Origin: Microlunatus endophyticus
Lineage (GTDB): Bacteria > Actinomycetota > Actinomycetes > Propionibacteriales > Propionibacteriaceae
Reading direction: 5' to 3'
DNA length: 64,000 nt
Assembly: GCF_014646195.1 (NCBI RefSeq)
Contig: NZ_BMMZ01000005.1
Location: 124,001-188,000, forward strand
Positions 1 through 64,000 of this stretch are shown one piece after another. The notes under the pieces were generated by a model, which was not told the DNA's origin, ran no database searches, and worked only from the letters and a program-made list of their open reading frames with translations. A program made the position numbers and the translations under genes. Numbering within the stretch: the first letter of the stretch is position 1; every line of letters begins with the position of its first letter.

Positions 1-471
1 GTCGATGTTCTCGTCGTGCTCACCGATCGGCGCCTTGGTGGCGGGGGTGAAGATCGGCTCGGGCAGCCGGGAACCGTTCTGCATTCCGATCGGCAGCTCG
101 ATGCCGCAGACCGTCCGGGTGCGCTCGTACTCGGCCCAGCCCGAACCCATCAGGTAGCCGCGGGCGACGCACTCGATCTCGATCATCTCGAGCTTCTCGC
201 AGATCACCGCACGCCCGGCGACGGCCTCGGGCACGTCGGTGGACACGACGTGATTCTCTACATCCCGCAGCTGGTCGAACCACCACAGCGACATCCGGGT
301 GAGAATCTCGCCCTTGTCGGGGATCGGCGGGGTCAGCACGAAGTCGAACGCGGAGATCTTGTCGGTGGCGACCATCAACAGCCGGTCGTCGCCGATCGCG
401 TACAACTCGCGCACCTTGCCGGCGTGCACCAGGGGGAGGTCGACAACGGACCCATAAAGCGATTCAGACAT
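1..471 (-). CDS. purC: SAICAR synthase PurC, C-terminus cut by window edge
   Basis: Phosphoribosylaminoimidazole-succinocarboxamide synthase joins CAIR to L-aspartate with ATP in de novo purine synthesis, in the cytoplasm. The first 157 codons are visible and the frame runs off base 1. The N-terminus has the family pattern: HAGKVRELY (nucleotide loop), TDKISAFD, PDKGEILT and the ECVARGYLMGSG signature followed by PEPIFTPATKA. The ATG at 471 has AAGGTG just upstream. It reads in the same direction as purB, purD and purA but is separated from them by about 14.7 kb of transporter genes. It is the ordinary actinobacterial PurC type and is distinct from the second PurC domain at 5625-6959. Confidence 0.96.
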   Translation of the reverse strand, partial: MSESLYGSVVDLPLVHAGKVRELYAIGDDRLLMVATDKISAFDFVLTPPIPDKGEILTRMSLWWFDQLRDVENHVVSTDVPEAVAGRAVICEKLEMIEIECVARGYLMGSGWAEYERTRTVCGIELPIGMQNGSRLPEPIFTPATKAPIGEHDENID

Positions 472-531
472 CGACTGCACCTTACCGGTGCCGGGCCGCG
501 GTTATCGATGTGATCAGATCTTCGCCGGGAA

Positions 532-1325
532 TCAGGCGACGTCCTGGCGGACGGTGGTGATGATGCCGACGACCGCCGGGATGACGGCCCATCCGAGGAG
601 CACCAGCAGGCCGGCCCAGGCCGGCCAACCGGCACCGCCGGGTGCAGCCGCCCCGATCGCGCTGGTGGCGTCGACCCCCAGCAGCGTCGACGTGGCACTG
701 CTGGGCATCAGATTCGCCGGCACCGTCCAGTGCTGGAGGGCGAAGATCACGCTGATGATCGGCTCGATGATGTAGGCGAAGCCGACCGCGATCAGGACCG
801 AGGCAAGCATGTTCTTGATCAGGATGCCGAATCCGAAACCGATCATCGCCCAGAGTGCGATCGCGACGATGTTGAGCAGCAGCGCCTGCCAGGTCCCCCG
901 GTGGCCCAGCGCCAGGCTGCCGTTCTTGATCAGGACGAAGACGGTCGCGACGATGAATCCGGCTACCGTGGCGACCAGGCCGAAAGCCAGTCCGTAGCCG
1001 AAGGTGACGATCGCCTTGCCGCCGACCACTTTCGTACGGTTCGGGACGGCGAGATAGCTGCTGGACAGGGTCTTGTAGCGGAATTCCTGGCCCATCATCA
1101 AGGCACCGGCGATGATCGCCACCACCCGCGCGGCCTGATTGTTGCCGGTGTAGATCGCGGCGATGAACTCCGGATGGGTGAAGACGTTCCCCTCGGTCGG
1201 TCCGATCAGCCCGACGAGGGCGAAGATGCCGGAGAAGACCAACGAGACACCGGCCGTGATGCAGATCATGATGATCCAGCCGCGGGTCGTGGCGATCTTG
1301 CGGACCTCGGATGCCAGCACCGTCG

Positions 1326-1329
<4 letters not shown>
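532..1329 (-). CDS. ABC-2 type transporter permease
   Basis: A 265-residue membrane protein and the likely permease partner of the ATPase at 1326-2501. It shows about six hydrophobic segments, for example around residues 18-40, 65-80, 105-130, 150-175, 180-200 and 235-255. An early TTRGWIIMI stretch resembles the start of ABC-2 permeases that export drugs, lipids or peptides. Its ATG overlaps the ATPase stop (ATGA), so the two are translationally coupled. No enzyme domain is visible and the substrate cannot be read from sequence. purC begins about 60 bp downstream in the same direction, so readthrough into purC is possible. Confidence 0.88.
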
Positions 1330-2501
<1,172 letters not shown>

Positions 2502-2713
2502 GTCCCAAGTCCCCCTGCCGCGTCCGCTCACCACATCCACCCACCGCAACTACGGTGATCTTGTACGACGCTAGGCGGTCGAAGGGTCGGCCGCATCCGT
2601 CGCGAGTCGGATCTTCACAGGGGAATCCCCAGGATCTGTCCCTGACCTCGCCCGGGACCGTGGCCCGAACCCTCGATCTAGACACTGAAATGCGGCACAG
2701 TGGAGGCATCGAC

Positions 2714-2743
2714 GCGGCCGGACCGGCCGCGCTGGCAACCAGC
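2714..2743 (+). promoter_or_regulatory. Two adjacent hairpins in the pspC-like gene leader
   Basis: GCGGCCG-GAC-CGGCCGC (2714-2730) is a perfect 7-bp stem. It is followed at once by GCTGG-CAA-CCAGC (2731-2743), a 5-bp stem. Both lie just before the AAGGAA ribosome-binding site of the small gene at 2759. They could control access to that site, but no known riboswitch class is recognised. Confidence 0.4.
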
Positions 2744-2758
2744 AGAAGGAAACCTGAC

Positions 2759-2941
2759 ATGCCCACCCTCGCCCGTCCTCGCAACGACCGCATGATCGCC
2801 GGTGTCTGCTCGGCCCTGGGCCGGCGGTTCGGAATCCCGACCAACATCGTCCGGCTGATCTTCGTGCTGAGCTGCCTGCTGCCGGGCCCGCAGTTCATCC
2901 TCTACATCATCGGCTGGGTGCTGATCCCCAACGAGCGCTGA
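2759..2941 (+). CDS. PspC-domain small membrane protein
   Basis: A 60-residue protein that is almost entirely one PspC domain. It shows LARPRNDRMIAGVCSALG, GIPTNIVRLIFVLS and a C-terminal hydrophobic segment ending IGWVLIPNER. The family occurs in phage-shock-type membrane stress systems and as stand-alone small proteins in actinobacteria; no pspA or other psp gene is adjacent. The ATG at 2759 has AAGGAA about eight bases upstream. It is convergent with the ABC ATPase gene ending at 2955. Its role here is unknown. Confidence 0.9.
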   Translation: MPTLARPRNDRMIAGVCSALGRRFGIPTNIVRLIFVLSCLLPGPQFILYIIGWVLIPNER

Positions 2942-2954
2942 CTGCTGACCCTGC

Positions 2955-3929
2955 TCAGGACTCGATCGACTGGTGGTAGAGCGTGCGGACGATGTCCTCG
3001 ATCGCCGGCTCGGTCAGTGTCAGGTCCCTGACCTCGGCAACGGCGCTCACCTCGGCCAGCACCATCGCCGCGGTGGTCTGGTCCGGTGCGAACGAAAAGC
3101 TCTGCCGGGCGCCGTTCAACTCGGTCCCGACGTTGACGGCGCTCGGAACCTCCAGCCCCGGCTGGGGCTCGGCCAGGTCGACGACCAGGACCCGCTGCAG
3201 CGCCACCCGCCGGGACAGTCCGCGGAGTGTTCCGTCGTAGGCGAGCTTTCCATGATCAACGACGAGCACCCGTTCGCAGAGTCGCTCGATATCGCTCATG
3301 TCGTGGGTAGTCAGCAGCAGTGTGGTGCCTTCCTCGGCTCGTTCGGTGATCAGGAACTGTCGTAGCCGCTCCTTGCTGATCATGTCCAGCCCGATGGTCG
3401 GCTCGTCCAGGATCAACAGCCGCGGCCGGTGCACCAGGGCAGCCGCGACCTCACCCCGCATCCGCTCCCCCAGGGACAGCTGCCGGACCGGAGTGCTCAG
3501 GAAGGCCTGCAACTCGAGACCCTCGATCAACTGCTCGATCCGCGGTCTGGCCCGTGCCGCCGGCAGCCGGTGGATCGCGGCCAGGATGTCGAAGGACTCC
3601 CGCAGCGGCAGGTCCCACCACAGCTGGCTGCGTTGACCGAAGACGACACCGATCTCCCGGGCGAGAGTCCTGCGCTGCGGCACCGGCTCATAGCCGCAGG
3701 TCCGGACCCGTCCACCACTGGGCACCAGAATCCCAGTCAGCATCTTGATCGTGGTCGACTTGCCGGCGCCGTTGGCCCCGATGTAGCCGACCGCCTCGCC
3801 GGCGTCGATCCGTGCACTGATGCCGTCGACGGCATGCACCTCGCGGGCGACCCGGCGAAGGCCACCGGTCCGCGCCCGCACGATGAAGGTGCGGCGCAAT
3901 TCGTCCAATTCGATGATGGCATCGCTCAT
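2955..3929 (-). CDS. ABC-2 exporter ATPase (COG4586-like)
   Basis: A 324-residue ATPase with Walker A GANGAGKST, signature LSLGERMRGEVAAALV, Walker B LILDEPTIGLD and H-loop TTHDM. The first 50 residues carry the extra REVHAVDGISARI segment seen in the uncharacterised three-part exporters of one ATPase and two different permeases (COG4586/4587/3694). Related systems have been linked to export of toxic cations such as viologens. It is the last of three minus-strand genes after the permeases at 3941 and 4770. ATG 3929 is chosen over a GTG three codons upstream. Confidence 0.9.
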   Translation of the reverse strand: MSDAIIELDELRRTFIVRARTGGLRRVAREVHAVDGISARIDAGEAVGYIGANGAGKSTTIKMLTGILVPSGGRVRTCGYEPVPQRRTLAREIGVVFGQRSQLWWDLPLRESFDILAAIHRLPAARARPRIEQLIEGLELQAFLSTPVRQLSLGERMRGEVAAALVHRPRLLILDEPTIGLDMISKERLRQFLITERAEEGTTLLLTTHDMSDIERLCERVLVVDHGKLAYDGTLRGLSRRVALQRVLVVDLAEPQPGLEVPSAVNVGTELNGARQSFSFAPDQTTAAMVLAEVSAVAEVRDLTLTEPAIEDIVRTLYHQSIES

Positions 3930-3940
3930 GGTCAACACGC

Positions 3941-4777
3941 CTACCCTCCGGCTCCGGTGTAATGACGTACGCCCCGGCGCCACACCACGGCGGCGAGCAA
4001 CCAGGTCCAGCCCGCGAAGACCGGCGGCAACCAGCCCAACCAGGCCGGCAGCCAGCTCGGACCGTCCATTCCCAACATGATCAAACACGGCACGTACGCC
4101 GTCGCCGTCACCGGGAAGACGAAGGTGAAGAGCACCCGCAGCGGCAGCAGCAGTGCGCTGCCGGGCAGGTGTCCGGCGTACGAGCCCCCGTAGACAAAGG
4201 AATTGGTGAATTCTGATCCGTCGACGATCCAGAACTGCAGACCGCCGGCGAGCACGAACAGAGCGCCGTAGATGGCGGCACCGTAGAGCGGCGTGGTGAT
4301 CAACAAGTAGATGGTCGCGGCGTTGAAATCCAGGTGCACCCAGAACAGGACGATCACCGCGATCAGCAGTCCAAGGAAGGCACGGCCGACGCGACGCAGC
4401 TGGAAGTCCGCGGTGATCATCTGCGCCAGCAGCGGCATCGGCCGGATCAGGAACGCCTCGAGCTTGCCCTCCCGGATGTAGCGCGGGATGGTGTCGGTCT
4501 GGCCGAAGATCAGATCCGCGATACTCCACCCCAGGTTGGCCAGACCGAAGACCAGCGACGCCTGCGCGAAGTTGAGCCCGCCGAGGGTCGGGGTGTTGGT
4601 GAGCAGCACATAGGTCTCGACGAATTCGAGCACGCCGGTGAAGAAGGAGTTGACGGTGTTGATCCAGAAGCTGGACCGGTAGGTCATCTGGGCGCGCAGT
4701 CTGGAGGCGAGCAGGATCGCGTACGACTCCCGCTTGGTGACCAGATCGGTCGTCGGCGGGGATACCAGTTCAGCCAC
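3941..4777 (-). CDS. ABC-2 exporter permease (COG3694-like)
   Basis: A 278-residue integral membrane protein with about six hydrophobic segments. It contains the YIREGKLEAFLIRPM stretch common to permeases of this uncharacterised ABC-2 exporter family. The start at 4777 overlaps the end of the preceding permease by 8 bp, and the ATPase gene follows 11 bp after its stop, so the three form one operon. The two permeases probably make a heterodimer. The substrate is unknown. Confidence 0.88.
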   Translation of the reverse strand: MAELVSPPTTDLVTKRESYAILLASRLRAQMTYRSSFWINTVNSFFTGVLEFVETYVLLTNTPTLGGLNFAQASLVFGLANLGWSIADLIFGQTDTIPRYIREGKLEAFLIRPMPLLAQMITADFQLRRVGRAFLGLLIAVIVLFWVHLDFNAATIYLLITTPLYGAAIYGALFVLAGGLQFWIVDGSEFTNSFVYGGSYAGHLPGSALLLPLRVLFTFVFPVTATAYVPCLIMLGMDGPSWLPAWLGWLPPVFAGWTWLLAAVVWRRGVRHYTGAGG

Positions 4778-5570
4778 CCTGCACCACCAATCGGGACGAG
4801 CCGCGCCACAGCATCAGCCTGGTAGCCGCGGCCAGCACGATCGTCCAGACCAGCTGCACGCCGACCACCCGGAGCGCGGCCGCACCGACCACCCTGCCGG
4901 ACATCACGTCGATCGGGCTCTGGAACATCGACGGGAACGGCGACGCGGTGGCGATCACCTGCAGCCATCCCGGGAAGATGTGCACCGGCACGTAGAAGCC
5001 GCTGAGCAGCGACATCAGCAGCATGTAGAGGCTGGTGTAGCCCTGGACATCGATGGTCCACAGGCTGATCAGATTCACCCCGTAGCGCAGCAGGAAGCTG
5101 ATCGAAACCGCCAGCGCCAGGCTGATCAATCCGAGCGGAATCGCCCACAGGGAGGACGAGAACGCCAGCCCGGTGGTGACCGCGCCGATGATCACCGGCA
5201 ACAGGCCACGGGCCGGGATCATCAAAGCCGCCCGACCGAAGTCCCTTGCCCAGTAGGAAAGTTGGAGGTCGATCGGCCGGGACAGATCGATCGCGATCTC
5301 ACCGGTCTGGACTCGTTCGGAGACCTCATGGGTGCCGAGCAGCCCGATACCGGCGAGCAGACCCTGGCCCAGCCAGACGTAGGTGGACGCTTGAGCCCGG
5401 TCGTAGCCGGCGATGGTCCCGCCGGCTCCGACCAGGGCGGCGTAGAAGACGCTGAACCGGATGAACCCGAAGACGGTGTTGGCACTGATGCCGGCGGCCA
5501 GCGCGAGCCGGTAGGTGCTCTGCCGCCGGAACTCTGCCGAAGCGAGGAGAAGGTAGCGGCGCACAATCAC
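4770..5570 (-). CDS. ABC-2 exporter permease (COG4587-like)
   Basis: A 266-residue membrane protein and the first gene of the exporter operon. It has an N-terminal SAEFRRQSTYRLAL amphipathic stretch, about six hydrophobic segments, and the GEIAIDLSRPIDLQLSYWARDFGR region that matches the equivalent loop in its partner permease. The GTG start at 5570 lies immediately after a good promoter (5574-5602), which implies a leaderless transcript. The MerR-PurC fusion gene ends 54 bp upstream in the same direction. Confidence 0.88.
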   Translation of the reverse strand: MIVRRYLLLASAEFRRQSTYRLALAAGISANTVFGFIRFSVFYAALVGAGGTIAGYDRAQASTYVWLGQGLLAGIGLLGTHEVSERVQTGEIAIDLSRPIDLQLSYWARDFGRAALMIPARGLLPVIIGAVTTGLAFSSSLWAIPLGLISLALAVSISFLLRYGVNLISLWTIDVQGYTSLYMLLMSLLSGFYVPVHIFPGWLQVIATASPFPSMFQSPIDVMSGRVVGAAALRVVGVQLVWTIVLAAATRLMLWRGSSRLVVQGG

Positions 5571-5573
5571 GCG

Positions 5574-5602
5574 ACGTTACGACTCCGGATCGGCGGCGTC
5601 AA
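5574..5602 (-). promoter_or_regulatory. Promoter of the ABC-2 exporter operon
   Basis: On the minus strand, TTGACG (5602-5597), a 17-bp spacer and TAACGT (5579-5574) match the housekeeping-sigma consensus. The start codon is only three bases beyond the -10 box, so the mRNA would be leaderless or nearly so. The spacer is normal, not the stretched 19-20 bp typical of MerR-activated promoters. Confidence 0.6.
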
Positions 5603-5624
5603 CAGCTTTTTGCGCTGCCCTGGG

Positions 5625-6959
5625 TCAGCCGCCGAGGACTTTCACCACCCGCTCGCTCGCGGTCAGCTCTGAAGGCTCGAAGGATCGCTGGGTCAGCTCC
5701 TCCGCAAGGAGGATGTAGCGGGTCGCTGTCGCGATCCGTACGTCGTCGGACAGGATCGGCGGTTCTCCCTCGCCGTGGAAACCTCGCTCCACCATCCACT
5801 CCCGCAACGGCTCCTTGTCAAGTGCTCGCTGCTCCTGTCCGCTGCGGAACAGTTCCTGGTAGGTGTCTGCATACCAATAGCGCGAGCTGTCGGGTGTGTG
5901 AACCTCATCGATCAGCACGATCTCGTCGCCGAGCAGCCCCAGCTCGTACTTCGTGTCGACCAGGATCAACCCGCGTTCGGCAGCGATCTCGGTGCCCCGG
6001 GCGAACAACTGGAAGCAGATTTCGGCGCAGCGGTCGAACAGCTCGGCTGTGATGAGGCCGCCGGCGATCGCCTCCGAACGACTGAGGTTTCGATCGTGCT
6101 CCTCGAGCTTGGTCGTCGGTGTCAGGATCGGATCCGGCAATTGCTGGTTCTTGCGAAGCCCGTCGAGCAGTCGGTTGCCCGCGATACTTCGTGTCCCGGC
6201 CTCGTAGTTGATCCACAGCGATGTGTTCGTGACGCCCGTGATGTAGCCACGGACAACGAATTCCAGCGGCACCGGCGTGCACTCGCGGACCCGCCAGACA
6301 TTCGGATCGGGCGCCTCGATCAGGTGATTGCGGACGATATCTGCGGTGGCGTCGAACCAATACTTCGCGATTGCGTTGAGGATCTGCCCCTTGAACGGGA
6401 TCGTTCCCACCAGCCGGTCGAACGCCGACAATCTGTCGGTGGTCACGATGGTGCGAACATCCCCGTCGACGTAGCTGTCACGGACCTTCCCCTCGTGCCG
6501 GGCACCCAGGTGGTCGAAGTCGGTGCGGTCGAGAGCCCCGCGCACTTCCCTGGCGAATCTCTCGCTGCTGATCAACGGCGCTCCCTCGTCCACGCGTAGC
6601 GATGACTCCACGACATCCTCTCTTTCGATCATCCGGTCCATTGCGTCCACCTGCGCAGCCGCCCGGCGAGCCGCCTGGGTCAAGCGACGGCGGTGCTCGA
6701 CCAGCCGCGCCCGGCGGGCCCCTCGATCCGAGGTGTCGACGATGGCGGCGACCTCCTCGAGGGGCATCCCGACGTCCCGCAGGACGGCCAGGGTGCGGGC
6801 GCGCGGCAGTTGGCGCAGTCGGTAGCGGCGGTAGCCGGTGCGGTCATCGACCTCCGCCGGCACCAGGAGGCCGATCTGGTGGTAATGCCGCAACGTGTCG
6901 ACGGTCAGTCCCGACAGCTGCGCGAATGCGCCGATTCCGATCCATTCATCAGGGGCCAC
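5625..6959 (-). CDS. MerR-type regulator fused to a complete SAICAR synthase (PurC) domain
   Basis: A 444-residue two-domain protein in one uninterrupted frame. Residues 1-75 are a MerR winged helix (IGAFAQLSGLTVDTLRHYHQ, then RYRLRQLPRARTLAVLRDVG). Residues 78-114 are an Arg/Ala-rich helix like the MerR dimerisation coil. Residues 150-440 are a PurC domain of the longer type: HEGKVRDSY (155-163), LEFVVRGY (232-239), LVDTKYELG (333-341) and HTPDSSRYW (354-362), so the substrate-binding signatures are intact. MerR proteins usually carry a ligand-sensing C-terminal domain; here PurC occupies that place. The protein may sense CAIR, SAICAR or a nucleotide, or be an enzyme that controls its own gene. 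The GTG start at 6959 fits a leaderless promoter. An exporter operon lies downstream. Confidence 0.9.
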   Translation of the reverse strand: MAPDEWIGIGAFAQLSGLTVDTLRHYHQIGLLVPAEVDDRTGYRRYRLRQLPRARTLAVLRDVGMPLEEVAAIVDTSDRGARRARLVEHRRRLTQAARRAAAQVDAMDRMIEREDVVESSLRVDEGAPLISSERFAREVRGALDRTDFDHLGARHEGKVRDSYVDGDVRTIVTTDRLSAFDRLVGTIPFKGQILNAIAKYWFDATADIVRNHLIEAPDPNVWRVRECTPVPLEFVVRGYITGVTNTSLWINYEAGTRSIAGNRLLDGLRKNQQLPDPILTPTTKLEEHDRNLSRSEAIAGGLITAELFDRCAEICFQLFARGTEIAAERGLILVDTKYELGLLGDEIVLIDEVHTPDSSRYWYADTYQELFRSGQEQRALDKEPLREWMVERGFHGEGEPPILSDDVRIATATRYILLAEELTQRSFEPSELTASERVVKVLGG

Positions 6960-6996
6960 ACCGATACGGTGCCATCCTCGTCCGCCCGAGAGTCAA
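6959..6996 (-). promoter_or_regulatory. Candidate MerR-type promoter and dyad for the MerR-PurC gene
   Basis: Minus-strand TTGACT (6996-6991) lies 19 bp from CACCGT (6971-6966). The long spacer is the hallmark of promoters activated by MerR proteins. The perfect dyad CACCG-ATA-CGGTG (plus strand 6959-6971) covers this weak -10 box and touches the GTG start, as expected for autoregulation. The -10 match is poor, so this is a suggestion only. Confidence 0.35.
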
Positions 6997-7093
6997 CACC
7001 GGCGCGGGGCGAAGACGCAGAGTGCCCAGGAACCGACGCCGGTCGCGAGAAACTGCGTCGCCTGTTCGGTACGCCGGCGCTTACGATCCTGGG

Positions 7094-8077
7094 ATGTCGG
7101 AGCGCGGAGTCGGGGCACCGTCTGACGTCGACCGAGGCCAGCACCTGGCCGCTCTGCACGGTGCATGGACGACGCCGATGGACGTCGTGGCGTCGGTGGT
7201 CGGCGAGGTGACGAGGGCGCCGATCATCAACTCCCGCAGGATTCTCGACGGCGAGCAGAACGAGGTCTACGACGTCACGATGGAGCGGGCCCCATCCGTG
7301 ATCGTGCGGATCGCGCATGACGGGGCCGAAAGCCACGACCGGGAGGCGTGGGTCGTCGGCGAGTGCAGGGCACGAGGCATTCCGGCTCCCCGGGTTCACG
7401 CCGTTCGTCGCATGGAGGTCGACGGCGAGGTCCGGTCCGTGATGGTGATGGAGAAGCTGCCGGGCGAGCGACTCGCCGATCTTGGTCCGGACGAGGTCAA
7501 CGTTCGCCGCGTCCTGCGAGAGGTTGGGGAATGGCTGAAGCAGCTCCACGCCATCCCGGTGCACGGCCTCGGCAATCTGGACGGCTCCGGCGTCGGCGAG
7601 TTCGCCACCCCGGATCAGTGGCTGGCCAACGTGACCGGTCGGGCGAAGGAGTTCGAGGAAGCCGGTCGGTCCGTCGGGCTCGCACCCGCGATGATCCATG
7701 GATGGTTGCGGGAGATCGTCGACACGTTCCGTACGGCTCCACCTCGGATGATCATGAGCCACAACGATCTCTTGGCTATCCATGTCCTGGTGCACGACGG
7801 AAGGCTGTCGGGGATCATCGACTTCGGTGTGGCCGCAGCGGAACCCGTGGCCAACGACTTCGCCAAATGGGACTTCCGAGAAGGGTCACGATTCCCGGTC
7901 GAGTGGATCCTGGACGGCTACGGCGATCCCGGGATGTTCCGGACGCCGAACGATCGCAGCTACCGTGCACTCTGGCTGCTCCACGGGCTCTGGTATCTGC
8001 GCCACTACCACGTGACCGGGTTACCTGCCGGAGTCGAAGCAGGCCGCGACCGACTGCTGAGTGGAGTCCATCGATAG
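7094..8077 (+). CDS. Aminoglycoside phosphotransferase-family kinase-like protein
   Basis: A 327-residue protein of the APH/choline kinase fold. The N-lobe covers roughly residues 35-115, with EKLPGERL as the hinge region. The catalytic loop is SHNDLLAIHVLV (222-233) and IIDFG is at 241-245. Family members have HxDxxxxN, where Asn binds magnesium; here that Asn is replaced by His230, although His223, Asp225 and Asp243 are kept. Activity may therefore be altered or lost. A TACGAT box ends about seven bases before ATG 7094, so the gene may be leaderless. It is divergent from the MerR-PurC gene. No resistance phenotype should be inferred. Confidence 0.82.
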   Translation: MSERGVGAPSDVDRGQHLAALHGAWTTPMDVVASVVGEVTRAPIINSRRILDGEQNEVYDVTMERAPSVIVRIAHDGAESHDREAWVVGECRARGIPAPRVHAVRRMEVDGEVRSVMVMEKLPGERLADLGPDEVNVRRVLREVGEWLKQLHAIPVHGLGNLDGSGVGEFATPDQWLANVTGRAKEFEEAGRSVGLAPAMIHGWLREIVDTFRTAPPRMIMSHNDLLAIHVLVHDGRLSGIIDFGVAAAEPVANDFAKWDFREGSRFPVEWILDGYGDPGMFRTPNDRSYRALWLLHGLWYLRHYHVTGLPAGVEAGRDRLLSGVHR

Positions 8078-8110
8078 TGCCTGGATCACGACCCGACCAC
8101 TGCCGGCCAG

Positions 8111-8710
8111 TCATGGGTGGGGCGGGAACGCCTGGTCACTTCCGTCTGGCTGGCGGGCGGAGCCAGCCGGAGGATGATCGTCCGGGAGGCGCACAAGCGG
8201 CCCATCGCCGTACCGGTTCAGATCCCACAACGAGAACGTCGGACCATCGCCGGGTTCCTGGCGAAGAAAGTCTGCGGTCGACTGCGAACCGGGAAAGACA
8301 CCGGCACTCAGCACCAGGTCGATCGCCTCTCGCAACGGCACGAATCGTGCCTCGATGATCAAATCGTCAGGATCATCGGGCGTGAAGCTGTCCTCCGTGA
8401 CCTCGCCAAGATCAACATTGAACGCCAGAAACAACAGCGGCTGATCACGTCCGGGCGCGTAATGCTGGGTGCCGAACGCCAGCGAACCGACCGATCTCAC
8501 CACCAACCCGGTCTCTTCCTCGACCTCGCGCCTGACAGCAGCATCGAGCAGCTCACCCGGCTCGAGGCGTCCACCCGGCAACACCCACTGGTCCGGTCCT
8601 TCACCGCCAAGAGTGTGCTCATGAACCAGCAAGATCTCGTCGCCGCGGCGGGCAACACCACCGACAACCATCGCCGCGCGTGTCCAGCCATCCGAAGCAT
8701 CATCGCTCAT
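8111..8710 (-). CDS. Nudix hydrolase
   Basis: A 199-residue cytoplasmic hydrolase of nucleoside diphosphate-linked compounds. The complete Nudix box begins at PGGRLEPGELL and ends in RREVEEETGL. The N-terminal strand MVVGGVARRGDEILLVHE and the WVLPGG lead-in are typical. The last 30 residues are Pro/Asp-rich and probably disordered. The substrate cannot be inferred; adjacency to a 2H phosphoesterase suggests nucleotide or RNA-end clean-up. It is probably the third gene of an operon with 8759-9328 and 9357-10256. Confidence 0.9.
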   Translation of the reverse strand: MSDDASDGWTRAAMVVGGVARRGDEILLVHEHTLGGEGPDQWVLPGGRLEPGELLDAAVRREVEEETGLVVRSVGSLAFGTQHYAPGRDQPLLFLAFNVDLGEVTEDSFTPDDPDDLIIEARFVPLREAIDLVLSAGVFPGSQSTADFLRQEPGDGPTFSLWDLNRYGDGPLVRLPDDHPPAGSARQPDGSDQAFPPHP

Positions 8711-8758
8711 CGTCAGCCTCCTGTGCCGAACCCTAGATGATCATCGACGCGCATCGCA

Positions 8759-9328
8759 CTACCCCGATCGCGACGATGAAGCGGATCCGGCGAGTGGCGC
8801 GTCGTGGCAGAGCGACCAGCGGCCTCCCGGCGCTTCCTGCGTCCAGATCGACACACTCCTGACAAGTGCATCAATTGGACGAAATGATGCTCGGAATCGC
8901 CCGGCCAATGGCTCGCCGCCGCGACGTGCAACGCTGAGGTGCCAGACGTGGTCGGCCCGAACGCCGCCGAACTCTGCGAATCCGTGCGCAACGGCCGCCA
9001 GCAAGCGATCAAGATCGACACTTGATTCCGGTGCCAGATAGACCGTTCCCTGAGGGAAGGTCCGGACGTCTGCGAACCGGACCATGAACTGATCGAGTCC
9101 AGCGACGCAGCCGCGGAGCCTGTCCCGGGCAGCCTCCCCTGATGGATCCGTACAGGCCGGCGATGCCATGGTCATATGTGGCGGGATCACCTCCGCGAGG
9201 CTCAAGCCATCACCCGCAGGCAATCGCGAAACGCTACGAAGCGGGTCCACGACACCGCGCAGGTCGTCAAACGTCACCAACACTGCCGAATCCACAATCA
9301 CGATCGTGCCAGGAAGTCCCTCGGACAT
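8759..9328 (-). CDS. 2H phosphoesterase / 2'-5' RNA ligase-like protein
   Basis: A 189-residue protein with the two short motifs of the 2H superfamily: HMTM in IPPHMTMASP and HLSV in WHLSVARRGG. These supply the two catalytic histidines that act on 2',3'-cyclic or 2'-5' phosphodiester bonds. The length matches stand-alone actinobacterial members. The start is ATG 9328 (MSEGLPGTIVIVD); the open frame continues upstream but that stretch looks non-coding. It lies between the Nudix gene and the cyclase-repeat gene, all on the minus strand. The physiological substrate is unknown. Confidence 0.75.
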   Translation of the reverse strand: MSEGLPGTIVIVDSAVLVTFDDLRGVVDPLRSVSRLPAGDGLSLAEVIPPHMTMASPACTDPSGEAARDRLRGCVAGLDQFMVRFADVRTFPQGTVYLAPESSVDLDRLLAAVAHGFAEFGGVRADHVWHLSVARRGGEPLAGRFRASFRPIDALVRSVSIWTQEAPGGRWSLCHDAPLAGSASSSRSG

Positions 9329-9356
9329 GATCGTCGGCAGGAAGCTCTGACTTTGA

Positions 9357-10256
9357 TCACAGACCGCCGCTGCGGAGAATGCGCACCGCTTGGACGGTTG
9401 CATAGCCGCGCCACTCCAAGGCGGACGCCGGGCTGAATGTCTGGTAGTCAACGGTCCAGCCGCCGTCGGGCTGTTGTTGGCCCGCCAGCCGCTCAAGGTC
9501 CTTCGCCACTGCCGCCGACCCGAATACCGCCCGCGACGGCGCATCGGCGTACGGCGTGAAGTCCAGCAGGTGCAGCGCTTCGCCCTCTGCCCCACCAGCG
9601 ACCGGAGTCGGCCCGTCACTGATCACCCGGCCGGCGTACGGGTCCACCAACTCGGCGGCACGCCGGTTCACCCCTGCGGCCGCGTCGAGGAAGCGCAGCA
9701 CAAACATCAACTCGTACGGGTTCGGCTCCCGCAGATCCGCGATCGCGAACAGGCAATACTCGGTGGCGCCGGCCAGCCAGGGGTGGCCGGCCACATCCGG
9801 CCGTAGGGCCGCCAGCCGGTGCGCCTGGGCGGCAAGCTGGGCTGTCATCTGCAGCGACGACACCGACGCATCGGCGTCCCTCCAGTGCGGTGCCTCCCCT
9901 TCGGAGTCGGCATGACCAAGCCCGAACGGCAGACCTCCATCCGCCAGGGCATGCTCGGCCAACCAATCGCAGATCTCGCGTGGCCGCGGGGTGAACACAT
10001 CGCGGATGTCAGCCAGGACCTCCAATGCGTGCATCGCACCAACCGGTTGACTCGTCCGCGACCTGAGGTCAGGTTCCAGTGCCCACCCGTAACCGCCGTC
10101 GGGGTTCCGGTACCCGTCCAACGCGGCCACCACTGCGGCAGTATCGCCATCGTCTCCCAGCACCACGCTCAGCCGGCGACGATCGATCACGCGAGCGTGC
10201 GTCGCGGAAAACGCCCTCGCAGCTCCAGGATCCCATCGCATGCGCCCATCATTCAT
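9357..10256 (-). CDS. Prenyltransferase/squalene-cyclase repeat protein, function unknown
   Basis: A 299-residue protein of alpha/alpha-barrel type. Repeat-like motifs include NPDGGYGWALEPD near the start, DGGLPFGL in the middle and QQPDGGWTVDY near the end, which are QW-type repeats of the terpene-cyclase/prenyltransferase fold. No DXDD cyclase motif is visible and it is about half the length of a hopene cyclase, so cyclase activity is unlikely. ATG 10256 is the only good start. It is the first gene of a minus-strand trio with the 2H phosphoesterase and Nudix hydrolase. Confidence 0.78.
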   Translation of the reverse strand: MNDGRMRWDPGAARAFSATHARVIDRRRLSVVLGDDGDTAAVVAALDGYRNPDGGYGWALEPDLRSRTSQPVGAMHALEVLADIRDVFTPRPREICDWLAEHALADGGLPFGLGHADSEGEAPHWRDADASVSSLQMTAQLAAQAHRLAALRPDVAGHPWLAGATEYCLFAIADLREPNPYELMFVLRFLDAAAGVNRRAAELVDPYAGRVISDGPTPVAGGAEGEALHLLDFTPYADAPSRAVFGSAAVAKDLERLAGQQQPDGGWTVDYQTFSPASALEWRGYATVQAVRILRSGGL

Positions 10257-10343
10257 GTCTGCACTGACAACGTCCCCGGATCCGCACCGAGATCTGGCAA
10301 AACCCGATTGCGTGTCCGGCAGCTTCTGCCCGACTCTGGCGCA

Positions 10344-11232
10344 GTGACCCTCCCGAACGTCGAAGCCTTGTTGTCCGCGCCGCGCGGACGGGGATTGTGC
10401 TTGGCAATCGCCGGCGGCGTCGATGAGCAGGTTCATTCCGCGTGGTCGCAGGCCGCCTGGCAGCCGGGCAACGACCGGCTGCTGGACAATCTGGTCCAGT
10501 TGCTCGCCGACATCGATCCGAGCCCGATCCCGGATTGGACCGACCCGCTGGCATTCGCCGATCCGATGGACCTCACCGTGTCGAGCGCGATGGGCTGGCA
10601 GGAACCACATCCGGAAGACGTCATCAGCCGAGCCGCACCAGTCGTTGCGGCCCTCGGTCCGATCGGCGAGGCCGTGGTGTCGGCGCCCGGCGCGAGGTGG
10701 TGGCCGACCGCCGTAGACCTCGACGCACTCCGCTACACCAGCCGGTTCGACCGCCACGACAAGTTGCACCCGCCTGTAGACCCGACTCTTGGCGACACCA
10801 CCACGCGCCTCGAGCGGTGGCGTGCAGCCGAGATGCAGACCAACCAGCGGGATCGTCGGCTGCTGTCCGCCGACCCAGCCGCGAACTACAGCGGGCACTG
10901 GTGGTCGATTCCCGCCCTCAGCGGACTGATCGCCACCACGAGACAGCTACCCCGACTTGGGGCGATCAAGTTGATCTGGGAGGAGGACAGCCCTGGCGAC
11001 GCCGACGACTGGGACGGCGTCCACCTGACCGTGATCCGGCTACCTGACCACCGCCACCCGATCGCTGGCTGTCACCGACGAGGCCGCGACCGTGCTGGCG
11101 GGCTGGGACCCCGACCAGACCTGGTGGCTGACCGACATCCTGCGCGTGGCCGGCCCAGCACAGCGCTGGCACAGCCCGGACGACGCCGCAAAGGACTACG
11201 CATGGCGCCTGGAGCCACCGGACTCCGAATGA
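10344..11232 (+). pseudogene. Conserved hypothetical protein gene broken by a frameshift near 11040
   Basis: From GTG 10344 a coherent protein runs for about 233 codons (TLPNVEALLSAPRGRGL through DDWDGVHLTVIRL). The frame then degenerates into Arg/Pro/Gly-rich translation. In the next frame, from about 11044, a natural C-terminus appears (LTTATRSLAVTDEAATVLAGW, then WWLTDILRVAG, ending EPPDSE and TGA at 11230-11232). Joining them needs a one-base shift between about 11031 and 11044. The product would be about 295 residues, Trp-rich, with no domain I recognise. Either the gene is a recent pseudogene or the sequence has an indel error. Confidence 0.6.
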
Positions 11233-11358
11233 TCCGCCTTATTGGCCCACGGAACGGACGACCGCACCAAGATCATCGGACCACGGGGTTCGCCGCGAGC
11301 CGCGACCATGATCGCCCACACGCCGCAGGGCCAACAATGACACCGCTCTGATGCCAGT

Positions 11359-11411
11359 TTGACGTCATTGTTGGTTGACATGGCGTCATAGTGATGTCAC
11401 GATGGCGCCAT
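11359..11411 (+). promoter_or_regulatory. GTCA-rich putative operator/promoter of the ABC exporter pair
   Basis: An AT-richer stretch before the ABC gene has TTGACG (11359-11364), TTGACA (11375-11380), GGCGTCATAG and GATGTCAC, so GTCA half-sites recur in both orientations. The 10-bp palindrome ATGGCGCCAT (11402-11411) covers the start codon. No Shine-Dalgarno sequence is visible. The exact -10 box could not be settled. Confidence 0.35.
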
Positions 11412-13353
11412 GCCTCTGTCAGCCGCCTCGCAGACCCGCTCCGGACGCGCCGTCAGGACACGGATCGCCTCGATCGCGCCGGTCGGCCGCTCCTACCTCA
11501 GCCATGCGCAGTTGCTCTGGCTGACGGCACCGGCCGCCTCACTGGCCGCGCTGATCCTCACTCTGATCGGAGCGGCCGCCTCGACAGCCGGCATTGTGCT
11601 GCTCGGAAAAGTGATCGGGTCCGGGGTAGCAGCGGTCGGCCATCCCGGGTCGGCGGCCTCCCATCAGGCGATGATGTGGCTGGTCTGGCTGGCGATCAGC
11701 TTCCTGGTCCCGCCGGTCGTCGGCGGCGTGATCAACGTGCTCAGCCAGCACATCACCTCCGCGGCCGCCGCCCGGGTGGCCGCACTGACATCCGAATATG
11801 CCAATTCCCCCAGCGGGATCGAGCACCTCGAGGAACCGGACGAGTCACGCCGGCTGCATCGGATGGTGCAGGCAATCGGCGAATGGACCTACCTGGAAGG
11901 GATCGCCGGCACCTGGACGGTGCTGCAGACCCGATTGAGCGGTATCGGCGCCTTCGCGGTGATCGTGACCTGGCACTGGTGGGCCGCGCTGATCTTGGTC
12001 ACCGGTTACCTGGTCACCGGCCGGGCACTCACCGCCTGGTTGTTGTCGATCTTCGCCGACATGGCCCTCGATCCACCGATCGAGCGCCGCCGGGCCAGTT
12101 ATCTCTTCGACACCCTGATGAAGGCCGACGCAGCCAAGGAGATCCGGCTGTTCGGCCTGCCCACGTGGATGATCGAGCGTTACGGCACGATGTGGCGGCA
12201 AGCGATGACCGACGTCTGGCGCCGTCGCAATGCGACGATCGGGCCGGTGCTGTCCAGCACGATCGTGATGGCCGCCTGCACAGCGCTGTTCTACGCGGTC
12301 CTCGGCCATGAGGCCTGGACCGGCGCCATCCCGGCAGCGACAGTCACTGCCCTGGTCGGGGCCTCGGTCGGCCTGCAGGCGCTCGGAATGCTGGGAGATG
12401 AGCAGGTGCTCTTCAGTCAGGCGATGGCCACGACCGAGCGGGTGCGTACGGCCCGACTCCAGGTCAAGCTCCCCGGCCTCCGATATGCCGAGGGGTCACA
12501 AATTCCTCCATCTGTGCGACGTGTCGACGATCCTGCGGTCGCCCCGGCGGAGATCGTGATCCGCGATCTGCACTTCAGCTATCCGAGCCGGGAGACGGCG
12601 GTCTTCGACGGACTCGATCTGAGGATCCCGGCGGGCCAGTCCGTCGCGATCGTCGGCGTCAACGGCGCCGGCAAGTCGACCTTGATCAAGCTGCTCTGCG
12701 GCCTCTACCGACCGGACTCCGGTGCGGTCCTGGTCGACGGTGCCGATCCCGCGACCGACCCGTCGGCCCGCGACCGAGTCGCGGTGATCTTCCAGGACTT
12801 CGTCCGCTACCAGCTGTCGCTGAAGGAGAACGTCGCCCTGGGTGCTCGCGGCGCAGCCGACATCGATGCCGTGATCCGTACTGCCCTGCATGATGCCGCC
12901 GGCGACGATGTCCTGGCCCGGCTCGGCGACGATTGGGATGTCGTGCTCTCCGGTGAATACGCCGGCGGCACCGATCTCTCCGGTGGCCAGTGGCAGCGGG
13001 TCGCGCTGGCCCGGGCGTTGGCCGCGGTCGCCGGCGGATCCGGAGTGCTGGTATTGGACGAGCCGACCGCGGCCCTGGACGTACGGGCCGAGGCACAGCT
13101 GTTCGACCGGTTCCTGGAGGTGACGCGCGGGATGACCACCGTCCTGGTCAGCCACCGGTTGAGCTCCGTACGCCACGTCGACCGGATCGTGGTGATCGAG
13201 GACGGACGGATCGTCGAGGACGGCAACCACGACCAGCTGCTGCAGCGCGGCGGCCGCTACGCCGACATGTTCACCTTGCAGGCCAGCCGGTTCGCCACGG
13301 CCTCCGGGCGGTCCACCGAGTCCGCCGCGATCGCTGAAGGAGCAGTCCGTTGA
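11410..13353 (+). CDS. ABC half-exporter (fused membrane and ATPase domains), subunit 1
   Basis: A 647-residue type IV ABC exporter. About residues 35-345 are a six-helix membrane domain and 375-620 are the ATPase. The ATPase has Walker A GVNGAGKST, signature TDLSGGQWQRVALARAL, Walker B LVLDEPTAALD and H-loop VSHRLSS, all consensus, so this site should hydrolyse ATP. The stop TGA overlaps the start region of the next gene, which encodes a second half-exporter, so the pair probably forms a heterodimer. No peptide or lanthipeptide precursor, maturation enzyme or C39 peptidase domain is present nearby. The substrate is unknown. Confidence 0.92.
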   Translation: MPLSAASQTRSGRAVRTRIASIAPVGRSYLSHAQLLWLTAPAASLAALILTLIGAAASTAGIVLLGKVIGSGVAAVGHPGSAASHQAMMWLVWLAISFLVPPVVGGVINVLSQHITSAAAARVAALTSEYANSPSGIEHLEEPDESRRLHRMVQAIGEWTYLEGIAGTWTVLQTRLSGIGAFAVIVTWHWWAALILVTGYLVTGRALTAWLLSIFADMALDPPIERRRASYLFDTLMKADAAKEIRLFGLPTWMIERYGTMWRQAMTDVWRRRNATIGPVLSSTIVMAACTALFYAVLGHEAWTGAIPAATVTALVGASVGLQALGMLGDEQVLFSQAMATTERVRTARLQVKLPGLRYAEGSQIPPSVRRVDDPAVAPAEIVIRDLHFSYPSRETAVFDGLDLRIPAGQSVAIVGVNGAGKSTLIKLLCGLYRPDSGAVLVDGADPATDPSARDRVAVIFQDFVRYQLSLKENVALGARGAADIDAVIRTALHDAAGDDVLARLGDDWDVVLSGEYAGGTDLSGGQWQRVALARALAAVAGGSGVLVLDEPTAALDVRAEAQLFDRFLEVTRGMTTVLVSHRLSSVRHVDRIVVIEDGRIVEDGNHDQLLQRGGRYADMFTLQASRFATASGRSTESAAIAEGAVR

Positions 13354-15131
13354 TCACCATGATCAAGTCCATCGCCCTGGTGGTCGCCGCCTCGATCCGG
13401 GTCAGCCCTCGGCAGAGCCTGGTCTGCCTGCTGGAAACCCTCGGCAATTTCGTCGGGATGCTGCAGCCGCTGTTCATTGCCTGGCTGGTGACCGGCGCCA
13501 TCCAGCACGACGGAAGCTTGGTGATCAGGGCGCTGATCTGTTTCGTCGTCTCCCTGACCGTCGTCAGCGTGCTGATGATCATCGGTAACAACGCCCGGAT
13601 CTCCCAGTACGAACGGGTCGGCTTCTGGTTCGACACCGAGATCTCCCGGCTGACCTCATCGATCAGCACCCTTGATCATCTGCAGAGTGCCGAATACCAG
13701 GATAAGGCCCAGACCCTGCGCGATCATCAGGGCCTGCTGGGCTTCGCGTTCAACATGGTGCTGAACGCGCTGCGGATGGCGGTCCAGGGTGGCGGAACGC
13801 TGGCCTTGGCGCTGACCGCGGATCCCCGGATGCTGCTGGTGGTGATCGCCGGCGTTCCGGCAGTGATCACCGCACGCTGGACCAGCCGGTGGCAGACCCA
13901 GACCGACGACGCCTCCGCCCAGCCCAGCCGGCAGGTCAAGCACCTGCTCGACCTGGCCGTCCGGCCCGGCCCCGGAGCCGAGGTCCGGGTCTTCGGACTG
14001 CAGTCCTGGCTGCGCGATGCGACCGCAGCGGCGACCCGCCGCTGGTTGGACCTGCGAGTGGCGCTGGCCCGGCGGCAGGCGATCGTGCAGACCTCGACGT
14101 CGGTCTTCTTCTTCGCCGTTGCGGGCATCGTGCTGGCCTGGATCCTGCGGGACACCATCGCCGGCGCAGTCCCGGTCGCCGCGTTCGTCCTGGCCGCGAG
14201 CCTGGTGACTCGGCTGCAGATGACCAGCGACGTGTTGCAGTGGTCGATGCGGGTGCTGATCCGGGTCGGCAACGACGGCGGGCGATTCCTGTGGCTGCGG
14301 GACTATGCCGCCGAACAGCAGGCCCAGCACACCGGCACGGCAACGCCGCCCCGACGGCTCCGCGCCGGGATCAGCACTATCGGTCTCGGCTACAACTATC
14401 CCGGCGCCGAGAAGCCGACGCTGAGCGATGTGAATCTCGACCTGCTCGCTGGCGCGGTCGTGGCCGTCGTCGGCGAGAACGGGGCCGGCAAATCCACCCT
14501 GATCGGACTGCTGACCGGGATGCTCACTCCGACCGAAGGCCGGGTGCTCGTCGACGGTGTCGACCTGAATGATCTTGATCATCAGCAGTGGCGGGCAAGG
14601 ATGTCAGGCGCCTTCCAGGACTATGCGCGGCTGGAGCTGCTCGCCCAGGAGTCGATCGGCGTTGGTGATCTTGACACTCTGGACAGCGAGACCGCCGTGC
14701 ACGCGGCGCTGGACCGGGCGTCGGCGACGGACGTGCTGACCGCACTGCCGACCGGTCTGCAGACCCAGCTGGGCACCACCTGGCCGGGCGGTGTCGAACT
14801 CTCCGGCGGTCAGTGGCAGCGGCTCGCGATCGCGCGCGGGATGATGCGCGAGAGCCCTCTGCTGCTGGTGCTGGACGAGCCGACCGCCGCACTGGACGCC
14901 GGCACCGAACACGCGCTCTTCGAGCGGTACGCCGATGCCGCCCGCCGGGCCGGCGGCCGAGGCGGCGTGACGCTGCTGGTCACCCATCGGTTTTCGACCG
15001 TCGCGTCGGCCGATCTGGTCGTGGTGCTGCGGGAGGGCCGGGTCGCCGAGGTCGGCACCCATGCCGAGTTGTACGCGGCCGGCAGCCATTACGCCGAGTT
15101 GTACGACCTGCAGGCTCGGGGATATCGCTGA
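13350..15131 (+). CDS. ABC half-exporter (fused membrane and ATPase domains), subunit 2
   Basis: A 593-residue partner of the preceding protein. The membrane domain is at about residues 8-320 and the ATPase at 335-590. Walker A GENGAGKST, signature VELSGGQWQRLAIAR, Walker B LVLDEPTAALD and H-loop VTHRFST are all intact, so neither nucleotide site of the heterodimer looks degenerate. TTG 13350 overlaps the previous stop; ATG 13359 is an alternative that removes three residues. It is followed by a short repeat (15132-15150) and the convergent purB gene. Confidence 0.92.
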   Translation: MITMIKSIALVVAASIRVSPRQSLVCLLETLGNFVGMLQPLFIAWLVTGAIQHDGSLVIRALICFVVSLTVVSVLMIIGNNARISQYERVGFWFDTEISRLTSSISTLDHLQSAEYQDKAQTLRDHQGLLGFAFNMVLNALRMAVQGGGTLALALTADPRMLLVVIAGVPAVITARWTSRWQTQTDDASAQPSRQVKHLLDLAVRPGPGAEVRVFGLQSWLRDATAAATRRWLDLRVALARRQAIVQTSTSVFFFAVAGIVLAWILRDTIAGAVPVAAFVLAASLVTRLQMTSDVLQWSMRVLIRVGNDGGRFLWLRDYAAEQQAQHTGTATPPRRLRAGISTIGLGYNYPGAEKPTLSDVNLDLLAGAVVAVVGENGAGKSTLIGLLTGMLTPTEGRVLVDGVDLNDLDHQQWRARMSGAFQDYARLELLAQESIGVGDLDTLDSETAVHAALDRASATDVLTALPTGLQTQLGTTWPGGVELSGGQWQRLAIARGMMRESPLLLVLDEPTAALDAGTEHALFERYADAARRAGGRGGVTLLVTHRFSTVASADLVVVLREGRVAEVGTHAELYAAGSHYAELYDLQARGYR

Positions 15132-15150
15132 CCCTTCGACAAGCTCAGGG
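15132..15150. repeat. CCCTTCGACAAGCTCAGGG element between convergent genes
   Basis: This 19-bp partial palindrome (CCCT...AGGG) starts immediately after the ABC exporter stop and lies 9 bp from the purB stop. The same word is familiar as an intergenic repeat in many GC-rich bacteria, where it tends to follow genes. A role as a bidirectional transcript end is plausible but not proven. Confidence 0.6.
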
Positions 15151-15158
15151 AGCCTGGA

Positions 15159-16592
15159 TCAGAGGATGTCGCCGGGCCGGTACGCCGCCGCCTCCGGATG
15201 CTCCTGGGCGATCTTCTCGACCTCGGCCGCCAGCGCGGAGACCTGGCTGACCGCCGTACCGGCAAGCTCGAGCGGATGCGCGAGGACCTGGTCGAGAGCG
15301 TGCCGATCGAGCCCGAGCCGCGGATCGGCGGCGAAGCGGTCCAGCAGGTCGTTGTCCCGCCGGCCGGTCTCCCGCATCTCCAATGCGACGGCGACCGCAT
15401 GTTCCTTGATCGCCTCGTGGGCGGTCTCCCGGCCGACGCCGTTGCGGACCGCTGCCATCAGCACCTTCGTGGTGGTGAGGAAGGGCAGGTAGCTCTCCAG
15501 CTCGGCCTCGATCACCGCTGGGAACGGGCCGAAGTCGGCGAGCACCGATAGGAAGGTCTCGAACAGACCGTCCAAGGCGAAGAAGCTGTCCGGCAGCGCG
15601 ACCCGGCGGACGACCGAATCGGAGACGTCACCCTCGTTCCACTGATCACCGGCCAACTCGCCGATCATGGAGACGTGACCGCGGATGATCACGGACAGGC
15701 CGTTGACCCGCTCGCAGGACCGGGTGTTCATCTTGTGCGGCATCGCCGACGACCCGACCTGGCCGGGACGGAAGCCCTCGGTCACCAACTCGTTGCCGGC
15801 CATCAGCCGGATGCTGGTTGCGACATTCGACGGCGGCGCGGCGATCTGCGCGAGCGCCGAGACCACGTCGTAGTCCAGCGACCGCGGATACACCTGCCCG
15901 GTGGAGGTGAACACCTCGGGGATGCCGAGATGCTCGGTGATCCGCCGCTCCAGCTCGGCGACCTTCGACTCGTCGCCGTTCAGCAGGTCCAGCATGTCCT
16001 GGCTGGTGCCGACCGGGCCCTTGATACCGCGGAGCGGATAGCGGTTGATCAGATCGGTGATCCTGGCATAGCCGACCAGCGCCTCGTCGGCCGCGGTGGC
16101 GAAGCGCTTCCCGAGCGTGGTCACCTGGGCTGCGACATTGTGCGAGCGGCCGGCCATCGGCAGCTCGGCGTACTCGGCGGCCAGCCTGGTCAGCGTGACC
16201 AACGTGGCGACGACCCGGTCGCGGATGATCTTGAGCGCCGAGACGATCTGCAGCTGCTCGACATTCTCGGTCAGGTCCCGGCTGGTCATCCCTTTGTGGA
16301 TGTGCTCGAATCCGGCCAGCGCGTTGAATTCCTCGATCCGCGCCTTGACATCATGCCGGGTGATCCGCTCCCGGGCGGCGATGCTGGCCAGGTCGACCTG
16401 GTCGACGACCTTCTCGTACGCCGCGATCACCACGTCGGGGTCGTCGCCGCCGAAGTCGACACCAAGATCACGTTGTGCGGTCAGTACGGCGATCCACAGC
16501 CGCCGCTCCAGAATGATCTTGTTCTCCGCCGACCACAGCTGCTGCATCGCGGTGGACGCGTACCGGTTGGCCAGCACATTGGGAATGCTCAT
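15159..16592 (-). CDS. purB: Adenylosuccinate lyase
   Basis: PurB (477 residues) removes fumarate from SAICAR and from adenylosuccinate, acting in both IMP and AMP synthesis. The fumarase/aspartase superfamily signature GSSAMPHKMNTRSCER is present, together with GRSHNVAAQVTTLGKR (catalytic His region) and TSRDLTENVEQLQ. The length is normal. Its ATG overlaps the purD stop (ATGA), showing translational coupling. The operon order on the minus strand is purA, purD, purB. purC, the usual follower, lies about 14.7 kb farther on. Confidence 0.97.
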   Translation of the reverse strand: MSIPNVLANRYASTAMQQLWSAENKIILERRLWIAVLTAQRDLGVDFGGDDPDVVIAAYEKVVDQVDLASIAARERITRHDVKARIEEFNALAGFEHIHKGMTSRDLTENVEQLQIVSALKIIRDRVVATLVTLTRLAAEYAELPMAGRSHNVAAQVTTLGKRFATAADEALVGYARITDLINRYPLRGIKGPVGTSQDMLDLLNGDESKVAELERRITEHLGIPEVFTSTGQVYPRSLDYDVVSALAQIAAPPSNVATSIRLMAGNELVTEGFRPGQVGSSAMPHKMNTRSCERVNGLSVIIRGHVSMIGELAGDQWNEGDVSDSVVRRVALPDSFFALDGLFETFLSVLADFGPFPAVIEAELESYLPFLTTTKVLMAAVRNGVGRETAHEAIKEHAVAVALEMRETGRRDNDLLDRFAADPRLGLDRHALDQVLAHPLELAGTAVSQVSALAAEVEKIAQEHPEAAAYRPGDIL

Positions 16593-17842
16593 GATCGAAT
16601 CTCCACCTTGCCCTCGGCTGCGGCGAGTGCGATGTCCGTACGGTAGAAGGCACCCTCGAGCTTGATCTTGGCGATCTCGGCGTACGCCTGGTCGCGGGCC
16701 GCGTGCAGATCCTCACCCAGGCCGACGACTGTCAGCACCCTGCCACCCGAGCTGACCAGTTGCCCGCGATCGTCGGTGCTGGTGCCTGCCTGCAGCACCG
16801 GAACCGGGACGTCATCAAGCCCTGTGATCACCCGGCCAGTGACCGGCTGCTCCGGATAGCCCTCCGAGGCCAGGACCACACCGACCGCCGCGCCAGGCTT
16901 CCATCGCAGCGGCGCGAGATCGGCGAGCTTGCCGGTGGCGGCGGCGTAGAGCACGCCCCCGAGGGGGGTGTCGAGCTTGATCAGCAGCGGCTGGGTCTCC
17001 GGATCGCCGAACCGGGCGTTGAACTCCACCACCCGGATGCCGCGGCTGGTCAACGCGAGCCCGGTGTAGAGCAGCCCGACGAACGGTGCACCGCGGCGGG
17101 CCAACTCGTCGACCGTCGGCTGGATCACCGTGTCGACCACCTGCTGGACGAGATCGTCCGGAGCCCATGGCAAAGGGGTGTACGCCCCCATCCCCCCGGT
17201 GTTGGGTCCTTGATCATCATCGTGGGCCCGCTTGAAATCCTGGGCTGGCTGCAAGGGGACGACAGTACGGCCGTCGACGAAGGCGAACAGGCTGACCTCA
17301 GGCCCGTCCAGGAATTCCTCGATCACGACCCGGCCGCAATGTGCGGCGTGTTCAATGGCGGCTCGAAGGTCGTCGGTGACGATGACCCCTTTGCCCGCGG
17401 CCAGGCCGTCGTCCTTGACCACATACGGCGCACCGAACTCCTCGAGCGCCTGTCGGGCCTCTCCGGCATCGGTGCACACCACGGCCGCGGCCGTCGGTAC
17501 GCCGGCAGCGGTCATGATCTCCTTGGCGAAGGCCTTGCTGCCCTCGATCCGGGCCGCGGCAGCGTTCGGGCCGAAGACCGGTATGCCGGCTAGCCGGACT
17601 GCGTCGGCAACCCCTGCGACCAAGGGAGCCTCGGGTCCGACGACCACCAGATCGACGCCGAGTTCGGTCGCCAATGCGGCCACCGCAGCGGGGTTGTCAG
17701 CATCGACCGCGCGATTCTCGGCAATGGCCGCGGTGCCGGGATTGCCGGGTGCAACGTAGAGGTCGCCGACCTCAGGATCGCGACTCAGTGCCAGAGCGAT
17801 GGCGTGCTCACGGGCACCGTTGCCGACCACCAGCACGGACAT
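16589..17842 (-). CDS. purD: Phosphoribosylamine-glycine ligase (GAR synthetase)
   Basis: PurD (417 residues, ATP-grasp) couples phosphoribosylamine and glycine in step 2 of purine synthesis. It begins MSVLVVGNGAREHAIALAL, followed by KDDGLAAGKGVIV (ATP-binding), QDFKRAHDDDQGPNTGGMGAY, and VEFNARFGDPETQ (metal binding). The start is ATG 17842, since the family begins at VLVVGNGxREH; an in-frame start nine codons upstream is less likely. The stop overlaps the purB ATG. purA ends about 110 bp upstream. Confidence 0.97.
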   Translation of the reverse strand: MSVLVVGNGAREHAIALALSRDPEVGDLYVAPGNPGTAAIAENRAVDADNPAAVAALATELGVDLVVVGPEAPLVAGVADAVRLAGIPVFGPNAAAARIEGSKAFAKEIMTAAGVPTAAAVVCTDAGEARQALEEFGAPYVVKDDGLAAGKGVIVTDDLRAAIEHAAHCGRVVIEEFLDGPEVSLFAFVDGRTVVPLQPAQDFKRAHDDDQGPNTGGMGAYTPLPWAPDDLVQQVVDTVIQPTVDELARRGAPFVGLLYTGLALTSRGIRVVEFNARFGDPETQPLLIKLDTPLGGVLYAAATGKLADLAPLRWKPGAAVGVVLASEGYPEQPVTGRVITGLDDVPVPVLQAGTSTDDRGQLVSSGGRVLTVVGLGEDLHAARDQAYAEIAKIKLEGAFYRTDIALAAAEGKVEIRS

Positions 17843-17950
17843 CTCAGCTCCAAGCTCTGCCACGTCCACCTAGCCTACCGAGCGGATCCGGGTGACAGCG
17901 ATTCCGCGGCGCCAGACCCGAGCGGGGAGCGCGGCGGCGGCTGCCCGCGC

Positions 17951-19264
<1,314 letters not shown>

Positions 19265-19267
19265 TTA

Positions 19268-19296
19268 AGTCCCGCACACCACAAGGCTGCGGGACT
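19268..19296 (-). terminator. Hairpin between the sugar-transport operon and purA
   Basis: AGTCCCGCA (19268-19276) and TGCGGGACT (19288-19296) form a perfect 9-bp stem with an 11-base loop. Read on the minus strand it follows the solute-binding gene ending at 19378 and is trailed by TTAACAATT. It may end that operon or act as an attenuator in the purA leader. No purine riboswitch core is visible. Confidence 0.55.
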
Positions 19297-19377
19297 CTTG
19301 CGACCAGAGTCTATCGGACCGTCCTCAGCAGCCAGTCCAGTCGGGCCAGCCGGCCGGGCCCCAGCTGGAACGCGGAG

Positions 19378-20751
19378 CTAGCTGATCTTCGGCTCGACCT
19401 GTCGGGTGTAGAGCCCCTGGACGGTCTCCTGCAGCTGGGTCAGAGTCTTGTGAACATCGGCACCGGAATTGCAGATCTGGGTGATCGATTGCGTCATAGC
19501 GGTGTCCGCCCCGGGGATGAAGACCCGCGCCCAGTCCTGCGAACGGGTCCGCGCCAGCTGTTCCAGCGGTGTCCCGACCAGCGGGTTGGCCTTTCGCAGC
19601 GCCGCGGTGTCGACCTTCGTACGGACCGGGAGATAGCCGGTCGCCTCGCCGAAGGTCACCGTGTTCTCGGCGTTGGTGAGGTAGGCGATGAATTTAGCGG
19701 CGGCCAACTGCTTGGCCGGCGACGATTGCGCTGCGATCCCCAGTCCGGCGCCGCCGGTCGGACAGACCGGCTGCCTGACCTTCGAACCGCCGGGCAGGAA
19801 GCCGACACCGATCTCGAAGGTTGCGGTCTTCTGGATGCCGACCGAGCTTCCGGTGGAGCCCCAGGTCGCGCTGGCCGCGCCGGCGGAGAAGTCGTTGGCT
19901 TCGTTGCTCCCGGCCATGATCGCCCACTTGTGGACCCTGATGTTGTCCTGGATCCTCTGGAAGACCGACACCACCTCCGGCGCGTCGATCGTCAGCTTGA
20001 AACTGTCAGCCGCCGAGAGCGCGGCGCCTTCACCCCAGAGCATCGACTGATCCACCCAGGCCGGGGTGTTCACCGAGCTGGTGTACTCGAAGGCATGCTG
20101 GGCACCGGTCCTGCCGGTCACTGACTGCAGCCGCGGCGCCCACTCGGAGAATTCCTCCCAGGTCATCGGAGCACGATCCGGCAGACCGGCCGTCCGCCAA
20201 TGGTTCTTGTTGTAATAGAAGAGCGGCGTCGAGCGGGCCCACGGCACGGCCCATTGATGGCCGCCGTAGCGATAGTCGTTGAAGAACGTCGGGACGTAGT
20301 CGTCCGGATCGATCCCGGCCGCGGTCAGTGCGGTGTCCAGCGGGATGATCGAACCCTGCAGGTAGTAGCGGAACCACCAGACGTCGGAGAGCACGATCAG
20401 ATCGGGCACCCCGCCGCCGACCCGCGCGGTCTGGAACTTCTGGGCGATCTGGTCGTAGTTCGACCCGGCTGTGACCAGCTCGACCTGGATCTTGGTCTGG
20501 GCCGTGAACTTGTCGATGATCTGCTGGGTCACCTGCTGCGAGCTGCCCGGGTTGTCGGTCCAGAAGGTGATCTTGCTCGCCGGCTTGACTCCCGAGAAGT
20601 CCGGCGGCTTGATCGTGGAGGACGTGCCGCTGCCGTTCTTGGTCACGATGGGCCCGCCGCAGGCGGTGACAGCGGCACCCACGCCGACGGCACCGGTGAG
20701 TCCCAGGAAGGCTCGACGATCAAGACCGCGCACACCAGGTCGGAAGGTCAC
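19378..20751 (-). CDS. Extracellular sugar-binding lipoprotein of ABC importer
   Basis: A 457-residue family 1 solute-binding protein. The signal combines a twin-arginine motif (DRRAFLGLTGAVGV) with a lipobox (AVTACGG), so a folded protein is probably exported by Tat and lipid-anchored. The mature part starts with FWTDNPGSSQQVTQQ, typical of oligosaccharide binders. GTG 20751 overlaps the stop of the MalG-like permease gene (GTGA), which fixes the start. It is the last gene of a permease-permease-binding protein set. No ATPase gene is nearby, so a shared MsiK-type ATPase would be needed. Confidence 0.92.
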   Translation of the reverse strand: MTFRPGVRGLDRRAFLGLTGAVGVGAAVTACGGPIVTKNGSGTSSTIKPPDFSGVKPASKITFWTDNPGSSQQVTQQIIDKFTAQTKIQVELVTAGSNYDQIAQKFQTARVGGGVPDLIVLSDVWWFRYYLQGSIIPLDTALTAAGIDPDDYVPTFFNDYRYGGHQWAVPWARSTPLFYYNKNHWRTAGLPDRAPMTWEEFSEWAPRLQSVTGRTGAQHAFEYTSSVNTPAWVDQSMLWGEGAALSAADSFKLTIDAPEVVSVFQRIQDNIRVHKWAIMAGSNEANDFSAGAASATWGSTGSSVGIQKTATFEIGVGFLPGGSKVRQPVCPTGGAGLGIAAQSSPAKQLAAAKFIAYLTNAENTVTFGEATGYLPVRTKVDTAALRKANPLVGTPLEQLARTRSQDWARVFIPGADTAMTQSITQICNSGADVHKTLTQLQETVQGLYTRQVEPKIS

Positions 20752-21620
20752 TTCACCGCCCCCTGGGTCAGGCCGGCAACGATCTGGCGCTGCAGGACGG
20801 CGAAGACGATCAGGACCGGGAGGACCACGAGCACCGCTCCGGCCATCATCACCGGGTACAGGCTCGGGTCGCTCTCGGTGTTGTGCAGCAGCGTCAGACC
20901 GACCGGCAGCGTCATCATCTGCTGTGAATTGGTGATCACCAGGGGCCAGATGTAGTCGTTCCACTCCGTCACGATCGTCACCAGAGCCACAGTCGCGATG
21001 GTCGGCCGCGACACCGGGACGACGATTCGCGTCAACCGGGTGAAGTGGCCCGCGCCATCGACTTCCGCGGCCTCCAGCAGCTCAGGCGGCAGGGTGAGGA
21101 AATGCTGCCGGAGCAGGAAAGTGCCGAACGCCGTTCCGAGGCCCGGCAGGATGATGCCCCAGTAGGTGTTCACTCCCCCGAGGCTGGCTATGAATGTGTA
21201 GTTGGGCAGCAGCGCAGCCTGGGACGGCACCATCAGCGCGACGAGGATGCCGAGAAAGATGATCCGCTTGAAGGGGAACCGGACGAACACCAGCCCGTAC
21301 GCACTGGTGATGGCGAGCACGATCTTCACCAACGAGCCGACAAAGGTGACGATGAAGCTGTTCAGGAACAGCCGGGGAAAGTCCACCAGCTCTGACGCCG
21401 TCTGGTAGGCCGCGAAGCTCGGGTGTGAGGGGACGAGCACCAGTCGCTGGGTGACCACTTCATCAGAGGTCTTGAGCGAGCCGATCGCCATCCACAGCAG
21501 CGGGATCACGATCACCGCCGCACTCAGGATAAGCGGCACGTAACCGGCGGGCGACGACCGGTTCAGCCGCCGCCGGCGGCTTACCGGCCGGGCGGGGCTC
21601 TGCAGGATGGACGCGGTCAC
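20748..21620 (-). CDS. Sugar ABC transporter permease, MalG-like
   Basis: A 290-residue inner-membrane permease with six predicted helices. The coupling-helix EAA loop reads EAAEVDGAGHFTRLTRIVVPVSRP and meets the ATPase. It begins with GTG 21620, overlapping the stop of the MalF-like gene (GTGA), and ends overlapping the binding-protein start, so all three are translationally coupled. The open frame extends much farther upstream, but that part is the MalF gene read in another frame. Confidence 0.93.
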   Translation of the reverse strand: MTASILQSPARPVSRRRRLNRSSPAGYVPLILSAAVIVIPLLWMAIGSLKTSDEVVTQRLVLVPSHPSFAAYQTASELVDFPRLFLNSFIVTFVGSLVKIVLAITSAYGLVFVRFPFKRIIFLGILVALMVPSQAALLPNYTFIASLGGVNTYWGIILPGLGTAFGTFLLRQHFLTLPPELLEAAEVDGAGHFTRLTRIVVPVSRPTIATVALVTIVTEWNDYIWPLVITNSQQMMTLPVGLTLLHNTESDPSLYPVMMAGAVLVVLPVLIVFAVLQRQIVAGLTQGAVK

Positions 21621-22576
21621 CGGTAATGCACCCGCCGTTCGATCAGCACCATCTGGATCACTGTCATGATCAACAAGATGGCGAACAGGATGGTGGAGAT
21701 CGCGGCCGAGTAGCCGGCCTGCGAAGCCTGGAACGCCTGGTAGTAGGTCGCGAACATCAGGGTGTTCGTGCCGTAGCCCTGGGGCGAGATGATGTAGAGC
21801 AGGTCGAAAGCCTGGAGTGAGCTCAGAATCGTCGTCAGCAACAAGAAGAACGTCGTCGGCGAGATCAGCGGCAGCGTCACCCGCCAGAACCGGTTCCAGG
21901 CCCCGGCTCCGTCGATCGAGGCGGCCTCGAGGACATCGACCGGTACCGCCTGGAGCGCCGCCAGGTAGATCACCGCACAGTAGCCGAGGTTCTTCCAGAC
22001 GTAGACGATGATCACCATCAGCAGAGTGAGATGGGGATTGCCGAACCAGTTCGGGGCGGAAAGGCCCAGCCCACGCAGGATGTCGCTGAGAGCGCCGGTG
22101 GTGGGATCGAAGATGAAGGTCCAGACCAGTCCGATACCGACTCCGGACAAGACGTACGGTGCGAACACAGTCGCCCGGGCGAACCCTCGACCGATCAGCC
22201 GTTGATTCAGCACCAGGCTCAACGCCAGCCCGATGATCATCGATCCGCCGACCGTTGCGATGGTGAAGATCGCCGTCGTACCCAGGATCGTCCCGGCGTC
22301 GGAACCGGTGAAGAACTGCACGTAGTTGCCGAAGCCCACCCGGGTCGCGTACCGGTCGCCCAGCGACCAGTTCAGCGTCGAGTAGTAGATGTTGGAGATC
22401 AGCGGACGGTAGATGAAGGCGATGATCAACGCGACGTTCGGAGCCACGCAGGCGACGAACACCCAGGCGTCCCGGGCCGACCGTGACCTGGTCCGACGAG
22501 CAACCCGGGTCCTCGGCGGTGCGCCGCTCACGGCGCCGGACTCGGGCAGCGTTGCCTCCACTGTGCCACTCCTCAC
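21617..22576 (-). CDS. Sugar ABC transporter permease, MalF-like
   Basis: A 319-residue permease with an Arg-rich cytoplasmic N-terminus and about six helices. The EAA loop is EAASIDGAGAWNRFWRVTLPLISP. The GTG start at 22576 is the most upstream choice; a later start near the first helix is possible. It is the first gene of the second transporter set, 170 bp after the fused permease gene on the same strand. The gap may contain its own promoter or simply connect the two sets in one transcript. Confidence 0.91.
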   Translation of the reverse strand: MRSGTVEATLPESGAVSGAPPRTRVARRTRSRSARDAWVFVACVAPNVALIIAFIYRPLISNIYYSTLNWSLGDRYATRVGFGNYVQFFTGSDAGTILGTTAIFTIATVGGSMIIGLALSLVLNQRLIGRGFARATVFAPYVLSGVGIGLVWTFIFDPTTGALSDILRGLGLSAPNWFGNPHLTLLMVIIVYVWKNLGYCAVIYLAALQAVPVDVLEAASIDGAGAWNRFWRVTLPLISPTTFFLLLTTILSSLQAFDLLYIISPQGYGTNTLMFATYYQAFQASQAGYSAAISTILFAILLIMTVIQMVLIERRVHYR

Positions 22577-22746
22577 AAGGCTCGGTTCCGGTCCGGACTC
22601 TAGGACCGAAGCGATCCGAACTCCGCGATAGACGTCGCAGCGTCGAAGGTGTGTCGACCTGCGGCCGACTCAGCGGCGACCGAGGATCTCTCAGGTCCGT
22701 CACAGCTTCGGGGTGCCGACCCGGCCCTGCATGCGGTCGTGAGTTG

Positions 22747-24735
22747 TCAGCCCTTGACGGCTCCGGCAGTGAGTCCCTCGGTGAGGAACCGCTGGCCGAA
22801 GGCGTACATCAGCACCACCGGGATGCTGATCAACAGCGAGGCTGCGGCCAGTTGGCCCTGCGGCACCACGTCGCCGAAGATCATCGACTGCATGCCGACG
22901 GGGAGCGTCTTGAGCTCGTCCTTGGTGATCAACACGAAGGCGAAGAGGAATTCGTTCCAGGCGTTGGTCAGGGTGAACAGCCCCACCGCCAGCAGGCCGG
23001 GCTTGGCCAACGGCAGCACGATCCGTAGGAACGCCTGCATCCGCGAGCAACCGTCGGTCAGCGCCGCCTCCTCGAGATCGACCGGGATGGACCGGAAGTA
23101 GCCCATCAGCAGCCACGTCGCGAACGGCAACCCGAAGGTCGGATAGGTCAGGAACAACGACCACAGCGAGTCGGTGAGATGGATGCCGCTGAGCAACCGG
23201 TAGAGCGGGATGAACAGCAGTGCGCCCGGCATCACGTAGGTCAGCAGGATCGTCGAGGTGAAGCTCTGCGCGCCGCGGAACCGGAGCCGGGCCAGCGCGT
23301 AGCCGGCCAGCGAGCCGCAGACCAGCGTCAGCGCGGTCGAGGAGAACGACACGATCAGGGTGTTGCGATACCAGATCGCGAACGGCTGGGAGGTGAACAA
23401 CTCGGTGAACTGCTGGGTGCTCCACGGCGTCGGCCACAGGTCGTGCAACCGGGTGGTGATCTGGATGTCGGACTTGAACGCCGTGACCACGATCCAGTAG
23501 AGCGGAAGGAGTACGAAGCCCAGCAGGACGGCGAGCACCACGCCGGTGCCGGCCCCGGAGACCAGCTTCGAGGGACCGATCCGACCGCGGGATGCCAGCC
23601 AGGACGCCAGCCCGCCTACGCCGAGCACGATCAGCGCCGGAACGACGATCAGCACTGCCGCCCGCCAGAAGAAACTGACACTGGCGATCAGCAGCAGCAC
23701 GGCGACAGCGATGAACGCGATGATCACCAACGTCCGTCGCTGCATCGCGGTCAGCCGCTGTCTCCTCTCGGCAGTCTCGCGATCGCCGGACCGCATCATC
23801 CTGACCAGCAGGACGACCAGGACTCCGACCACCGGCAGCAGAACCAGCGTCGAGGCGGCACCGGGACCGAACTGCAGCTGCTGGATGGCCTTGATGTAGG
23901 CCACCAGGACGTACGGTGCGGTTGCGTTGCCCGGGCCGCCCTGGGTCATCAGCCAGACCAGGTCGAAATTGTTGAAGGTCCAGATCGAGGACAACAGCGT
24001 CGTCACGATGATCACGTAACGCAGACCCGGCAGCGTCACATGCCGGAAGCGCTGAAATGCCGAAGCCCCGTCGACCATCGCCGCCTCGTAGAGACCGGAG
24101 TCGATCGCCTTCAGTCCCGCCAGGAAGTTGACGGTGAAGAACGGGATGCCCTTCCAGACATTGACCATGATCACCGACGGCATCGCCAGGCTCGGATCGG
24201 ACAGCCACTGTGCCGGCCAGCTGGAGACCAGATGCAACGACGCCAGCAGCGGACCGATACCGGAGGCGCTGAGCAGCGTGTTGACACTGCCGAAGATCGG
24301 GTCGAGCAGCGACCGCCAGGTGAAGGCGGTGACCGTGGTCGGTACCACCCAGGGCAGCAGCAGCACCCCGGCCACAACGGCCCGGCCGCGCTGCAGGTTG
24401 TGCAGCAGCAGTGCAGCCACCAGCCCGGCGACGACCTTGAACAACTCCGAATAACAGGTGAAGACGAAGGAGTTGACCACGCCCGCGTGGAAGAGGTCGT
24501 CGTGCACCAGCGAGGCGAAATTCGCCACCCCGACGAAGACGGTGGAACTGCCGTGCCGCTGGGTGGTGCTCAACACGATCGAGTAGACGATCGGGAAGAG
24601 GATCAGCGCGCCGACCAACAGCGCGGTCGGTGCGAGCAGGATCCAGGCCAGCCGCCACTCCCCAGCGGGGCGGCGGCGTTGCGGCGGCGCCTTGCCCGCG
24701 ACCGGCCTCGCGGCCGCCGTGTGCACTGCGGTCAC
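22747..24735 (-). CDS. Natural MalF-MalG fusion: double sugar ABC permease
   Basis: A 662-residue protein holding two complete permeases. Residues about 25-310 form a MalF-like half with EAA loop EAAMVDGASAFQRFRHVTLP. A linker with extra hydrophobic segments (about 335-385) follows. Residues about 390-660 form a MalG-like half with EEAALTDGCSRMQAFLRIVLP and the typical C-terminus FLTEGLTAGAVKG. The frame is uninterrupted. GTG 24735 overlaps the stop of the binding-protein gene (GTGA), so the operon is binding protein then fused permease. Fusion fixes a 1:1 ratio of the two halves. An ATPase must come from elsewhere. Confidence 0.9.
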   Translation of the reverse strand: MTAVHTAAARPVAGKAPPQRRRPAGEWRLAWILLAPTALLVGALILFPIVYSIVLSTTQRHGSSTVFVGVANFASLVHDDLFHAGVVNSFVFTCYSELFKVVAGLVAALLLHNLQRGRAVVAGVLLLPWVVPTTVTAFTWRSLLDPIFGSVNTLLSASGIGPLLASLHLVSSWPAQWLSDPSLAMPSVIMVNVWKGIPFFTVNFLAGLKAIDSGLYEAAMVDGASAFQRFRHVTLPGLRYVIIVTTLLSSIWTFNNFDLVWLMTQGGPGNATAPYVLVAYIKAIQQLQFGPGAASTLVLLPVVGVLVVLLVRMMRSGDRETAERRQRLTAMQRRTLVIIAFIAVAVLLLIASVSFFWRAAVLIVVPALIVLGVGGLASWLASRGRIGPSKLVSGAGTGVVLAVLLGFVLLPLYWIVVTAFKSDIQITTRLHDLWPTPWSTQQFTELFTSQPFAIWYRNTLIVSFSSTALTLVCGSLAGYALARLRFRGAQSFTSTILLTYVMPGALLFIPLYRLLSGIHLTDSLWSLFLTYPTFGLPFATWLLMGYFRSIPVDLEEAALTDGCSRMQAFLRIVLPLAKPGLLAVGLFTLTNAWNEFLFAFVLITKDELKTLPVGMQSMIFGDVVPQGQLAAASLLISIPVVLMYAFGQRFLTEGLTAGAVKG

Positions 24736-26171
24736 TGCTTGACGCCCTGCTGCTCGAAGATCTTGATAAGATCATCGTTGGCCTGCTGCACCGACTGCTT
24801 GACCGACATCCCCTTCAGAATCCGCTGCATCATGTCGGTCAACACATAGGACTGGTTGGCCGCCTGCCGGCCGGCACTCGGTACGGAGGGGAAGGTGTAA
24901 CCGGTCGTTGTCTTGTGCGGCAGCGGCGCCTCCTGCATGTCGCGCATGATCGTGAAGGCCGGATCGCCGTTGGTGTAGAAGGAATCGGAGTCCCAGACCT
25001 TCTTCCACGCGGGCAACACCAAGCCAGTGGAGTCCTTGGCGATGTCCAGCAGGGCGTCCCCGTGCATCAGGTATTGCGCGAGAACCTTGGCCAGCCCGGC
25101 GTTCTTGGCCCCCTTGAAGACCACCAGGGCCTCGCTGGCGCCGGCGGACAGCGGCGTGTCGGTGGCTGGTCCGGTGCAGCCGATGAAGGACTGGGTGTTC
25201 TTGTAGACCGGATTCTTCTGGGCCTTGGAGTCGGCGTAGACGCTGAACTGGTTGTTGATCACGCCCACGATGCCGGCCAGCCAGTTCTCGTTGTTGCTGG
25301 AGTCGGTCCAGCTCCCGATACCCGGCGGCAGCATCGGCTTGTACTTCGGACTGGTGAAGATATCGGCCAGGAAGCTGACCCCGTCGATGGTTTCGGAGCT
25401 GTAGAGCTTGACCTTGCGACCAGTGTTGTCGGTCATCGCGCCGCCGTAGCAGTTGATCACTCCCTCGATCATCCCGTTGGCGTCCCCGGACCGGTTGACG
25501 GTCATCCCCCAGCCGTACCGCTTCTTCGTCGGGTCGGAGATCTCCAGGCAGATGTCGCGCAATTCCTCGTAGGAGTAGTACTCCTTGGTCTTGATGCCCT
25601 TGTCGGCGAACCAGTCCTTGCGAGCGAACATGCCCTGGCCGATGAAGTAGTAGGGGATGCCGTACCACTTGCCGTCGAACACGCAGTTCAGCTGCGCCTC
25701 GGGCGACGGCTCGCCCCAGGTCTTCTTCAGTTCCTCCACGACATCGGTGACATCCTCGAGATCACCGAGCTCATGAAACTCGGCCAGGAAGCGGCCGTCG
25801 TCGACGAAAGCCATGTCTCGGTTGTTCCCGGCCTTGATCGCGGCATCGGTCTTGGCCACCAGGTCTCCGGTGTCGCCCTCGATGGTGCTGGAGGTGACGC
25901 TCGTGCCGGTCGCCTTGCTGAACGCCGCGATCGCGTTGGTGAAAGCGGTGTTGGCGGACTGGGCGTACTGCTTCTGAGCGAGGATGCCCAGCTTGGAGCC
26001 CTTGAACGGCTTGGCGGCATCGACCACCGACTTCTCGACGGTGATCTTGCTGGAGTTGCTCGGCGGGGTGCTGCCGCCGCAGCCGACCAGGCCGGCGATT
26101 GCTGCACCGCCTCCCAGCCCGAGCGCTGCCCGGCGGGAGAAGCCGGCAGGTGTTGTGATCTTGTTCGTCAT
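24732..26171 (-). CDS. Extracellular sugar-binding lipoprotein of ABC importer
   Basis: A 479-residue family 1 solute-binding protein. The N-terminus has a Tat motif (FSRRAALGLGGGAAIAG) and a lipobox (GLVGCGG). The body shows DGKWYGIPYYFIGQGMFARKDWF, typical of sugar-binding proteins. ATG 26171 is preceded by GGAGG at good spacing. It is the partner of the fused permease at 22747-24735. The gene upstream in the same direction is an enolase-superfamily dehydratase, suggesting a sugar acid or related sugar as cargo. Confidence 0.92.
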   Translation of the reverse strand: MTNKITTPAGFSRRAALGLGGGAAIAGLVGCGGSTPPSNSSKITVEKSVVDAAKPFKGSKLGILAQKQYAQSANTAFTNAIAAFSKATGTSVTSSTIEGDTGDLVAKTDAAIKAGNNRDMAFVDDGRFLAEFHELGDLEDVTDVVEELKKTWGEPSPEAQLNCVFDGKWYGIPYYFIGQGMFARKDWFADKGIKTKEYYSYEELRDICLEISDPTKKRYGWGMTVNRSGDANGMIEGVINCYGGAMTDNTGRKVKLYSSETIDGVSFLADIFTSPKYKPMLPPGIGSWTDSSNNENWLAGIVGVINNQFSVYADSKAQKNPVYKNTQSFIGCTGPATDTPLSAGASEALVVFKGAKNAGLAKVLAQYLMHGDALLDIAKDSTGLVLPAWKKVWDSDSFYTNGDPAFTIMRDMQEAPLPHKTTTGYTFPSVPSAGRQAANQSYVLTDMMQRILKGMSVKQSVQQANDDLIKIFEQQGVKQ

Positions 26172-26227
26172 CGATCCTCCTGGGTACGACGCTGTCCCAA
26201 CGTGGACGGAGATGGTTGCTACTGATC

Positions 26228-26269
26228 GGTTCGTGCTGGTTGGTTCGGGTTGGTTGGTTCGGGTTGGTT
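26228..26269. repeat. 14-bp G/T-rich tandem repeat
   Basis: Three consecutive 14-bp units (26228, 26242, 26256). The last two are identical (GGTTCGGGTTGGTT) and the first differs at three positions. They lie between the dehydratase stop and the binding-protein ribosome-binding site. The plus strand has closely spaced GG runs that could form a two-tier G-quadruplex; the mRNA carries the C-rich complement. Confidence 0.8.
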
Positions 26270-26275
26270 GTGGCC

Positions 26276-27430
26276 CTATTCGAAGATCCCGAAGCTGGGC
26301 ACCGCGTGCCGCCGTACGGCGTCGAGATCCGGCTCGACGCCGATCCCCGGCGTATCGGGAAGAGTGATGTAACCGTCCTTGACGATGGACCCGCTGCCAT
26401 CGGGCGGCACAACATAGCTGTCCCAGACCTCGCGCTCCTCCAGTGCGTGCCATTCCTGGACGTAGAAATTCGGCACCGTGCTGCACTGGTGGGCCGATGC
26501 CATGGTGCCGAGCGGGGTCGACACCAGGTGGGGGGCGAACGGGACGTAGTACATCTCCGCCAGATTCGCGATCTTCTTGCTCTCGGCCAGCCCGCCACAC
26601 TTAGGGATGTCGGGCTCGATGACATCGACCGCACCGGCATCGAGCAGCTCCCGGAATCCCCAGCGGAGGTAGAGATTCTCTCCGGCACAGATCGGGGTCT
26701 TGGTGCTGGCACGGACCCGGGCCAGGGCCTGGGGGTTCTCCGGCGGCGTCGGCTCTTCCAACCACATCAGGGAGTACGGCTCCAGCTCGGCCGCGATCCG
26801 GCAGGCGCTTGGCACGTCGTAGCGGGCGTGCATGTCGATGGCGAGATCGACATCGGACCCGATGGCCTCGCGGACCGCGGCCACCCGGTCGACCATGTCG
26901 CGGATCTCCCGGCCCCCCAAGGTGTGGTTGTAGCGGTCGAACTTCGCCGGGTGACCGAGATTGTCGATGTCGAACTTGATCGCAGTGAAGCCCTCCGACA
27001 CCATGCGCTGCGCCCGGTCGACGCAACCCGCGATCGAGCCCTCGGGATCATCGCCGTCGCCGCAGTCGGCGTACACCCGGATCCGGTCGCGGAACTTGCC
27101 GCCCAGCAGACGATAGACGGGCTGACCCATCGCCTTGCCGGCGATATCCCACAGTGCCAGCTCGATCCCGCTGATCGCGATCACGAAGACTCCTGACTGG
27201 GCGCCGGCGAAGACCCGGCGGCGTAGCTTCTCCCAGCACTGCTCGACATTTCGGGGGTCCTCGCCGATCAGCATCGGCCGGACGGTGTTGATTACCCCGA
27301 CGACGCCACCGGCGCCGGCGTCAGGATTGGCCTCGCCATATCCGGAGATGCCTTCGTCGGTGTCGATTCGGACCAGAGTTGCTTCGCCGTGATAGCGGAC
27401 AACGGCGGTGGTGATGTTGGTGATCTTCAT
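26276..27430 (-). CDS. Enolase-superfamily sugar-acid dehydratase (mandelate racemase type)
   Basis: A 384-residue protein with an N-terminal capping domain (1-120) and a barrel. Metal ligands appear as the Asp of DMHARYD, the Glu of WLEEP and the Glu of CAGENLY. Catalytic histidine candidates are in DMHARYD and APHLVSTPLG, the pattern of the galactonate-dehydratase-like group. The likely reaction is dehydration of an aldonic acid to a 2-keto-3-deoxy acid; the exact substrate is unknown. ATG 27430. It heads the transport operon and is divergent from the GntR regulator at 27483. A paralogue is at 28741-29898. Confidence 0.9.
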   Translation of the reverse strand: MKITNITTAVVRYHGEATLVRIDTDEGISGYGEANPDAGAGGVVGVINTVRPMLIGEDPRNVEQCWEKLRRRVFAGAQSGVFVIAISGIELALWDIAGKAMGQPVYRLLGGKFRDRIRVYADCGDGDDPEGSIAGCVDRAQRMVSEGFTAIKFDIDNLGHPAKFDRYNHTLGGREIRDMVDRVAAVREAIGSDVDLAIDMHARYDVPSACRIAAELEPYSLMWLEEPTPPENPQALARVRASTKTPICAGENLYLRWGFRELLDAGAVDVIEPDIPKCGGLAESKKIANLAEMYYVPFAPHLVSTPLGTMASAHQCSTVPNFYVQEWHALEEREVWDSYVVPPDGSGSIVKDGYITLPDTPGIGVEPDLDAVRRHAVPSFGIFE

Positions 27431-27464
27431 TGATCCCTCGTGTCGGTCCTGCTGATAGGAACTT

Positions 27465-27479
27465 GTCATATAAGCTGAC
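27465..27479 (+). promoter_or_regulatory. Operator-like repeat with -10 box for the GntR gene
   Basis: GTCA-N7-TGAC (27465-27479) is an inverted repeat of the kind bound by FadR-type GntR proteins. Inside it, TATAAG (27469-27474) is a good -10 box eight bases before the ATG at 27483, so the regulator mRNA is probably leaderless and autoregulated. The 52-bp intergenic region would also contain control of the divergent dehydratase-transport operon. Confidence 0.55.
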
Positions 27480-27482
27480 GAC

Positions 27483-28232
27483 ATGGTCAGCAAACAGGAA
27501 GTGCGGCCTGATGTCAAGGTCCGAACGCTTCCGATGCAGGTGGCATCGCATCTGGTCCGCAGGATCGCCGCCGGTGAACTGACCGACGAGCACGTGCCGT
27601 CCGAGCTCGACATCACCCAGCAGTTCGGCGTGTCGCGGGTGGTCGCCCGCGAGACCCTGAAGATCCTGTCGTCGTTGGACATCGTGCACATCGCGCAGGG
27701 ACGTCGGCTGGTGCTGCGGCCGGCGGAGGAATGGGACTATCTCAGCCCTCAACTGCTCGAGTGGCTGCCCGAGGATCAGGTCACCGCCCTGCTCCGTGAG
27801 TTCCAGGAGACGCGGCTGCTGCTGGAGCCCGAACTCGCTGCCCGCGCAGCGACCATGATTTCCAAGTCATCGTTGCGCCGGCTCAACGAACTGGTGGACC
27901 GGATGCTCGACCTCGAGAACAGCCCCGAGGACTACCTCGAGGTCGACCACGCCTTCCACATGGAGATCTGCCGGGCTTCGCAGAATCGCATCCTCGACCG
28001 GATCATGTACGCCGCTCGATGGCTGCTGGCGACCAGTCGTCGGGTGACCAACGAGGAGCCACACGGCCTGGCCGCTGCAACTGCCATCCATCGGGAGATC
28101 CTGGAAGCCATCGAATCAGCAGATGCCGAGCGCGCCCGGCAGGTGATGCACAAGCACATGGAGCTCAACATCCAGATCCTCGGCAAGCCGAAGCGGACCG
28201 GACGCGTACGACGCCGGCCGGCCCGCCCCTGA
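27483..28232 (+). CDS. FadR-subfamily GntR transcriptional regulator
   Basis: A 249-residue regulator. The N-terminal winged helix is at about residues 10-75 (PMQVASHLVRRIAAGELTDEHVPSELDITQQFGVSRVVARETLK). An all-helical FCD effector domain follows (LLLEPELAARAATM, then DHAFHMEICRASQN), with metal-binding Asp/His residues. FCD regulators respond to sugar acids, fatty acids or amino acids. Its position, divergent from a sugar-acid dehydratase and transporter genes, makes it their probable repressor. The C-terminus is basic (KPKRTGRVRRRPARP). Confidence 0.92.
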   Translation: MVSKQEVRPDVKVRTLPMQVASHLVRRIAAGELTDEHVPSELDITQQFGVSRVVARETLKILSSLDIVHIAQGRRLVLRPAEEWDYLSPQLLEWLPEDQVTALLREFQETRLLLEPELAARAATMISKSSLRRLNELVDRMLDLENSPEDYLEVDHAFHMEICRASQNRILDRIMYAARWLLATSRRVTNEEPHGLAAATAIHREILEAIESADAERARQVMHKHMELNIQILGKPKRTGRVRRRPARP

Positions 28233-28250
28233 CGGATCGCTCCTCTGTTT

Positions 28251-28260
28251 ACCGGCCGGT
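28251..28260. terminator. Short palindrome between convergent genes
   Basis: ACCGGCCGGT is a 10-bp perfect palindrome located between the GntR stop and the DUF3151 stop. It may help end transcripts from both sides, but there is no T-tract. Confidence 0.3.
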
Positions 28261-28706
28261 CAGCCGGCCAACTCGCCGTAGGCGGTCTCGGACGAGTCCC
28301 GCAGGAATTGCGCGCAGCGCTCCCGTTCCTCGGTCTCGCCGATCCGCCCGGCCGCCACCGACAGCGCCCAGAGCGCCCGCAGGAAGCCGCGGTTGGGCAG
28401 GTGTTCCCACGGCACCGGGCCGGAGCCGCGCCAGCCGGCTCGGCGGAGCGCGTCCAGGCCCCGGTGGTATCCGGTCCGGGCGAAGGCGTACGCCCTGATC
28501 GTGTCCTCGGGAGTGTTCCGGTCCAGCGCCAGCTCGGCCAGCAGTGCCCAGCCGAGACTCGAGGCCGGATGCCGGCCGACGATCTCGACCAGCCGGGTGC
28601 CGTCGGCCTCGACCTCGGCGGCGGCCGGATCTTCCGGCAGCCGGGTCTCGGGGGTGCCGGCGTTACTGGACAACAGGTTGCGATGGGCCTCGGTCACAGA
28701 CCCCAT
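28260..28706 (-). CDS. DUF3151 family protein
   Basis: A 148-residue cytoplasmic protein that matches the actinobacterial DUF3151 pattern: HPASSLGWALLAELAL, TIRAYAFARTGYHRGLDALRRAGW, PVPWEHLPNRGFLRALWAL and GETEERERCAQFLRDS. The predicted helical-repeat fold is TPR-like. No function is established. In many actinobacteria the family lies between fba and purA; here two accessory genes separate it from fba and ten kilobases of transport genes separate it from purA. Confidence 0.92.
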   Translation of the reverse strand: MGSVTEAHRNLLSSNAGTPETRLPEDPAAAEVEADGTRLVEIVGRHPASSLGWALLAELALDRNTPEDTIRAYAFARTGYHRGLDALRRAGWRGSGPVPWEHLPNRGFLRALWALSVAAGRIGETEERERCAQFLRDSSETAYGELAG

Positions 28707-28740
28707 CCTGCCAGCACCGACCGGCCGACCCGACGGACGC

Positions 28741-29898
28741 TCAGTCCCCGAAACCTTCCACCACGTGAGCCCGCAGGTAGTGGAGGTCGAAGCCGATCCC
28801 CAGACCTGGTCCGGTCGGGAGCTTGAGCGCGCCGCCGCTGTTGTCGAGCGGTTCGGTCAGCATCGGGTCGTACTTGCTCAGGTCAAAGCTGCTGGTCTCC
28901 ACCCGGTAGAAATTCGGCACCGTGGCCATCACCTGCGCGCCGGCCATCACGTTGACCGGACCGCTGGCGTCGTGCGGCGACATGGGAATGTTGTACGCCT
29001 CCGCCATGATCGAGATCTTCTTGAGTTCGCTGATGCCCCCGGTCCAGGTGACGTCCGGCATCGCGAAGTCGGCGAGCTTGTTCTCGAAAATCGGCACGAA
29101 GTCCCAGCGGGTGTGCAGCCGCTCGCCGATCGAGATCGGCACGTCGAGCATCCCGCGCACCTGCGCCAGCGCGTGATAGCTCTCCGGCGGCACCGGCTCC
29201 TCGAACCAGTGCAGATCCGCGACCGCGGTCAGTGCCCGAGCGGCCCGGATCGCCGTCGGCACGTCGAAGCGCCCGTGTGCGTCGATCAGCACCTCGGTGC
29301 CCGGTCCGGCGGCCTCGGCGACCACCGCAGTCAGCTCGGCGGCCTGCCGTTCGAGGTCCCGCGGCAGGAAGCCGTCGAGGTAGCCGTCGTTGGCCGACGA
29401 CACACCGGCGGCGTGCGGGAACGGGTCGAACTTGATCGCGTCGTGACCAGAGTCGGTGATCCGCCCGATCTCCTCCCGGATCGCTGCCGGGGAACGGAAC
29501 TGCGACTGGTCGGGATGGGTGTAGAGCCGGATGTCGTCACGGACCCGTCCGCCGAGCAGCTCATGGATCGGCACGCCGAGAGACTTGCCGCGCAGGTCCC
29601 AGAGCGCGATGTCGATGGCGCTCAAGGCGTTCAGCGCCGCTCCCCTGCTGCCGGTGTAGGTGAAGGTGCGGAAGATCTTGTGCCAGATCGCCTCGATCCG
29701 CGCCGGGTCGTCCCCGACGACAAGATCATTCAACTGGCGCAGGATCCCGGCAACGGCGCGGTTGGCCATCGGGGTCGTCGTGGTGACCTCTCCCCAACCG
29801 CTCAGTTCGGTGTCGGTGCGCACCTCGACGAAGAGGAACTCGCCCCAGAAGGAGGCCGGCGTGGTGATCAACCACGGAACGATCGCGGTGATCTTCAT
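28741..29898 (-). CDS. Enolase-superfamily sugar-acid dehydratase, second copy
   Basis: A 385-residue mandelate-racemase-type enzyme. The capping domain is followed by a barrel with metal ligands in IDAHGRFD, WFEEPVPP and SIGERLH; SPHDASGP supplies a candidate catalytic His. It shares the layout of the protein at 26276-27430 but differs enough to suggest another substrate. ATG 29898 overlaps the stop of the RraA-type aldolase gene (ATGA), so the two are one operon. Dehydration followed by aldol cleavage of the 2-keto-3-deoxy product would be a simple catabolic pair. Confidence 0.9.
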   Translation of the reverse strand: MKITAIVPWLITTPASFWGEFLFVEVRTDTELSGWGEVTTTTPMANRAVAGILRQLNDLVVGDDPARIEAIWHKIFRTFTYTGSRGAALNALSAIDIALWDLRGKSLGVPIHELLGGRVRDDIRLYTHPDQSQFRSPAAIREEIGRITDSGHDAIKFDPFPHAAGVSSANDGYLDGFLPRDLERQAAELTAVVAEAAGPGTEVLIDAHGRFDVPTAIRAARALTAVADLHWFEEPVPPESYHALAQVRGMLDVPISIGERLHTRWDFVPIFENKLADFAMPDVTWTGGISELKKISIMAEAYNIPMSPHDASGPVNVMAGAQVMATVPNFYRVETSSFDLSKYDPMLTEPLDNSGGALKLPTGPGLGIGFDLHYLRAHVVEGFGD

Positions 29899-30650
29899 CG
29901 CTGCGCCGCCGCCTGTCCGGCCCGCCATTGCTCGTATTCGGGTCTGGCCTCGTCGGACAACGGGTAGTAGCGCCGCAGGTCGCCGCCCTCGGACAACCGG
30001 AGCCGGGAGAACTCCTCCCACTCGGCGTGCTCGCCGGCGGTCTCCAGCAGCCTCGGTGCCAACGCGATCGGCACCACCACGGCGCCGTCGTCGTCGGCGA
30101 CGATGATGTCGCCGGGCATCACCAGCGTGCCGCCGCAGGCCACCGGGACGTTGACGGCGTACGGAAAAACGTCTGTCTGGGTGTGGAAGTTCGGTGTCAC
30201 GCCCCGCAACCACAATCCGATCCCGAGCTGCTTGGCATGACCGGAATCCCGGATGCAGCCGTCGATCACCACCCCGGCGCCGCCACGGCCGGCGAAGTAG
30301 GTCAACATCATCTCCCCGAAGACCCCGCTGGTCATGCTGCCCCGGGCGTCGACGACGACGAAATCCCCGGGCTGCACGTGGTAGAGCACCTCGCGGTGCA
30401 GCTGCCGGTCCGGGTTGTCGTACTCGTCGACGGCATGCAGATCCTCGCGCCGGGGGACGAACTGCAACGTCAGCGCGGGGCCTGCGGTGGCAACGCCGGG
30501 AGTGTGGCTGACCGGTCCGACCAGGTGGGCGCTGCGGACGCCGAGCTTGGCGAGTTCGCCGCTCGCCGTCGCACTGCCGATCCTCGCCAGTGCGGCGACG
30601 AGGTCCGGATCGGGCCGGGTGATGTCCTGGCTCTGGTTGGGCGTGACCAT
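29895..30650 (-). CDS. RraA-family aldolase
   Basis: A 251-residue protein of the RraA/HMG aldolase fold. It shows GDFVVVDARGSMTSGVFGEMM, GAGVVIDGCIRDSG (the Arg-Asp pair that binds substrate and divalent metal) and DDDGAVVVPIALA. Family enzymes split 4-hydroxy-4-methyl-2-oxoglutarate or related 2-oxo acids; RNase E inhibition is improbable here. Translation is coupled to the dehydratase gene at 28741. ATG 30650 is chosen over one 16 codons upstream because homologous sequence begins after it. Confidence 0.87.
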   Translation of the reverse strand: MVTPNQSQDITRPDPDLVAALARIGSATASGELAKLGVRSAHLVGPVSHTPGVATAGPALTLQFVPRREDLHAVDEYDNPDRQLHREVLYHVQPGDFVVVDARGSMTSGVFGEMMLTYFAGRGGAGVVIDGCIRDSGHAKQLGIGLWLRGVTPNFHTQTDVFPYAVNVPVACGGTLVMPGDIIVADDDGAVVVPIALAPRLLETAGEHAEWEEFSRLRLSEGGDLRRYYPLSDEARPEYEQWRAGQAAAQR

Positions 30651-30767
30651 GGCTGTCCTCTCGTGCACATCTCTGGGCGACTGGGATTCCCCGATCACCT
30701 CGACCCTACTCGGGCAAGATCATCGGGATCCGGTCCGGGTCGCCGCCACGGACGCGTACGAGCAATG

Positions 30768-30920
30768 TCGCGACAACTCAAGTTGCGAGGCCGATCGGGC
30801 ATCCTGAGCCATCGAAGTCGTGACAACTCGACTTCCGCGGGTTCCGGGCCGAAAGTCGAGTTGTCACGAGTTCCACGGGCTGCCGGAGCCGAAACGGGCC
30901 CGGATCTCGTGTTGTCGCGA
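30768..30920. repeat. Cluster of four GAGTTGTCRCGA-type repeats with a 17-bp hairpin
   Basis: The gap of about 315 bp between the aldolase start and the corA stop has no gene. It contains four copies of one 12-bp word: TCGCGACAACTC (30768) and TCGTGACAACTC (30818) in one direction, and GAGTTGTCACGA (30858) and GTGTTGTCGCGA (30909) in the other. Copies 2 and 3 lie in a perfect 17-bp inverted repeat (30818-30834 and 30853-30869, 18-base loop). It may terminate corA, act as an operator, or be a mobile palindromic repeat. Confidence 0.75.
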
Positions 30921-30965
30921 GTTCCGCTGCCGCGGGCGCTGGCCGAGGGAGGGAGGCGGACCCGG

Positions 30966-31946
30966 CTAGATCCAGGACTTGCGGCGGAAGACGATGTACA
31001 GCACGCCGGCGGTGATGATGATCAAGGCCAGGTAGACGTAGAAGCCGAGCTGCGAGCCTTGGAACCAAAAGTCGACATTCATCCCGACGAACCCGGTGAT
31101 CAAGGTCGGCGCAGCGATGATCGCCGCCCAGCCGGTCAGCTTCTTCATCACCTCGTCCAGCCGGGCGTTGTCCAGCGACAGGCTGGTGTCGAAGATCGAC
31201 GTCAGGCCGTCGGCCAGCGCGGTGACCTCGATGGTGACCCGCTCGGTCCGGTCGATGATCTTGCTCCAGTGCCGGAAGTTGATCTCGTCGGATGCCGGCA
31301 CGTTGTCGGCCAGCTCCTGGACGACGTCGCGGGTCGGCGCCGTGATCCGCCGCAGGTCCGTCACGGCCCGCCGCAGCCGGAAGGCGTCGAGTTTGCGCTG
31401 GGTGCTCAACGGCCTACCGCCGAACAACTCGTCGGCCAGTTCGTCGGAGGCGGCCTCGAGTTGTTCGGTGGTGGAGATGGTGGTGTCGATCACGAGATCG
31501 ACGACCAGTTGGGCGGCGCGGTCGGCGCCGCCTTCGGTGAGCCGGGACCCGGCCTCCTCGAGCATTCGCGCGATCCGCTGTCCGTACCCGTCCCCGGCCA
31601 GCACGATCACCACCTGGTCGGCGATGATCATGGAAACGTCCTCGTCGACCAGATCACGATCATGAAGCTCAACGGCGAGCATCCTGACCAGCAGGCAGTC
31701 GGCGTACTCGCTGACCCGGCAGCGATGCCGGGGGGTCAGCAACTCGCTGACCGCGTATTCGTCGAGCCCGAGGATCTTGGCGAGCCGGAGCAGCTCGGGG
31801 GTCTCCTCACGAGGCACGATCGCCCACGCCGAAGCGTCCCCGTTCTGCTGCAGGACGTCAGCCAGGTCATCGCCGTCCAGATCGTGTGCGATGACCCGAC
31901 TCCCGATCCACGCCTCGCTCAGCGCGACCGGCCCGCCAGCCGCCAA
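30966..31946 (-). CDS. CorA-family divalent cation transporter
   Basis: A 326-residue inner-membrane channel for magnesium and other divalent ions. There is a large cytoplasmic N-terminal domain, a long helix with the conserved SLDNARLDEVMKKLTGWAAII, then the selectivity motif GMN in TGFVGMNVDFWF and a second membrane helix ending at FRRKSWI. The start is TTG 31946, the only upstream NTG in frame. It begins two bases past the fba stop, so the genes are very likely cotranscribed. Confidence 0.93.
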   Translation of the reverse strand: MAAGGPVALSEAWIGSRVIAHDLDGDDLADVLQQNGDASAWAIVPREETPELLRLAKILGLDEYAVSELLTPRHRCRVSEYADCLLVRMLAVELHDRDLVDEDVSMIIADQVVIVLAGDGYGQRIARMLEEAGSRLTEGGADRAAQLVVDLVIDTTISTTEQLEAASDELADELFGGRPLSTQRKLDAFRLRRAVTDLRRITAPTRDVVQELADNVPASDEINFRHWSKIIDRTERVTIEVTALADGLTSIFDTSLSLDNARLDEVMKKLTGWAAIIAAPTLITGFVGMNVDFWFQGSQLGFYVYLALIIITAGVLYIVFRRKSWI

Positions 31947-31948
31947 GG

Positions 31949-32974
<1,026 letters not shown>

Positions 32975-33057
32975 GTGGGGTCCCTCTCTGGCGCTCACGG
33001 CTTTGCTTGGGGCCAGTCTTTCACCTGTGCCCCCAACAGTGCATCCCGGCGATCCGA

Positions 33058-33633
33058 TCAACCGGACGCCACCGCCGTGGCCTCCCTGAGCTGCAGGCCC
33101 GCGGCGTGGACACTGGAAGCCAGATCGATCGCACCGGCCTCCTGCACCCAGCGATCGAACCCGACGCGAAAGAGCGCAACGCCGACGTCGGCCAGCAGCA
33201 TCGCCGTCGACTCGTCGACGCCGCGGCCACGTAGCGCAGCGGCCAACGCGGCGGCAATGGCGGCGAATTTGGCATGTCCACGCTCCTGCAGTTCGGGGCT
33301 GGCGGCGATGATCGCGCGACGTTGCGGCGCGTGCTCGGCAACCCGTTCGCCGAGTACCTCCGCTACCGCGGCCAGCGCCTGCTCGACGGCTTCGAACGGC
33401 CGGACCTCGGGCTCGACCCGGTGCAGCGCCTCGGCCAGCAGCACGGACAGCTGGTCGGAGCCGGCGAACAGCACGTCGCGCTTGTCGGCGAAGTAGCGCG
33501 AGAACGTCCGTCGCGTCAGGCCGGCGCGGTCGGCGATCTGGGCCACCGTGACGTTGTCGTATCCGCGTTCCAGGAACAGTTCGATGGCCGCGCTGCGCAG
33601 CCGTTCCTCGCCGTCGGGTTCCCATCTGGCCAC
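33058..33633 (-). CDS. TetR-family repressor
   Basis: A 191-residue regulator. The helix-turn-helix is residues 8-55 (RLRSAAIELFLERGYDNVTVAQIADRAGLTRRTFSRYFADKRD), followed by a variable helical ligand domain. GTG 33633 (ARWEPDGEERL) is chosen because family members begin this way and because the alternative GTG at 33660 would lie inside an operator palindrome. It is divergent from the SDR gene at 33722, its probable target. Confidence 0.9.
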   Translation of the reverse strand: MARWEPDGEERLRSAAIELFLERGYDNVTVAQIADRAGLTRRTFSRYFADKRDVLFAGSDQLSVLLAEALHRVEPEVRPFEAVEQALAAVAEVLGERVAEHAPQRRAIIAASPELQERGHAKFAAIAAALAAALRGRGVDESTAMLLADVGVALFRVGFDRWVQEAGAIDLASSVHAAGLQLREATAVASG

Positions 33634-33651
33634 AGGGTCATGGTACTCGCG

Positions 33652-33700
33652 ATGTCTCACTGGGACATCAACCTGCTACTGTGATGTCTCAGTGAGACAT
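33652..33700. promoter_or_regulatory. Two TetR operator palindromes between tetR and SDR genes
   Basis: ATGTCTCA-G-TGAGACAT (33684-33700) is a perfect 17-bp palindrome. ATGTCTCA-C-TGGGACAT (33652-33668) is the same with one mismatch. Their centres are 32 bp apart, about three helical turns, and they flank the divergent promoters. This arrangement is typical of a TetR repressor controlling itself and a neighbouring gene. Confidence 0.82.
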
Positions 33701-33721
33701 AACACAAGACTGGAGACATTC

Positions 33722-34459
33722 ATGACCATGAACGGGCAGACCATGAACGGGCAGCGGATCGTCGTCGTCGGAGGCAGCTCCGGCATGGGGCTGGCGACGG
33801 CACGGGCCGCCGCCGGCGAGGGCGCACAGGTGACCATCGCGTCGAGCCGGCCGGAACGCATCGACGCCGCACTGGCAGAGCTGCCGCCGGGGTGCGCGGG
33901 TGCAGTGCTCGACGTCCGGGATCGCGAACAGGTCGCCGCGATGTTCGATCAGGTCGGCGAGGTCGATCACCTGGTCTTCACCGCCGGCGACAGCTTCACG
34001 CCCCGTCCGCTGGCCGATCTCGACCTCGCCGACGCCCACGCGCTACTGGAGGTCCGCTTCTGGGGCGCGGTTACCGCCATCAAGTACGCGATCCCGCATC
34101 TGCGTCCGGGTGCCTCGATCTCATTGACGACCGGCACCGTTGTGCAGCGGCCATCGCCGGGCACCGCACTGGCGGCCGCCGGCGCGGGCGCAGCCGAAGC
34201 GCTCGTCCGTGGGCTGGCCGTCGAGCTTGCGCCGGTGCGGGTCAATGCCGTCCGCGCCGGCGCATTCCGGACGCCGCTGTGGGAGCGCGTCCCCGAGGCG
34301 CAGCGCGAGGCGATCTTCACACGGCTGTCGCAGCAGACCCTCGTAGGGAGCGTCGGGGAACCGGAGCAGATCGCTCAGGCACACCTGTATCTGATGCAGA
34401 ACGGCTACGTCACCGGGACCGTGCTCGGAGTCGACGGCGGGTCCCTGTTGGCCGGCTAG
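33722..34459 (+). CDS. SDR-family protein lacking the YxxxK active site
   Basis: A 245-residue Rossmann-fold protein. The NAD(P) motif GGSSGMG is at residues 17-23 and the C-terminus GYVTGTVLGVDGG is classical. At the place of the catalytic YxxxK the sequence reads AAAGAGAAEAL, so Tyr is Ala151 and Lys is Ala155; the usual Ser region is SLTTGTV. It may be a non-catalytic binder or belong to an atypical SDR group. The first codons contain a 15-bp duplication (MTMNGQTMNGQ). GGAG is eight bases before ATG 33722. It is probably repressed by the adjacent TetR. Confidence 0.88.
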   Translation: MTMNGQTMNGQRIVVVGGSSGMGLATARAAAGEGAQVTIASSRPERIDAALAELPPGCAGAVLDVRDREQVAAMFDQVGEVDHLVFTAGDSFTPRPLADLDLADAHALLEVRFWGAVTAIKYAIPHLRPGASISLTTGTVVQRPSPGTALAAAGAGAAEALVRGLAVELAPVRVNAVRAGAFRTPLWERVPEAQREAIFTRLSQQTLVGSVGEPEQIAQAHLYLMQNGYVTGTVLGVDGGSLLAG

Positions 34460-34499
34460 GCAAGCGCTTGGGCAGGTTCGGCAAGTCGGGCAGGCCCGG

Positions 34500-35036
34500 T
34501 CAGGCGTCCAGGCCGCTCAGGTCCAGCCCGTGCCGGCCGCCCGAGTAGGCCCGTACGGTGGTGTCCAGGGTTGCCGGCAGCACCGGCAGCTGCTCCAGCG
34601 GAAGATCGACCTGGCTGCCATCGACGCCGACCGCCCGCAACACCGGCCCGGATGGCCAGACGCCCTTGGCCGTGGTCAGCACGGCGAGCTGGGACCAGCC
34701 GAGTTGCCGATCCGCCAATTCGATGCCGGCCCGGGTCACCCGCAGCGCGGTTCCTCGCCCGGACGCCGCGACCACCGCACGGGAGCGCCGCAGAGCGATC
34801 CAGCAGAACAGCGCCCAGCCCAGCCCAGCGAGCAGGATGACGCCGTAGACCACGATCGTCCCGGTCGGATTGGCAGTGAGTCGATCACGCTGCCAGATGA
34901 ACACCAGGAGCAGGATCAGGACTGAGATGCCCAGGCTGATCAATCGGCTCCGCAACATCCGCTGCCACCGTTGGACCCGGTTGACTGCCGGAGTGGGATC
35001 GTACGGGACAACCAATTCATCGATCCCCGTTGTCAC
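34500..35036 (-). CDS. PH-like-domain membrane protein, uncharacterised
   Basis: A 178-residue protein. Two transmembrane helices (about residues 31-48 and 57-77) are followed by a cytoplasmic domain with ALRVTRAGIELADRQLGWSQL, resembling bacterial PH-like domains of the YcxB type. GTG 35036 overlaps the stop of the PaiB-like gene (GTGA), so it is translationally coupled to it. No function is known. Confidence 0.72.
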   Translation of the reverse strand: MTTGIDELVVPYDPTPAVNRVQRWQRMLRSRLISLGISVLILLLVFIWQRDRLTANPTGTIVVYGVILLAGLGWALFCWIALRRSRAVVAASGRGTALRVTRAGIELADRQLGWSQLAVLTTAKGVWPSGPVLRAVGVDGSQVDLPLEQLPVLPATLDTTVRAYSGGRHGLDLSGLDA

Positions 35037-35689
35037 CGGCCGTCTCCCCTCATCCTCGTCGTACTGGCTGCACTGACCGCCCTGGCCGAAGCGAGGTCGC
35101 CGCGCTCGGTCAGCCCGTTGATCACGCCGAGCACATCGGCGGCCGGTCGATTCTGGCTGAGCTTGGCCTTCGCCTCGATCCTGCTGATGATCAACTCGAC
35201 GCCGACGATCGCCCGCAGCTGGCCGCTGACGAAGCGCTGGGGCGCATCGTCGACCGACCACGGATGATCACCGCCCGGCTGCAGCCGCTCGTGGTGATCG
35301 GTCAGCCTGCGGACAAGATCATCGAGCCAAGCCACGTCGTCGTGCACGACCAACCGGCCGTGGACATGGCAGATCAGGTAGTTCCACGTCGGCACCACCC
35401 GTCCGTGCTCGGCCTTGCTGGCATACCAGGACGGCGAGATGTACGCGTCCGGTCCCTTCAGGATCACCAGCGAGTCGCCGGTCGGCGTGAGCTGCCAGTG
35501 CGGGTTGTTGCGGGCCAGATGACCTTGCAGGCGGCCCGGTCCGCCGTCGGAGTCGGGCAGATGCAACCACGGCAACAGGGTGGCCTGCAGACCGTCGGGG
35601 GTCGGCGTGATCAGATCACCGGCCAGCGGGCCGGTCAACAGGCCGGACAGTTGATCATCGTCGGCGGCGAAGTGTTTCGGCACGTACAT
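35033..35689 (-). CDS. PaiB-like FMN-binding protein
   Basis: A 218-residue protein beginning MYVPKHF, the hallmark of the PaiB family, and containing GHLARNNPHW, GPDAYISPSWYASK, VPTWNYLICHVHG and an SRIEAKAKLSQNR C-terminal motif. Members have a split-barrel flavin fold and are named negative regulators of sporulation or protease genes, though the biochemical role is uncertain. ATG 35689 is chosen; a TTG two codons earlier overlaps the GntR stop. It lies in a three-gene operon with the GntR regulator and a membrane protein. Confidence 0.9.
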   Translation of the reverse strand: MYVPKHFAADDDQLSGLLTGPLAGDLITPTPDGLQATLLPWLHLPDSDGGPGRLQGHLARNNPHWQLTPTGDSLVILKGPDAYISPSWYASKAEHGRVVPTWNYLICHVHGRLVVHDDVAWLDDLVRRLTDHHERLQPGGDHPWSVDDAPQRFVSGQLRAIVGVELIISRIEAKAKLSQNRPAADVLGVINGLTERGDLASARAVSAASTTRMRGDGR

Positions 35690-35691
35690 GA

Positions 35692-36498
35692 TCAACCGGC
35701 TCCTCGCGGTGTGATCGCCATGTGGATCCGGTAGCGGTCGGCACGGTAGGCCGAGGTCGACATCTCGATCACCCGGTCACCGGCGTAGGTGACCCGCTCC
35801 TGCACCAACAGCGGCGCCCGGCGCGGGATATTCAGGATTCGTGCCTGGTGGACGTCGGCGGCCTCCGCGCGGACGGTCTGCTCGCCGCTGGTGACGACCA
35901 GGCCGTACTCGGTGGCGAAGACATCGTAGAGCGAGCCGAGTTCGCACTTCAGCAGCCCGGGGAACAGTGCCGAGGGGTAGTAGCCGACCTCGTACGCCAT
36001 CGGGGTGCCGTCGGCGGTCCGCAACCGCTCCACCCGGATCACCGGCCGGCCGGGCCGGATCCGCAAGGCGTACGCGACATCGTCACCGGCACGCTCCTCG
36101 CCGGCCGACAGCACGACCGTCGCCGGGATGAGCCCGCGATCACGCATCTCCCGGGAGAAGGAGGTCAGGTGCAGCCGGGAGTCGATCTGCGGGCCGGTGA
36201 CGTAAGTGCCCTTGCCGTGCACCCGCTCCAGCGCCCCGGTCTCGACCAGATCGGCGATCGCCTGCCGGATGGTGACCCTGCTGACGCCGAGCCGGGTGAC
36301 CAGCACCCGCTCGGACGGGATCGCGTCACCGGGATGTAACTCGGTGTCGATCAACTCCTCCAGGATGCCCCGCACCTGGGCCCGTTTCGTCGTAGCCGGC
36401 CCGACCGGGCGATCCAACCGGTAGCGTTCGACGAAGCCGCCCGGCGATGCTGCCGCGACGGGCGCCGCACGACCGTCGAACGGTGCACGCTCGGACAC
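35692..36498 (-). CDS. GntR/HutC-family regulator with UTRA domain
   Basis: A 268-residue regulator. The winged helix is at about residues 38-105 (RAQVRGILEELIDTELHPGDAIPSERVLVTRLGVSRVTIRQAI) and a UTRA ligand domain at about 115-260 (SFSREMRDRG, then EVGYYPSALFPGLL and PLLVQERVTY). UTRA regulators such as NagR and DasR sense amino-sugar phosphates. It is divergent from a SIS-domain sugar-phosphate enzyme at 36620, which suggests the same ligand class. It is first in an operon with a PaiB-like protein. Confidence 0.92.
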   Translation of the reverse strand: MSERAPFDGRAAPVAAASPGGFVERYRLDRPVGPATTKRAQVRGILEELIDTELHPGDAIPSERVLVTRLGVSRVTIRQAIADLVETGALERVHGKGTYVTGPQIDSRLHLTSFSREMRDRGLIPATVVLSAGEERAGDDVAYALRIRPGRPVIRVERLRTADGTPMAYEVGYYPSALFPGLLKCELGSLYDVFATEYGLVVTSGEQTVRAEAADVHQARILNIPRRAPLLVQERVTYAGDRVIEMSTSAYRADRYRIHMAITPRGAG

Positions 36499-36584
36499 TC
36501 CCTGCTCCCTGGATCAGGCGGCCGGACCCCGGGCGGCCCGACTCCGCATCTGGTCGCTGCGGCCACTACGATGAGTCCGCCTGC

Positions 36585-36604
36585 TAGACCAGTCCATACC
36601 AGTA
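36585..36604. promoter_or_regulatory. Possible GntR (NagR/DasR-like) binding site
   Basis: TAGACCAGTCCATACCAGTA contains the half-site TAGACCAGT of the DasR/NagR consensus (ACTGGTCTAGACCAGT) and a second ACCAGT. The left half of the palindrome is poorly conserved. It lies 15 bp before the SIS gene ribosome-binding site and faces the divergent GntR gene. Confidence 0.4.
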
Positions 36605-36619
36605 TGACGGAGGGTGTCT

Positions 36620-37717
36620 GTGCCCAACAACCAGCCTGCATCCGAGCTGTCAGGGGAAACCCGGCCCGCGGCCACCCTGATGGCCTCGGAGATTGCCGAG
36701 CAACCTGCCGCGCTCGAGGCAACCCTGGCTGCTTTGCTGCCGCTGCGGTCCCGGATCGCGCAGGTGACCGCAGGCCGCAAGCGGCTGCTGCTGGTCGCAC
36801 GCGGCTCCAGCGACAACGCCGCGATCTACGGCCGCTATCTCGCCGAACTGCATGCGGGCATGGCCGCCTCGCTGGCGGCGCCGTCGGTGGCGACCTTGTA
36901 CGACGCCCACGTCGACCTCTCCGACACCATCGCCGTCTGTGTCAGCCAGTCCGGCTCGACCGCCGAGATCGTCGACACCCTGGAGTGGAGCAAGCGCGGC
37001 GGCGCGGCAACCATCGCGATCACCAACGCCGAAGGGTCGCCGCTGGCCGAGGCCGCGGATCTGGCGCTGATCACCCAGGCCGGGCAGGAACGCGCCGTGC
37101 CGGCCACCAAGACCTACACCACGCAGGTCGCCGCACTGGCCGTGACGGTCGATGCCCTGGCCGCGTCCTTCGGACGGTCAGGTGCGCTGGACGCCGAATT
37201 CGCCAAGATCGGTGACCAGGCCCGGGCGATGCTGGAGACGCCGGCCGAGACGCTTGACGCGATGGCCGGTGCCTTGGCGGAGGTCGACGAGGTGCTCACC
37301 TCGGGACGCGGACTCGCCTTCGGCACCACGCTGGAGACCGCACTGAAGCTCGAAGAGACCTGCCTCCGCCCGGTCCGCGGCCTGTCGTACGCCGACCTCA
37401 AGCACGGACCGATCGCCATCGTCGATCATGAGCTGCTGACCGTGCTGGTCGCTGGCCCGTCCGGTCCAACCGTCCCCGGACTGACCGAGCTTGCCGGGAT
37501 CGTACGGGAGAAGCACAGCATGGTGATCGGGATCGGCGGCGACGAGAGCTTCCGGGCCGCCTGCGATCTTGCCGTCCCGGGGCCGGACTCCAGCGAGACG
37601 CTTGCCCCTCTGACCTTGATCATCCCGGCGCAGCTGACAGTCGAACGCCTCGCCCACAAGCTGGGCTTGGATCCGGATGCGCCCCGAGGACTGCGCAAGA
37701 TCACGCAGACCGATTAG
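36620..37717 (+). CDS. SIS-domain sugar-phosphate isomerase/deaminase (GlmS C-domain-like)
   Basis: A 365-residue protein with two SIS domains (about residues 45-190 and 210-355) and no glutaminase domain, like NagB-II, AgaS and FrlB. It shows GSSDNAAIYGRYLAE, VCVSQSGSTAEIVDTLEWSKRGG, ITNAEGSPLAEAAD and LKLEETCLRPVRGLSYADLKHGP. It probably deaminates or isomerises an amino-sugar phosphate such as glucosamine 6-phosphate. GTG 36620 is preferred over GTG 36614 because GGAGG then sits six bases upstream. It is regulated most likely by the divergent GntR protein. Confidence 0.88.
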   Translation: MPNNQPASELSGETRPAATLMASEIAEQPAALEATLAALLPLRSRIAQVTAGRKRLLLVARGSSDNAAIYGRYLAELHAGMAASLAAPSVATLYDAHVDLSDTIAVCVSQSGSTAEIVDTLEWSKRGGAATIAITNAEGSPLAEAADLALITQAGQERAVPATKTYTTQVAALAVTVDALAASFGRSGALDAEFAKIGDQARAMLETPAETLDAMAGALAEVDEVLTSGRGLAFGTTLETALKLEETCLRPVRGLSYADLKHGPIAIVDHELLTVLVAGPSGPTVPGLTELAGIVREKHSMVIGIGGDESFRAACDLAVPGPDSSETLAPLTLIIPAQLTVERLAHKLGLDPDAPRGLRKITQTD

Positions 37718-37736
37718 GCAGTGTGTACCGGGACGA

Positions 37737-39104
37737 CTAGTCGGGGTCGACGCTGGGGGCCAGCGGGACGATGATGCGGCGGTCCATCCGGACGGCGTAT
37801 GCCAGGAGCGGTACGGCGACCAGGACCGCGATCAGGGACAGCCCGCCGAAGCCGACCGCGGCGAAGATCGGGCCGGAGATCAACGCGGCCAGCGCCGCGA
37901 ACCCGTTCATGGCGCTGTCGACGACTCCCTGAGCGGACGGGCGGATCGGGGCCGGTACGGATTCGGTCAACATGATCGATCCGGGCACCGTTCCGCACGA
38001 CCAGCCCAACCCCAGCAGGAAAAGACTCAGCATCGTCCAGCCCGCTGCCCCGGCCGACATGATCGCGATCAACGTGCTGCTGAGGAAGATCAACTGCCCG
38101 ATCATGATCACCCGGACCGGGCCGATGCGATCGCTCGCGTAGCCGACCAGCGGGGAGAGCGCGTACATCCCGAGCACGTGGATGCTGATCGTGATGCCGA
38201 CGATCGTCAGGGTTGATCCGTGATGGCTGAGCTGGACCGGCGTCATGGTCATCAGGCTGACCATCGACAGGTGCGCGCCGATCACCGTCAACAGCGCGAA
38301 TCGCGCCGGCCCGATCGACCACAGGGTGGCGAACACCTCGCGGATGGAAGCGCGACCGGTGTGCCCGTCGGCGCGGACCTCGTAGCGTGCGGCGGTCAGC
38401 AGCGGATCCGGGCGCAGCATGATCATGATCAGCAGTCCGGCGACCACCAGCACGACGATCGAGATCACGAAAGCACCCGCCAGCGGCGGTAGCCCGAGGC
38501 GCCGGGACACCCATTCACCCGGCTCACCGAGATTCGGGCCCAGAACCGTCCCCAGGGTGCCGGACCACACGACGAAGGACAGCGTCCTGCCGCGCAGCGC
38601 CGGCAACACCAGATCCGTCGCGGCGAAGCGGGACTGCAGGCCGACCGCCGTACCGCAGCCGAAGAGCAGCATGCCACCGATCATCAGCGCGGCGTTGTCG
38701 GTGATCGCCGCACCGATCAGCACCGCGGCGCCGACCGCAGCGACGAACCAGCCGATGGACAACGCGACCCGGCGCCCGCCGTGGGTGGCCAGCACTGCCA
38801 GTGGAATGCCGGCCAGCGCCGCACCGAGCGTCATCGATGTCCGTGCCAGCCCGGCCATCGTCTCGCTGTTGGTCACCTGCTCGGCCAGCAACACCCCGAC
38901 CGACGGCGCGGCGCCCATGCCGAACGAGCCGAGGACCTGCCCCAGGATCAGCAGCCGTACGCTGCGGCGTTGGGCCGCGATGATCTCCGGTCGCCGTTGC
39001 CAGCCGACCGCCGACGTCACGACCGGCACCGTCCTTGGTTCGTTCGCTGCGTTGTCGATGATCGCAATCCTTCTGTTGAAGAAGCCTCGGGTCTGTGTTG
39101 CCAT
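37737..39104 (-). CDS. MFS transporter
   Basis: A 455-residue major facilitator with 12 predicted helices. A hydrophilic N-terminal tail of about 50 residues is followed by SVRLLILGQVLGSFGMGAAPSVG. The loop after helix 2 is GIPLAVLATHGGRRVALSIG, and LSPLVGYASDRIGPVRVI is the corresponding loop of the second half. The substrate is unknown. ATG 39104 is chosen, but later starts are possible. It follows the oligopeptide-type ABC operon on the same strand and may be its last gene. Confidence 0.87.
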   Translation of the reverse strand: MATQTRGFFNRRIAIIDNAANEPRTVPVVTSAVGWQRRPEIIAAQRRSVRLLILGQVLGSFGMGAAPSVGVLLAEQVTNSETMAGLARTSMTLGAALAGIPLAVLATHGGRRVALSIGWFVAAVGAAVLIGAAITDNAALMIGGMLLFGCGTAVGLQSRFAATDLVLPALRGRTLSFVVWSGTLGTVLGPNLGEPGEWVSRRLGLPPLAGAFVISIVVLVVAGLLIMIMLRPDPLLTAARYEVRADGHTGRASIREVFATLWSIGPARFALLTVIGAHLSMVSLMTMTPVQLSHHGSTLTIVGITISIHVLGMYALSPLVGYASDRIGPVRVIMIGQLIFLSSTLIAIMSAGAAGWTMLSLFLLGLGWSCGTVPGSIMLTESVPAPIRPSAQGVVDSAMNGFAALAALISGPIFAAVGFGGLSLIAVLVAVPLLAYAVRMDRRIIVPLAPSVDPD

Positions 39105-39147
39105 CCAACCGCCAATCGGACCGGCGGACGAATCCGGCCCGGGAAGA

Positions 39148-40146
39148 TCAAGTAGCGTAGTGGCACTCGGCGGTGTGCCCGGGACTGATCGTGACCACCG
39201 GAGGGGCCTCGTTGGCACACAGCTCGGTCGCCAGCGGGCAGCGGGTCCGGAAGCGGCAGCCGGTGGGGACAGCCAGAGGATCCGGCGGCTCGCCTGCCAA
39301 CCGCACCCGCTCCCGCTCCCCCGGTCTCGGAACCGGAGAAGCCGCGATCAGCGCCCTGGTGTACGGGTGCCGCGGCTCGGCGAAGACCTCGTCGGTCGGA
39401 CCGTCCTCGACGATCCGGCCGAGATACATCACACCGACCCGTTGCGAGATCTGCCGGACGACCGGCAGGCCATGCCCGATGAAGAGATAGCTGAGCCCCA
39501 GCTGCTCGCGGAGATCGACGAGCAGGTTGACGATCTGGGCCTGCACCGAGACATCGAGCGCCGACGTCGCCTCGTCCGCGAGGACCAGCCTCGGATTGAG
39601 CGCGATCGCGCGGGCGATCCCGACCCGCTGCCGCTGGCCGCCCGACAGCGATCTCGGCCGGGCACCGGCCCGCGACGGATCCAGCCCGACGGCCTTGATC
39701 AACTCCTCGGTCCGTGATTCCAGCTCGGATCCGGTCAGACCGCCGAGCACCCGCAGCGGCTCGGCGACGATCTGCGCCACTCGCATCCGCGGATTCAGCG
39801 ATCCCAGCGGGTCCTGGAAGATCACCTGCAGTCCGGAGCGGAGCCGTCGCATCCGGGCGTCGTGCAGATGAGTGATGTCGGTGCCGTCGAAGACGATCCG
39901 GCCGCCCGTCGGCTCGAGCAGGCGCAGCGCGACCTGACCCAGCGTCGACTTGCCGGATCCCGACTCACCCACCAGCGCGTACGTCTCGGCCTCGGCGATG
40001 CTCACCGAGACGTCGTCGACCGCCTTCAGCACAGCACGTGGCGCCAACGGATTGGAGGTGGTTCGGACCCGGAAGTGCTTGCTCACCCCTTCCAGGCTGA
40101 GCAACGCCGGTGCCTGGCTCGGGGCGGATGCCGGTGCTTCGATCAT
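39148..40146 (-). CDS. Oligopeptide-type ABC importer ATPase, DppF/OppF-like
   Basis: A 332-residue ATPase with Walker [10 protein letters not shown], signature [15 protein letters not shown], Walker [13 protein letters not shown] and the C-terminal Cys-rich oligo_HPY segment ([14 protein letters not shown]). The switch region reads FIGHGLPVV where this family normally has ISHDLAVV: the His is kept, but the neighbouring Ser and Asp are both Gly. ATG 40146 overlaps the DppD-like stop (ATGA). It acts with the permeases at 41222 and 43402 and the binding protein at 44349. Confidence 0.94.
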
Positions 40147-41225
40147 GGCCGCCCTGCCTTCTGGAGGGGCCCGGTGGCCATCTCGTGTTGCTCGGCAGGT
40201 GGTGTGTGGTCCTGGACGGCCGCCACGAGGCCCTCCTGGCCGGGATGCCAGCAGGCGGTCGTGCTGTCGCCGAACGCCACGACCGGGGGATCCTCCACCG
40301 CACACTGCGCATCCGCACGCGGGCAGCGCGGGTGGAACGCACATCCGGACGGCAGCTGCCCAGGGTCCGGGACGCTGCCGTCGATCGCCGGCAGCCGGTC
40401 CGGCCGCGGCCCCGTGATCAAGGGGATGCTCCCCAGCAATCCTTGGGTGTACGGATGCGCCGGCCTGGTGAAGACCGTGGACGGCGCGGCGGTCTCCACG
40501 ACGCGACCGGCATACATCACCACGACGCGATCGGCCACCTCGGCGGCGACCCCCAGATCGTGGGTGACGAGAAGAACGCCAAGATCGGCTTCGATCCGCA
40601 GCCGGTCGATCAGATCCAGGATCTGTGCCTGGATGGTGACGTCCAGTGCCGTGGTCGGCTCGTCGGCCAGCAGCAACCGGGGCCGGGCAGCGAGAGCGGC
40701 GGCGATCATGACCCGCTGACACATGCCGCCCGAGAGTTGGTGCGGATAGCTGCGCAGTACGCGATCCGGATCGGAGATGCCGACCTCCCGGAGCAACTCG
40801 CGCAACCGCTCCCGCTCCGCCTGCCTGTCCAGTCGCCCCCTGCGGCGCAGTGCTTCGGTCAGCTGACTGCCGACGGTGAACACCGGGTCCAGGGAGCTCA
40901 TCGGCTCCTGGAAGACCATCGCGAGGTCCCGTCCACGCAAGGCCCCGAACTGATCATCACTGCTCAGCTCGACGCCGTCGACCCGGATCGACCCACCGAC
41001 CTCGACGTCGCCGTCGAGCTGCATCAACCCCATTAGCGTCCGGACCGTAACCGACTTGCCACTGCCGGATTCCCCGACCAGGACGACGATCTCACCGGCG
41101 CGCACCTCCAGGGTCGCCTCCCGGACCAGCGGCAACGACGACGCGCCCGGACGATGCAGCGTCACCGAGACCCGATCGATCTCCAGCAGCGGACCGCTGC
41201 CGTCGGCCGACTCACCCATGATCAT
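40143..41225 (-). CDS. Oligopeptide-type ABC importer ATPase, DppD/OppD-like
   Basis: A 360-residue ATPase with Walker [10 protein letters not shown], signature [17 protein letters not shown], Walker [13 protein letters not shown] and H-loop [13 protein letters not shown], followed by the oligo_HPY segment with [14 protein letters not shown]. The last 45 residues are an extension of unknown role. ATG 41225 overlaps the DppC-like stop; a second ATG two codons later is possible. Confidence 0.95.
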
Positions 41226-42085
41226 CCTCGATCCATCCGGTCGCGGATCCAGTCACCCAGCAGGCTGACCGCGATCACGGTGCAGGTGATCACCAGTCCG
41301 GCGAAGGTCGACATCCACCACGCCGTCCCGAGATAGGGCTGTCCCTCGGCGAGCAGCTGGCCCCAGTCCGGGATGTCATGTTTGGGGCCGAGTCCCAGGA
41401 AGCTCAGCGATGCGCTCGCCACGATCGCGGTCCCGATCGAGACGGTCGCCAGCACGACCACCGGAGTGATGGCGTTCGGCATCACATGCCGGAACAGCAG
41501 CCGCGAGGGCCGGAACCCGACGGACCGCGCCGCGTGCACGTACAACCTGCCGCGGACCGACATGACCTGGCCGCGCATCACCCGGGCGAAGGACGGCGTC
41601 GCGCTGATCCCGACGCCGAGGATCAGGTTGCCGGTCGTCGGTCCGAGTGCGACCGTGATGATCAAGGCCAGCAGTACACCCGGAAAGCACAACAGCACGT
41701 CCAGCACCCGGCCGATGATCATGTCGGTGACCCCGCCGTAGTAACCGGCGATCAGACCGATGAGTCCGCCCAGGACCAGTGCAAGGAAGGTCGCCGCAAC
41801 ACCGATGATCATGGCTCCCCGGGCGCCGAAGACCAGCAGTCCGGCGACGCTGCGGCCGTACTGGTCGGTGCCGAGCAGTGTCACCCCGGGATGCTGCAGG
41901 ACTCGACTCGCATGCAACGCCCCGATGTCGCCGCGGACCAGCAGCCCGGGCACCAGGCTCGCGAGCACCACCAGCAGGATCCACACGCACGCCAGTGCGG
42001 TGACGACCGAGGCCGCGGACATCCGGCGACGCCGGGTCCGCAGGGGAAGTGTGCCGACGAGTGCGGCGTCGGCGGATGCACTCAT
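41222..42085 (-). CDS. Oligopeptide-type ABC importer permease, DppC-like
   Basis: A 287-residue permease. An N-terminal helix is followed by the periplasmic GTDQYGRSVAGLLVFGARGAM typical of OppC/DppC and by the core membrane domain. The coupling loop is HAARSVGFRPSRLLFRHVMPN. It starts one base into the amidohydrolase stop (TGATG overlap), so it is translationally coupled to an enzyme gene. Confidence 0.94.
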   Translation of the reverse strand: MSASADAALVGTLPLRTRRRRMSAASVVTALACVWILLVVLASLVPGLLVRGDIGALHASRVLQHPGVTLLGTDQYGRSVAGLLVFGARGAMIIGVAATFLALVLGGLIGLIAGYYGGVTDMIIGRVLDVLLCFPGVLLALIITVALGPTTGNLILGVGISATPSFARVMRGQVMSVRGRLYVHAARSVGFRPSRLLFRHVMPNAITPVVVLATVSIGTAIVASASLSFLGLGPKHDIPDWGQLLAEGQPYLGTAWWMSTFAGLVITCTVIAVSLLGDWIRDRMDRG

Positions 42086-43374
42086 CAGGTCACCGCCCCG
42101 GCGGGCTGCGGGTCATGGCGGACGCCGGGATCGGACGCCGCTGCGGCGCGCAGGAAGGGCGACAAGGTCGTCGGATCAAGGGGTTCCAGGGGCGGCAGCG
42201 GATCCGGGATGAACGCCACGCCGCGGCTGACGACCAGTCGCAAGTCGCTGATCACCGAGATGTCGGATCTCGGATCGCCACCGACCGCGATCAGGTCGGC
42301 ATCGAGTCCGACGGCCAGCCGCCCGGTGACGTCGGAGATGCCCAGTGCGGTCGCCGAGACCGAGGTCGCGGCGTCGAGAACGGCCTGCGCCGGCAGCCCC
42401 AACGACACCATCGCCTCCAGCGCACCGGGGAAACCGTGGTGCGGAGTGTTGTCGATGCCGCAGTCGGTACTGGCGATGATCTTGCAGCCACGGCGATAGA
42501 GCTCGGCCAGGGCAGGCTGGAACCGTCCCTGGGTGAGCTCGACGATCTGTGGCATCCGATAGTTGATCGTCGGCGACACATAGCTCTGCGAGGCAGCGAT
42601 CCGGTCGGCCAGTTCCGGGTCGACGTACCGACTGCCGTCGGCGTGGACGAAGGAGCAGTGCTCGATCGTCGTCACCCCGGCGGTGACCGCACGCTCGATG
42701 CCCTCGATACCGTGTGCGTGGGCCGCCACCTGCTTGCCGACCCGACGCGCTTCGGACACGATGGCCGACAACTGATCCTGTTCGAACTGGGCATACCACG
42801 GCGCCGACCCGGCGGTCATGAATCCACCGGTCGACATCACCTTGATCAGATCGGCACCGAACTTGTGGTGCCGGCGCACCATGGTCCGGACATCGGAGAT
42901 GCTGTCGGCCTCGCCACCCATGAACCAGCAGTGACCGCCGGTGACGGTGATCGGCGAGGCAGCGGTGAGAATCCGCGGCCCACGTGCCGTTCCGTCTTGG
43001 ATGATGTCGCGCACCGCCGGCCCGAGATAGTCCCGCGACCCGAGATCCCGGGCGGTGGTGACGCCGACACTGAGCAGCTGGCGGGCACTCTGCAGCATCA
43101 ATGCGACCTGACGGACATCGTCCTCGGCCATCATCCGCTCGACCGGCTTCGGACCGCCGTCGAAGCCGAGATGGACGTGGGCGTCGATCAGGCCGGGCAT
43201 GATCGTCGCGTCCCCCAGCGACTCGATCACAAGATCCGGTGGATAGCTCGCCAGCGGAAAGTCCGCCTCCGCGCCGACCCAGATGATCTTGCCGTCATCG
43301 ACCAGGACGGCACCGGGAGCATATGCCCGGCCGGCATCCTGAGTCAGCACCAAACCAGCTGTATAGAGCTTCAT
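42085..43374 (-). CDS. Metal-dependent amidohydrolase inside the peptide-transport operon
   Basis: A 429-residue amidohydrolase-superfamily enzyme. It has IDAHVHLGFDGG (HxH), ADLIKVMSTGGFMT (candidate carboxylated Lys), AAHAHGIEGIE, TTIEHCSF and ASTDCGID (catalytic Asp), so the binuclear metal site looks complete. It resembles the imidazolonepropionase-like or Xaa-Pro/Xaa-Arg dipeptidase group. No signal peptide is present, so it acts in the cytoplasm. The gene sits between the DppB-like and DppC-like genes and overlaps the latter, implying it hydrolyses the imported compound. Confidence 0.9.
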   Translation of the reverse strand: MKLYTAGLVLTQDAGRAYAPGAVLVDDGKIIWVGAEADFPLASYPPDLVIESLGDATIMPGLIDAHVHLGFDGGPKPVERMMAEDDVRQVALMLQSARQLLSVGVTTARDLGSRDYLGPAVRDIIQDGTARGPRILTAASPITVTGGHCWFMGGEADSISDVRTMVRRHHKFGADLIKVMSTGGFMTAGSAPWYAQFEQDQLSAIVSEARRVGKQVAAHAHGIEGIERAVTAGVTTIEHCSFVHADGSRYVDPELADRIAASQSYVSPTINYRMPQIVELTQGRFQPALAELYRRGCKIIASTDCGIDNTPHHGFPGALEAMVSLGLPAQAVLDAATSVSATALGISDVTGRLAVGLDADLIAVGGDPRSDISVISDLRLVVSRGVAFIPDPLPPLEPLDPTTLSPFLRAAAASDPGVRHDPQPAGAVT

Positions 43375-43401
43375 TCTCCAACCTCTCTGTCGATCGACAG
43401 G

Positions 43402-44328
43402 TCAGGCGACCGTACGGACACGGGGGTCTATAACTGCATAGGACACGTCGACCACAATGTTGATCACGATGTAGATGACCGCGATCACCAGCACCACACC
43501 CTGGACGACCGGATAGTCCTTGCCGGCGATCGCCTGCACCAGCATCTGGCCGAGGCCCTGACGGGCGAACACGGCCTCGACGATGACGGCGCCGGCGATC
43601 AATGCGCCCAGCTGGAGTCCGACGATCGTCACCGTCGGGATCACCGCGTTGCGCAGCACGTGCTTGAAAACGATCACCCGTGGCCGCAGCCCCTTGGCGT
43701 GCAGCGCGGTGACGAAATTCTCCCCCAGCACCTCGATCACGCTGTTGCGGACGAGCCGGGTCACGGTCCCGGCAGCCGACAACCCGAGGGTGAAGGCCGG
43801 CAGCACCAGGCTCTGCACGCCGGAACTGCCGGTCGCCGGGAAGATCTTCAGCGTGAAGGAGAACATCATGATCAACAACAGTCCGACCCAGAATGACGGC
43901 ATCGACGTGTTGAGCAGGCTGAGCACCCGGATCACCGCGTCCGGCCACCGATTGCGATAGATCGCCGACAGCGATCCCAGCACCATGCCCAGAACCGCCG
44001 AGACGAACGCTGCGGCCAGCGCCAGCTCGAGCGTCGGCAGGATCTGCTGGCCGATCATGGTCGTCACCGGTTGCCGGGTGGTGTAGCTCAGCCCGAGGTC
44101 GAGCCCGGCCGCGTGCCCGATGAAGTTGAGGTACTGCAGCCCGATCGGCTGATCGAGTCCGAACTGCTGCCGCAGTGTTGCCTCGGCCTGCGGCGTTGCC
44201 GGCGCGCCCGCCAGCAACACCGAGACCGGGTCACCTGGCAGCATCCGGAGCGTGATGAACAGCACCAGGGTGACGCCGATCAGGGTCGGGATACCGAGGC
44301 CGACGCGCTTGATGATCAAGAATCCCAT
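43402..44328 (-). CDS. Oligopeptide-type ABC importer permease, DppB-like
   Basis: A 308-residue permease with the typical start FLIIKRVGLGIPTLIGVTLVLFITLRMLPGDP, six helices, coupling loop ALHAKGLRPRVIVFKHVLRNA and C-terminal DPRVR. ATG 44328 has GGAGGTC upstream. It lies 20 bp after the binding-protein gene. Confidence 0.95.
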   Translation of the reverse strand: MGFLIIKRVGLGIPTLIGVTLVLFITLRMLPGDPVSVLLAGAPATPQAEATLRQQFGLDQPIGLQYLNFIGHAAGLDLGLSYTTRQPVTTMIGQQILPTLELALAAAFVSAVLGMVLGSLSAIYRNRWPDAVIRVLSLLNTSMPSFWVGLLLIMMFSFTLKIFPATGSSGVQSLVLPAFTLGLSAAGTVTRLVRNSVIEVLGENFVTALHAKGLRPRVIVFKHVLRNAVIPTVTIVGLQLGALIAGAVIVEAVFARQGLGQMLVQAIAGKDYPVVQGVVLVIAVIYIVINIVVDVSYAVIDPRVRTVA

Positions 44329-44348
44329 TCCTGACCTCCGTTCCGCTC

Positions 44349-46061
44349 TCAGGACTTGGTCAAGGAGACGTCGTACAGCACCGGATAGCCCTCGGCATCG
44401 AAACGCAGCCCGGTGATGCCACTGGTGGCGACCGTGTAGGTCGGGACGTAGATCCCGACGCTCAACGCCTGATCGACGACCTGCTGTTGGACCTGCTGGT
44501 AGAGCTTGTCCCGGCTTGCCGGATCGCTCTCCTGCTGAGCCTTGAGGATCTCGCTGCTCAGCTGTTTGTCGTCCGCGTGGGTGAAGTCGAATCCGCTGCG
44601 CCCCGGCTTGGGAATGAATTCCGGGCTGTAGAGCGAGTAGAGCACGTTCGGGTCGACGCTGACCAGGCTCAGCCCGGCGATGTCGTAGTCGCCGTTCTGC
44701 AGGGTGGTCTGCAGCGGGGCCGACTGCTGGAGCACGACGTTGACGTTGACGCCGATGGCCTTCAGGTTGTCCTTCATGAACTGGGCGATGTCCTGGCGCT
44801 TCTCGCGATTCGGGGCGCCTTCGACGTAGGTCAGCGTCAGCTGCTTGCCGTCCTTCTGCCGGATGCCGTTCGGACCGACCTTCCAACCAAGATCATCCAG
44901 CGCCTTCTTCGCTGCCGCCGGGTCGTAGCTGAACGAGTTCTCCAGCGACTTGTCGTAGCCGGCCGTGGTCGGCGCCAGCGGCCCCCAGGCGCGCTGGTAG
45001 ACGCCGAAGTAGAGCGCCTTGACCGCGGAACCGACATCCATGCCCTCGCGGATCGCCTTGCGGACCGCCGGGTCGTTGAGCGGTGCATGGCTGGTGTTGA
45101 AATTCAGCTGGAACGGCGATCCCGACTGTGCCTGCGCGTAGAAGCTCAGCGTCGGATCCTTCTTGATCACCGCCGCCTGATTCTCCGGGACGTTGCCGAT
45201 CGCCTGGACGCTGCCGTTGCGCAGCGATCCGATCCGGACCGTTGCGTCCGGAATGATCTGGAAGGTCAGTTTGTCCAGGTGGGCGGGCCCGGTGTGCTTG
45301 GCGGTCGACGGTGCCCAGTCGTAGTCGGGGTTCTTGACCAGCACGATGCGGTCGTTGGGCGTGTAGCTGGAGAACTTGAACGGACCGCTGCCGACGGGAT
45401 GCAGAGCGAAGGCGGCCAACGACATGGACTTCGCCGACTTCGGCGAGACCATTCCCAGGAATGGTGAGCTCAGGTTGTAGAGGAAAGGCGCGTAGGCCGT
45501 CTTGAGCTTGACGACTGCGGTCGTGGCGTTGGTCGCCCGACAGGATTGGTAGGGACCGATCAGGCTGACCGCGTAGATGGACGCACTCTTGGGATCGACG
45601 ATCCGGTTCAGGTTGAAGCACACCGCTGCTGCGTCGAATTTCGATCCGTCCTGGAACTTCACGTCGTCGCGGAGGGTGAAGGTGTAGGTCTTTCCGTCAT
45701 CGCTGACCTTCCACGACTTGGCCAGCCAGCCGACCGGTTGCCGATCAGCGTTCAGGGCGACCAGCGAGTCGTAGATCTGGCGCATCACCCGCGCGTCCTG
45801 GGCCGCGGCAGCGACGTTGGGATCGAAGGAGACGAACGGGGTGTCGACAGCGAAGGTGGCGCTGCCGCCGGAGGTCGCGGCGGAGCCGGCGTTTCCGGGC
45901 GGCGACGACGATGTGCCGCCACCTGAGCAGGCTGCCAGCACGAGAGCGGTCAGCACAGCGACCGCGGCGAAGGCCGCCCTGGCCAGCTGCGGCAGGCGGG
46001 CGTGGTGAGCGGCGGAGTAGTGCAGGGCGGAACGAGACGAAGCGGATGAATCCGAGTCCAT
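44349..46061 (-). CDS. Family 5 solute-binding lipoprotein (DppA/OppA-like)
   Basis: A 570-residue binding protein. A basic N-terminus, a hydrophobic helix and the lipobox LVLAACSGG (Cys near residue 45) mark a lipoprotein. The mature part has the family motifs DRQPVGWLAKSWKVSDDGKTYTF, LRDDVKFQDGSKFDA and GSGPFKF. Cargo may be a peptide or opine-like molecule. ATG 46061 gives a long signal region, and a later start is possible. It is the first gene of the importer operon, expressed from the promoter at 46166-46195. Confidence 0.94.
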   Translation of the reverse strand: MDSDSSASSRSALHYSAAHHARLPQLARAAFAAVAVLTALVLAACSGGGTSSSPPGNAGSAATSGGSATFAVDTPFVSFDPNVAAAAQDARVMRQIYDSLVALNADRQPVGWLAKSWKVSDDGKTYTFTLRDDVKFQDGSKFDAAAVCFNLNRIVDPKSASIYAVSLIGPYQSCRATNATTAVVKLKTAYAPFLYNLSSPFLGMVSPKSAKSMSLAAFALHPVGSGPFKFSSYTPNDRIVLVKNPDYDWAPSTAKHTGPAHLDKLTFQIIPDATVRIGSLRNGSVQAIGNVPENQAAVIKKDPTLSFYAQAQSGSPFQLNFNTSHAPLNDPAVRKAIREGMDVGSAVKALYFGVYQRAWGPLAPTTAGYDKSLENSFSYDPAAAKKALDDLGWKVGPNGIRQKDGKQLTLTYVEGAPNREKRQDIAQFMKDNLKAIGVNVNVVLQQSAPLQTTLQNGDYDIAGLSLVSVDPNVLYSLYSPEFIPKPGRSGFDFTHADDKQLSSEILKAQQESDPASRDKLYQQVQQQVVDQALSVGIYVPTYTVATSGITGLRFDAEGYPVLYDVSLTKS

Positions 46062-46165
46062 GGCGACGCTCCTCGGCTTGAGGTGTCCGGCGCCGGCTGT
46101 CGAGCCCGTGGACGCCAGGTGAACCGGGCACCCGACCGGACAGCAGATCGCCGTAATCTCCGATC

Positions 46166-46195
46166 AACGTACGGACGGTATGTTGAGACCGTCAA
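46166..46195 (-). promoter_or_regulatory. Promoter of the oligopeptide-type importer operon
   Basis: Minus-strand TTGACG (46195-46190), an 18-bp spacer and TACGTT (46171-46166) form a good sigma-70-type promoter. It would give a leader of about 100 bases before ATG 46061. Its -35 region lies between two of the TGTTGA repeats, a suitable position for repression. Confidence 0.5.
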
Positions 46196-46248
46196 GAACT
46201 TGTTGATGACTGCAACATGCTGTTGACACGATCGTCACATCTGTTTGA
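46181..46248. repeat. Phased TGTTGA direct repeats in the divergent regulatory region
   Basis: The 316-bp gap between the binding-protein gene and the YheO-type regulator has no gene. It holds TGTTGA at 46181, 46201 and 46221, exactly 20 bp apart, and TGTTTGA at 46242. The 20-21 bp spacing puts all copies on one face of the helix. An inverted half-site CAACAT occurs at 46213. This looks like the operator of the YheO-type regulator encoded next door. Confidence 0.65.
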
Positions 46249-46377
46249 TCAGATGGGAGCCGGCGAGGGTGCCCGCCAGCTGAGCGAGCCCGGTAACCCC
46301 TGGCCGGGCGGCCTATTCTTCGCAAGGGCTCCACGGAGGAGGAGCTGTCACCAGACCTAGGGGACCGGGAGTTACTG

Positions 46378-47142
46378 ATGGCGTTGAACGAGACGGCTGC
46401 GGACCACATTCAACCGGATGTTGAAGTCAGTGCGGTGAAGCGCAGTGTGGACGGTGAGCGATTGATTGCCGTGTTCTCGGCTCTGGTGGAGCCGATCGGC
46501 AGGTCTCTGCCGGCCTCGAGCGAAGTCGTCCTGCACGATCTCAGCCTGCTGCCAGACTCGATCGTGGCCATCCACGGAGACGTGACCGGACGGCAGGTGG
46601 GCGATCCCGCCACCAATCTGCTGCTGCAGAAGGCGGTATCGGGATCGCTGGAGCATCAGGTCGGTTACGAGACGACGCTGCCGGACGGGCGGCGGATGAA
46701 ATCCTCGACGATGGTCATCCGGGACGTGGCGGGGACTCCCGTTGCAGCACTGTGCATCAACACCGACCTCTCCCACTGGTATTCGGTCCAAAGGATCGCC
46801 CGGATGATGATCGGCGAGGAACCCGCAGTGCCCGCCGCCAGTCGGCCGACCGCCCCGAGTGCGGAGGTCGAGTCCGAGACAGCCCGGACCGAGTCGAACG
46901 AGGTGTTCGCCCACGACGTCGACGAGCTCGCAGCCCATCTGATCCACCAGGCTGTCCAGAAGACCGGCGTCCCGGTCGATCTGATGCAGAAGAAGCACAA
47001 GGTCGCGGTCGTCCGCGACCTGAAGGCCCGAGGGATGTTCCTCCTCCGGGACGCGGTCGACATGATCGCCACGTCGCTCGGCGTCACCCGATTCACGATC
47101 TACAACTATTTGAACGAGATCAACGACGCTACCGACGACTGA
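46378..47142 (+). CDS. YheO/DauR-family PAS-HTH transcriptional regulator
   Basis: A 254-residue regulator. A YheO-like PAS domain is at about residues 30-140 (SEVVLHDLSLLPDSIVAIHGDVTGRQVGDPATNLLL, then GTPVAALCINTD). A linker and a C-terminal helix-turn-helix follow at about 195-250 (FLLRDAVDMIATSLGVTRFTIYNYLNEI). DauR-type members control amino acid or D-amino acid catabolism. GGGAG is about eight bases before ATG 46378. It is divergent from the importer operon and upstream of a PLP enzyme, so it probably controls both. Confidence 0.9.
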   Translation: MALNETAADHIQPDVEVSAVKRSVDGERLIAVFSALVEPIGRSLPASSEVVLHDLSLLPDSIVAIHGDVTGRQVGDPATNLLLQKAVSGSLEHQVGYETTLPDGRRMKSSTMVIRDVAGTPVAALCINTDLSHWYSVQRIARMMIGEEPAVPAASRPTAPSAEVESETARTESNEVFAHDVDELAAHLIHQAVQKTGVPVDLMQKKHKVAVVRDLKARGMFLLRDAVDMIATSLGVTRFTIYNYLNEINDATDD

Positions 47143-47180
47143 TCCGATACCCAGGGAGTTGACCAGATGGTGGTTTTCCG

Positions 47181-48353
47181 ATGAGCTACGCAACCGACTT
47201 CGACACGATCTCAGCCGAACGGCTCCGCGACATCGGCAGCATGAAGTGGACGCTCTTCCCCGAGACGATCGGGGCGTTCGTCGCGGAGATGGACTTCGGC
47301 GCTGCTCCGGCGATCACCGCGGCATTGCATGCCCTGGTCGACGACGGCCTCTTCGGCTACCTGCCCAAGAAGCTGTCGGAGGCGCTTTCGGTGGCCGCCG
47401 CCGAGTGGGAGGCCAAGAGCTACGGGTGGCAGGTCGATCCGTCCCGGGTGCATCCGATACCGGACGTGATCAAGGGGCTGGAGATCGCGATCGAGCACTA
47501 CTCGCGACCGGAGTCGCCGGTGATCGTCCCGGTTCCGGCGTACATGCCCTTCCTGAAGGTGCCGACCAGCCTCGGCCGTAAGATCATCCAGTTGCCGCTG
47601 GCCGAGGATCAGGGGAGGTACAGCTTCGATCTGGACGGGCTCGCCCGTGCCTTCGACGAGGGCGGCCATCTGCTGGTGCTGTGCAACCCGTACAACCCGG
47701 TCGGCCGGGTCTTCGGCATCGATGAGCTGACCGCGATCAGCGATGTGGTCGCCGAGCACGGCGGCCGGGTCTTCTCCGACGAGATCCACGCCCCGCTGGT
47801 CTACCCGGGTGCCAAGCACGTCCCGTACGCCTCGGTCAACGAGGTCGCCGCAAGCCACACCGTGACCGCGATCTCGGCGTCGAAGGCCTGGAACCTGCCC
47901 GGACTCAAGTGTGCGCAGTTGATCATCAGCAATGATGCCGATGCCCTTGCCTGGGAGGATTTCGGGCAGTTCGCCGGACACGGCACGGCGACCCCGGGAG
48001 TGGTCGCCAACACCGCCGCCTACACCTCGGGACGACCCTGGCTGGACGAGGTGGTCGGCTATCTGGACAACAATCGCCGGCTGCTCGGCGAGCTGTTGGC
48101 CGAGGAGCTACCGATGATCAAGTACACCCCACCGGAGGGCACCTACATCGGCTGGCTGGACTGTCGTGATCTTGAGCTGGGAATGAACCCGGCCGACTTC
48201 TTCCGCGAGCACGCCGGCGTCGCACTGACCGACGGCGAAGGTTGTGGGGCGCCCGGATTCGTACGGATGATCTTCGCGACGCCGGAGCCGATCCTCACCA
48301 CTGCGGTCAGGCAGATGGGTGCAGCCGTACGCGATCACGCCGCCGGCCGGTGA
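47181..48353 (+). CDS. MalY/PatB-type PLP-dependent aminotransferase or C-S lyase
   Basis: A 390-residue fold-type I enzyme. It shows VAEMDFGAAPAITAAL near the start, the NPYNPVGRVF loop, SDEIHAPLVYPG and the PLP lysine in SASKAWNLPGLKCAQ. This matches the MalY/PatB branch, whose members are cystathionine beta-lyases or aminotransferases. It lies 38 bp downstream of the YheO-type regulator, in the same direction, so it is probably cotranscribed. It may process the amino acid released by the amidohydrolase. Confidence 0.92.
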   Translation: MSYATDFDTISAERLRDIGSMKWTLFPETIGAFVAEMDFGAAPAITAALHALVDDGLFGYLPKKLSEALSVAAAEWEAKSYGWQVDPSRVHPIPDVIKGLEIAIEHYSRPESPVIVPVPAYMPFLKVPTSLGRKIIQLPLAEDQGRYSFDLDGLARAFDEGGHLLVLCNPYNPVGRVFGIDELTAISDVVAEHGGRVFSDEIHAPLVYPGAKHVPYASVNEVAASHTVTAISASKAWNLPGLKCAQLIISNDADALAWEDFGQFAGHGTATPGVVANTAAYTSGRPWLDEVVGYLDNNRRLLGELLAEELPMIKYTPPEGTYIGWLDCRDLELGMNPADFFREHAGVALTDGEGCGAPGFVRMIFATPEPILTTAVRQMGAAVRDHAAGR

Positions 48354-48371
48354 GCACCGGGTTCGTGATCA

Positions 48372-49013
48372 CTAGTTCCACTGCAGTGACCAGTGATACA
48401 TCGCGATCGCTGCCGCCGCGCCGGCGTTGATCGAGCGGGTGGAGCCGTACTGGCTGATCGCGACCAGGCTGTCACACAGCGCAACCATCTCCTCGGTCAG
48501 GCCGGGGCCCTCGGAACCGAAGACCAGGCAACTGCGCTCGGGCAGCTTCGCGGTCTCCAGGGGGACCGAGCCCGGCAGGTTGTCGACGCCGATCGGACGG
48601 TAGTCGCCTGCCTGCAGGAAGTCGGCGAAGTCGGCGACGTCGGGATGGTGCTGCACGTGCAGATAGCGGTCGGTGACCATCGCGCCGCGCCGATTCCACC
48701 GCCGGCGACCGATGATGTGCACTGCCGCGACGTTGAAGGCGTTGGCCGTCCGGACGATCGAGCCGATGTTGAAATCGTGCTCCCAGTTCTGGATGGCGAT
48801 CCGCAGCGGTCGGCGGCTCCGGTCCAGATCGGCCACGATCGCCTCCACCGACCAATAGCGGTATTTGTCGACCACATTGCGCCGGTCGCCCTCGGCCAGC
48901 AGTCCGACGTCCAGCCGCGGGTCGGTCGGCCACGGTCTTGGGGCCGGTCCGACCCCGGTCTCGACCTGCGGGTCGGCGGCCTGCGCCAACTCGTCGTCGC
49001 TTAGGAAACCCAC
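48372..49013 (-). CDS. SpoU/TrmH-family RNA methyltransferase
   Basis: A 213-residue SPOUT methyltransferase that probably 2'-O-methylates tRNA or rRNA. Motif 1 is NWEHDFNIGSIVRTANAFNVAAVHII, motif 2 is CLVFGSEGPGL and motif 3 is ISQYGSTRSINAGAAAAIAMYHW, all present. An N-terminal segment of 60 residues is less conserved. GTG 49013. It is divergent from dedA across a 24-bp gap, so their promoters must overlap the opposite genes. The target RNA is unknown. Confidence 0.93.
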   Translation of the reverse strand: MGFLSDDELAQAADPQVETGVGPAPRPWPTDPRLDVGLLAEGDRRNVVDKYRYWSVEAIVADLDRSRRPLRIAIQNWEHDFNIGSIVRTANAFNVAAVHIIGRRRWNRRGAMVTDRYLHVQHHPDVADFADFLQAGDYRPIGVDNLPGSVPLETAKLPERSCLVFGSEGPGLTEEMVALCDSLVAISQYGSTRSINAGAAAAIAMYHWSLQWN

Positions 49014-49037
49014 GGGCCCGACGGTACTCTCGCTCGG

Positions 49038-49745
49038 GTGATCCCACCGATCGGCGCATCCGTGCAGCACCTCGCCCTGCTGGCGCCCATGTTGCTGCCG
49101 TCCTGGCTCGATCCCGAGACCATGATCAAGGGATTCGGCTCGTATGCCATCCTCGGCGTCGCGTTCATCATCTTCGCCGAATGTGGGCTCTTCGCCATCC
49201 TGCCGGGTGACTCGCTGCTCTTCACCGTCGGCCTGTTCGTCGGCGCCGGGACGATCGGCATGCCGCTGTGGCTGACCTGTCTGATCTTCACCGTCTGCGC
49301 CATCCTCGGGAACGCCTGCGGTTACCTGATCGGGTACCTGGTCGGGCCGCCGCTGTTCAAACCGCGGTCGGGCACCGTCGGCAGGATCTTCAACCCGAAG
49401 TACGTCACCCGGACCCACGAATTCCTGGAGCGCTACGGCAGCCGGGCGCTGATCCTCGCCCGCTTCGTCCCGATCATCCGGACGTTCGTGACCTTCGCCG
49501 CCGGGGTCAGCCGGATGGGTTTCCGCCGGTTCATCCTGTTCACCGCGATCGGCGGCGTGATCTGGGCGCCCGGCGTCACGATTCTCGGCTACTTCCTGGG
49601 CAACGTGGAGATCATCCGGCAGCACATCGACCTGGCCCTGGTGCTCGTCGTGCTGCTGTCGCTGATCCCGATGGGCATCGAATTCGTCCGGACCCGGCGC
49701 AAGGCCGCCCGTACCACCGCCGCCGAGGGGTCACTAAATCCCTGA
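49038..49745 (+). CDS. DedA-family membrane protein
   Basis: A 235-residue inner-membrane protein of the VTT/DedA fold, implicated in lipid carrier recycling and membrane homeostasis. It has FAECGLFAILPGDSLLFTVGLF, GNACGYLIGYLVGPPLF and the signature FLERYGSRALILARFVPIIRTFVTFAAGVSRM. GTG 49038 follows a TACTCT box by seven bases, suggesting a leaderless mRNA. The last codons (EGSLN) are encoded by the left arm of a 104-bp inverted-repeat element. Confidence 0.93.
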   Translation: MIPPIGASVQHLALLAPMLLPSWLDPETMIKGFGSYAILGVAFIIFAECGLFAILPGDSLLFTVGLFVGAGTIGMPLWLTCLIFTVCAILGNACGYLIGYLVGPPLFKPRSGTVGRIFNPKYVTRTHEFLERYGSRALILARFVPIIRTFVTFAAGVSRMGFRRFILFTAIGGVIWAPGVTILGYFLGNVEIIRQHIDLALVLVVLLSLIPMGIEFVRTRRKAARTTAAEGSLNP

Positions 49746-49825
49746 TCTGTGCGGCGCGTCGTCGAGTGAGTCCGACGGGCGCTCACGACACGCCGCAAGA
49801 ATCGAGGATTCTGTGACCCCTCGGC
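49722..49825. repeat. 104-bp nested inverted-repeat (MITE-like) element
   Basis: The outer arms 49722-49740 and 49807-49825 are 19 bp each and match at 17 positions (GCCGAGGGGTCAC is perfect). Inside, GCGGCGCGTCGT (49751-49762) pairs with ACGACACGCCGC (49785-49796) with one mismatch, and AGAATC pairs with GATTCT. The element starts within the last codons of dedA. It looks like a small palindromic mobile repeat or an elaborate terminator. Confidence 0.7.
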
Positions 49826-49849
49826 AGCGGGGGTGGCTTCCGGATCGGG

Positions 49850-50794
49850 TCAGGCCGTGATCTTGATCAGTTCGTTGAGATCCTCGTCGGTGGGCTCCCA
49901 CAGCCCCGCGGCGACGTTGGCCTCGATCTGCTCGACCTTGGTCGCACCGGCGATCACCGAGGCGACGGTCGGCATCGCGGCCAGCCCGCCGATCGCGACC
50001 TGCAGGATGCTGATCCCCCGGTCCGCGGCGAACTTCTCCAGCGCCTCGATGGTGTCCCAGTCGGCACCAGCGAGCCGGTCGGGTGCACCGGCGAGCCGAG
50101 TGCCGTCGGGAGCAGCGCTGCCGCGCTTGTACTTACCCGTCAACAGGCCGTTGGCGAGCGGGAAGTACGGCAGCAGGCCCTGACCGGTGCGCTCCAGCGC
50201 CGGGACGACCTCGGCCTCCAGCGCGCGGTTCAGCCAGGAGTAGTGGTTCTGGGCGGAGACGAAGGGTTCGTAGCCACCGGTGGAGGCGGTCCAATCGGCA
50301 TCCATCACCTGCCAGCCCTTGAAATTCGACGAGCCGATGTAGCGGACCTTGCCCTCGGTCACCAGATCGCTGAGCACCGAAAGCGTCTCCTCGATCGGTG
50401 TGTTCGGATCCGGCTGGTGCATCTGGTAGAGGTCGATCCAGTCGGTGCCGAGCCGCTTGAGGCTGTTCTCGACCGCGATCCGGATGTAGCGGCGGGACCC
50501 ACGGATCCCCCAGTCCGGGCCGTTGGTGCCATTCATGTTGCTGCCGAACTTGGTGGCGATGATCACCTTGTCCCGCTTGCCCTGCAGCGCCTTGCCGAGC
50601 AGGGTCTCCGAGCCGCCACCGCCGCCGTACACATCGGCGGTGTCGAACAGCGTGATGCCGGCATCGATCGCGGCGTCGACGACGGTCGGAACGTCCTCGT
50701 CGGCCATCCGGCCGCCGAAGTTGTTGCAGCCGAGGCCGACGGTGGACACGGTCAGCCCGGACTTGCCGAGCTGCTGGTAGGTCATTTCAGGCAC
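49850..50794 (-). CDS. Aldo/keto reductase
   Basis: A 314-residue NADPH-dependent oxidoreductase. The catalytic tetrad is visible: Asp in LFDTADVYGGG, Tyr in the same motif, Lys in VIIATKFG and His in YQMHQPDPNTPIEE. KVRYIGSSNFKGWQ and ASVIAGATKVEQIEANV are the typical later motifs. The substrate is unknown. GTG 50794 is preceded by GGGAG at six bases, preferred over an ATG three codons later. It appears monocistronic. Confidence 0.93.
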   Translation of the reverse strand: MPEMTYQQLGKSGLTVSTVGLGCNNFGGRMADEDVPTVVDAAIDAGITLFDTADVYGGGGGSETLLGKALQGKRDKVIIATKFGSNMNGTNGPDWGIRGSRRYIRIAVENSLKRLGTDWIDLYQMHQPDPNTPIEETLSVLSDLVTEGKVRYIGSSNFKGWQVMDADWTASTGGYEPFVSAQNHYSWLNRALEAEVVPALERTGQGLLPYFPLANGLLTGKYKRGSAAPDGTRLAGAPDRLAGADWDTIEALEKFAADRGISILQVAIGGLAAMPTVASVIAGATKVEQIEANVAAGLWEPTDEDLNELIKITA

Positions 50795-50958
50795 AGTGCG
50801 CTCCCTTTTGCCGAAGCAGAGAAGAGGGTCGTCAGGGATCCAGGACCAACGTCAGTGTCGATCCTGGCGGCGTCGTCACCGGCGCCCCGGGCTCATGCCT
50901 GCAAACCCTACTTCACCGGCCGGGAGCGGACGGGGGGACCCGGCGGCCGGTGAGACGG

Positions 50959-51753
50959 TCAGCTCTGCGGCGGCTGGCCGAACGGCGGTTGCTGGGCCGG
51001 GGGCTGCTGCGACGGGGGCTGCTGCGACGGGGGCTGCTGCGGATAGGGCTGCTGCTGGGGAGCCTGCTGCGGTGCGGGCTGCTGGAAGCTGCCGGGAGCG
51101 TACGGCTGCTGGGCCGGCGGCTGAGCGGGCGGCAACTGTTGTTGCTGCGGCGCGTCGCCCCGGTAGGCGATCTCGCCGAAATTGACCGCCGGGGCGGTCC
51201 GCGCGGCCGGGTCGGTGACCTCGAAATAGGTCGCCTTCTCGAAGTGGAACATCCCGGCGATGATGTTGGACGGGACACTCTCCACCCGGGTGTTGTAGGC
51301 CCGGACGTTGGCGTTGTAGAAGCGCCGGCCGTTGGCGATCCGATCCTCGGTCTCGGCCAGCTGCCGCTGCAACTCAAGGAAGTTGGTGTTGCTCTTCAGG
51401 TCGGGATAGGCCTCGACGCTGACCATCAGGCCGCGTACGGCACCGGACAGCTGATCCTCGACCTGGGCCCGTTCCGGGCTCGCCTGGCCCTGGGACGCCG
51501 ACAGCGACTGGGCCTGGCTGCGCAGCCGGGTGATGTCGTCCAAGGTGTTGCGCTCATGGGCGGCATAGGCCCGTACGGTCTCCACCAGGTTGGGCAGCAA
51601 CTCGTAGCGCCGGTTCAACTCGACGTCGACCTGCCGCCAGGACTCCTGGATCTTGTTCCGCTCCCGGACGAAGCCGTTGTACATGCTGACCATGACGATG
51701 GCGAGGATCGCCAGCACGACCAGGATCAGGATGATGACGATCACGAGGCTCAT
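50959..51753 (-). CDS. LemA-family membrane protein with Pro/Gln-rich tail
   Basis: A 264-residue protein. One N-terminal membrane helix (about residues 3-24) is followed by the LemA helical domain (SMYNGFVRERNKIQESWRQVDVELNRRYELLPNLVETV, then LKSNTNFLELQRQLAETEDRIANGRRFYNANVRAYNTRV). The last 80 residues are a Pro/Gln repeat (units such as SQQPP), encoded by 15-bp DNA repeats near 51000, probably disordered and exposed. The function of LemA proteins is unresolved. Confidence 0.92.
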   Translation of the reverse strand: MSLVIVIILILVVLAILAIVMVSMYNGFVRERNKIQESWRQVDVELNRRYELLPNLVETVRAYAAHERNTLDDITRLRSQAQSLSASQGQASPERAQVEDQLSGAVRGLMVSVEAYPDLKSNTNFLELQRQLAETEDRIANGRRFYNANVRAYNTRVESVPSNIIAGMFHFEKATYFEVTDPAARTAPAVNFGEIAYRGDAPQQQQLPPAQPPAQQPYAPGSFQQPAPQQAPQQQPYPQQPPSQQPPSQQPPAQQPPFGQPPQS

Positions 51754-51811
51754 GCACAGACCCTATGCCAGGCCCGGACCAGAATGCAGGACCAGAGCGC
51801 AGGACCCGGCA

Positions 51812-52363
51812 TCACGCCAGGCCGAGGTCGGCTGAGCTGATCGCGTAGCGGTATTGCAGCCCCTCGGCCCGGATCTTCTCCGCGGCCCCGGTGCCCCGGT
51901 CGACGATCACCGCGACACCGGCGATCTCGGCCCCGGCCTCGCGGAGCGCCTCGACCGCGGTCAGCACCGAGCCACCGGTGGTGCTGGTGTCCTCGACCGC
52001 GAGCACCCGGCGGCCGGACACCTCGGTGCCCTCGATCAGCCGCTGCAGACCGTGAGCCTTCTGCGCCTTGCGCACCACGAAGGCGTCCAGCCTGCCGCCG
52101 GCGGCGGCAGCAGCGTGCAGCATCGAGGTGGCTACCGGATCCGCGCCGAGGGTCAGACCGCCGACAGCCGCGAAATCCCAGTCAGCGACCAACTCGCGCA
52201 TCACCCGGCCGACCAACGGCGCGGCAGCGCCGTCGAGAGTCACCCGTCGCATGTCGACGTAGTAATCGGCCTCCCGGCCCGACGACAGCGTCACCCGCTG
52301 ATGCACCACCGCGAGGTCCTTGATCGCCTCGATCAGCGCTGCCCGGTCCTGTTCGATCGTCAT
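51812..52363 (-). CDS. pyrE: Orotate phosphoribosyltransferase
   Basis: A 183-residue enzyme that converts orotate and PRPP to OMP in UMP synthesis. It shows VHQRVTLSSGREADYYVDMRRV, GLTLGADPVATSML, FVVRKAQKAHGLQRLIEG (Lys residues contacting PRPP) and the PRPP motif VLAVEDTSTTGGSVLTAVEAL. Length is normal. It lies between lemA and a sortase gene on the minus strand. Confidence 0.96.
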   Translation of the reverse strand: MTIEQDRAALIEAIKDLAVVHQRVTLSSGREADYYVDMRRVTLDGAAAPLVGRVMRELVADWDFAAVGGLTLGADPVATSMLHAAAAAGGRLDAFVVRKAQKAHGLQRLIEGTEVSGRRVLAVEDTSTTGGSVLTAVEALREAGAEIAGVAVIVDRGTGAAEKIRAEGLQYRYAISSADLGLA

Positions 52364-52428
52364 GGCGGCAGCCTATCCATCCGGACCGATGCCCAGGACC
52401 GGCTTCACCCGGTCTCACTCGGTCTTCG

Positions 52429-53130
52429 TCACTTGGCCTTGGTCGACACCAGGTGTCCGAAACCCACCGAGCGGTCCGGTGAATGGAACAGGTCCTGACA
52501 GGTGGTGAGCGTGATCAGCTTCTTGGACGGCTGTTCCGCCGGATGGCCCGGCACCGGGTCGAGCACCCAGCCGGCAGTGTCCTCCACCGTCAGGCTCTTT
52601 GGTGCCTGGTCGACCTGATAGGTGTAGATCGTGGTCCGGGTCTCGATGATGATCTTGTCACCGGTGTTCAGTTCGAGCAGGTTGGCGAACGGCTGGCCGT
52701 GGGTGATCCGGTGGCCGGCGAGCGCGAAGTTGCCCACCTGACCGGGACCCACGGTGCTCGGATAGTGCCCGACCCCACGAGCCAGCACGTCCAGTCCGAC
52801 ACCCTGCAGGATCGGCACTTGGTCGACACCGATGGCCGGAATCGAGATCAGTCCGATCGCGTCACCGGGGACGGCGTTGCGATCACTGTCCTTCTCGGTC
52901 GACTTCGTCGACGGCGTCGGGCTGCTCCAAACCTGCTTCAGCTTCGTTCGTTCGTTGTCGTAGGTCTTGTGCGCGCTGACGTTGGTGCCCCAGACCTGGT
53001 AGCCGACGTAACCGAGGCAGCCCAGGCCTGCGAGCAGCAACACCAGTCCGATCACCGCCAGCGCACCGGAACGCCGTCGGCGCCGCCGGGACGGCCCCGA
53101 CGACCGAGTAGCGCCGCCGGCGTGTGTCAC
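52429..53130 (-). CDS. Class E sortase
   Basis: A 233-residue membrane-anchored transpeptidase. A basic cytoplasmic tail and one helix (about residues 22-45) are followed by a catalytic domain with His in ALAGHRITHG, Cys in LITLTTCQDLF and Arg in SPDRSVGFGHL. Class E sortases of actinobacteria attach proteins with LAXTG-like signals to peptidoglycan. No obvious substrate gene is adjacent. GTG 53130 is the start used. Confidence 0.93.
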   Translation of the reverse strand: MTHAGGATRSSGPSRRRRRRSGALAVIGLVLLLAGLGCLGYVGYQVWGTNVSAHKTYDNERTKLKQVWSSPTPSTKSTEKDSDRNAVPGDAIGLISIPAIGVDQVPILQGVGLDVLARGVGHYPSTVGPGQVGNFALAGHRITHGQPFANLLELNTGDKIIIETRTTIYTYQVDQAPKSLTVEDTAGWVLDPVPGHPAEQPSKKLITLTTCQDLFHSPDRSVGFGHLVSTKAK

Positions 53131-53207
53131 GGCTCCATTGTGCCGATCCGGATCCAGTGCCGGTCGATTCCGGCAGAAGCCGCGGGCATCAGGACGGGAT
53201 CAGGACC

Positions 53208-53756
53208 TCAGCGCGACTCGCGGCTGCACCAGGCCGTCACCGCCGGTGTCCACAGGATCACCACCGCGAAGGCGATGTAGACCCCGACGGGCAGCACCCA
53301 GCTGATGTGGTCGGACAACACCACCGCGGCGGCGACGATGCTCATCGCGCCCAGCAGGCTGATCGCAATCCTCGGCCAGGCCCTGCGTTGCAGCAGGAAG
53401 AAGGCGAGCACCACGGCAGCGCCGGGAAATCCGAAGCCGACCAGCGCCAGCCCCTCCAGCATCTGCAGGTGGAAGCGCTCGAACATGTGGTAAAAGACGC
53501 CGTCGGTGCCGGAATAGCCCAGCCCGTCGCGGGCGATGTAGACGAACATCCACACCAGCGCCAACTCGGTCATCAGCAGCATCGAGCCGGCGATGATCAG
53601 GACCAGCGACAGTGTCAGCATCGCCGGACGCTGCATCGGCCGCTGGCCGGGCCCGGCCGCGGCCTGCGGCCGGACAGGATCGTACGGCTGCGGCGGTGGC
53701 TGCTGCAGATATGGCTGATGGGATCGTGGCCGCGCGGGACCGTACGGTGCGCTCAC
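53208..53756 (-). CDS. Four-helix membrane protein with Pro/Gln-rich N-terminus, unknown
   Basis: A 182-residue protein. About 40 Pro/Gln-rich residues are followed by four hydrophobic segments (roughly 48-72, 95-120, 125-145 and 150-172). No family is recognised. GTG 53756. It lies upstream of the sortase gene on the same strand, 77 bp away, and may be cotranscribed with it. Confidence 0.7.
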   Translation of the reverse strand: MSAPYGPARPRSHQPYLQQPPPQPYDPVRPQAAAGPGQRPMQRPAMLTLSLVLIIAGSMLLMTELALVWMFVYIARDGLGYSGTDGVFYHMFERFHLQMLEGLALVGFGFPGAAVVLAFFLLQRRAWPRIAISLLGAMSIVAAAVVLSDHISWVLPVGVYIAFAVVILWTPAVTAWCSRESR

Positions 53757-53877
53757 GCGCCACCCGTCGGGGAAGCTGGGATCTGCCGTGCCACCCGAGT
53801 CAGGCTAGTCCGTGTCCGGTCAGGTTCCCACAGCAAGTCAGACAGCACTCAGGACCCCCGTCCCAGTGCCGCGCCGA

Positions 53878-55188
53878 TCAGAATTCAACGACCTGATCGG
53901 CCAGCCGCAGCCCGGCGAGATCGAGCACGAGCTCACACATCATCGCGTTGGCCCAGGAGAACCAGGGGCGGCTGAACCGCGTCGGGTCATCCACGTCGAA
54001 GGACTCGTGCATCTGCCCGGTCCCCCCGGTGGTGTCGGCCAGCAGCCGCGCCAGCCTCAGCTTCTCCTCGCGGTCGGTTGCGGTCAGGCCCTGGACGGCC
54101 AGCGCAATCGGCCAGACGTGGTTGGGATGGGTGTGCGGGCTGCCGATCCCCTCGGCATGGCTTCCGGAGAAGAAGTACGGGTTGGCCGGGCTGAGGATCA
54201 TCCGGCGGGTGGCCAGATAGGTGGGATCATCCGGCGGCAGGTAGCCGGACAGCGGCAACGACAGCAGGCTCGGCATGTTGGCGTCGTCCATGATCACGTG
54301 ACGGCCCAGACCGTCGGTCTCGTAGCAGTAGACCCGCCCATAGGTCGGGTGGTCGACCAGTCCGTAGGTCTGGATGCCGTCCCGGATCGAGCCGCGCAGC
54401 CGGGCTGCGCGCTCGGCGATCCCGGCATCACCGAGAACCTCCTTGGCGATCACCTCGAGATAGCCGAGGACGACCGCGGCGAACATGTTGCCCGGCACGT
54501 TGTAGTTGTAGGTGCAGGCATCGTCGCTGGGCCGGAAGGCGCTCCAGGTCATCCCGGTCGGTCCGACCGGTTCACCGCGCCCGTTGCGGCTGAGGGTCTC
54601 GGTGACCAGCGTGGTGTCCCGCTCGAAGGAGTACGGCGACCGATCGTGATCGAGTTCGCATTCCCACAGATCGAGGATCATCTGCGCGGCCCTGGCGAAC
54701 CGGGCGTCCAGATGATCACTGCGGCCGGTGATCCGCCACAGCGCGTAGCCGAGCTCGAGCGGGAAGCAGAGGGAGTCGATCTCGTACTTGCGTTCCCAGA
54801 TCTGCGGTCCGGCGCCGGAGCGGTCCGAGGCATGCGGGCTGGGCTCGGTGCCTCGCTTGAAAGAATTGGCGTACGGGTCGATGATCACGAATTCGACCTG
54901 CCGCCGGAACACTCCGACCAGGGTTTCGGCCAGATCCGGGTCGCGATCGCACAGGATCAGGTACGGCCGGATCTGGGCTGCACTGTCGCGCAGCCACATC
55001 GCCGGGATGTCCCCGGTGAGCAGGTAGGTGGTGCCGTCCGGCGCCAGTTCGGCGACTGCCGGCAGGTTCTCGCTCATCACCCGGTTGAACAGGTCGGTGA
55101 TCTCCGGGTCGCCGATCGTCGTGTCGACCTGCCCGGTGATCTCGGACAGGAGCGCGGCGTCGATGCGAGCTGATGGGTGACGATCCAT
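53878..55188 (-). CDS. Glycoside hydrolase family 125 exo-alpha-1,6-mannosidase
   Basis: A 436-residue (alpha/alpha)6-barrel enzyme. It shows TGDIPAMWLRDSAAQIRPYL, PYANSFKR, WERKYEIDSLCFPLELGYALW, MTWSAFRPSDDACTYNYNVPGNMFA, DDANMPSLLSLP and MHESFDVDDPTRFSRPWFSWANAM, all GH125 landmarks. GH125 enzymes release terminal alpha-1,6-mannose. No signal peptide is seen, so the substrate is imported mannooligosaccharide or glycan. ATG 55188 has AGAGGAG upstream. The open frame before it runs through an 18-bp repeat and is unlikely to be coding. Confidence 0.95.
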   Translation of the reverse strand: MDRHPSARIDAALLSEITGQVDTTIGDPEITDLFNRVMSENLPAVAELAPDGTTYLLTGDIPAMWLRDSAAQIRPYLILCDRDPDLAETLVGVFRRQVEFVIIDPYANSFKRGTEPSPHASDRSGAGPQIWERKYEIDSLCFPLELGYALWRITGRSDHLDARFARAAQMILDLWECELDHDRSPYSFERDTTLVTETLSRNGRGEPVGPTGMTWSAFRPSDDACTYNYNVPGNMFAAVVLGYLEVIAKEVLGDAGIAERAARLRGSIRDGIQTYGLVDHPTYGRVYCYETDGLGRHVIMDDANMPSLLSLPLSGYLPPDDPTYLATRRMILSPANPYFFSGSHAEGIGSPHTHPNHVWPIALAVQGLTATDREEKLRLARLLADTTGGTGQMHESFDVDDPTRFSRPWFSWANAMMCELVLDLAGLRLADQVVEF

Positions 55189-55198
55189 GATCTCCTCT

Positions 55199-55260
55199 GG
55201 ACTGCGTGATCTCTCTTGGACTGCGTGCTCTTCTTGGACTGCGTGCTTCTCTCGGACTGT
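55199..55260. repeat. 18-bp tandem repeat between ROK and GH125 genes
   Basis: GGACTGCGTG recurs at 55199, 55218 and 55236, each followed by a C/T-rich spacer, giving units of 19, 18 and 18 bp. A shortened fourth copy begins at 55254. The array fills nearly all of the 79-bp gap between the two cotranscribed genes, just before the GH125 ribosome-binding site. It could tune spacing or mRNA structure. Confidence 0.85.
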
Positions 55261-55267
55261 GGCGCGG

Positions 55268-56494
55268 TCAGCCGGCCAGCAGTACGGCCGGGTTGGTCGA
55301 GAAGGTGTGGTCGAGGACCAGGCTTGCAGCGCCGACCGCTCCGACATCCTCCCCGATCCGGGTGCCCGAGGTGGTCAACTCCCGAGCCGACTGCAGACTG
55401 TGCCGGCGCCGAAGCTCGGCGATCCGACCGCTGCTGAAGAACGGCGCCAGCGTGGTCCAATGCGGCCCGCCGAAGACGATGTGGTCAAGATCGAGTAGCA
55501 GCGCGATGTCTTCGCTGGCCTTCAGCACGCCGCGGACCATCGTGTCAAGCACCTGCGACGCCGGATAGTTGCCCGACAGTGCCCGCTCGGCCAGCTCGAC
55601 CAGTCCCGCCTCGACCTGGGGCCGGTCGTCCAGATCGACGTCATGATCAAGTGCACCGTTGACGATGCCGAGGTGGACCAGCATCCGTGGCTGGCTGCCC
55701 TCCCCCAGACAGCCCTGGTAGCCACACGGACAAGGGATGCCGTTGTCGACGATGATGTTGCCGATCTGGCCGGAGTTGTGGCTGGTCCCGCGGAACACCT
55801 CGTTGTTGATCACCAGTCCTACGCCGACACCGGTGCCCAGATAGAAGAAGAGGAAGTCACCGGACTCGCCGTACCACTTCTCGGCCGCCGCGGCCGCGGT
55901 GACGTCCTTGTCCAGCAACACCGGGAGGCCGACCGCATCGCGCAAGGCATCCCGCAGCGGCACGTTCTGCCAGCCCTCGAGATTGGGCGGATCGACGATC
56001 ACACCACGGTCGACGTCGATCGGGCCCGGTGCGGCGATGCCGACGCCCACGATCCGGTCCCGGCTGATGCTGGCGACCTTGATCAACTCCTCGATCTGGG
56101 CGGCGCTGTCGGCCGTGACCTCGGCGGGATCAGGATGGGCCGGGGTAACGAACCGGGCGTGCGCCAGGGTCGTACCGACGAGGTCCAGCAGTACGTAGGT
56201 GATCACGGCCGGATCCAGATGGACGCCGATCGCGTACTGGCCGTCGGGGTTGAGGTTGAGCAGAGTCCTGGGCTTGCCCCGGGCGATCGGGGCGCGCCGA
56301 CCCTCGGTGATCAGACCGGCTGCGATCAGCTGACGGACTATGTTGGTGACCGCCTGGGCCGAGAGACCGGTCGCGGCCGCCAACTCGACCCGGCTCACGC
56401 CGTCAGCACTACGCCGGACGGCGTCCAGAATCACCGTCTGGTTGTAGTCGCCGATCCGACCCTGGCTCGCTGCCTTGCGCGTCGATGCGCTCAC
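55268..56494 (-). CDS. ROK-family transcriptional regulator with altered zinc motif
   Basis: A 408-residue regulator. The winged helix is at about residues 15-75 (DYNQTVILDAVRRSADGVSRVELAAATGLSAQAVTNIVRQL), followed by an actin-like ROK domain (LYLGTGVGVGLVINNEVFRG). The zinc motif has CPCGYQGCLGE, but the preceding ExGH reads QIGN, so the usual Glu and zinc-binding His are Gln and Asn. It is the probable regulator of the GH125 gene downstream. GTG 56494 is chosen over a TTG nine codons earlier. Confidence 0.9.
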   Translation of the reverse strand: MSASTRKAASQGRIGDYNQTVILDAVRRSADGVSRVELAAATGLSAQAVTNIVRQLIAAGLITEGRRAPIARGKPRTLLNLNPDGQYAIGVHLDPAVITYVLLDLVGTTLAHARFVTPAHPDPAEVTADSAAQIEELIKVASISRDRIVGVGIAAPGPIDVDRGVIVDPPNLEGWQNVPLRDALRDAVGLPVLLDKDVTAAAAAEKWYGESGDFLFFYLGTGVGVGLVINNEVFRGTSHNSGQIGNIIVDNGIPCPCGYQGCLGEGSQPRMLVHLGIVNGALDHDVDLDDRPQVEAGLVELAERALSGNYPASQVLDTMVRGVLKASEDIALLLDLDHIVFGGPHWTTLAPFFSSGRIAELRRRHSLQSARELTTSGTRIGEDVGAVGAASLVLDHTFSTNPAVLLAG

Positions 56495-56512
56495 CCGCCA
56501 CCTCAGTCTTCT

Positions 56513-56535
56513 ATTACTCAAGTGAGTTTACTTAA
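56513..56535. promoter_or_regulatory. AT-rich operator/promoter of the ROK-GH125 operon
   Basis: A strikingly AT-rich patch contains ACTCA-AG-TGAGT (56517-56528), a palindrome, followed by TTTACTTAA. It lies just upstream of the ROK start and could be its autoregulatory operator. Precise promoter boxes could not be fixed. Confidence 0.4.
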
Positions 56536-56647
56536 TATCGCATATTCAGGCAGATTCCCACCGTCGTTCGCCGAAATTGAGACTTTGGTTTCGCCACCGC
56601 GCCGGCCGGTCGGCGGTCAGGACGGGCTACCTGGTCAGCGGTCCGGG

Positions 56648-57475
56648 TCAGCGGAAACGGGTTACCGGAGGCTCCGGCGAGGCCGAGCTGTCGGCGTCGG
56701 TGAACGGTGCCGCTCCCGAGATCAGCTGCTCCAGCCGCGCACCGGTCAGCACCCGGTAGGGGTAAGCGGACCTGGCCGACCGCGCCGCCAGTTCGTCCAG
56801 CGGCAGCTCCCGGTCGGCGGCCAGCACGATGATGTTGCCGAACCGGCGTCCCTTCAGCGTCGACGGTTCGGTGCAGAGAGTGACGCGCGCGAAGGTCTTC
56901 GCTGCTGCCGCGGCCACCCGGCGGGCGTACTCCAGACCTCTGTCGGTGATGTTGAGCATCAGTACGCCGCCAGAGCCGAGCACTCTGCGGACATCGGCGA
57001 AGAACTCCGTCGTCGTCAGCTCCGCCGGCACCCGGGCGCCGGCGAACGCGTCCACGATCACCACGTCGGCATAGTCGTCGCGCAGCTCCGCGATCCCCTC
57101 GCGGCCGGCTGTGGCACGCACCTTGATGCCGCTCTGGCGCGGCAGCGGAACGTGGCGGCGAACGAATTCGGTCAGTTCGGCGTCCGGCTCGAGAACGATC
57201 TGCGCGGAGTGCGGCCGGGTGGCGGCCACGTAGCGTGGCAGCGTCATCAGCGCCCCGCCGACGTGCACGATCCTGATCCGCTCACCCGGCGGGGCGACCA
57301 GGTCCAGGGCGTCGGCCAGTCGCTGGACGTAGTCGAATTCCAAGTATCGCGGGTCGTCCAGGTCCACGTAAGACTGATCCGTACGCCCCATCCGCAGCGT
57401 GTACGCCGACGGTCGGGCCGCATCCGGCACCAGGAAGACGCCACCGGCCCCACGCCGCAGCACCAGATCATCCAC
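56648..57475 (-). CDS. Spermidine-synthase-like SAM-dependent protein
   Basis: A 275-residue protein of the polyamine synthase/methyltransferase fold. It shows QSYVDLDDPRYLEFDYVQR at the N-terminal hairpin, RIVHVGGALMTLPRYVAATRP (cofactor loop I), QIVLEPDAELTEFVR and DYADVVIVDAFAG (catalytic Asp region). The GGGxG loop is changed to GGAL, and stand-alone actinobacterial members often have no proven polyamine activity. GTG 57475 is an estimate; the frame is open farther upstream. Confidence 0.8.
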   Translation of the reverse strand: MDDLVLRRGAGGVFLVPDAARPSAYTLRMGRTDQSYVDLDDPRYLEFDYVQRLADALDLVAPPGERIRIVHVGGALMTLPRYVAATRPHSAQIVLEPDAELTEFVRRHVPLPRQSGIKVRATAGREGIAELRDDYADVVIVDAFAGARVPAELTTTEFFADVRRVLGSGGVLMLNITDRGLEYARRVAAAAAKTFARVTLCTEPSTLKGRRFGNIIVLAADRELPLDELAARSARSAYPYRVLTGARLEQLISGAAPFTDADSSASPEPPVTRFR

Positions 57476-57698
57476 CCGGTCAGCGTACGGGGCCGGATCC
57501 TGGAGGTTGCGTGCGAGCAGCAGGCACTGCGGCTGGTCGGGGCCATCGACGACCTCGGGCCGGCGGCCGAGACTCCGATGATCATCGCCGGATGCCTGGA
57601 CGCCGATCCCTCTGATGCGAGCATCCGGTTTCTCACCGGCCGGCAGTCGCGCGGCGGACGGAGCGTCTGTCACCCCGACGCTGGGCTAGCATCGGACG

Positions 57699-58403
57699 GT
57701 GCCCAGACCACGCATCCTCATCGTCGGACGCTGGTCCGACCAGATCGGCAAGGACCCCGGCGAGGGCGTCTACGTCGGCCGCAAGCTGATCGACTCCGTC
57801 GCCCGCGCCGGCGCGGAGCCGATCATGGTCTGGCCCGAGACCGCCGACCGGGCCACCGCCCTGGTCGGCCTCGCCGACGCGGTGATCCTGCCCGGCGGTG
57901 GTGATCTTGACCTGCGGCCGTACGGCGTCCCCGAGGTGCACCCGCTGGAGAACCATCAGCCGCCAGAACAGGACGCCGCCGATGTCACCATCGCCCGCGC
58001 CGCCCTCGACGCGGGTCTACCGATCCTGGCGATCTGCCGTGGCATGCAGGTGCTGAATGTGATCATGGGCGGCACGATCTTCGCCCATGTCGAGGAGACC
58101 ACGGTCGAGCACAAGGGCGTACGGCATCCGATCGACATCGTGGGTGGGAGCAGTCTGGAAAAGATCTTGGGCGATACCCGTACGGTCGGCTATAGCTGGC
58201 ACCACCAGGCGTGCAGGGATCTCGCGCCCGGGCTGGTGCTCAATGCCACTACCCCGGACGGGACCGTCGAGGGCTTCGAGTCCACCGATGGCCGGATCCT
58301 CGGCGTTCAGTGGCACCCGGAGGTGGACGCCGCCGAGGATCCGATCCAGGCCAGACCGTTCGGCTGGCTCACCGACAGCGCCCTGTCGACCCAACCCTCC
58401 TGA
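57699..58403 (+). CDS. Class I glutamine amidotransferase-like hydrolase (peptidase C26)
   Basis: A 234-residue gamma-glutamyl-GABA hydrolase-type protein. The nucleophile elbow is AICRGMQVLNV (Cys), and the His/Glu pair is in GVQWHPEVD. LPGGGDLDLRPYG forms the oxyanion side. Such enzymes release glutamate from gamma-glutamyl compounds such as gamma-glutamyl-GABA in polyamine catabolism, an interesting link with the spermidine-synthase-like neighbour. GTG 57699 lies seven bases after TAGCAT, so the mRNA may be leaderless. Confidence 0.9.
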   Translation: MPRPRILIVGRWSDQIGKDPGEGVYVGRKLIDSVARAGAEPIMVWPETADRATALVGLADAVILPGGGDLDLRPYGVPEVHPLENHQPPEQDAADVTIARAALDAGLPILAICRGMQVLNVIMGGTIFAHVEETTVEHKGVRHPIDIVGGSSLEKILGDTRTVGYSWHHQACRDLAPGLVLNATTPDGTVEGFESTDGRILGVQWHPEVDAAEDPIQARPFGWLTDSALSTQPS

Positions 58404-58420
58404 CTCGCGCACCAACTGCG

Positions 58421-58454
58421 GCGGGCCGCGCCCCGCGCGCAGGATGCGGCCCGC
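58421..58454. terminator. Bidirectional hairpin terminator
   Basis: GCGGGCCGC (58421-58429) and GCGGCCCGC (58446-58454) form a perfect 9-bp stem with a 16-base loop. It lies between the convergent amidotransferase and clpB genes. There is no long T-tract. Confidence 0.6.
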
Positions 58455-58487
58455 AATAAGTGATACGCAGGGATTCAGGGACCCGGA

Positions 58488-61103
<2,616 letters not shown>

Positions 61104-61157
61104 CTCGGTCGCTCCTTATGCGGGTCCAACGGTCGTAACATTCATCCTCAACCAACA

Positions 61158-61222
61158 TTGAGTCTACCTGACTCAACCTTGCACGGAACCAGTGTATTCC
61201 AAGTTGAGTCCACCTGACTCAA
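61158..61222. promoter_or_regulatory. Two HspR-associated inverted repeats (HAIR)
   Basis: TTGAGT-CTACCTG-ACTCAA (61158-61176) and TTGAGT-CCACCTG-ACTCAA (61204-61222) match the HspR consensus CTTGAGT-N7-ACTCAAG. They are 46 bp apart and identical except for one spacer base. They lie in the gap between clpB and the divergent AidB-like gene; the second covers the likely -35 region of the latter. HspR is the known heat-shock repressor of clpB and dnaK in actinobacteria. Confidence 0.9.
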
Positions 61223-61255
61223 CCCTGATCTCACTCCGTTCCGTACGATCCAGAC

Positions 61256-62905
61256 ATGAGGACGCACGAGGTGTTCAACCAGGCTCCGCCGCGTACGGAC
61301 ATCAACGAGTACACAACCAATGCCGCGCTCACCGAGGCCGTCGACCGGTACGGCGCCGGGTGGGCCACAACCGAGCTGGCCGAGGTCGGCGACCTGGTCG
61401 GCCGGGCCGCCTTCCAGCGCGACGCCGAGCTGGCGAACACCGATCCGCCGGTCTTCGCCAGCCACGACCGCTGGGGCAACCGGATCGACGCGGTGGACTT
61501 CCATCCCGCCTATCACCGGATCATCGCCGACGCGATCGCCCGCGGCGCACACACCAGCTGCTGGTCCGACCCCAAGCCCGGCGGCCACGTCGCCCGCGCG
61601 TCGACCTTCATGCTCTTCGCCCAGGTCGAGCCCGGCCACGCGTGCCCGGTGAGCATGACCCACGCCGTCGTACCGTCGCTGCGCCTCGCGCCCGCCCTGG
61701 CCGACGAGTGGCTGCCGCGCGTCTACTCCCGTGACTACGACCCGGACCTCCGCGACCCGGCGACCAAGACCTCGGCGATCTTCGGCATGGCGATGACCGA
61801 GAAACAGGGCGGCTCCGACGTCCGGGCCAACACGACCGCTGCAACTCCGCTGGCAGCGACCGGGGCCGGTGACGCCACCTGGTCGATCACCGGGCACAAG
61901 TGGTTCTGCTCGGCGCCGCAGTCCGACGCCTTCCTGGTGCTGGCCCAGACCGAGGCCGGGCTCTCGTGTTTCCTGGTCCCCCGACGGCTGCCGGGCAACG
62001 AGCCCAACGGCTTCTACATCCAGCGACTCAAGGACAAGTTGGGAAACAAATCCAACGCCTCCGCCGAGATCGAGCTCGACCACGCGGTCGGCCGGCTGGT
62101 CGGCGAGGCCGGCCGGGGCGTACCGACGATCATCGAGATGGTCAACCAGACCCGGCTGGACTGCATCCTCGGTTCCACCGCCGGGATGCGGCAGTCGGTC
62201 GCCGAGGCCGCCTGGCACGTACGCCACCGGGCCGCGTTCGGACGGACCCTGATCGACCAGCCCGCGATGACCGCCGTACTGGCTGATCTGCAGCTCGAGG
62301 CCGAGGCCGCCACCTGGACCGCGGCCCGGATCGCGGCGTCGTACGACGACACCTCGGGAAACAGCGCTGAGGAATCGACCGCCTTCAGCCGGCTGGCGAC
62401 GGCGGTGGCGAAGTACTGGATCTGCAAGCGCGGGCCGCACCACGCGTACGAAGCCCTCGAATGTCTGGGCGGCAACGGCTATACCGAGCAGTTCCCGCTG
62501 GCGCGTCGCTATCGCGAGCAGCCGGTGATGGCGATCTGGGAAGGGTCAGGCAATGTGATCGCGCTGGACGTGCTGCGGGCCATGGCGCGCCAACCGCACA
62601 CGGTCGAGGCATTCCTGGCCGAGGTAGGCGAAGCCGCCGGCAGCCACCCCGTCCTCGACGCTCACCTCAAGTCGTTGCACGCCTTGCTGACCGAGGTCGA
62701 CGGACGCCCGGACGAAGGGCCCCGGCTGGCACGGCGGGTAGTGGAGTCGATGGCGTTGGCACTGCAGGCGTCGGTACTGATTCGCGAAGCACCGGATTTC
62801 ATCGCCGACGGGTTCATCCGGGCCCGGCTGTCCGAGGACCGTGGATTTGAATACGGCGCGCTTCCCGACCGCATCGATCCGCGGCCGATCGCAGCCCGGG
62901 CCTGA
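61256..62905 (+). CDS. AidB-like acyl-CoA dehydrogenase family protein
   Basis: A 549-residue flavoprotein of the AidB branch. It starts FNQAPPRTDINEYTTNAAL, typical of AidB, then shows AMTEKQGGSDVRANTT (FAD/substrate loop), GHKWFCSAPQSDAFLVLAQ, NKSNASAEIELDHAVG and CLGGNGYTEQFPLARRYREQPVMAIWEGSGNV. The C-terminal 100 residues resemble the AidB DNA-binding region. E. coli AidB is linked to alkylation damage. TACGAT ends six bases before ATG 61256, indicating a leaderless mRNA. It shares the HAIR-containing region with clpB. Confidence 0.93.
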   Translation: MRTHEVFNQAPPRTDINEYTTNAALTEAVDRYGAGWATTELAEVGDLVGRAAFQRDAELANTDPPVFASHDRWGNRIDAVDFHPAYHRIIADAIARGAHTSCWSDPKPGGHVARASTFMLFAQVEPGHACPVSMTHAVVPSLRLAPALADEWLPRVYSRDYDPDLRDPATKTSAIFGMAMTEKQGGSDVRANTTAATPLAATGAGDATWSITGHKWFCSAPQSDAFLVLAQTEAGLSCFLVPRRLPGNEPNGFYIQRLKDKLGNKSNASAEIELDHAVGRLVGEAGRGVPTIIEMVNQTRLDCILGSTAGMRQSVAEAAWHVRHRAAFGRTLIDQPAMTAVLADLQLEAEAATWTAARIAASYDDTSGNSAEESTAFSRLATAVAKYWICKRGPHHAYEALECLGGNGYTEQFPLARRYREQPVMAIWEGSGNVIALDVLRAMARQPHTVEAFLAEVGEAAGSHPVLDAHLKSLHALLTEVDGRPDEGPRLARRVVESMALALQASVLIREAPDFIADGFIRARLSEDRGFEYGALPDRIDPRPIAARA

Positions 62906-63005
62906 GCTCCGGATGCGCCCGCTCACCGATCCCTACAACTTCGGGGCCTGGTCCTTGTAGGTGTCAGACACGCGACCGGTGCGCCGGGCATGGAAAGGTG
63001 CTGGC

Positions 63006-64000
63006 GTGCAGTCTCGTCCCGAACCGCTGACCAGGATCGCGATCGTCAACCGCGGGGAGGCCGCGATGCGGCTGATCCACGCCGTACGGGATCTGAATGT
63101 CCGGCACAGCGACGGGAGCGACGACAGCGCGGACCGGATCCGGACCATCGCCCTCTACACCGATGTCGACGCCGGTGCGGCATTCGGCCGTGAAGCCGAC
63201 GAGACCTATCTGCTCGGCGCGGCTGCCGACCGCCCCTATCTCGACCTGAAGCGGCTCGAGCAGGCGCTGGTCGAGACCGAGGCCGACGCGGTCTGGGTCG
63301 GCTGGGGCTTCGTCGCCGAGGATCCTGCCTTCGCCGAGGTGTGCGAGCGCCTGGGGGTGACCTTCATCGGTCCAAGTGCGGAAGCGATGCGCAAGCTCGG
63401 CGACAAGATCGGCTCCAAGCTGATCGCCGAGGAAGCCGGCGTTCCGGTCGCACCGTGGAGCCGCGGCCCGGTCGACACCCTGGAGGACGCACTCGCGGTC
63501 GCGGACCGGATCGGCTACCCGCTGATGCTCAAGGCGACCGCCGGCGGTGGCGGCCGCGGCATCCGCCGGGTCGACCATCCTGCGGATCTGACCGACAGCT
63601 ACCAGCGCACCCGCGACGAGGCGGAGCGCGCCTTCGGCAGCGGCGTCGTCTTCATCGAGAAGTTGATCACCGGTGCCCGGCACGTCGAGGTGCAGTTGAT
63701 CGCCGACGGCCAAGGCACCGCCTGGGCCGTCGGGGTCCGGGACTGTTCGGTCCAGCGGCGCAACCAGAAGGTGATCGAGGAATCGGCGTCGGCGCTGCTC
63801 GATCCCGACCAGACCGCAGAGCTCAGGGCCTCGGCCGAGCGCCTGGCGCTGGCCGTCGGCTACTCCGGTGCCGGGACGGCGGAATTCCTCTACCACCCCC
63901 GGACCGGTGAATTCGCGTTCCTGGAGGTCAACACCCGACTGCAGGTCGAGCACCCGGTCACCGAACTGGTCACCGGACTCGACCTGGTCGCACTGCAGTT
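63006..64000 (+). CDS. Biotin-dependent acyl-CoA carboxylase, biotin carboxylase part, cut by window edge
   Basis: The first 331 codons of a biotin carboxylase. It shows IAIVNRGEAAMRLIHAVRDLN, GWGFVAEDPAFAEVCERLGVTFIGP, ATP-grasp KATAGGGGRGIRRV, HVEVQLIADGQG, RDCSVQRRNQKVIEE and the catalytic FLEVNTRLQVEHPVTE. It carboxylates biotin with bicarbonate and ATP. The MRLIHAVRDLN and WVGWGF wording resembles large single-chain actinobacterial carboxylases that also carry biotin and carboxyltransferase domains, but the C-terminal part is outside the window. GTG 63006 is the chosen start. Confidence 0.93.
   Translation, partial: MQSRPEPLTRIAIVNRGEAAMRLIHAVRDLNVRHSDGSDDSADRIRTIALYTDVDAGAAFGREADETYLLGAAADRPYLDLKRLEQALVETEADAVWVGWGFVAEDPAFAEVCERLGVTFIGPSAEAMRKLGDKIGSKLIAEEAGVPVAPWSRGPVDTLEDALAVADRIGYPLMLKATAGGGGRGIRRVDHPADLTDSYQRTRDEAERAFGSGVVFIEKLITGARHVEVQLIADGQGTAWAVGVRDCSVQRRNQKVIEESASALLDPDQTAELRASAERLALAVGYSGAGTAEFLYHPRTGEFAFLEVNTRLQVEHPVTELVTGLDLVALQ

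What the first reader, a model, noticed from the sequence alone, without database searches (positions are those of the whole stretch)
5625..6959. MerR DNA-binding domain fused to an intact SAICAR synthase
One uninterrupted frame encodes a MerR winged helix, a helical linker and a complete PurC domain with both family signatures (LEFVVRGY at 232-239, LVDTKYELG at 333-341) and HTPDSSRYW. MerR proteins normally end in a small ligand-sensing domain; I know of no characterised case where a purine-pathway enzyme fills that place. The window also holds the ordinary purC, so this copy is free to specialise. It is followed by an ABC-2 exporter operon. Possible roles are a sensor of CAIR, SAICAR or adenylate that controls export, a trigger enzyme regulating its own gene, or a resistance or nucleoside-analogue function.
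Basis: partly seen in the sequence, partly recalled or inferred. Interest (0 to 1): 0.85.

Follow-up and report, generated by a model that had tools for sequence, protein, structure and literature searches.

The report
Self-regulated MerR–SAICAR synthase fusion gene
A rare bacterial gene joins a MerR DNA-binding switch to a complete purine-making enzyme and carries a matching switch site in its own promoter, so it probably turns itself on when the enzyme part binds its ligand.

Summary
Window 6959–5625, minus strand, is one 444-codon frame: MerR winged helix, long helix, short linker, complete SAICAR synthase domain. An 85%-identical intact copy (G006) shows purifying selection over both halves. 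The PurC half belongs to another PurC lineage than the housekeeping purC and keeps the 14 active-site residues compared.

The five copies with a 5' end share a MerR-type promoter: TTGACT, then a 19-bp spacer holding a dyad. With up to 3 mismatches, the element's only site in this genome is at the gene itself. Homology between copies stops near the −35 box and at the stop codon; no neighbour is convincingly shared.

The exporter link fails: in five relatives the exporter sits beside housekeeping purC with no fusion there.

Six loci were found; four are damaged (frameshift, stop, deletion, remnant beside an IS21-type element), so the gene is accessory.

Best reading: a single-gene autogenous switch that works like TipA, with an enzyme as sensor/effector and possibly an enzyme-only product from an internal start. 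DNA binding, ligand and activity are untested. New variant of a known kind.

The parts
5625..6959 (-). MerR–SAICAR synthase fusion gene, GTG start at 6959, TGA at 5627–5625, 444 aa
   Evidence: 85% identical intact copy in G006
6735..6935 (-). MerR winged-helix DNA-binding domain (residues 9–75)
   Evidence: Pfam MerR_1/MerR; best solved relative of this half: TipAL N-terminal domain 2vz4, E 7.4e-13
6621..6725 (-). long helix (residues 79–113), position of the MerR dimerisation helix
   Evidence: predicted helix 79–113 (pLDDT under 50 from residue 103)
5628..6533 (-). SAICAR synthase (PurC) domain, residues 143–444; best curated model NF009251/PRK12607
   Evidence: Foldseek PDB ranks 1–38 are SAICAR synthases or PAICS
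6991..6996 (-). -35 hexamer TTGACT
   Evidence: identical in 5 of the 5 loci that retain the 5' end
6974..6993 (-). candidate MerR operator, 20-bp imperfect dyad (6 of 10 pairs here; 8, 7, 7, 8 in G006, G012, L058, G041)
   Evidence: the only match with up to 3 mismatches in this genome
6966..6971 (-). candidate -10 hexamer CACCGT, 19 bp after the -35; the GTG start begins 7 nt after it (leaderless layout)
   Evidence: weak hexamer, chosen by spacing
6609..6611 (-). candidate internal GTG start (codon 117) for a 328-aa PurC-only product; SD-like GAGAGG at 6622–6617
   Evidence: GTG/GTG/GTG/ATG with SD-like sequence at the equivalent codon in 4 of 4 copies that retain it; suggestive only

Best explanation
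A single-gene autogenous switch. The MerR half dimerises through its long helix and binds the dyad in the 19-bp spacer of its own promoter (6996–6966), leaving it poorly active; when the PurC half binds a ligand of its active site (most plausibly CAIR, ATP or an analogue) the dimer distorts the DNA and activates transcription, so more enzyme is made. The PurC half is probably still a SAICAR synthase, so the gene supplies an extra, ligand-inducible purine-pathway enzyme (or a buffer for the ligand). A second, PurC-only product from an internal start is possible. Shown: fused frame, purifying selection on both halves, conserved MerR-type promoter, no second operator site in this genome within 3 mismatches, conserved active-site residues, varying neighbours. 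Inferred: DNA binding, autoregulation, catalysis, internal start. Guessed: the ligand.
For: Intact second copy; dN/dS 0.06–0.18 in all three parts. Upstream DNA is unrelated except for a block from TTGACT onward, conserved in 5 of 5 copies with a 5' end; its layout (19-bp spacer with a dyad) matches the published description of MerR promoters (PMC9909328, passages). Operator pattern with <=3 mismatches in 16 genomes: one 0-mismatch site in each of G000, G006, G012 and G041, each upstream of the fusion. Homology ends at the stop codon and neighbours differ, so the conserved target is the gene itself. Fourteen of the 24 active-site residues listed for human PAICS (PMC9376930, passages), matched by eye through motifs, correspond to K158, R160, T174, E233, K284, D289, K337, E339, D351, D357, S358, R360, K382, R386; all are invariant in 17 of 17 aligned sequences. 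Precedent: TipA, an autoregulated single gene with two products (PMC7762955, passages).
Against: No binding, expression or enzyme data. The dyad is weakest (6 of 10) in the window's own copy and the -10 is poor. In G041 the only in-frame start seen overlaps the proposed -10 (by eye). 4 of 6 loci are damaged. Fusion PurCs have a loop two residues shorter before D289, and the preceding His, present in 13 of 13 non-fusion rows, is Arg in 2 of 4 fusions, so activity may be altered. Score 366.2 is just under the NF009251 cut-off of 371. Sites beyond 3 mismatches were not searched; G006, G041 and fusion-less G009 have one 3-mismatch site each, against two hits of the reversed-pattern control over the 16 genomes. 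The DNA-binding half is modelled with low confidence.
Confidence: 0.6

Rival explanations
1. Resistance version of the same switch: the PurC half senses or resists an antimetabolite of purine synthesis (an aspartate or nucleotide analogue made by competitors), and self-induction supplies a tolerant or sequestering enzyme. This would explain the patchy spread and frequent loss.
For: Promoter-plus-gene unit at unrelated places; patchy (4 of 20 genus genomes; one record titled Solirubrobacterales MAG), often damaged; DNA-binding half nearest TipA, EcmrR and SkgA among solved structures; long stem of the fusion clade, 1.18 changes per column.
Against: No inhibitor known here; no conserved biosynthetic or resistance neighbour; the compared catalytic residues are unchanged.
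Confidence: 0.2
2. The PurC half is only a sensor; the protein is a regulator of other genes such as the downstream exporter.
For: In this genome exporter genes start 54 bp downstream on the same strand; some MerR proteins control efflux genes (PMC9909328, passages).
Against: Exporter block collinear with housekeeping purC in five genomes with no fusion there; homology there reaches window 5609, 5613, 5609, 5568 and 5579 (G006, G007, G012, G010, G002), covering a possible exporter promoter at 5602–5574 in three of the five; no other operator match in this genome within 3 mismatches.
Confidence: 0.06
3. Two proteins in practice: MerR is a degenerating leftover and the working product is PurC from the internal start at codon 117.
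For: GTG or ATG with SD-like sequence at the equivalent codon in 4 of 4 copies; product length 328 aa, 12 standalone relatives 317–343 aa with starts chosen by my script; in G012 and L058 MerR is broken while the PurC frame is open.
Against: MerR domain dN/dS 0.06 in the two intact copies, the lowest of the three parts; other in-frame start codons score as well for an SD; SD bases lie in conserved codons.
Confidence: 0.1
4. A dispensable relic without present function.
For: 4 of 6 loci damaged.
Against: Low dN/dS between the two intact copies.
Confidence: 0.04

Closest known systems
TipA class of MerR regulators (TipAL/TipAS)
   Same: MerR half plus C-terminal ligand-binding half in one gene; autoregulated single gene (PMC7762955, passages). 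The TipAL N-domain 2vz4 is the best solved relative of the DNA-binding half. Possible second C-terminal product.
   Different: C-terminal domain is SAICAR synthase; no TipAS domain reported by Pfam. Second product and induction not shown here.
Trigger enzymes with a DNA-binding domain (PutA, BirA, NadR)
   Same: A metabolic enzyme joined to a DNA-binding domain; PutA represses its own gene (PMC8249747, passages).
   Different: Different DNA-binding fold (recalled) and different enzyme; substrate control not shown here.
SAICAR synthase, NF009251 (PRK12607) model
   Same: Best curated match of the PurC half (366.2 bits, E 1.1e-109), compared catalytic residues kept.
   Different: Just below the curated cut-off (371); fused to MerR; loop shortened by two residues.
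BmrR/EcmrR-type MerR regulators
   Same: MerR DNA-binding domain.
   Different: Effector domain differs; no conserved efflux neighbour here.

Membership tests
MerR regulator family | N-terminal MerR winged helix | tested here: met
   PF13411 and PF00376 above cut-off
MerR regulator family | long dimerisation helix after the DNA-binding domain | tested here: inconclusive
   helix 79–113 predicted, but pLDDT is low in its last third and dimerisation was not modelled
MerR regulator family | dyad in an unusually long (19–20 bp) promoter spacer | tested here: met
   spacing from the published description; -10 weak, dyad 6 of 10 in the window copy
MerR regulator family | binds the operator and activates by DNA distortion | not testable with these tools
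   needs bench work
SAICAR synthase (PF01259) | near full-length domain above the Pfam cut-off | tested here: met
   214.4 bits against 20; positions 3–221 of 233
SAICAR synthase (PF01259) | residues for ATP, Mg, CAIR and Asp | tested here: met
   14 of 24 listed positions compared, by motif; all invariant in 17 of 17; the other 10 were not compared
SAICAR synthase (PF01259) | catalyses CAIR + Asp + ATP to SAICAR | not testable with these tools
   no assay
NF009251 equivalog | score at or above the curated cut-off 371 | tested here: not met
   366.2 bits
TipA class | TipAS effector domain (PF07739) | tested here: not met
   not among the three Pfam matches at E<=0.001; it may work like TipA but is not a member
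TipA class | operator in its own promoter | tested here: met
   by sequence only
TipA class | second, C-terminal translation product | tested here: inconclusive
   SD-like site and start codon at the equivalent codon in 4 of 4; other start codons score as well
Trigger enzyme | active enzyme whose ligand state controls DNA binding | not testable with these tools
   active-site residues kept; no binding data

The most novel reading that the evidence does not exclude
A minimal, horizontally moving, one-gene device in which a purine-pathway enzyme serves at once as sensor, switch and effector: the active site of a SAICAR synthase reads CAIR, a nucleotide or a toxic analogue, the MerR half turns on the gene's own leaderless promoter, and an internal start releases extra free enzyme. 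It would be a TipA-style system built with a catalytic enzyme.
Probability: 0.25. Interest if true: 0.82.

Novelty: new variant of a known kind. Interest (0 to 1): 0.62.

Why it matters
I know of no regulator that uses SAICAR synthase as its sensing domain, and four searches of the open library listed none. If it works as proposed, MerR's DNA-distortion switch can be driven by a biosynthetic enzyme; it would be a candidate sensor of CAIR or SAICAR and a gene-sized unit whose promoter and protein travel together. The question is directly testable with one protein and one 40-bp DNA.

Tried and rejected
Exporter partnership: rejected on synteny. Duplicate of housekeeping purC: rejected by the tree. 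Plasmid or phage gene: 0 of 39 plasmid records and 0 of 14 phage records with a match cover 80% of the query; of the 15 plasmid rows listed all start at residue 127 or later; one phage record matches residues 1–78 only. Viral contigs: no relative by protein, no exact match to the operator pattern. RNA element: no Rfam match at gathering threshold in window 1–20000. tRNA genes: none in L033–L037, two tRNA-Val in L058 about 3 and 5 kb from the gene. The standard promoter scan of 5400–7200 found none; it only allows spacers of 16–18. A wide tblastx comparison was too noisy to use and was replaced by blastn. Naming the standalone relatives by NCBIfam did not help: NF009251 matches 17 of 17 rows of A4, the housekeeping PurC included, and best models per row are not shown, so 'PRK12607 type' for those rows rests on the tree alone.

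Limits. The only scan of the genome collection used two short peptide patterns and finds near relatives only. The surveys used strict E cut-offs (1e-55 to 1e-70), so a MerR fused to a housekeeping-type PurC would be missed there; (96 genomes, E 0.001) showed none beyond this clade, but its match list was cut, and one row there (G007, 4331064, query 38–429, 36%, one TGA inside) I take to be its housekeeping PurC with an alignment reaching upstream of it. Genome sets overlap. L045 was left out of A4 and the tree because my script found no frame with the chosen motifs; 11 of the 22 loci L011–L032 were used in the tree; G041 and G007 were left out of A4, G007 out of the tree. Gene calls at the loci came from my own script (GC3 bias), not an annotation. 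The MAG record may be misbinned.

Full report
WHAT IS THERE. Window 6959–5625 on the minus strand encodes 444 residues without a stop. Pfam finds MerR/MerR_1 within 9–75 and SAICAR_synt at 155–391. The best curated model for the second half is NF009251 (PRK12607; 366.2 bits, cut-off 371). The DNA-binding half is nearest, among solved proteins, to the TipAL N-terminal domain 2vz4 (E 7.4e-13), then EcmrR and SkgA. The predicted structure (17-row alignment, mean pLDDT 76.6, pTM 0.69) has a winged-helix layout, a helix at 79–113, a stretch under pLDDT 50 at 103–127 and a mostly confident PurC domain; much of the DNA-binding part is low confidence. Foldseek's ranks 1–38 in the PDB are SAICAR synthases or PAICS (first 1obg, E 1.1e-24; 2cnq 2.2 Å rmsd); MerR proteins follow from rank 39 with rmsd near 20 Å.

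THE GENOME HAS ANOTHER PURC. The own genome holds two SAICAR_synt genes: the fusion and a 293-aa housekeeping purC about 5 kb away, followed by a gene that I read as purQ (that name is my reading). In a 29-row tree the five fusion PurC domains form one clade (100/100), on the side of 12 standalone PurCs and apart from 12 housekeeping-type rows (100/100 on either side). The stem of the fusion clade is 1.18 changes per column, the longest inner branch. I call the standalone group 'PRK12607 type' from the tree only (one search does not separate the models).

DISTRIBUTION AND STATE OF THE COPIES. Fusion-clade sequence is in 4 of 20 genus genomes (G000, G006, G012, G007; a fifth hit, G004, is a standalone PurC at 48%), in 5 of 198 family genomes (those four plus G041), and no further fusion appears among 391 genomes of the order, 396 of the phylum and 394 of the class (overlapping sets, strict cut-offs). 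The scan of the genome collection gave one more, L058, in a record titled Solirubrobacterales MAG, 78% identical; in 299 genomes of that MAG's class it was the only hit at E<=1e-70. So six loci. G000 and G006 are intact. G012 lacks 4 bp about residue 55, just after the wing, and goes on in another frame with PurC open. L058 has a TAG at residue 43. G041 has a MerR part and a PurC part in different frames, without residues about 114–187. G007 keeps only 279–442, next to a transposase and IstB pair of IS21 type. G006 lacks the window's GTG in frame but has a TTG 9 nt upstream of the aligned part.

SELECTION. Between the two intact copies dN/dS is 0.06 (MerR), 0.18 (linker helix) and 0.14 (PurC). 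Both halves have been kept as protein.

PROMOTER. In G000, G006, G012 and G041 the sequence upstream is unrelated except for a block beginning at TTGACT; L058 has the same block. It reads TTGACTCTCGGG in 5 of 5, then GAGnnT as dyad partner, then, 19 bp after the -35, a hexamer of the form nAnnnT (CACCGT, GACGGT, GACCGT, GATACT, AACAGT). By eye, an in-frame start codon begins 6 or 7 nt after that hexamer in four copies (TTG in G006, GTG in G000, G012 and L058); in G041 the in-frame GTG overlaps the hexamer. The 20-bp dyad pairs 6, 8, 7, 7 and 8 of 10 positions (G000, G006, G012, L058, G041); 7 or more occurs at 0.9% of positions of the window, and the window's own copy, at 6, is the weakest. 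Spacers of 19–20 bp that contain the dyad are the published mark of MerR promoters (PMC9909328, passages). Three TTGAC sites in the window have 6 or more dyad pairs; one is this. In 16 genomes, with up to 3 mismatches, the element has one perfect site in each of G000, G006, G012 and G041, each at the fusion; three 3-mismatch sites are in G006, G041 and G009; the reversed-pattern control gave two in all. The 3-mismatch sites are thus at background level. Weaker sites were not searched.

NEIGHBOURS. In 19-kb regions around five fusion loci no neighbouring gene was shared between fusion loci except an ABC-type similarity at about 28% identity. L058, compared later over 13 kb, shares with them only the fusion region and one weak match to G006 at 32%, probably the RibD-type genes there; I take its other matches to be alternative frames of the fusion, not checked one by one. 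Downstream sequences diverge after the stop codon (by eye). The shared unit is therefore promoter plus gene. The exporter permease is in 14 of 20 genus genomes. blastn shows the exporter block and housekeeping purC collinear in G006, G007, G012, G010 and G002, with homology to G000 ending at window 5609, 5613, 5609, 5568 and 5579, while their fusion is elsewhere (G006 at 4.22 Mb, exporter at 5.06 Mb; G012 at 3.88 and 3.60 Mb), a remnant elsewhere (G007) or not found (G010, G002). In G007 the DNA matching window 5613 is followed after 48 bp by DNA matching 11374, so 5614–11373 is extra in G000 or lost in G007. A possible exporter promoter lies at 5602–5574 (TTGACG, 17 bp, TAACGT; only 3 of 6 consensus bases in the second hexamer, and the scan did not report it).

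ENZYME. Of the 24 active-site residues modelled for human PAICS (PMC9376930, passages) I matched 14 by motif, by eye: K158, R160, T174, E233, K284, D289, K337, E339, D351, D357, S358, R360, K382, R386. All are invariant in 17 of 17 rows of alignment A4 (four fusions, 12 standalone, one housekeeping). Changes special to the fusions include a two-residue shorter loop before D289, F340 to Leu, loss of a Gly near 345, and H288 to Arg in 2 of 4, besides other substitutions listed. L058 has RAY for RGY and G041 RGH. I expect activity but cannot show it.

INTERNAL START. Codon 117 is GTG with GAGAGG five bases upstream; the equivalent codon is GTG, GTG, ATG in G006, G012, L058, with SD-like stretches (5, 5, 6, 5 of 6 matches to GGAGGA in G000, G006, G012, L058). 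R113 is AGA or AGG in 3 of 3 copies that have Arg there, although 4 of 51 Arg codons of the window gene are AGR. A product from there is 328 aa; 12 standalone relatives are 317–343 aa with starts chosen by my script. Other in-frame start codons also score 5 of 6, so this is a hint only.

READING. The anatomy fits an autogenous MerR switch with an enzyme in the sensor position. TipA is the published example of a self-regulated gene that serves as sensor, activator and neutraliser through two products (PMC7762955, passages); PutA is an enzyme that represses its own gene (PMC8249747, passages). The ligand is a guess: CAIR, ATP or an analogue, since these bind the PurC site. Searches of the open library for MerR with SAICAR synthetase, PurC, trigger enzymes or fused domains listed nothing on such a protein (listings only); a review of purine-pathway regulation does not contain the word MerR (PMC10912719, passages). 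A paper on M. abscessus PurC was seen in passages only (PMC6501894). I therefore call it a new variant of a known kind, rare and often lost, with a clear test.

Noticed in passing
window 5614–11373: A 5.8-kb stretch (fusion, an APH-type phosphotransferase at 7091–8077, a NUDIX gene at 8111–8710, others) that is absent between the homologous flanks in G007; possible genomic island.
   Followed up: partly
L037 8411–11100 (G007): Remnant of the fusion (residues 279–442) next to a transposase and IstB pair of IS21 type.
   Followed up: partly
L010, L008, L009 (G004, G065, G074); L060: Standalone PurC of the same lineage by the tree; G004, G065 and G074 also have a lower-scoring PurC match elsewhere, so theirs is an extra copy of unknown function. 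L060's genome was not checked for a second copy.
   Followed up: no
L036 9800–10915 (G041): 371-aa class II tRNA synthetase-like protein (PF01409) beside the broken fusion copy; may be a paralogue of PheS.
   Followed up: no
window 11410–15131: Two adjacent genes (647 and 593 aa) that I read as ABC exporters; DNA matching window 11374–13000 lies next to the other exporter block in G007.
   Followed up: no
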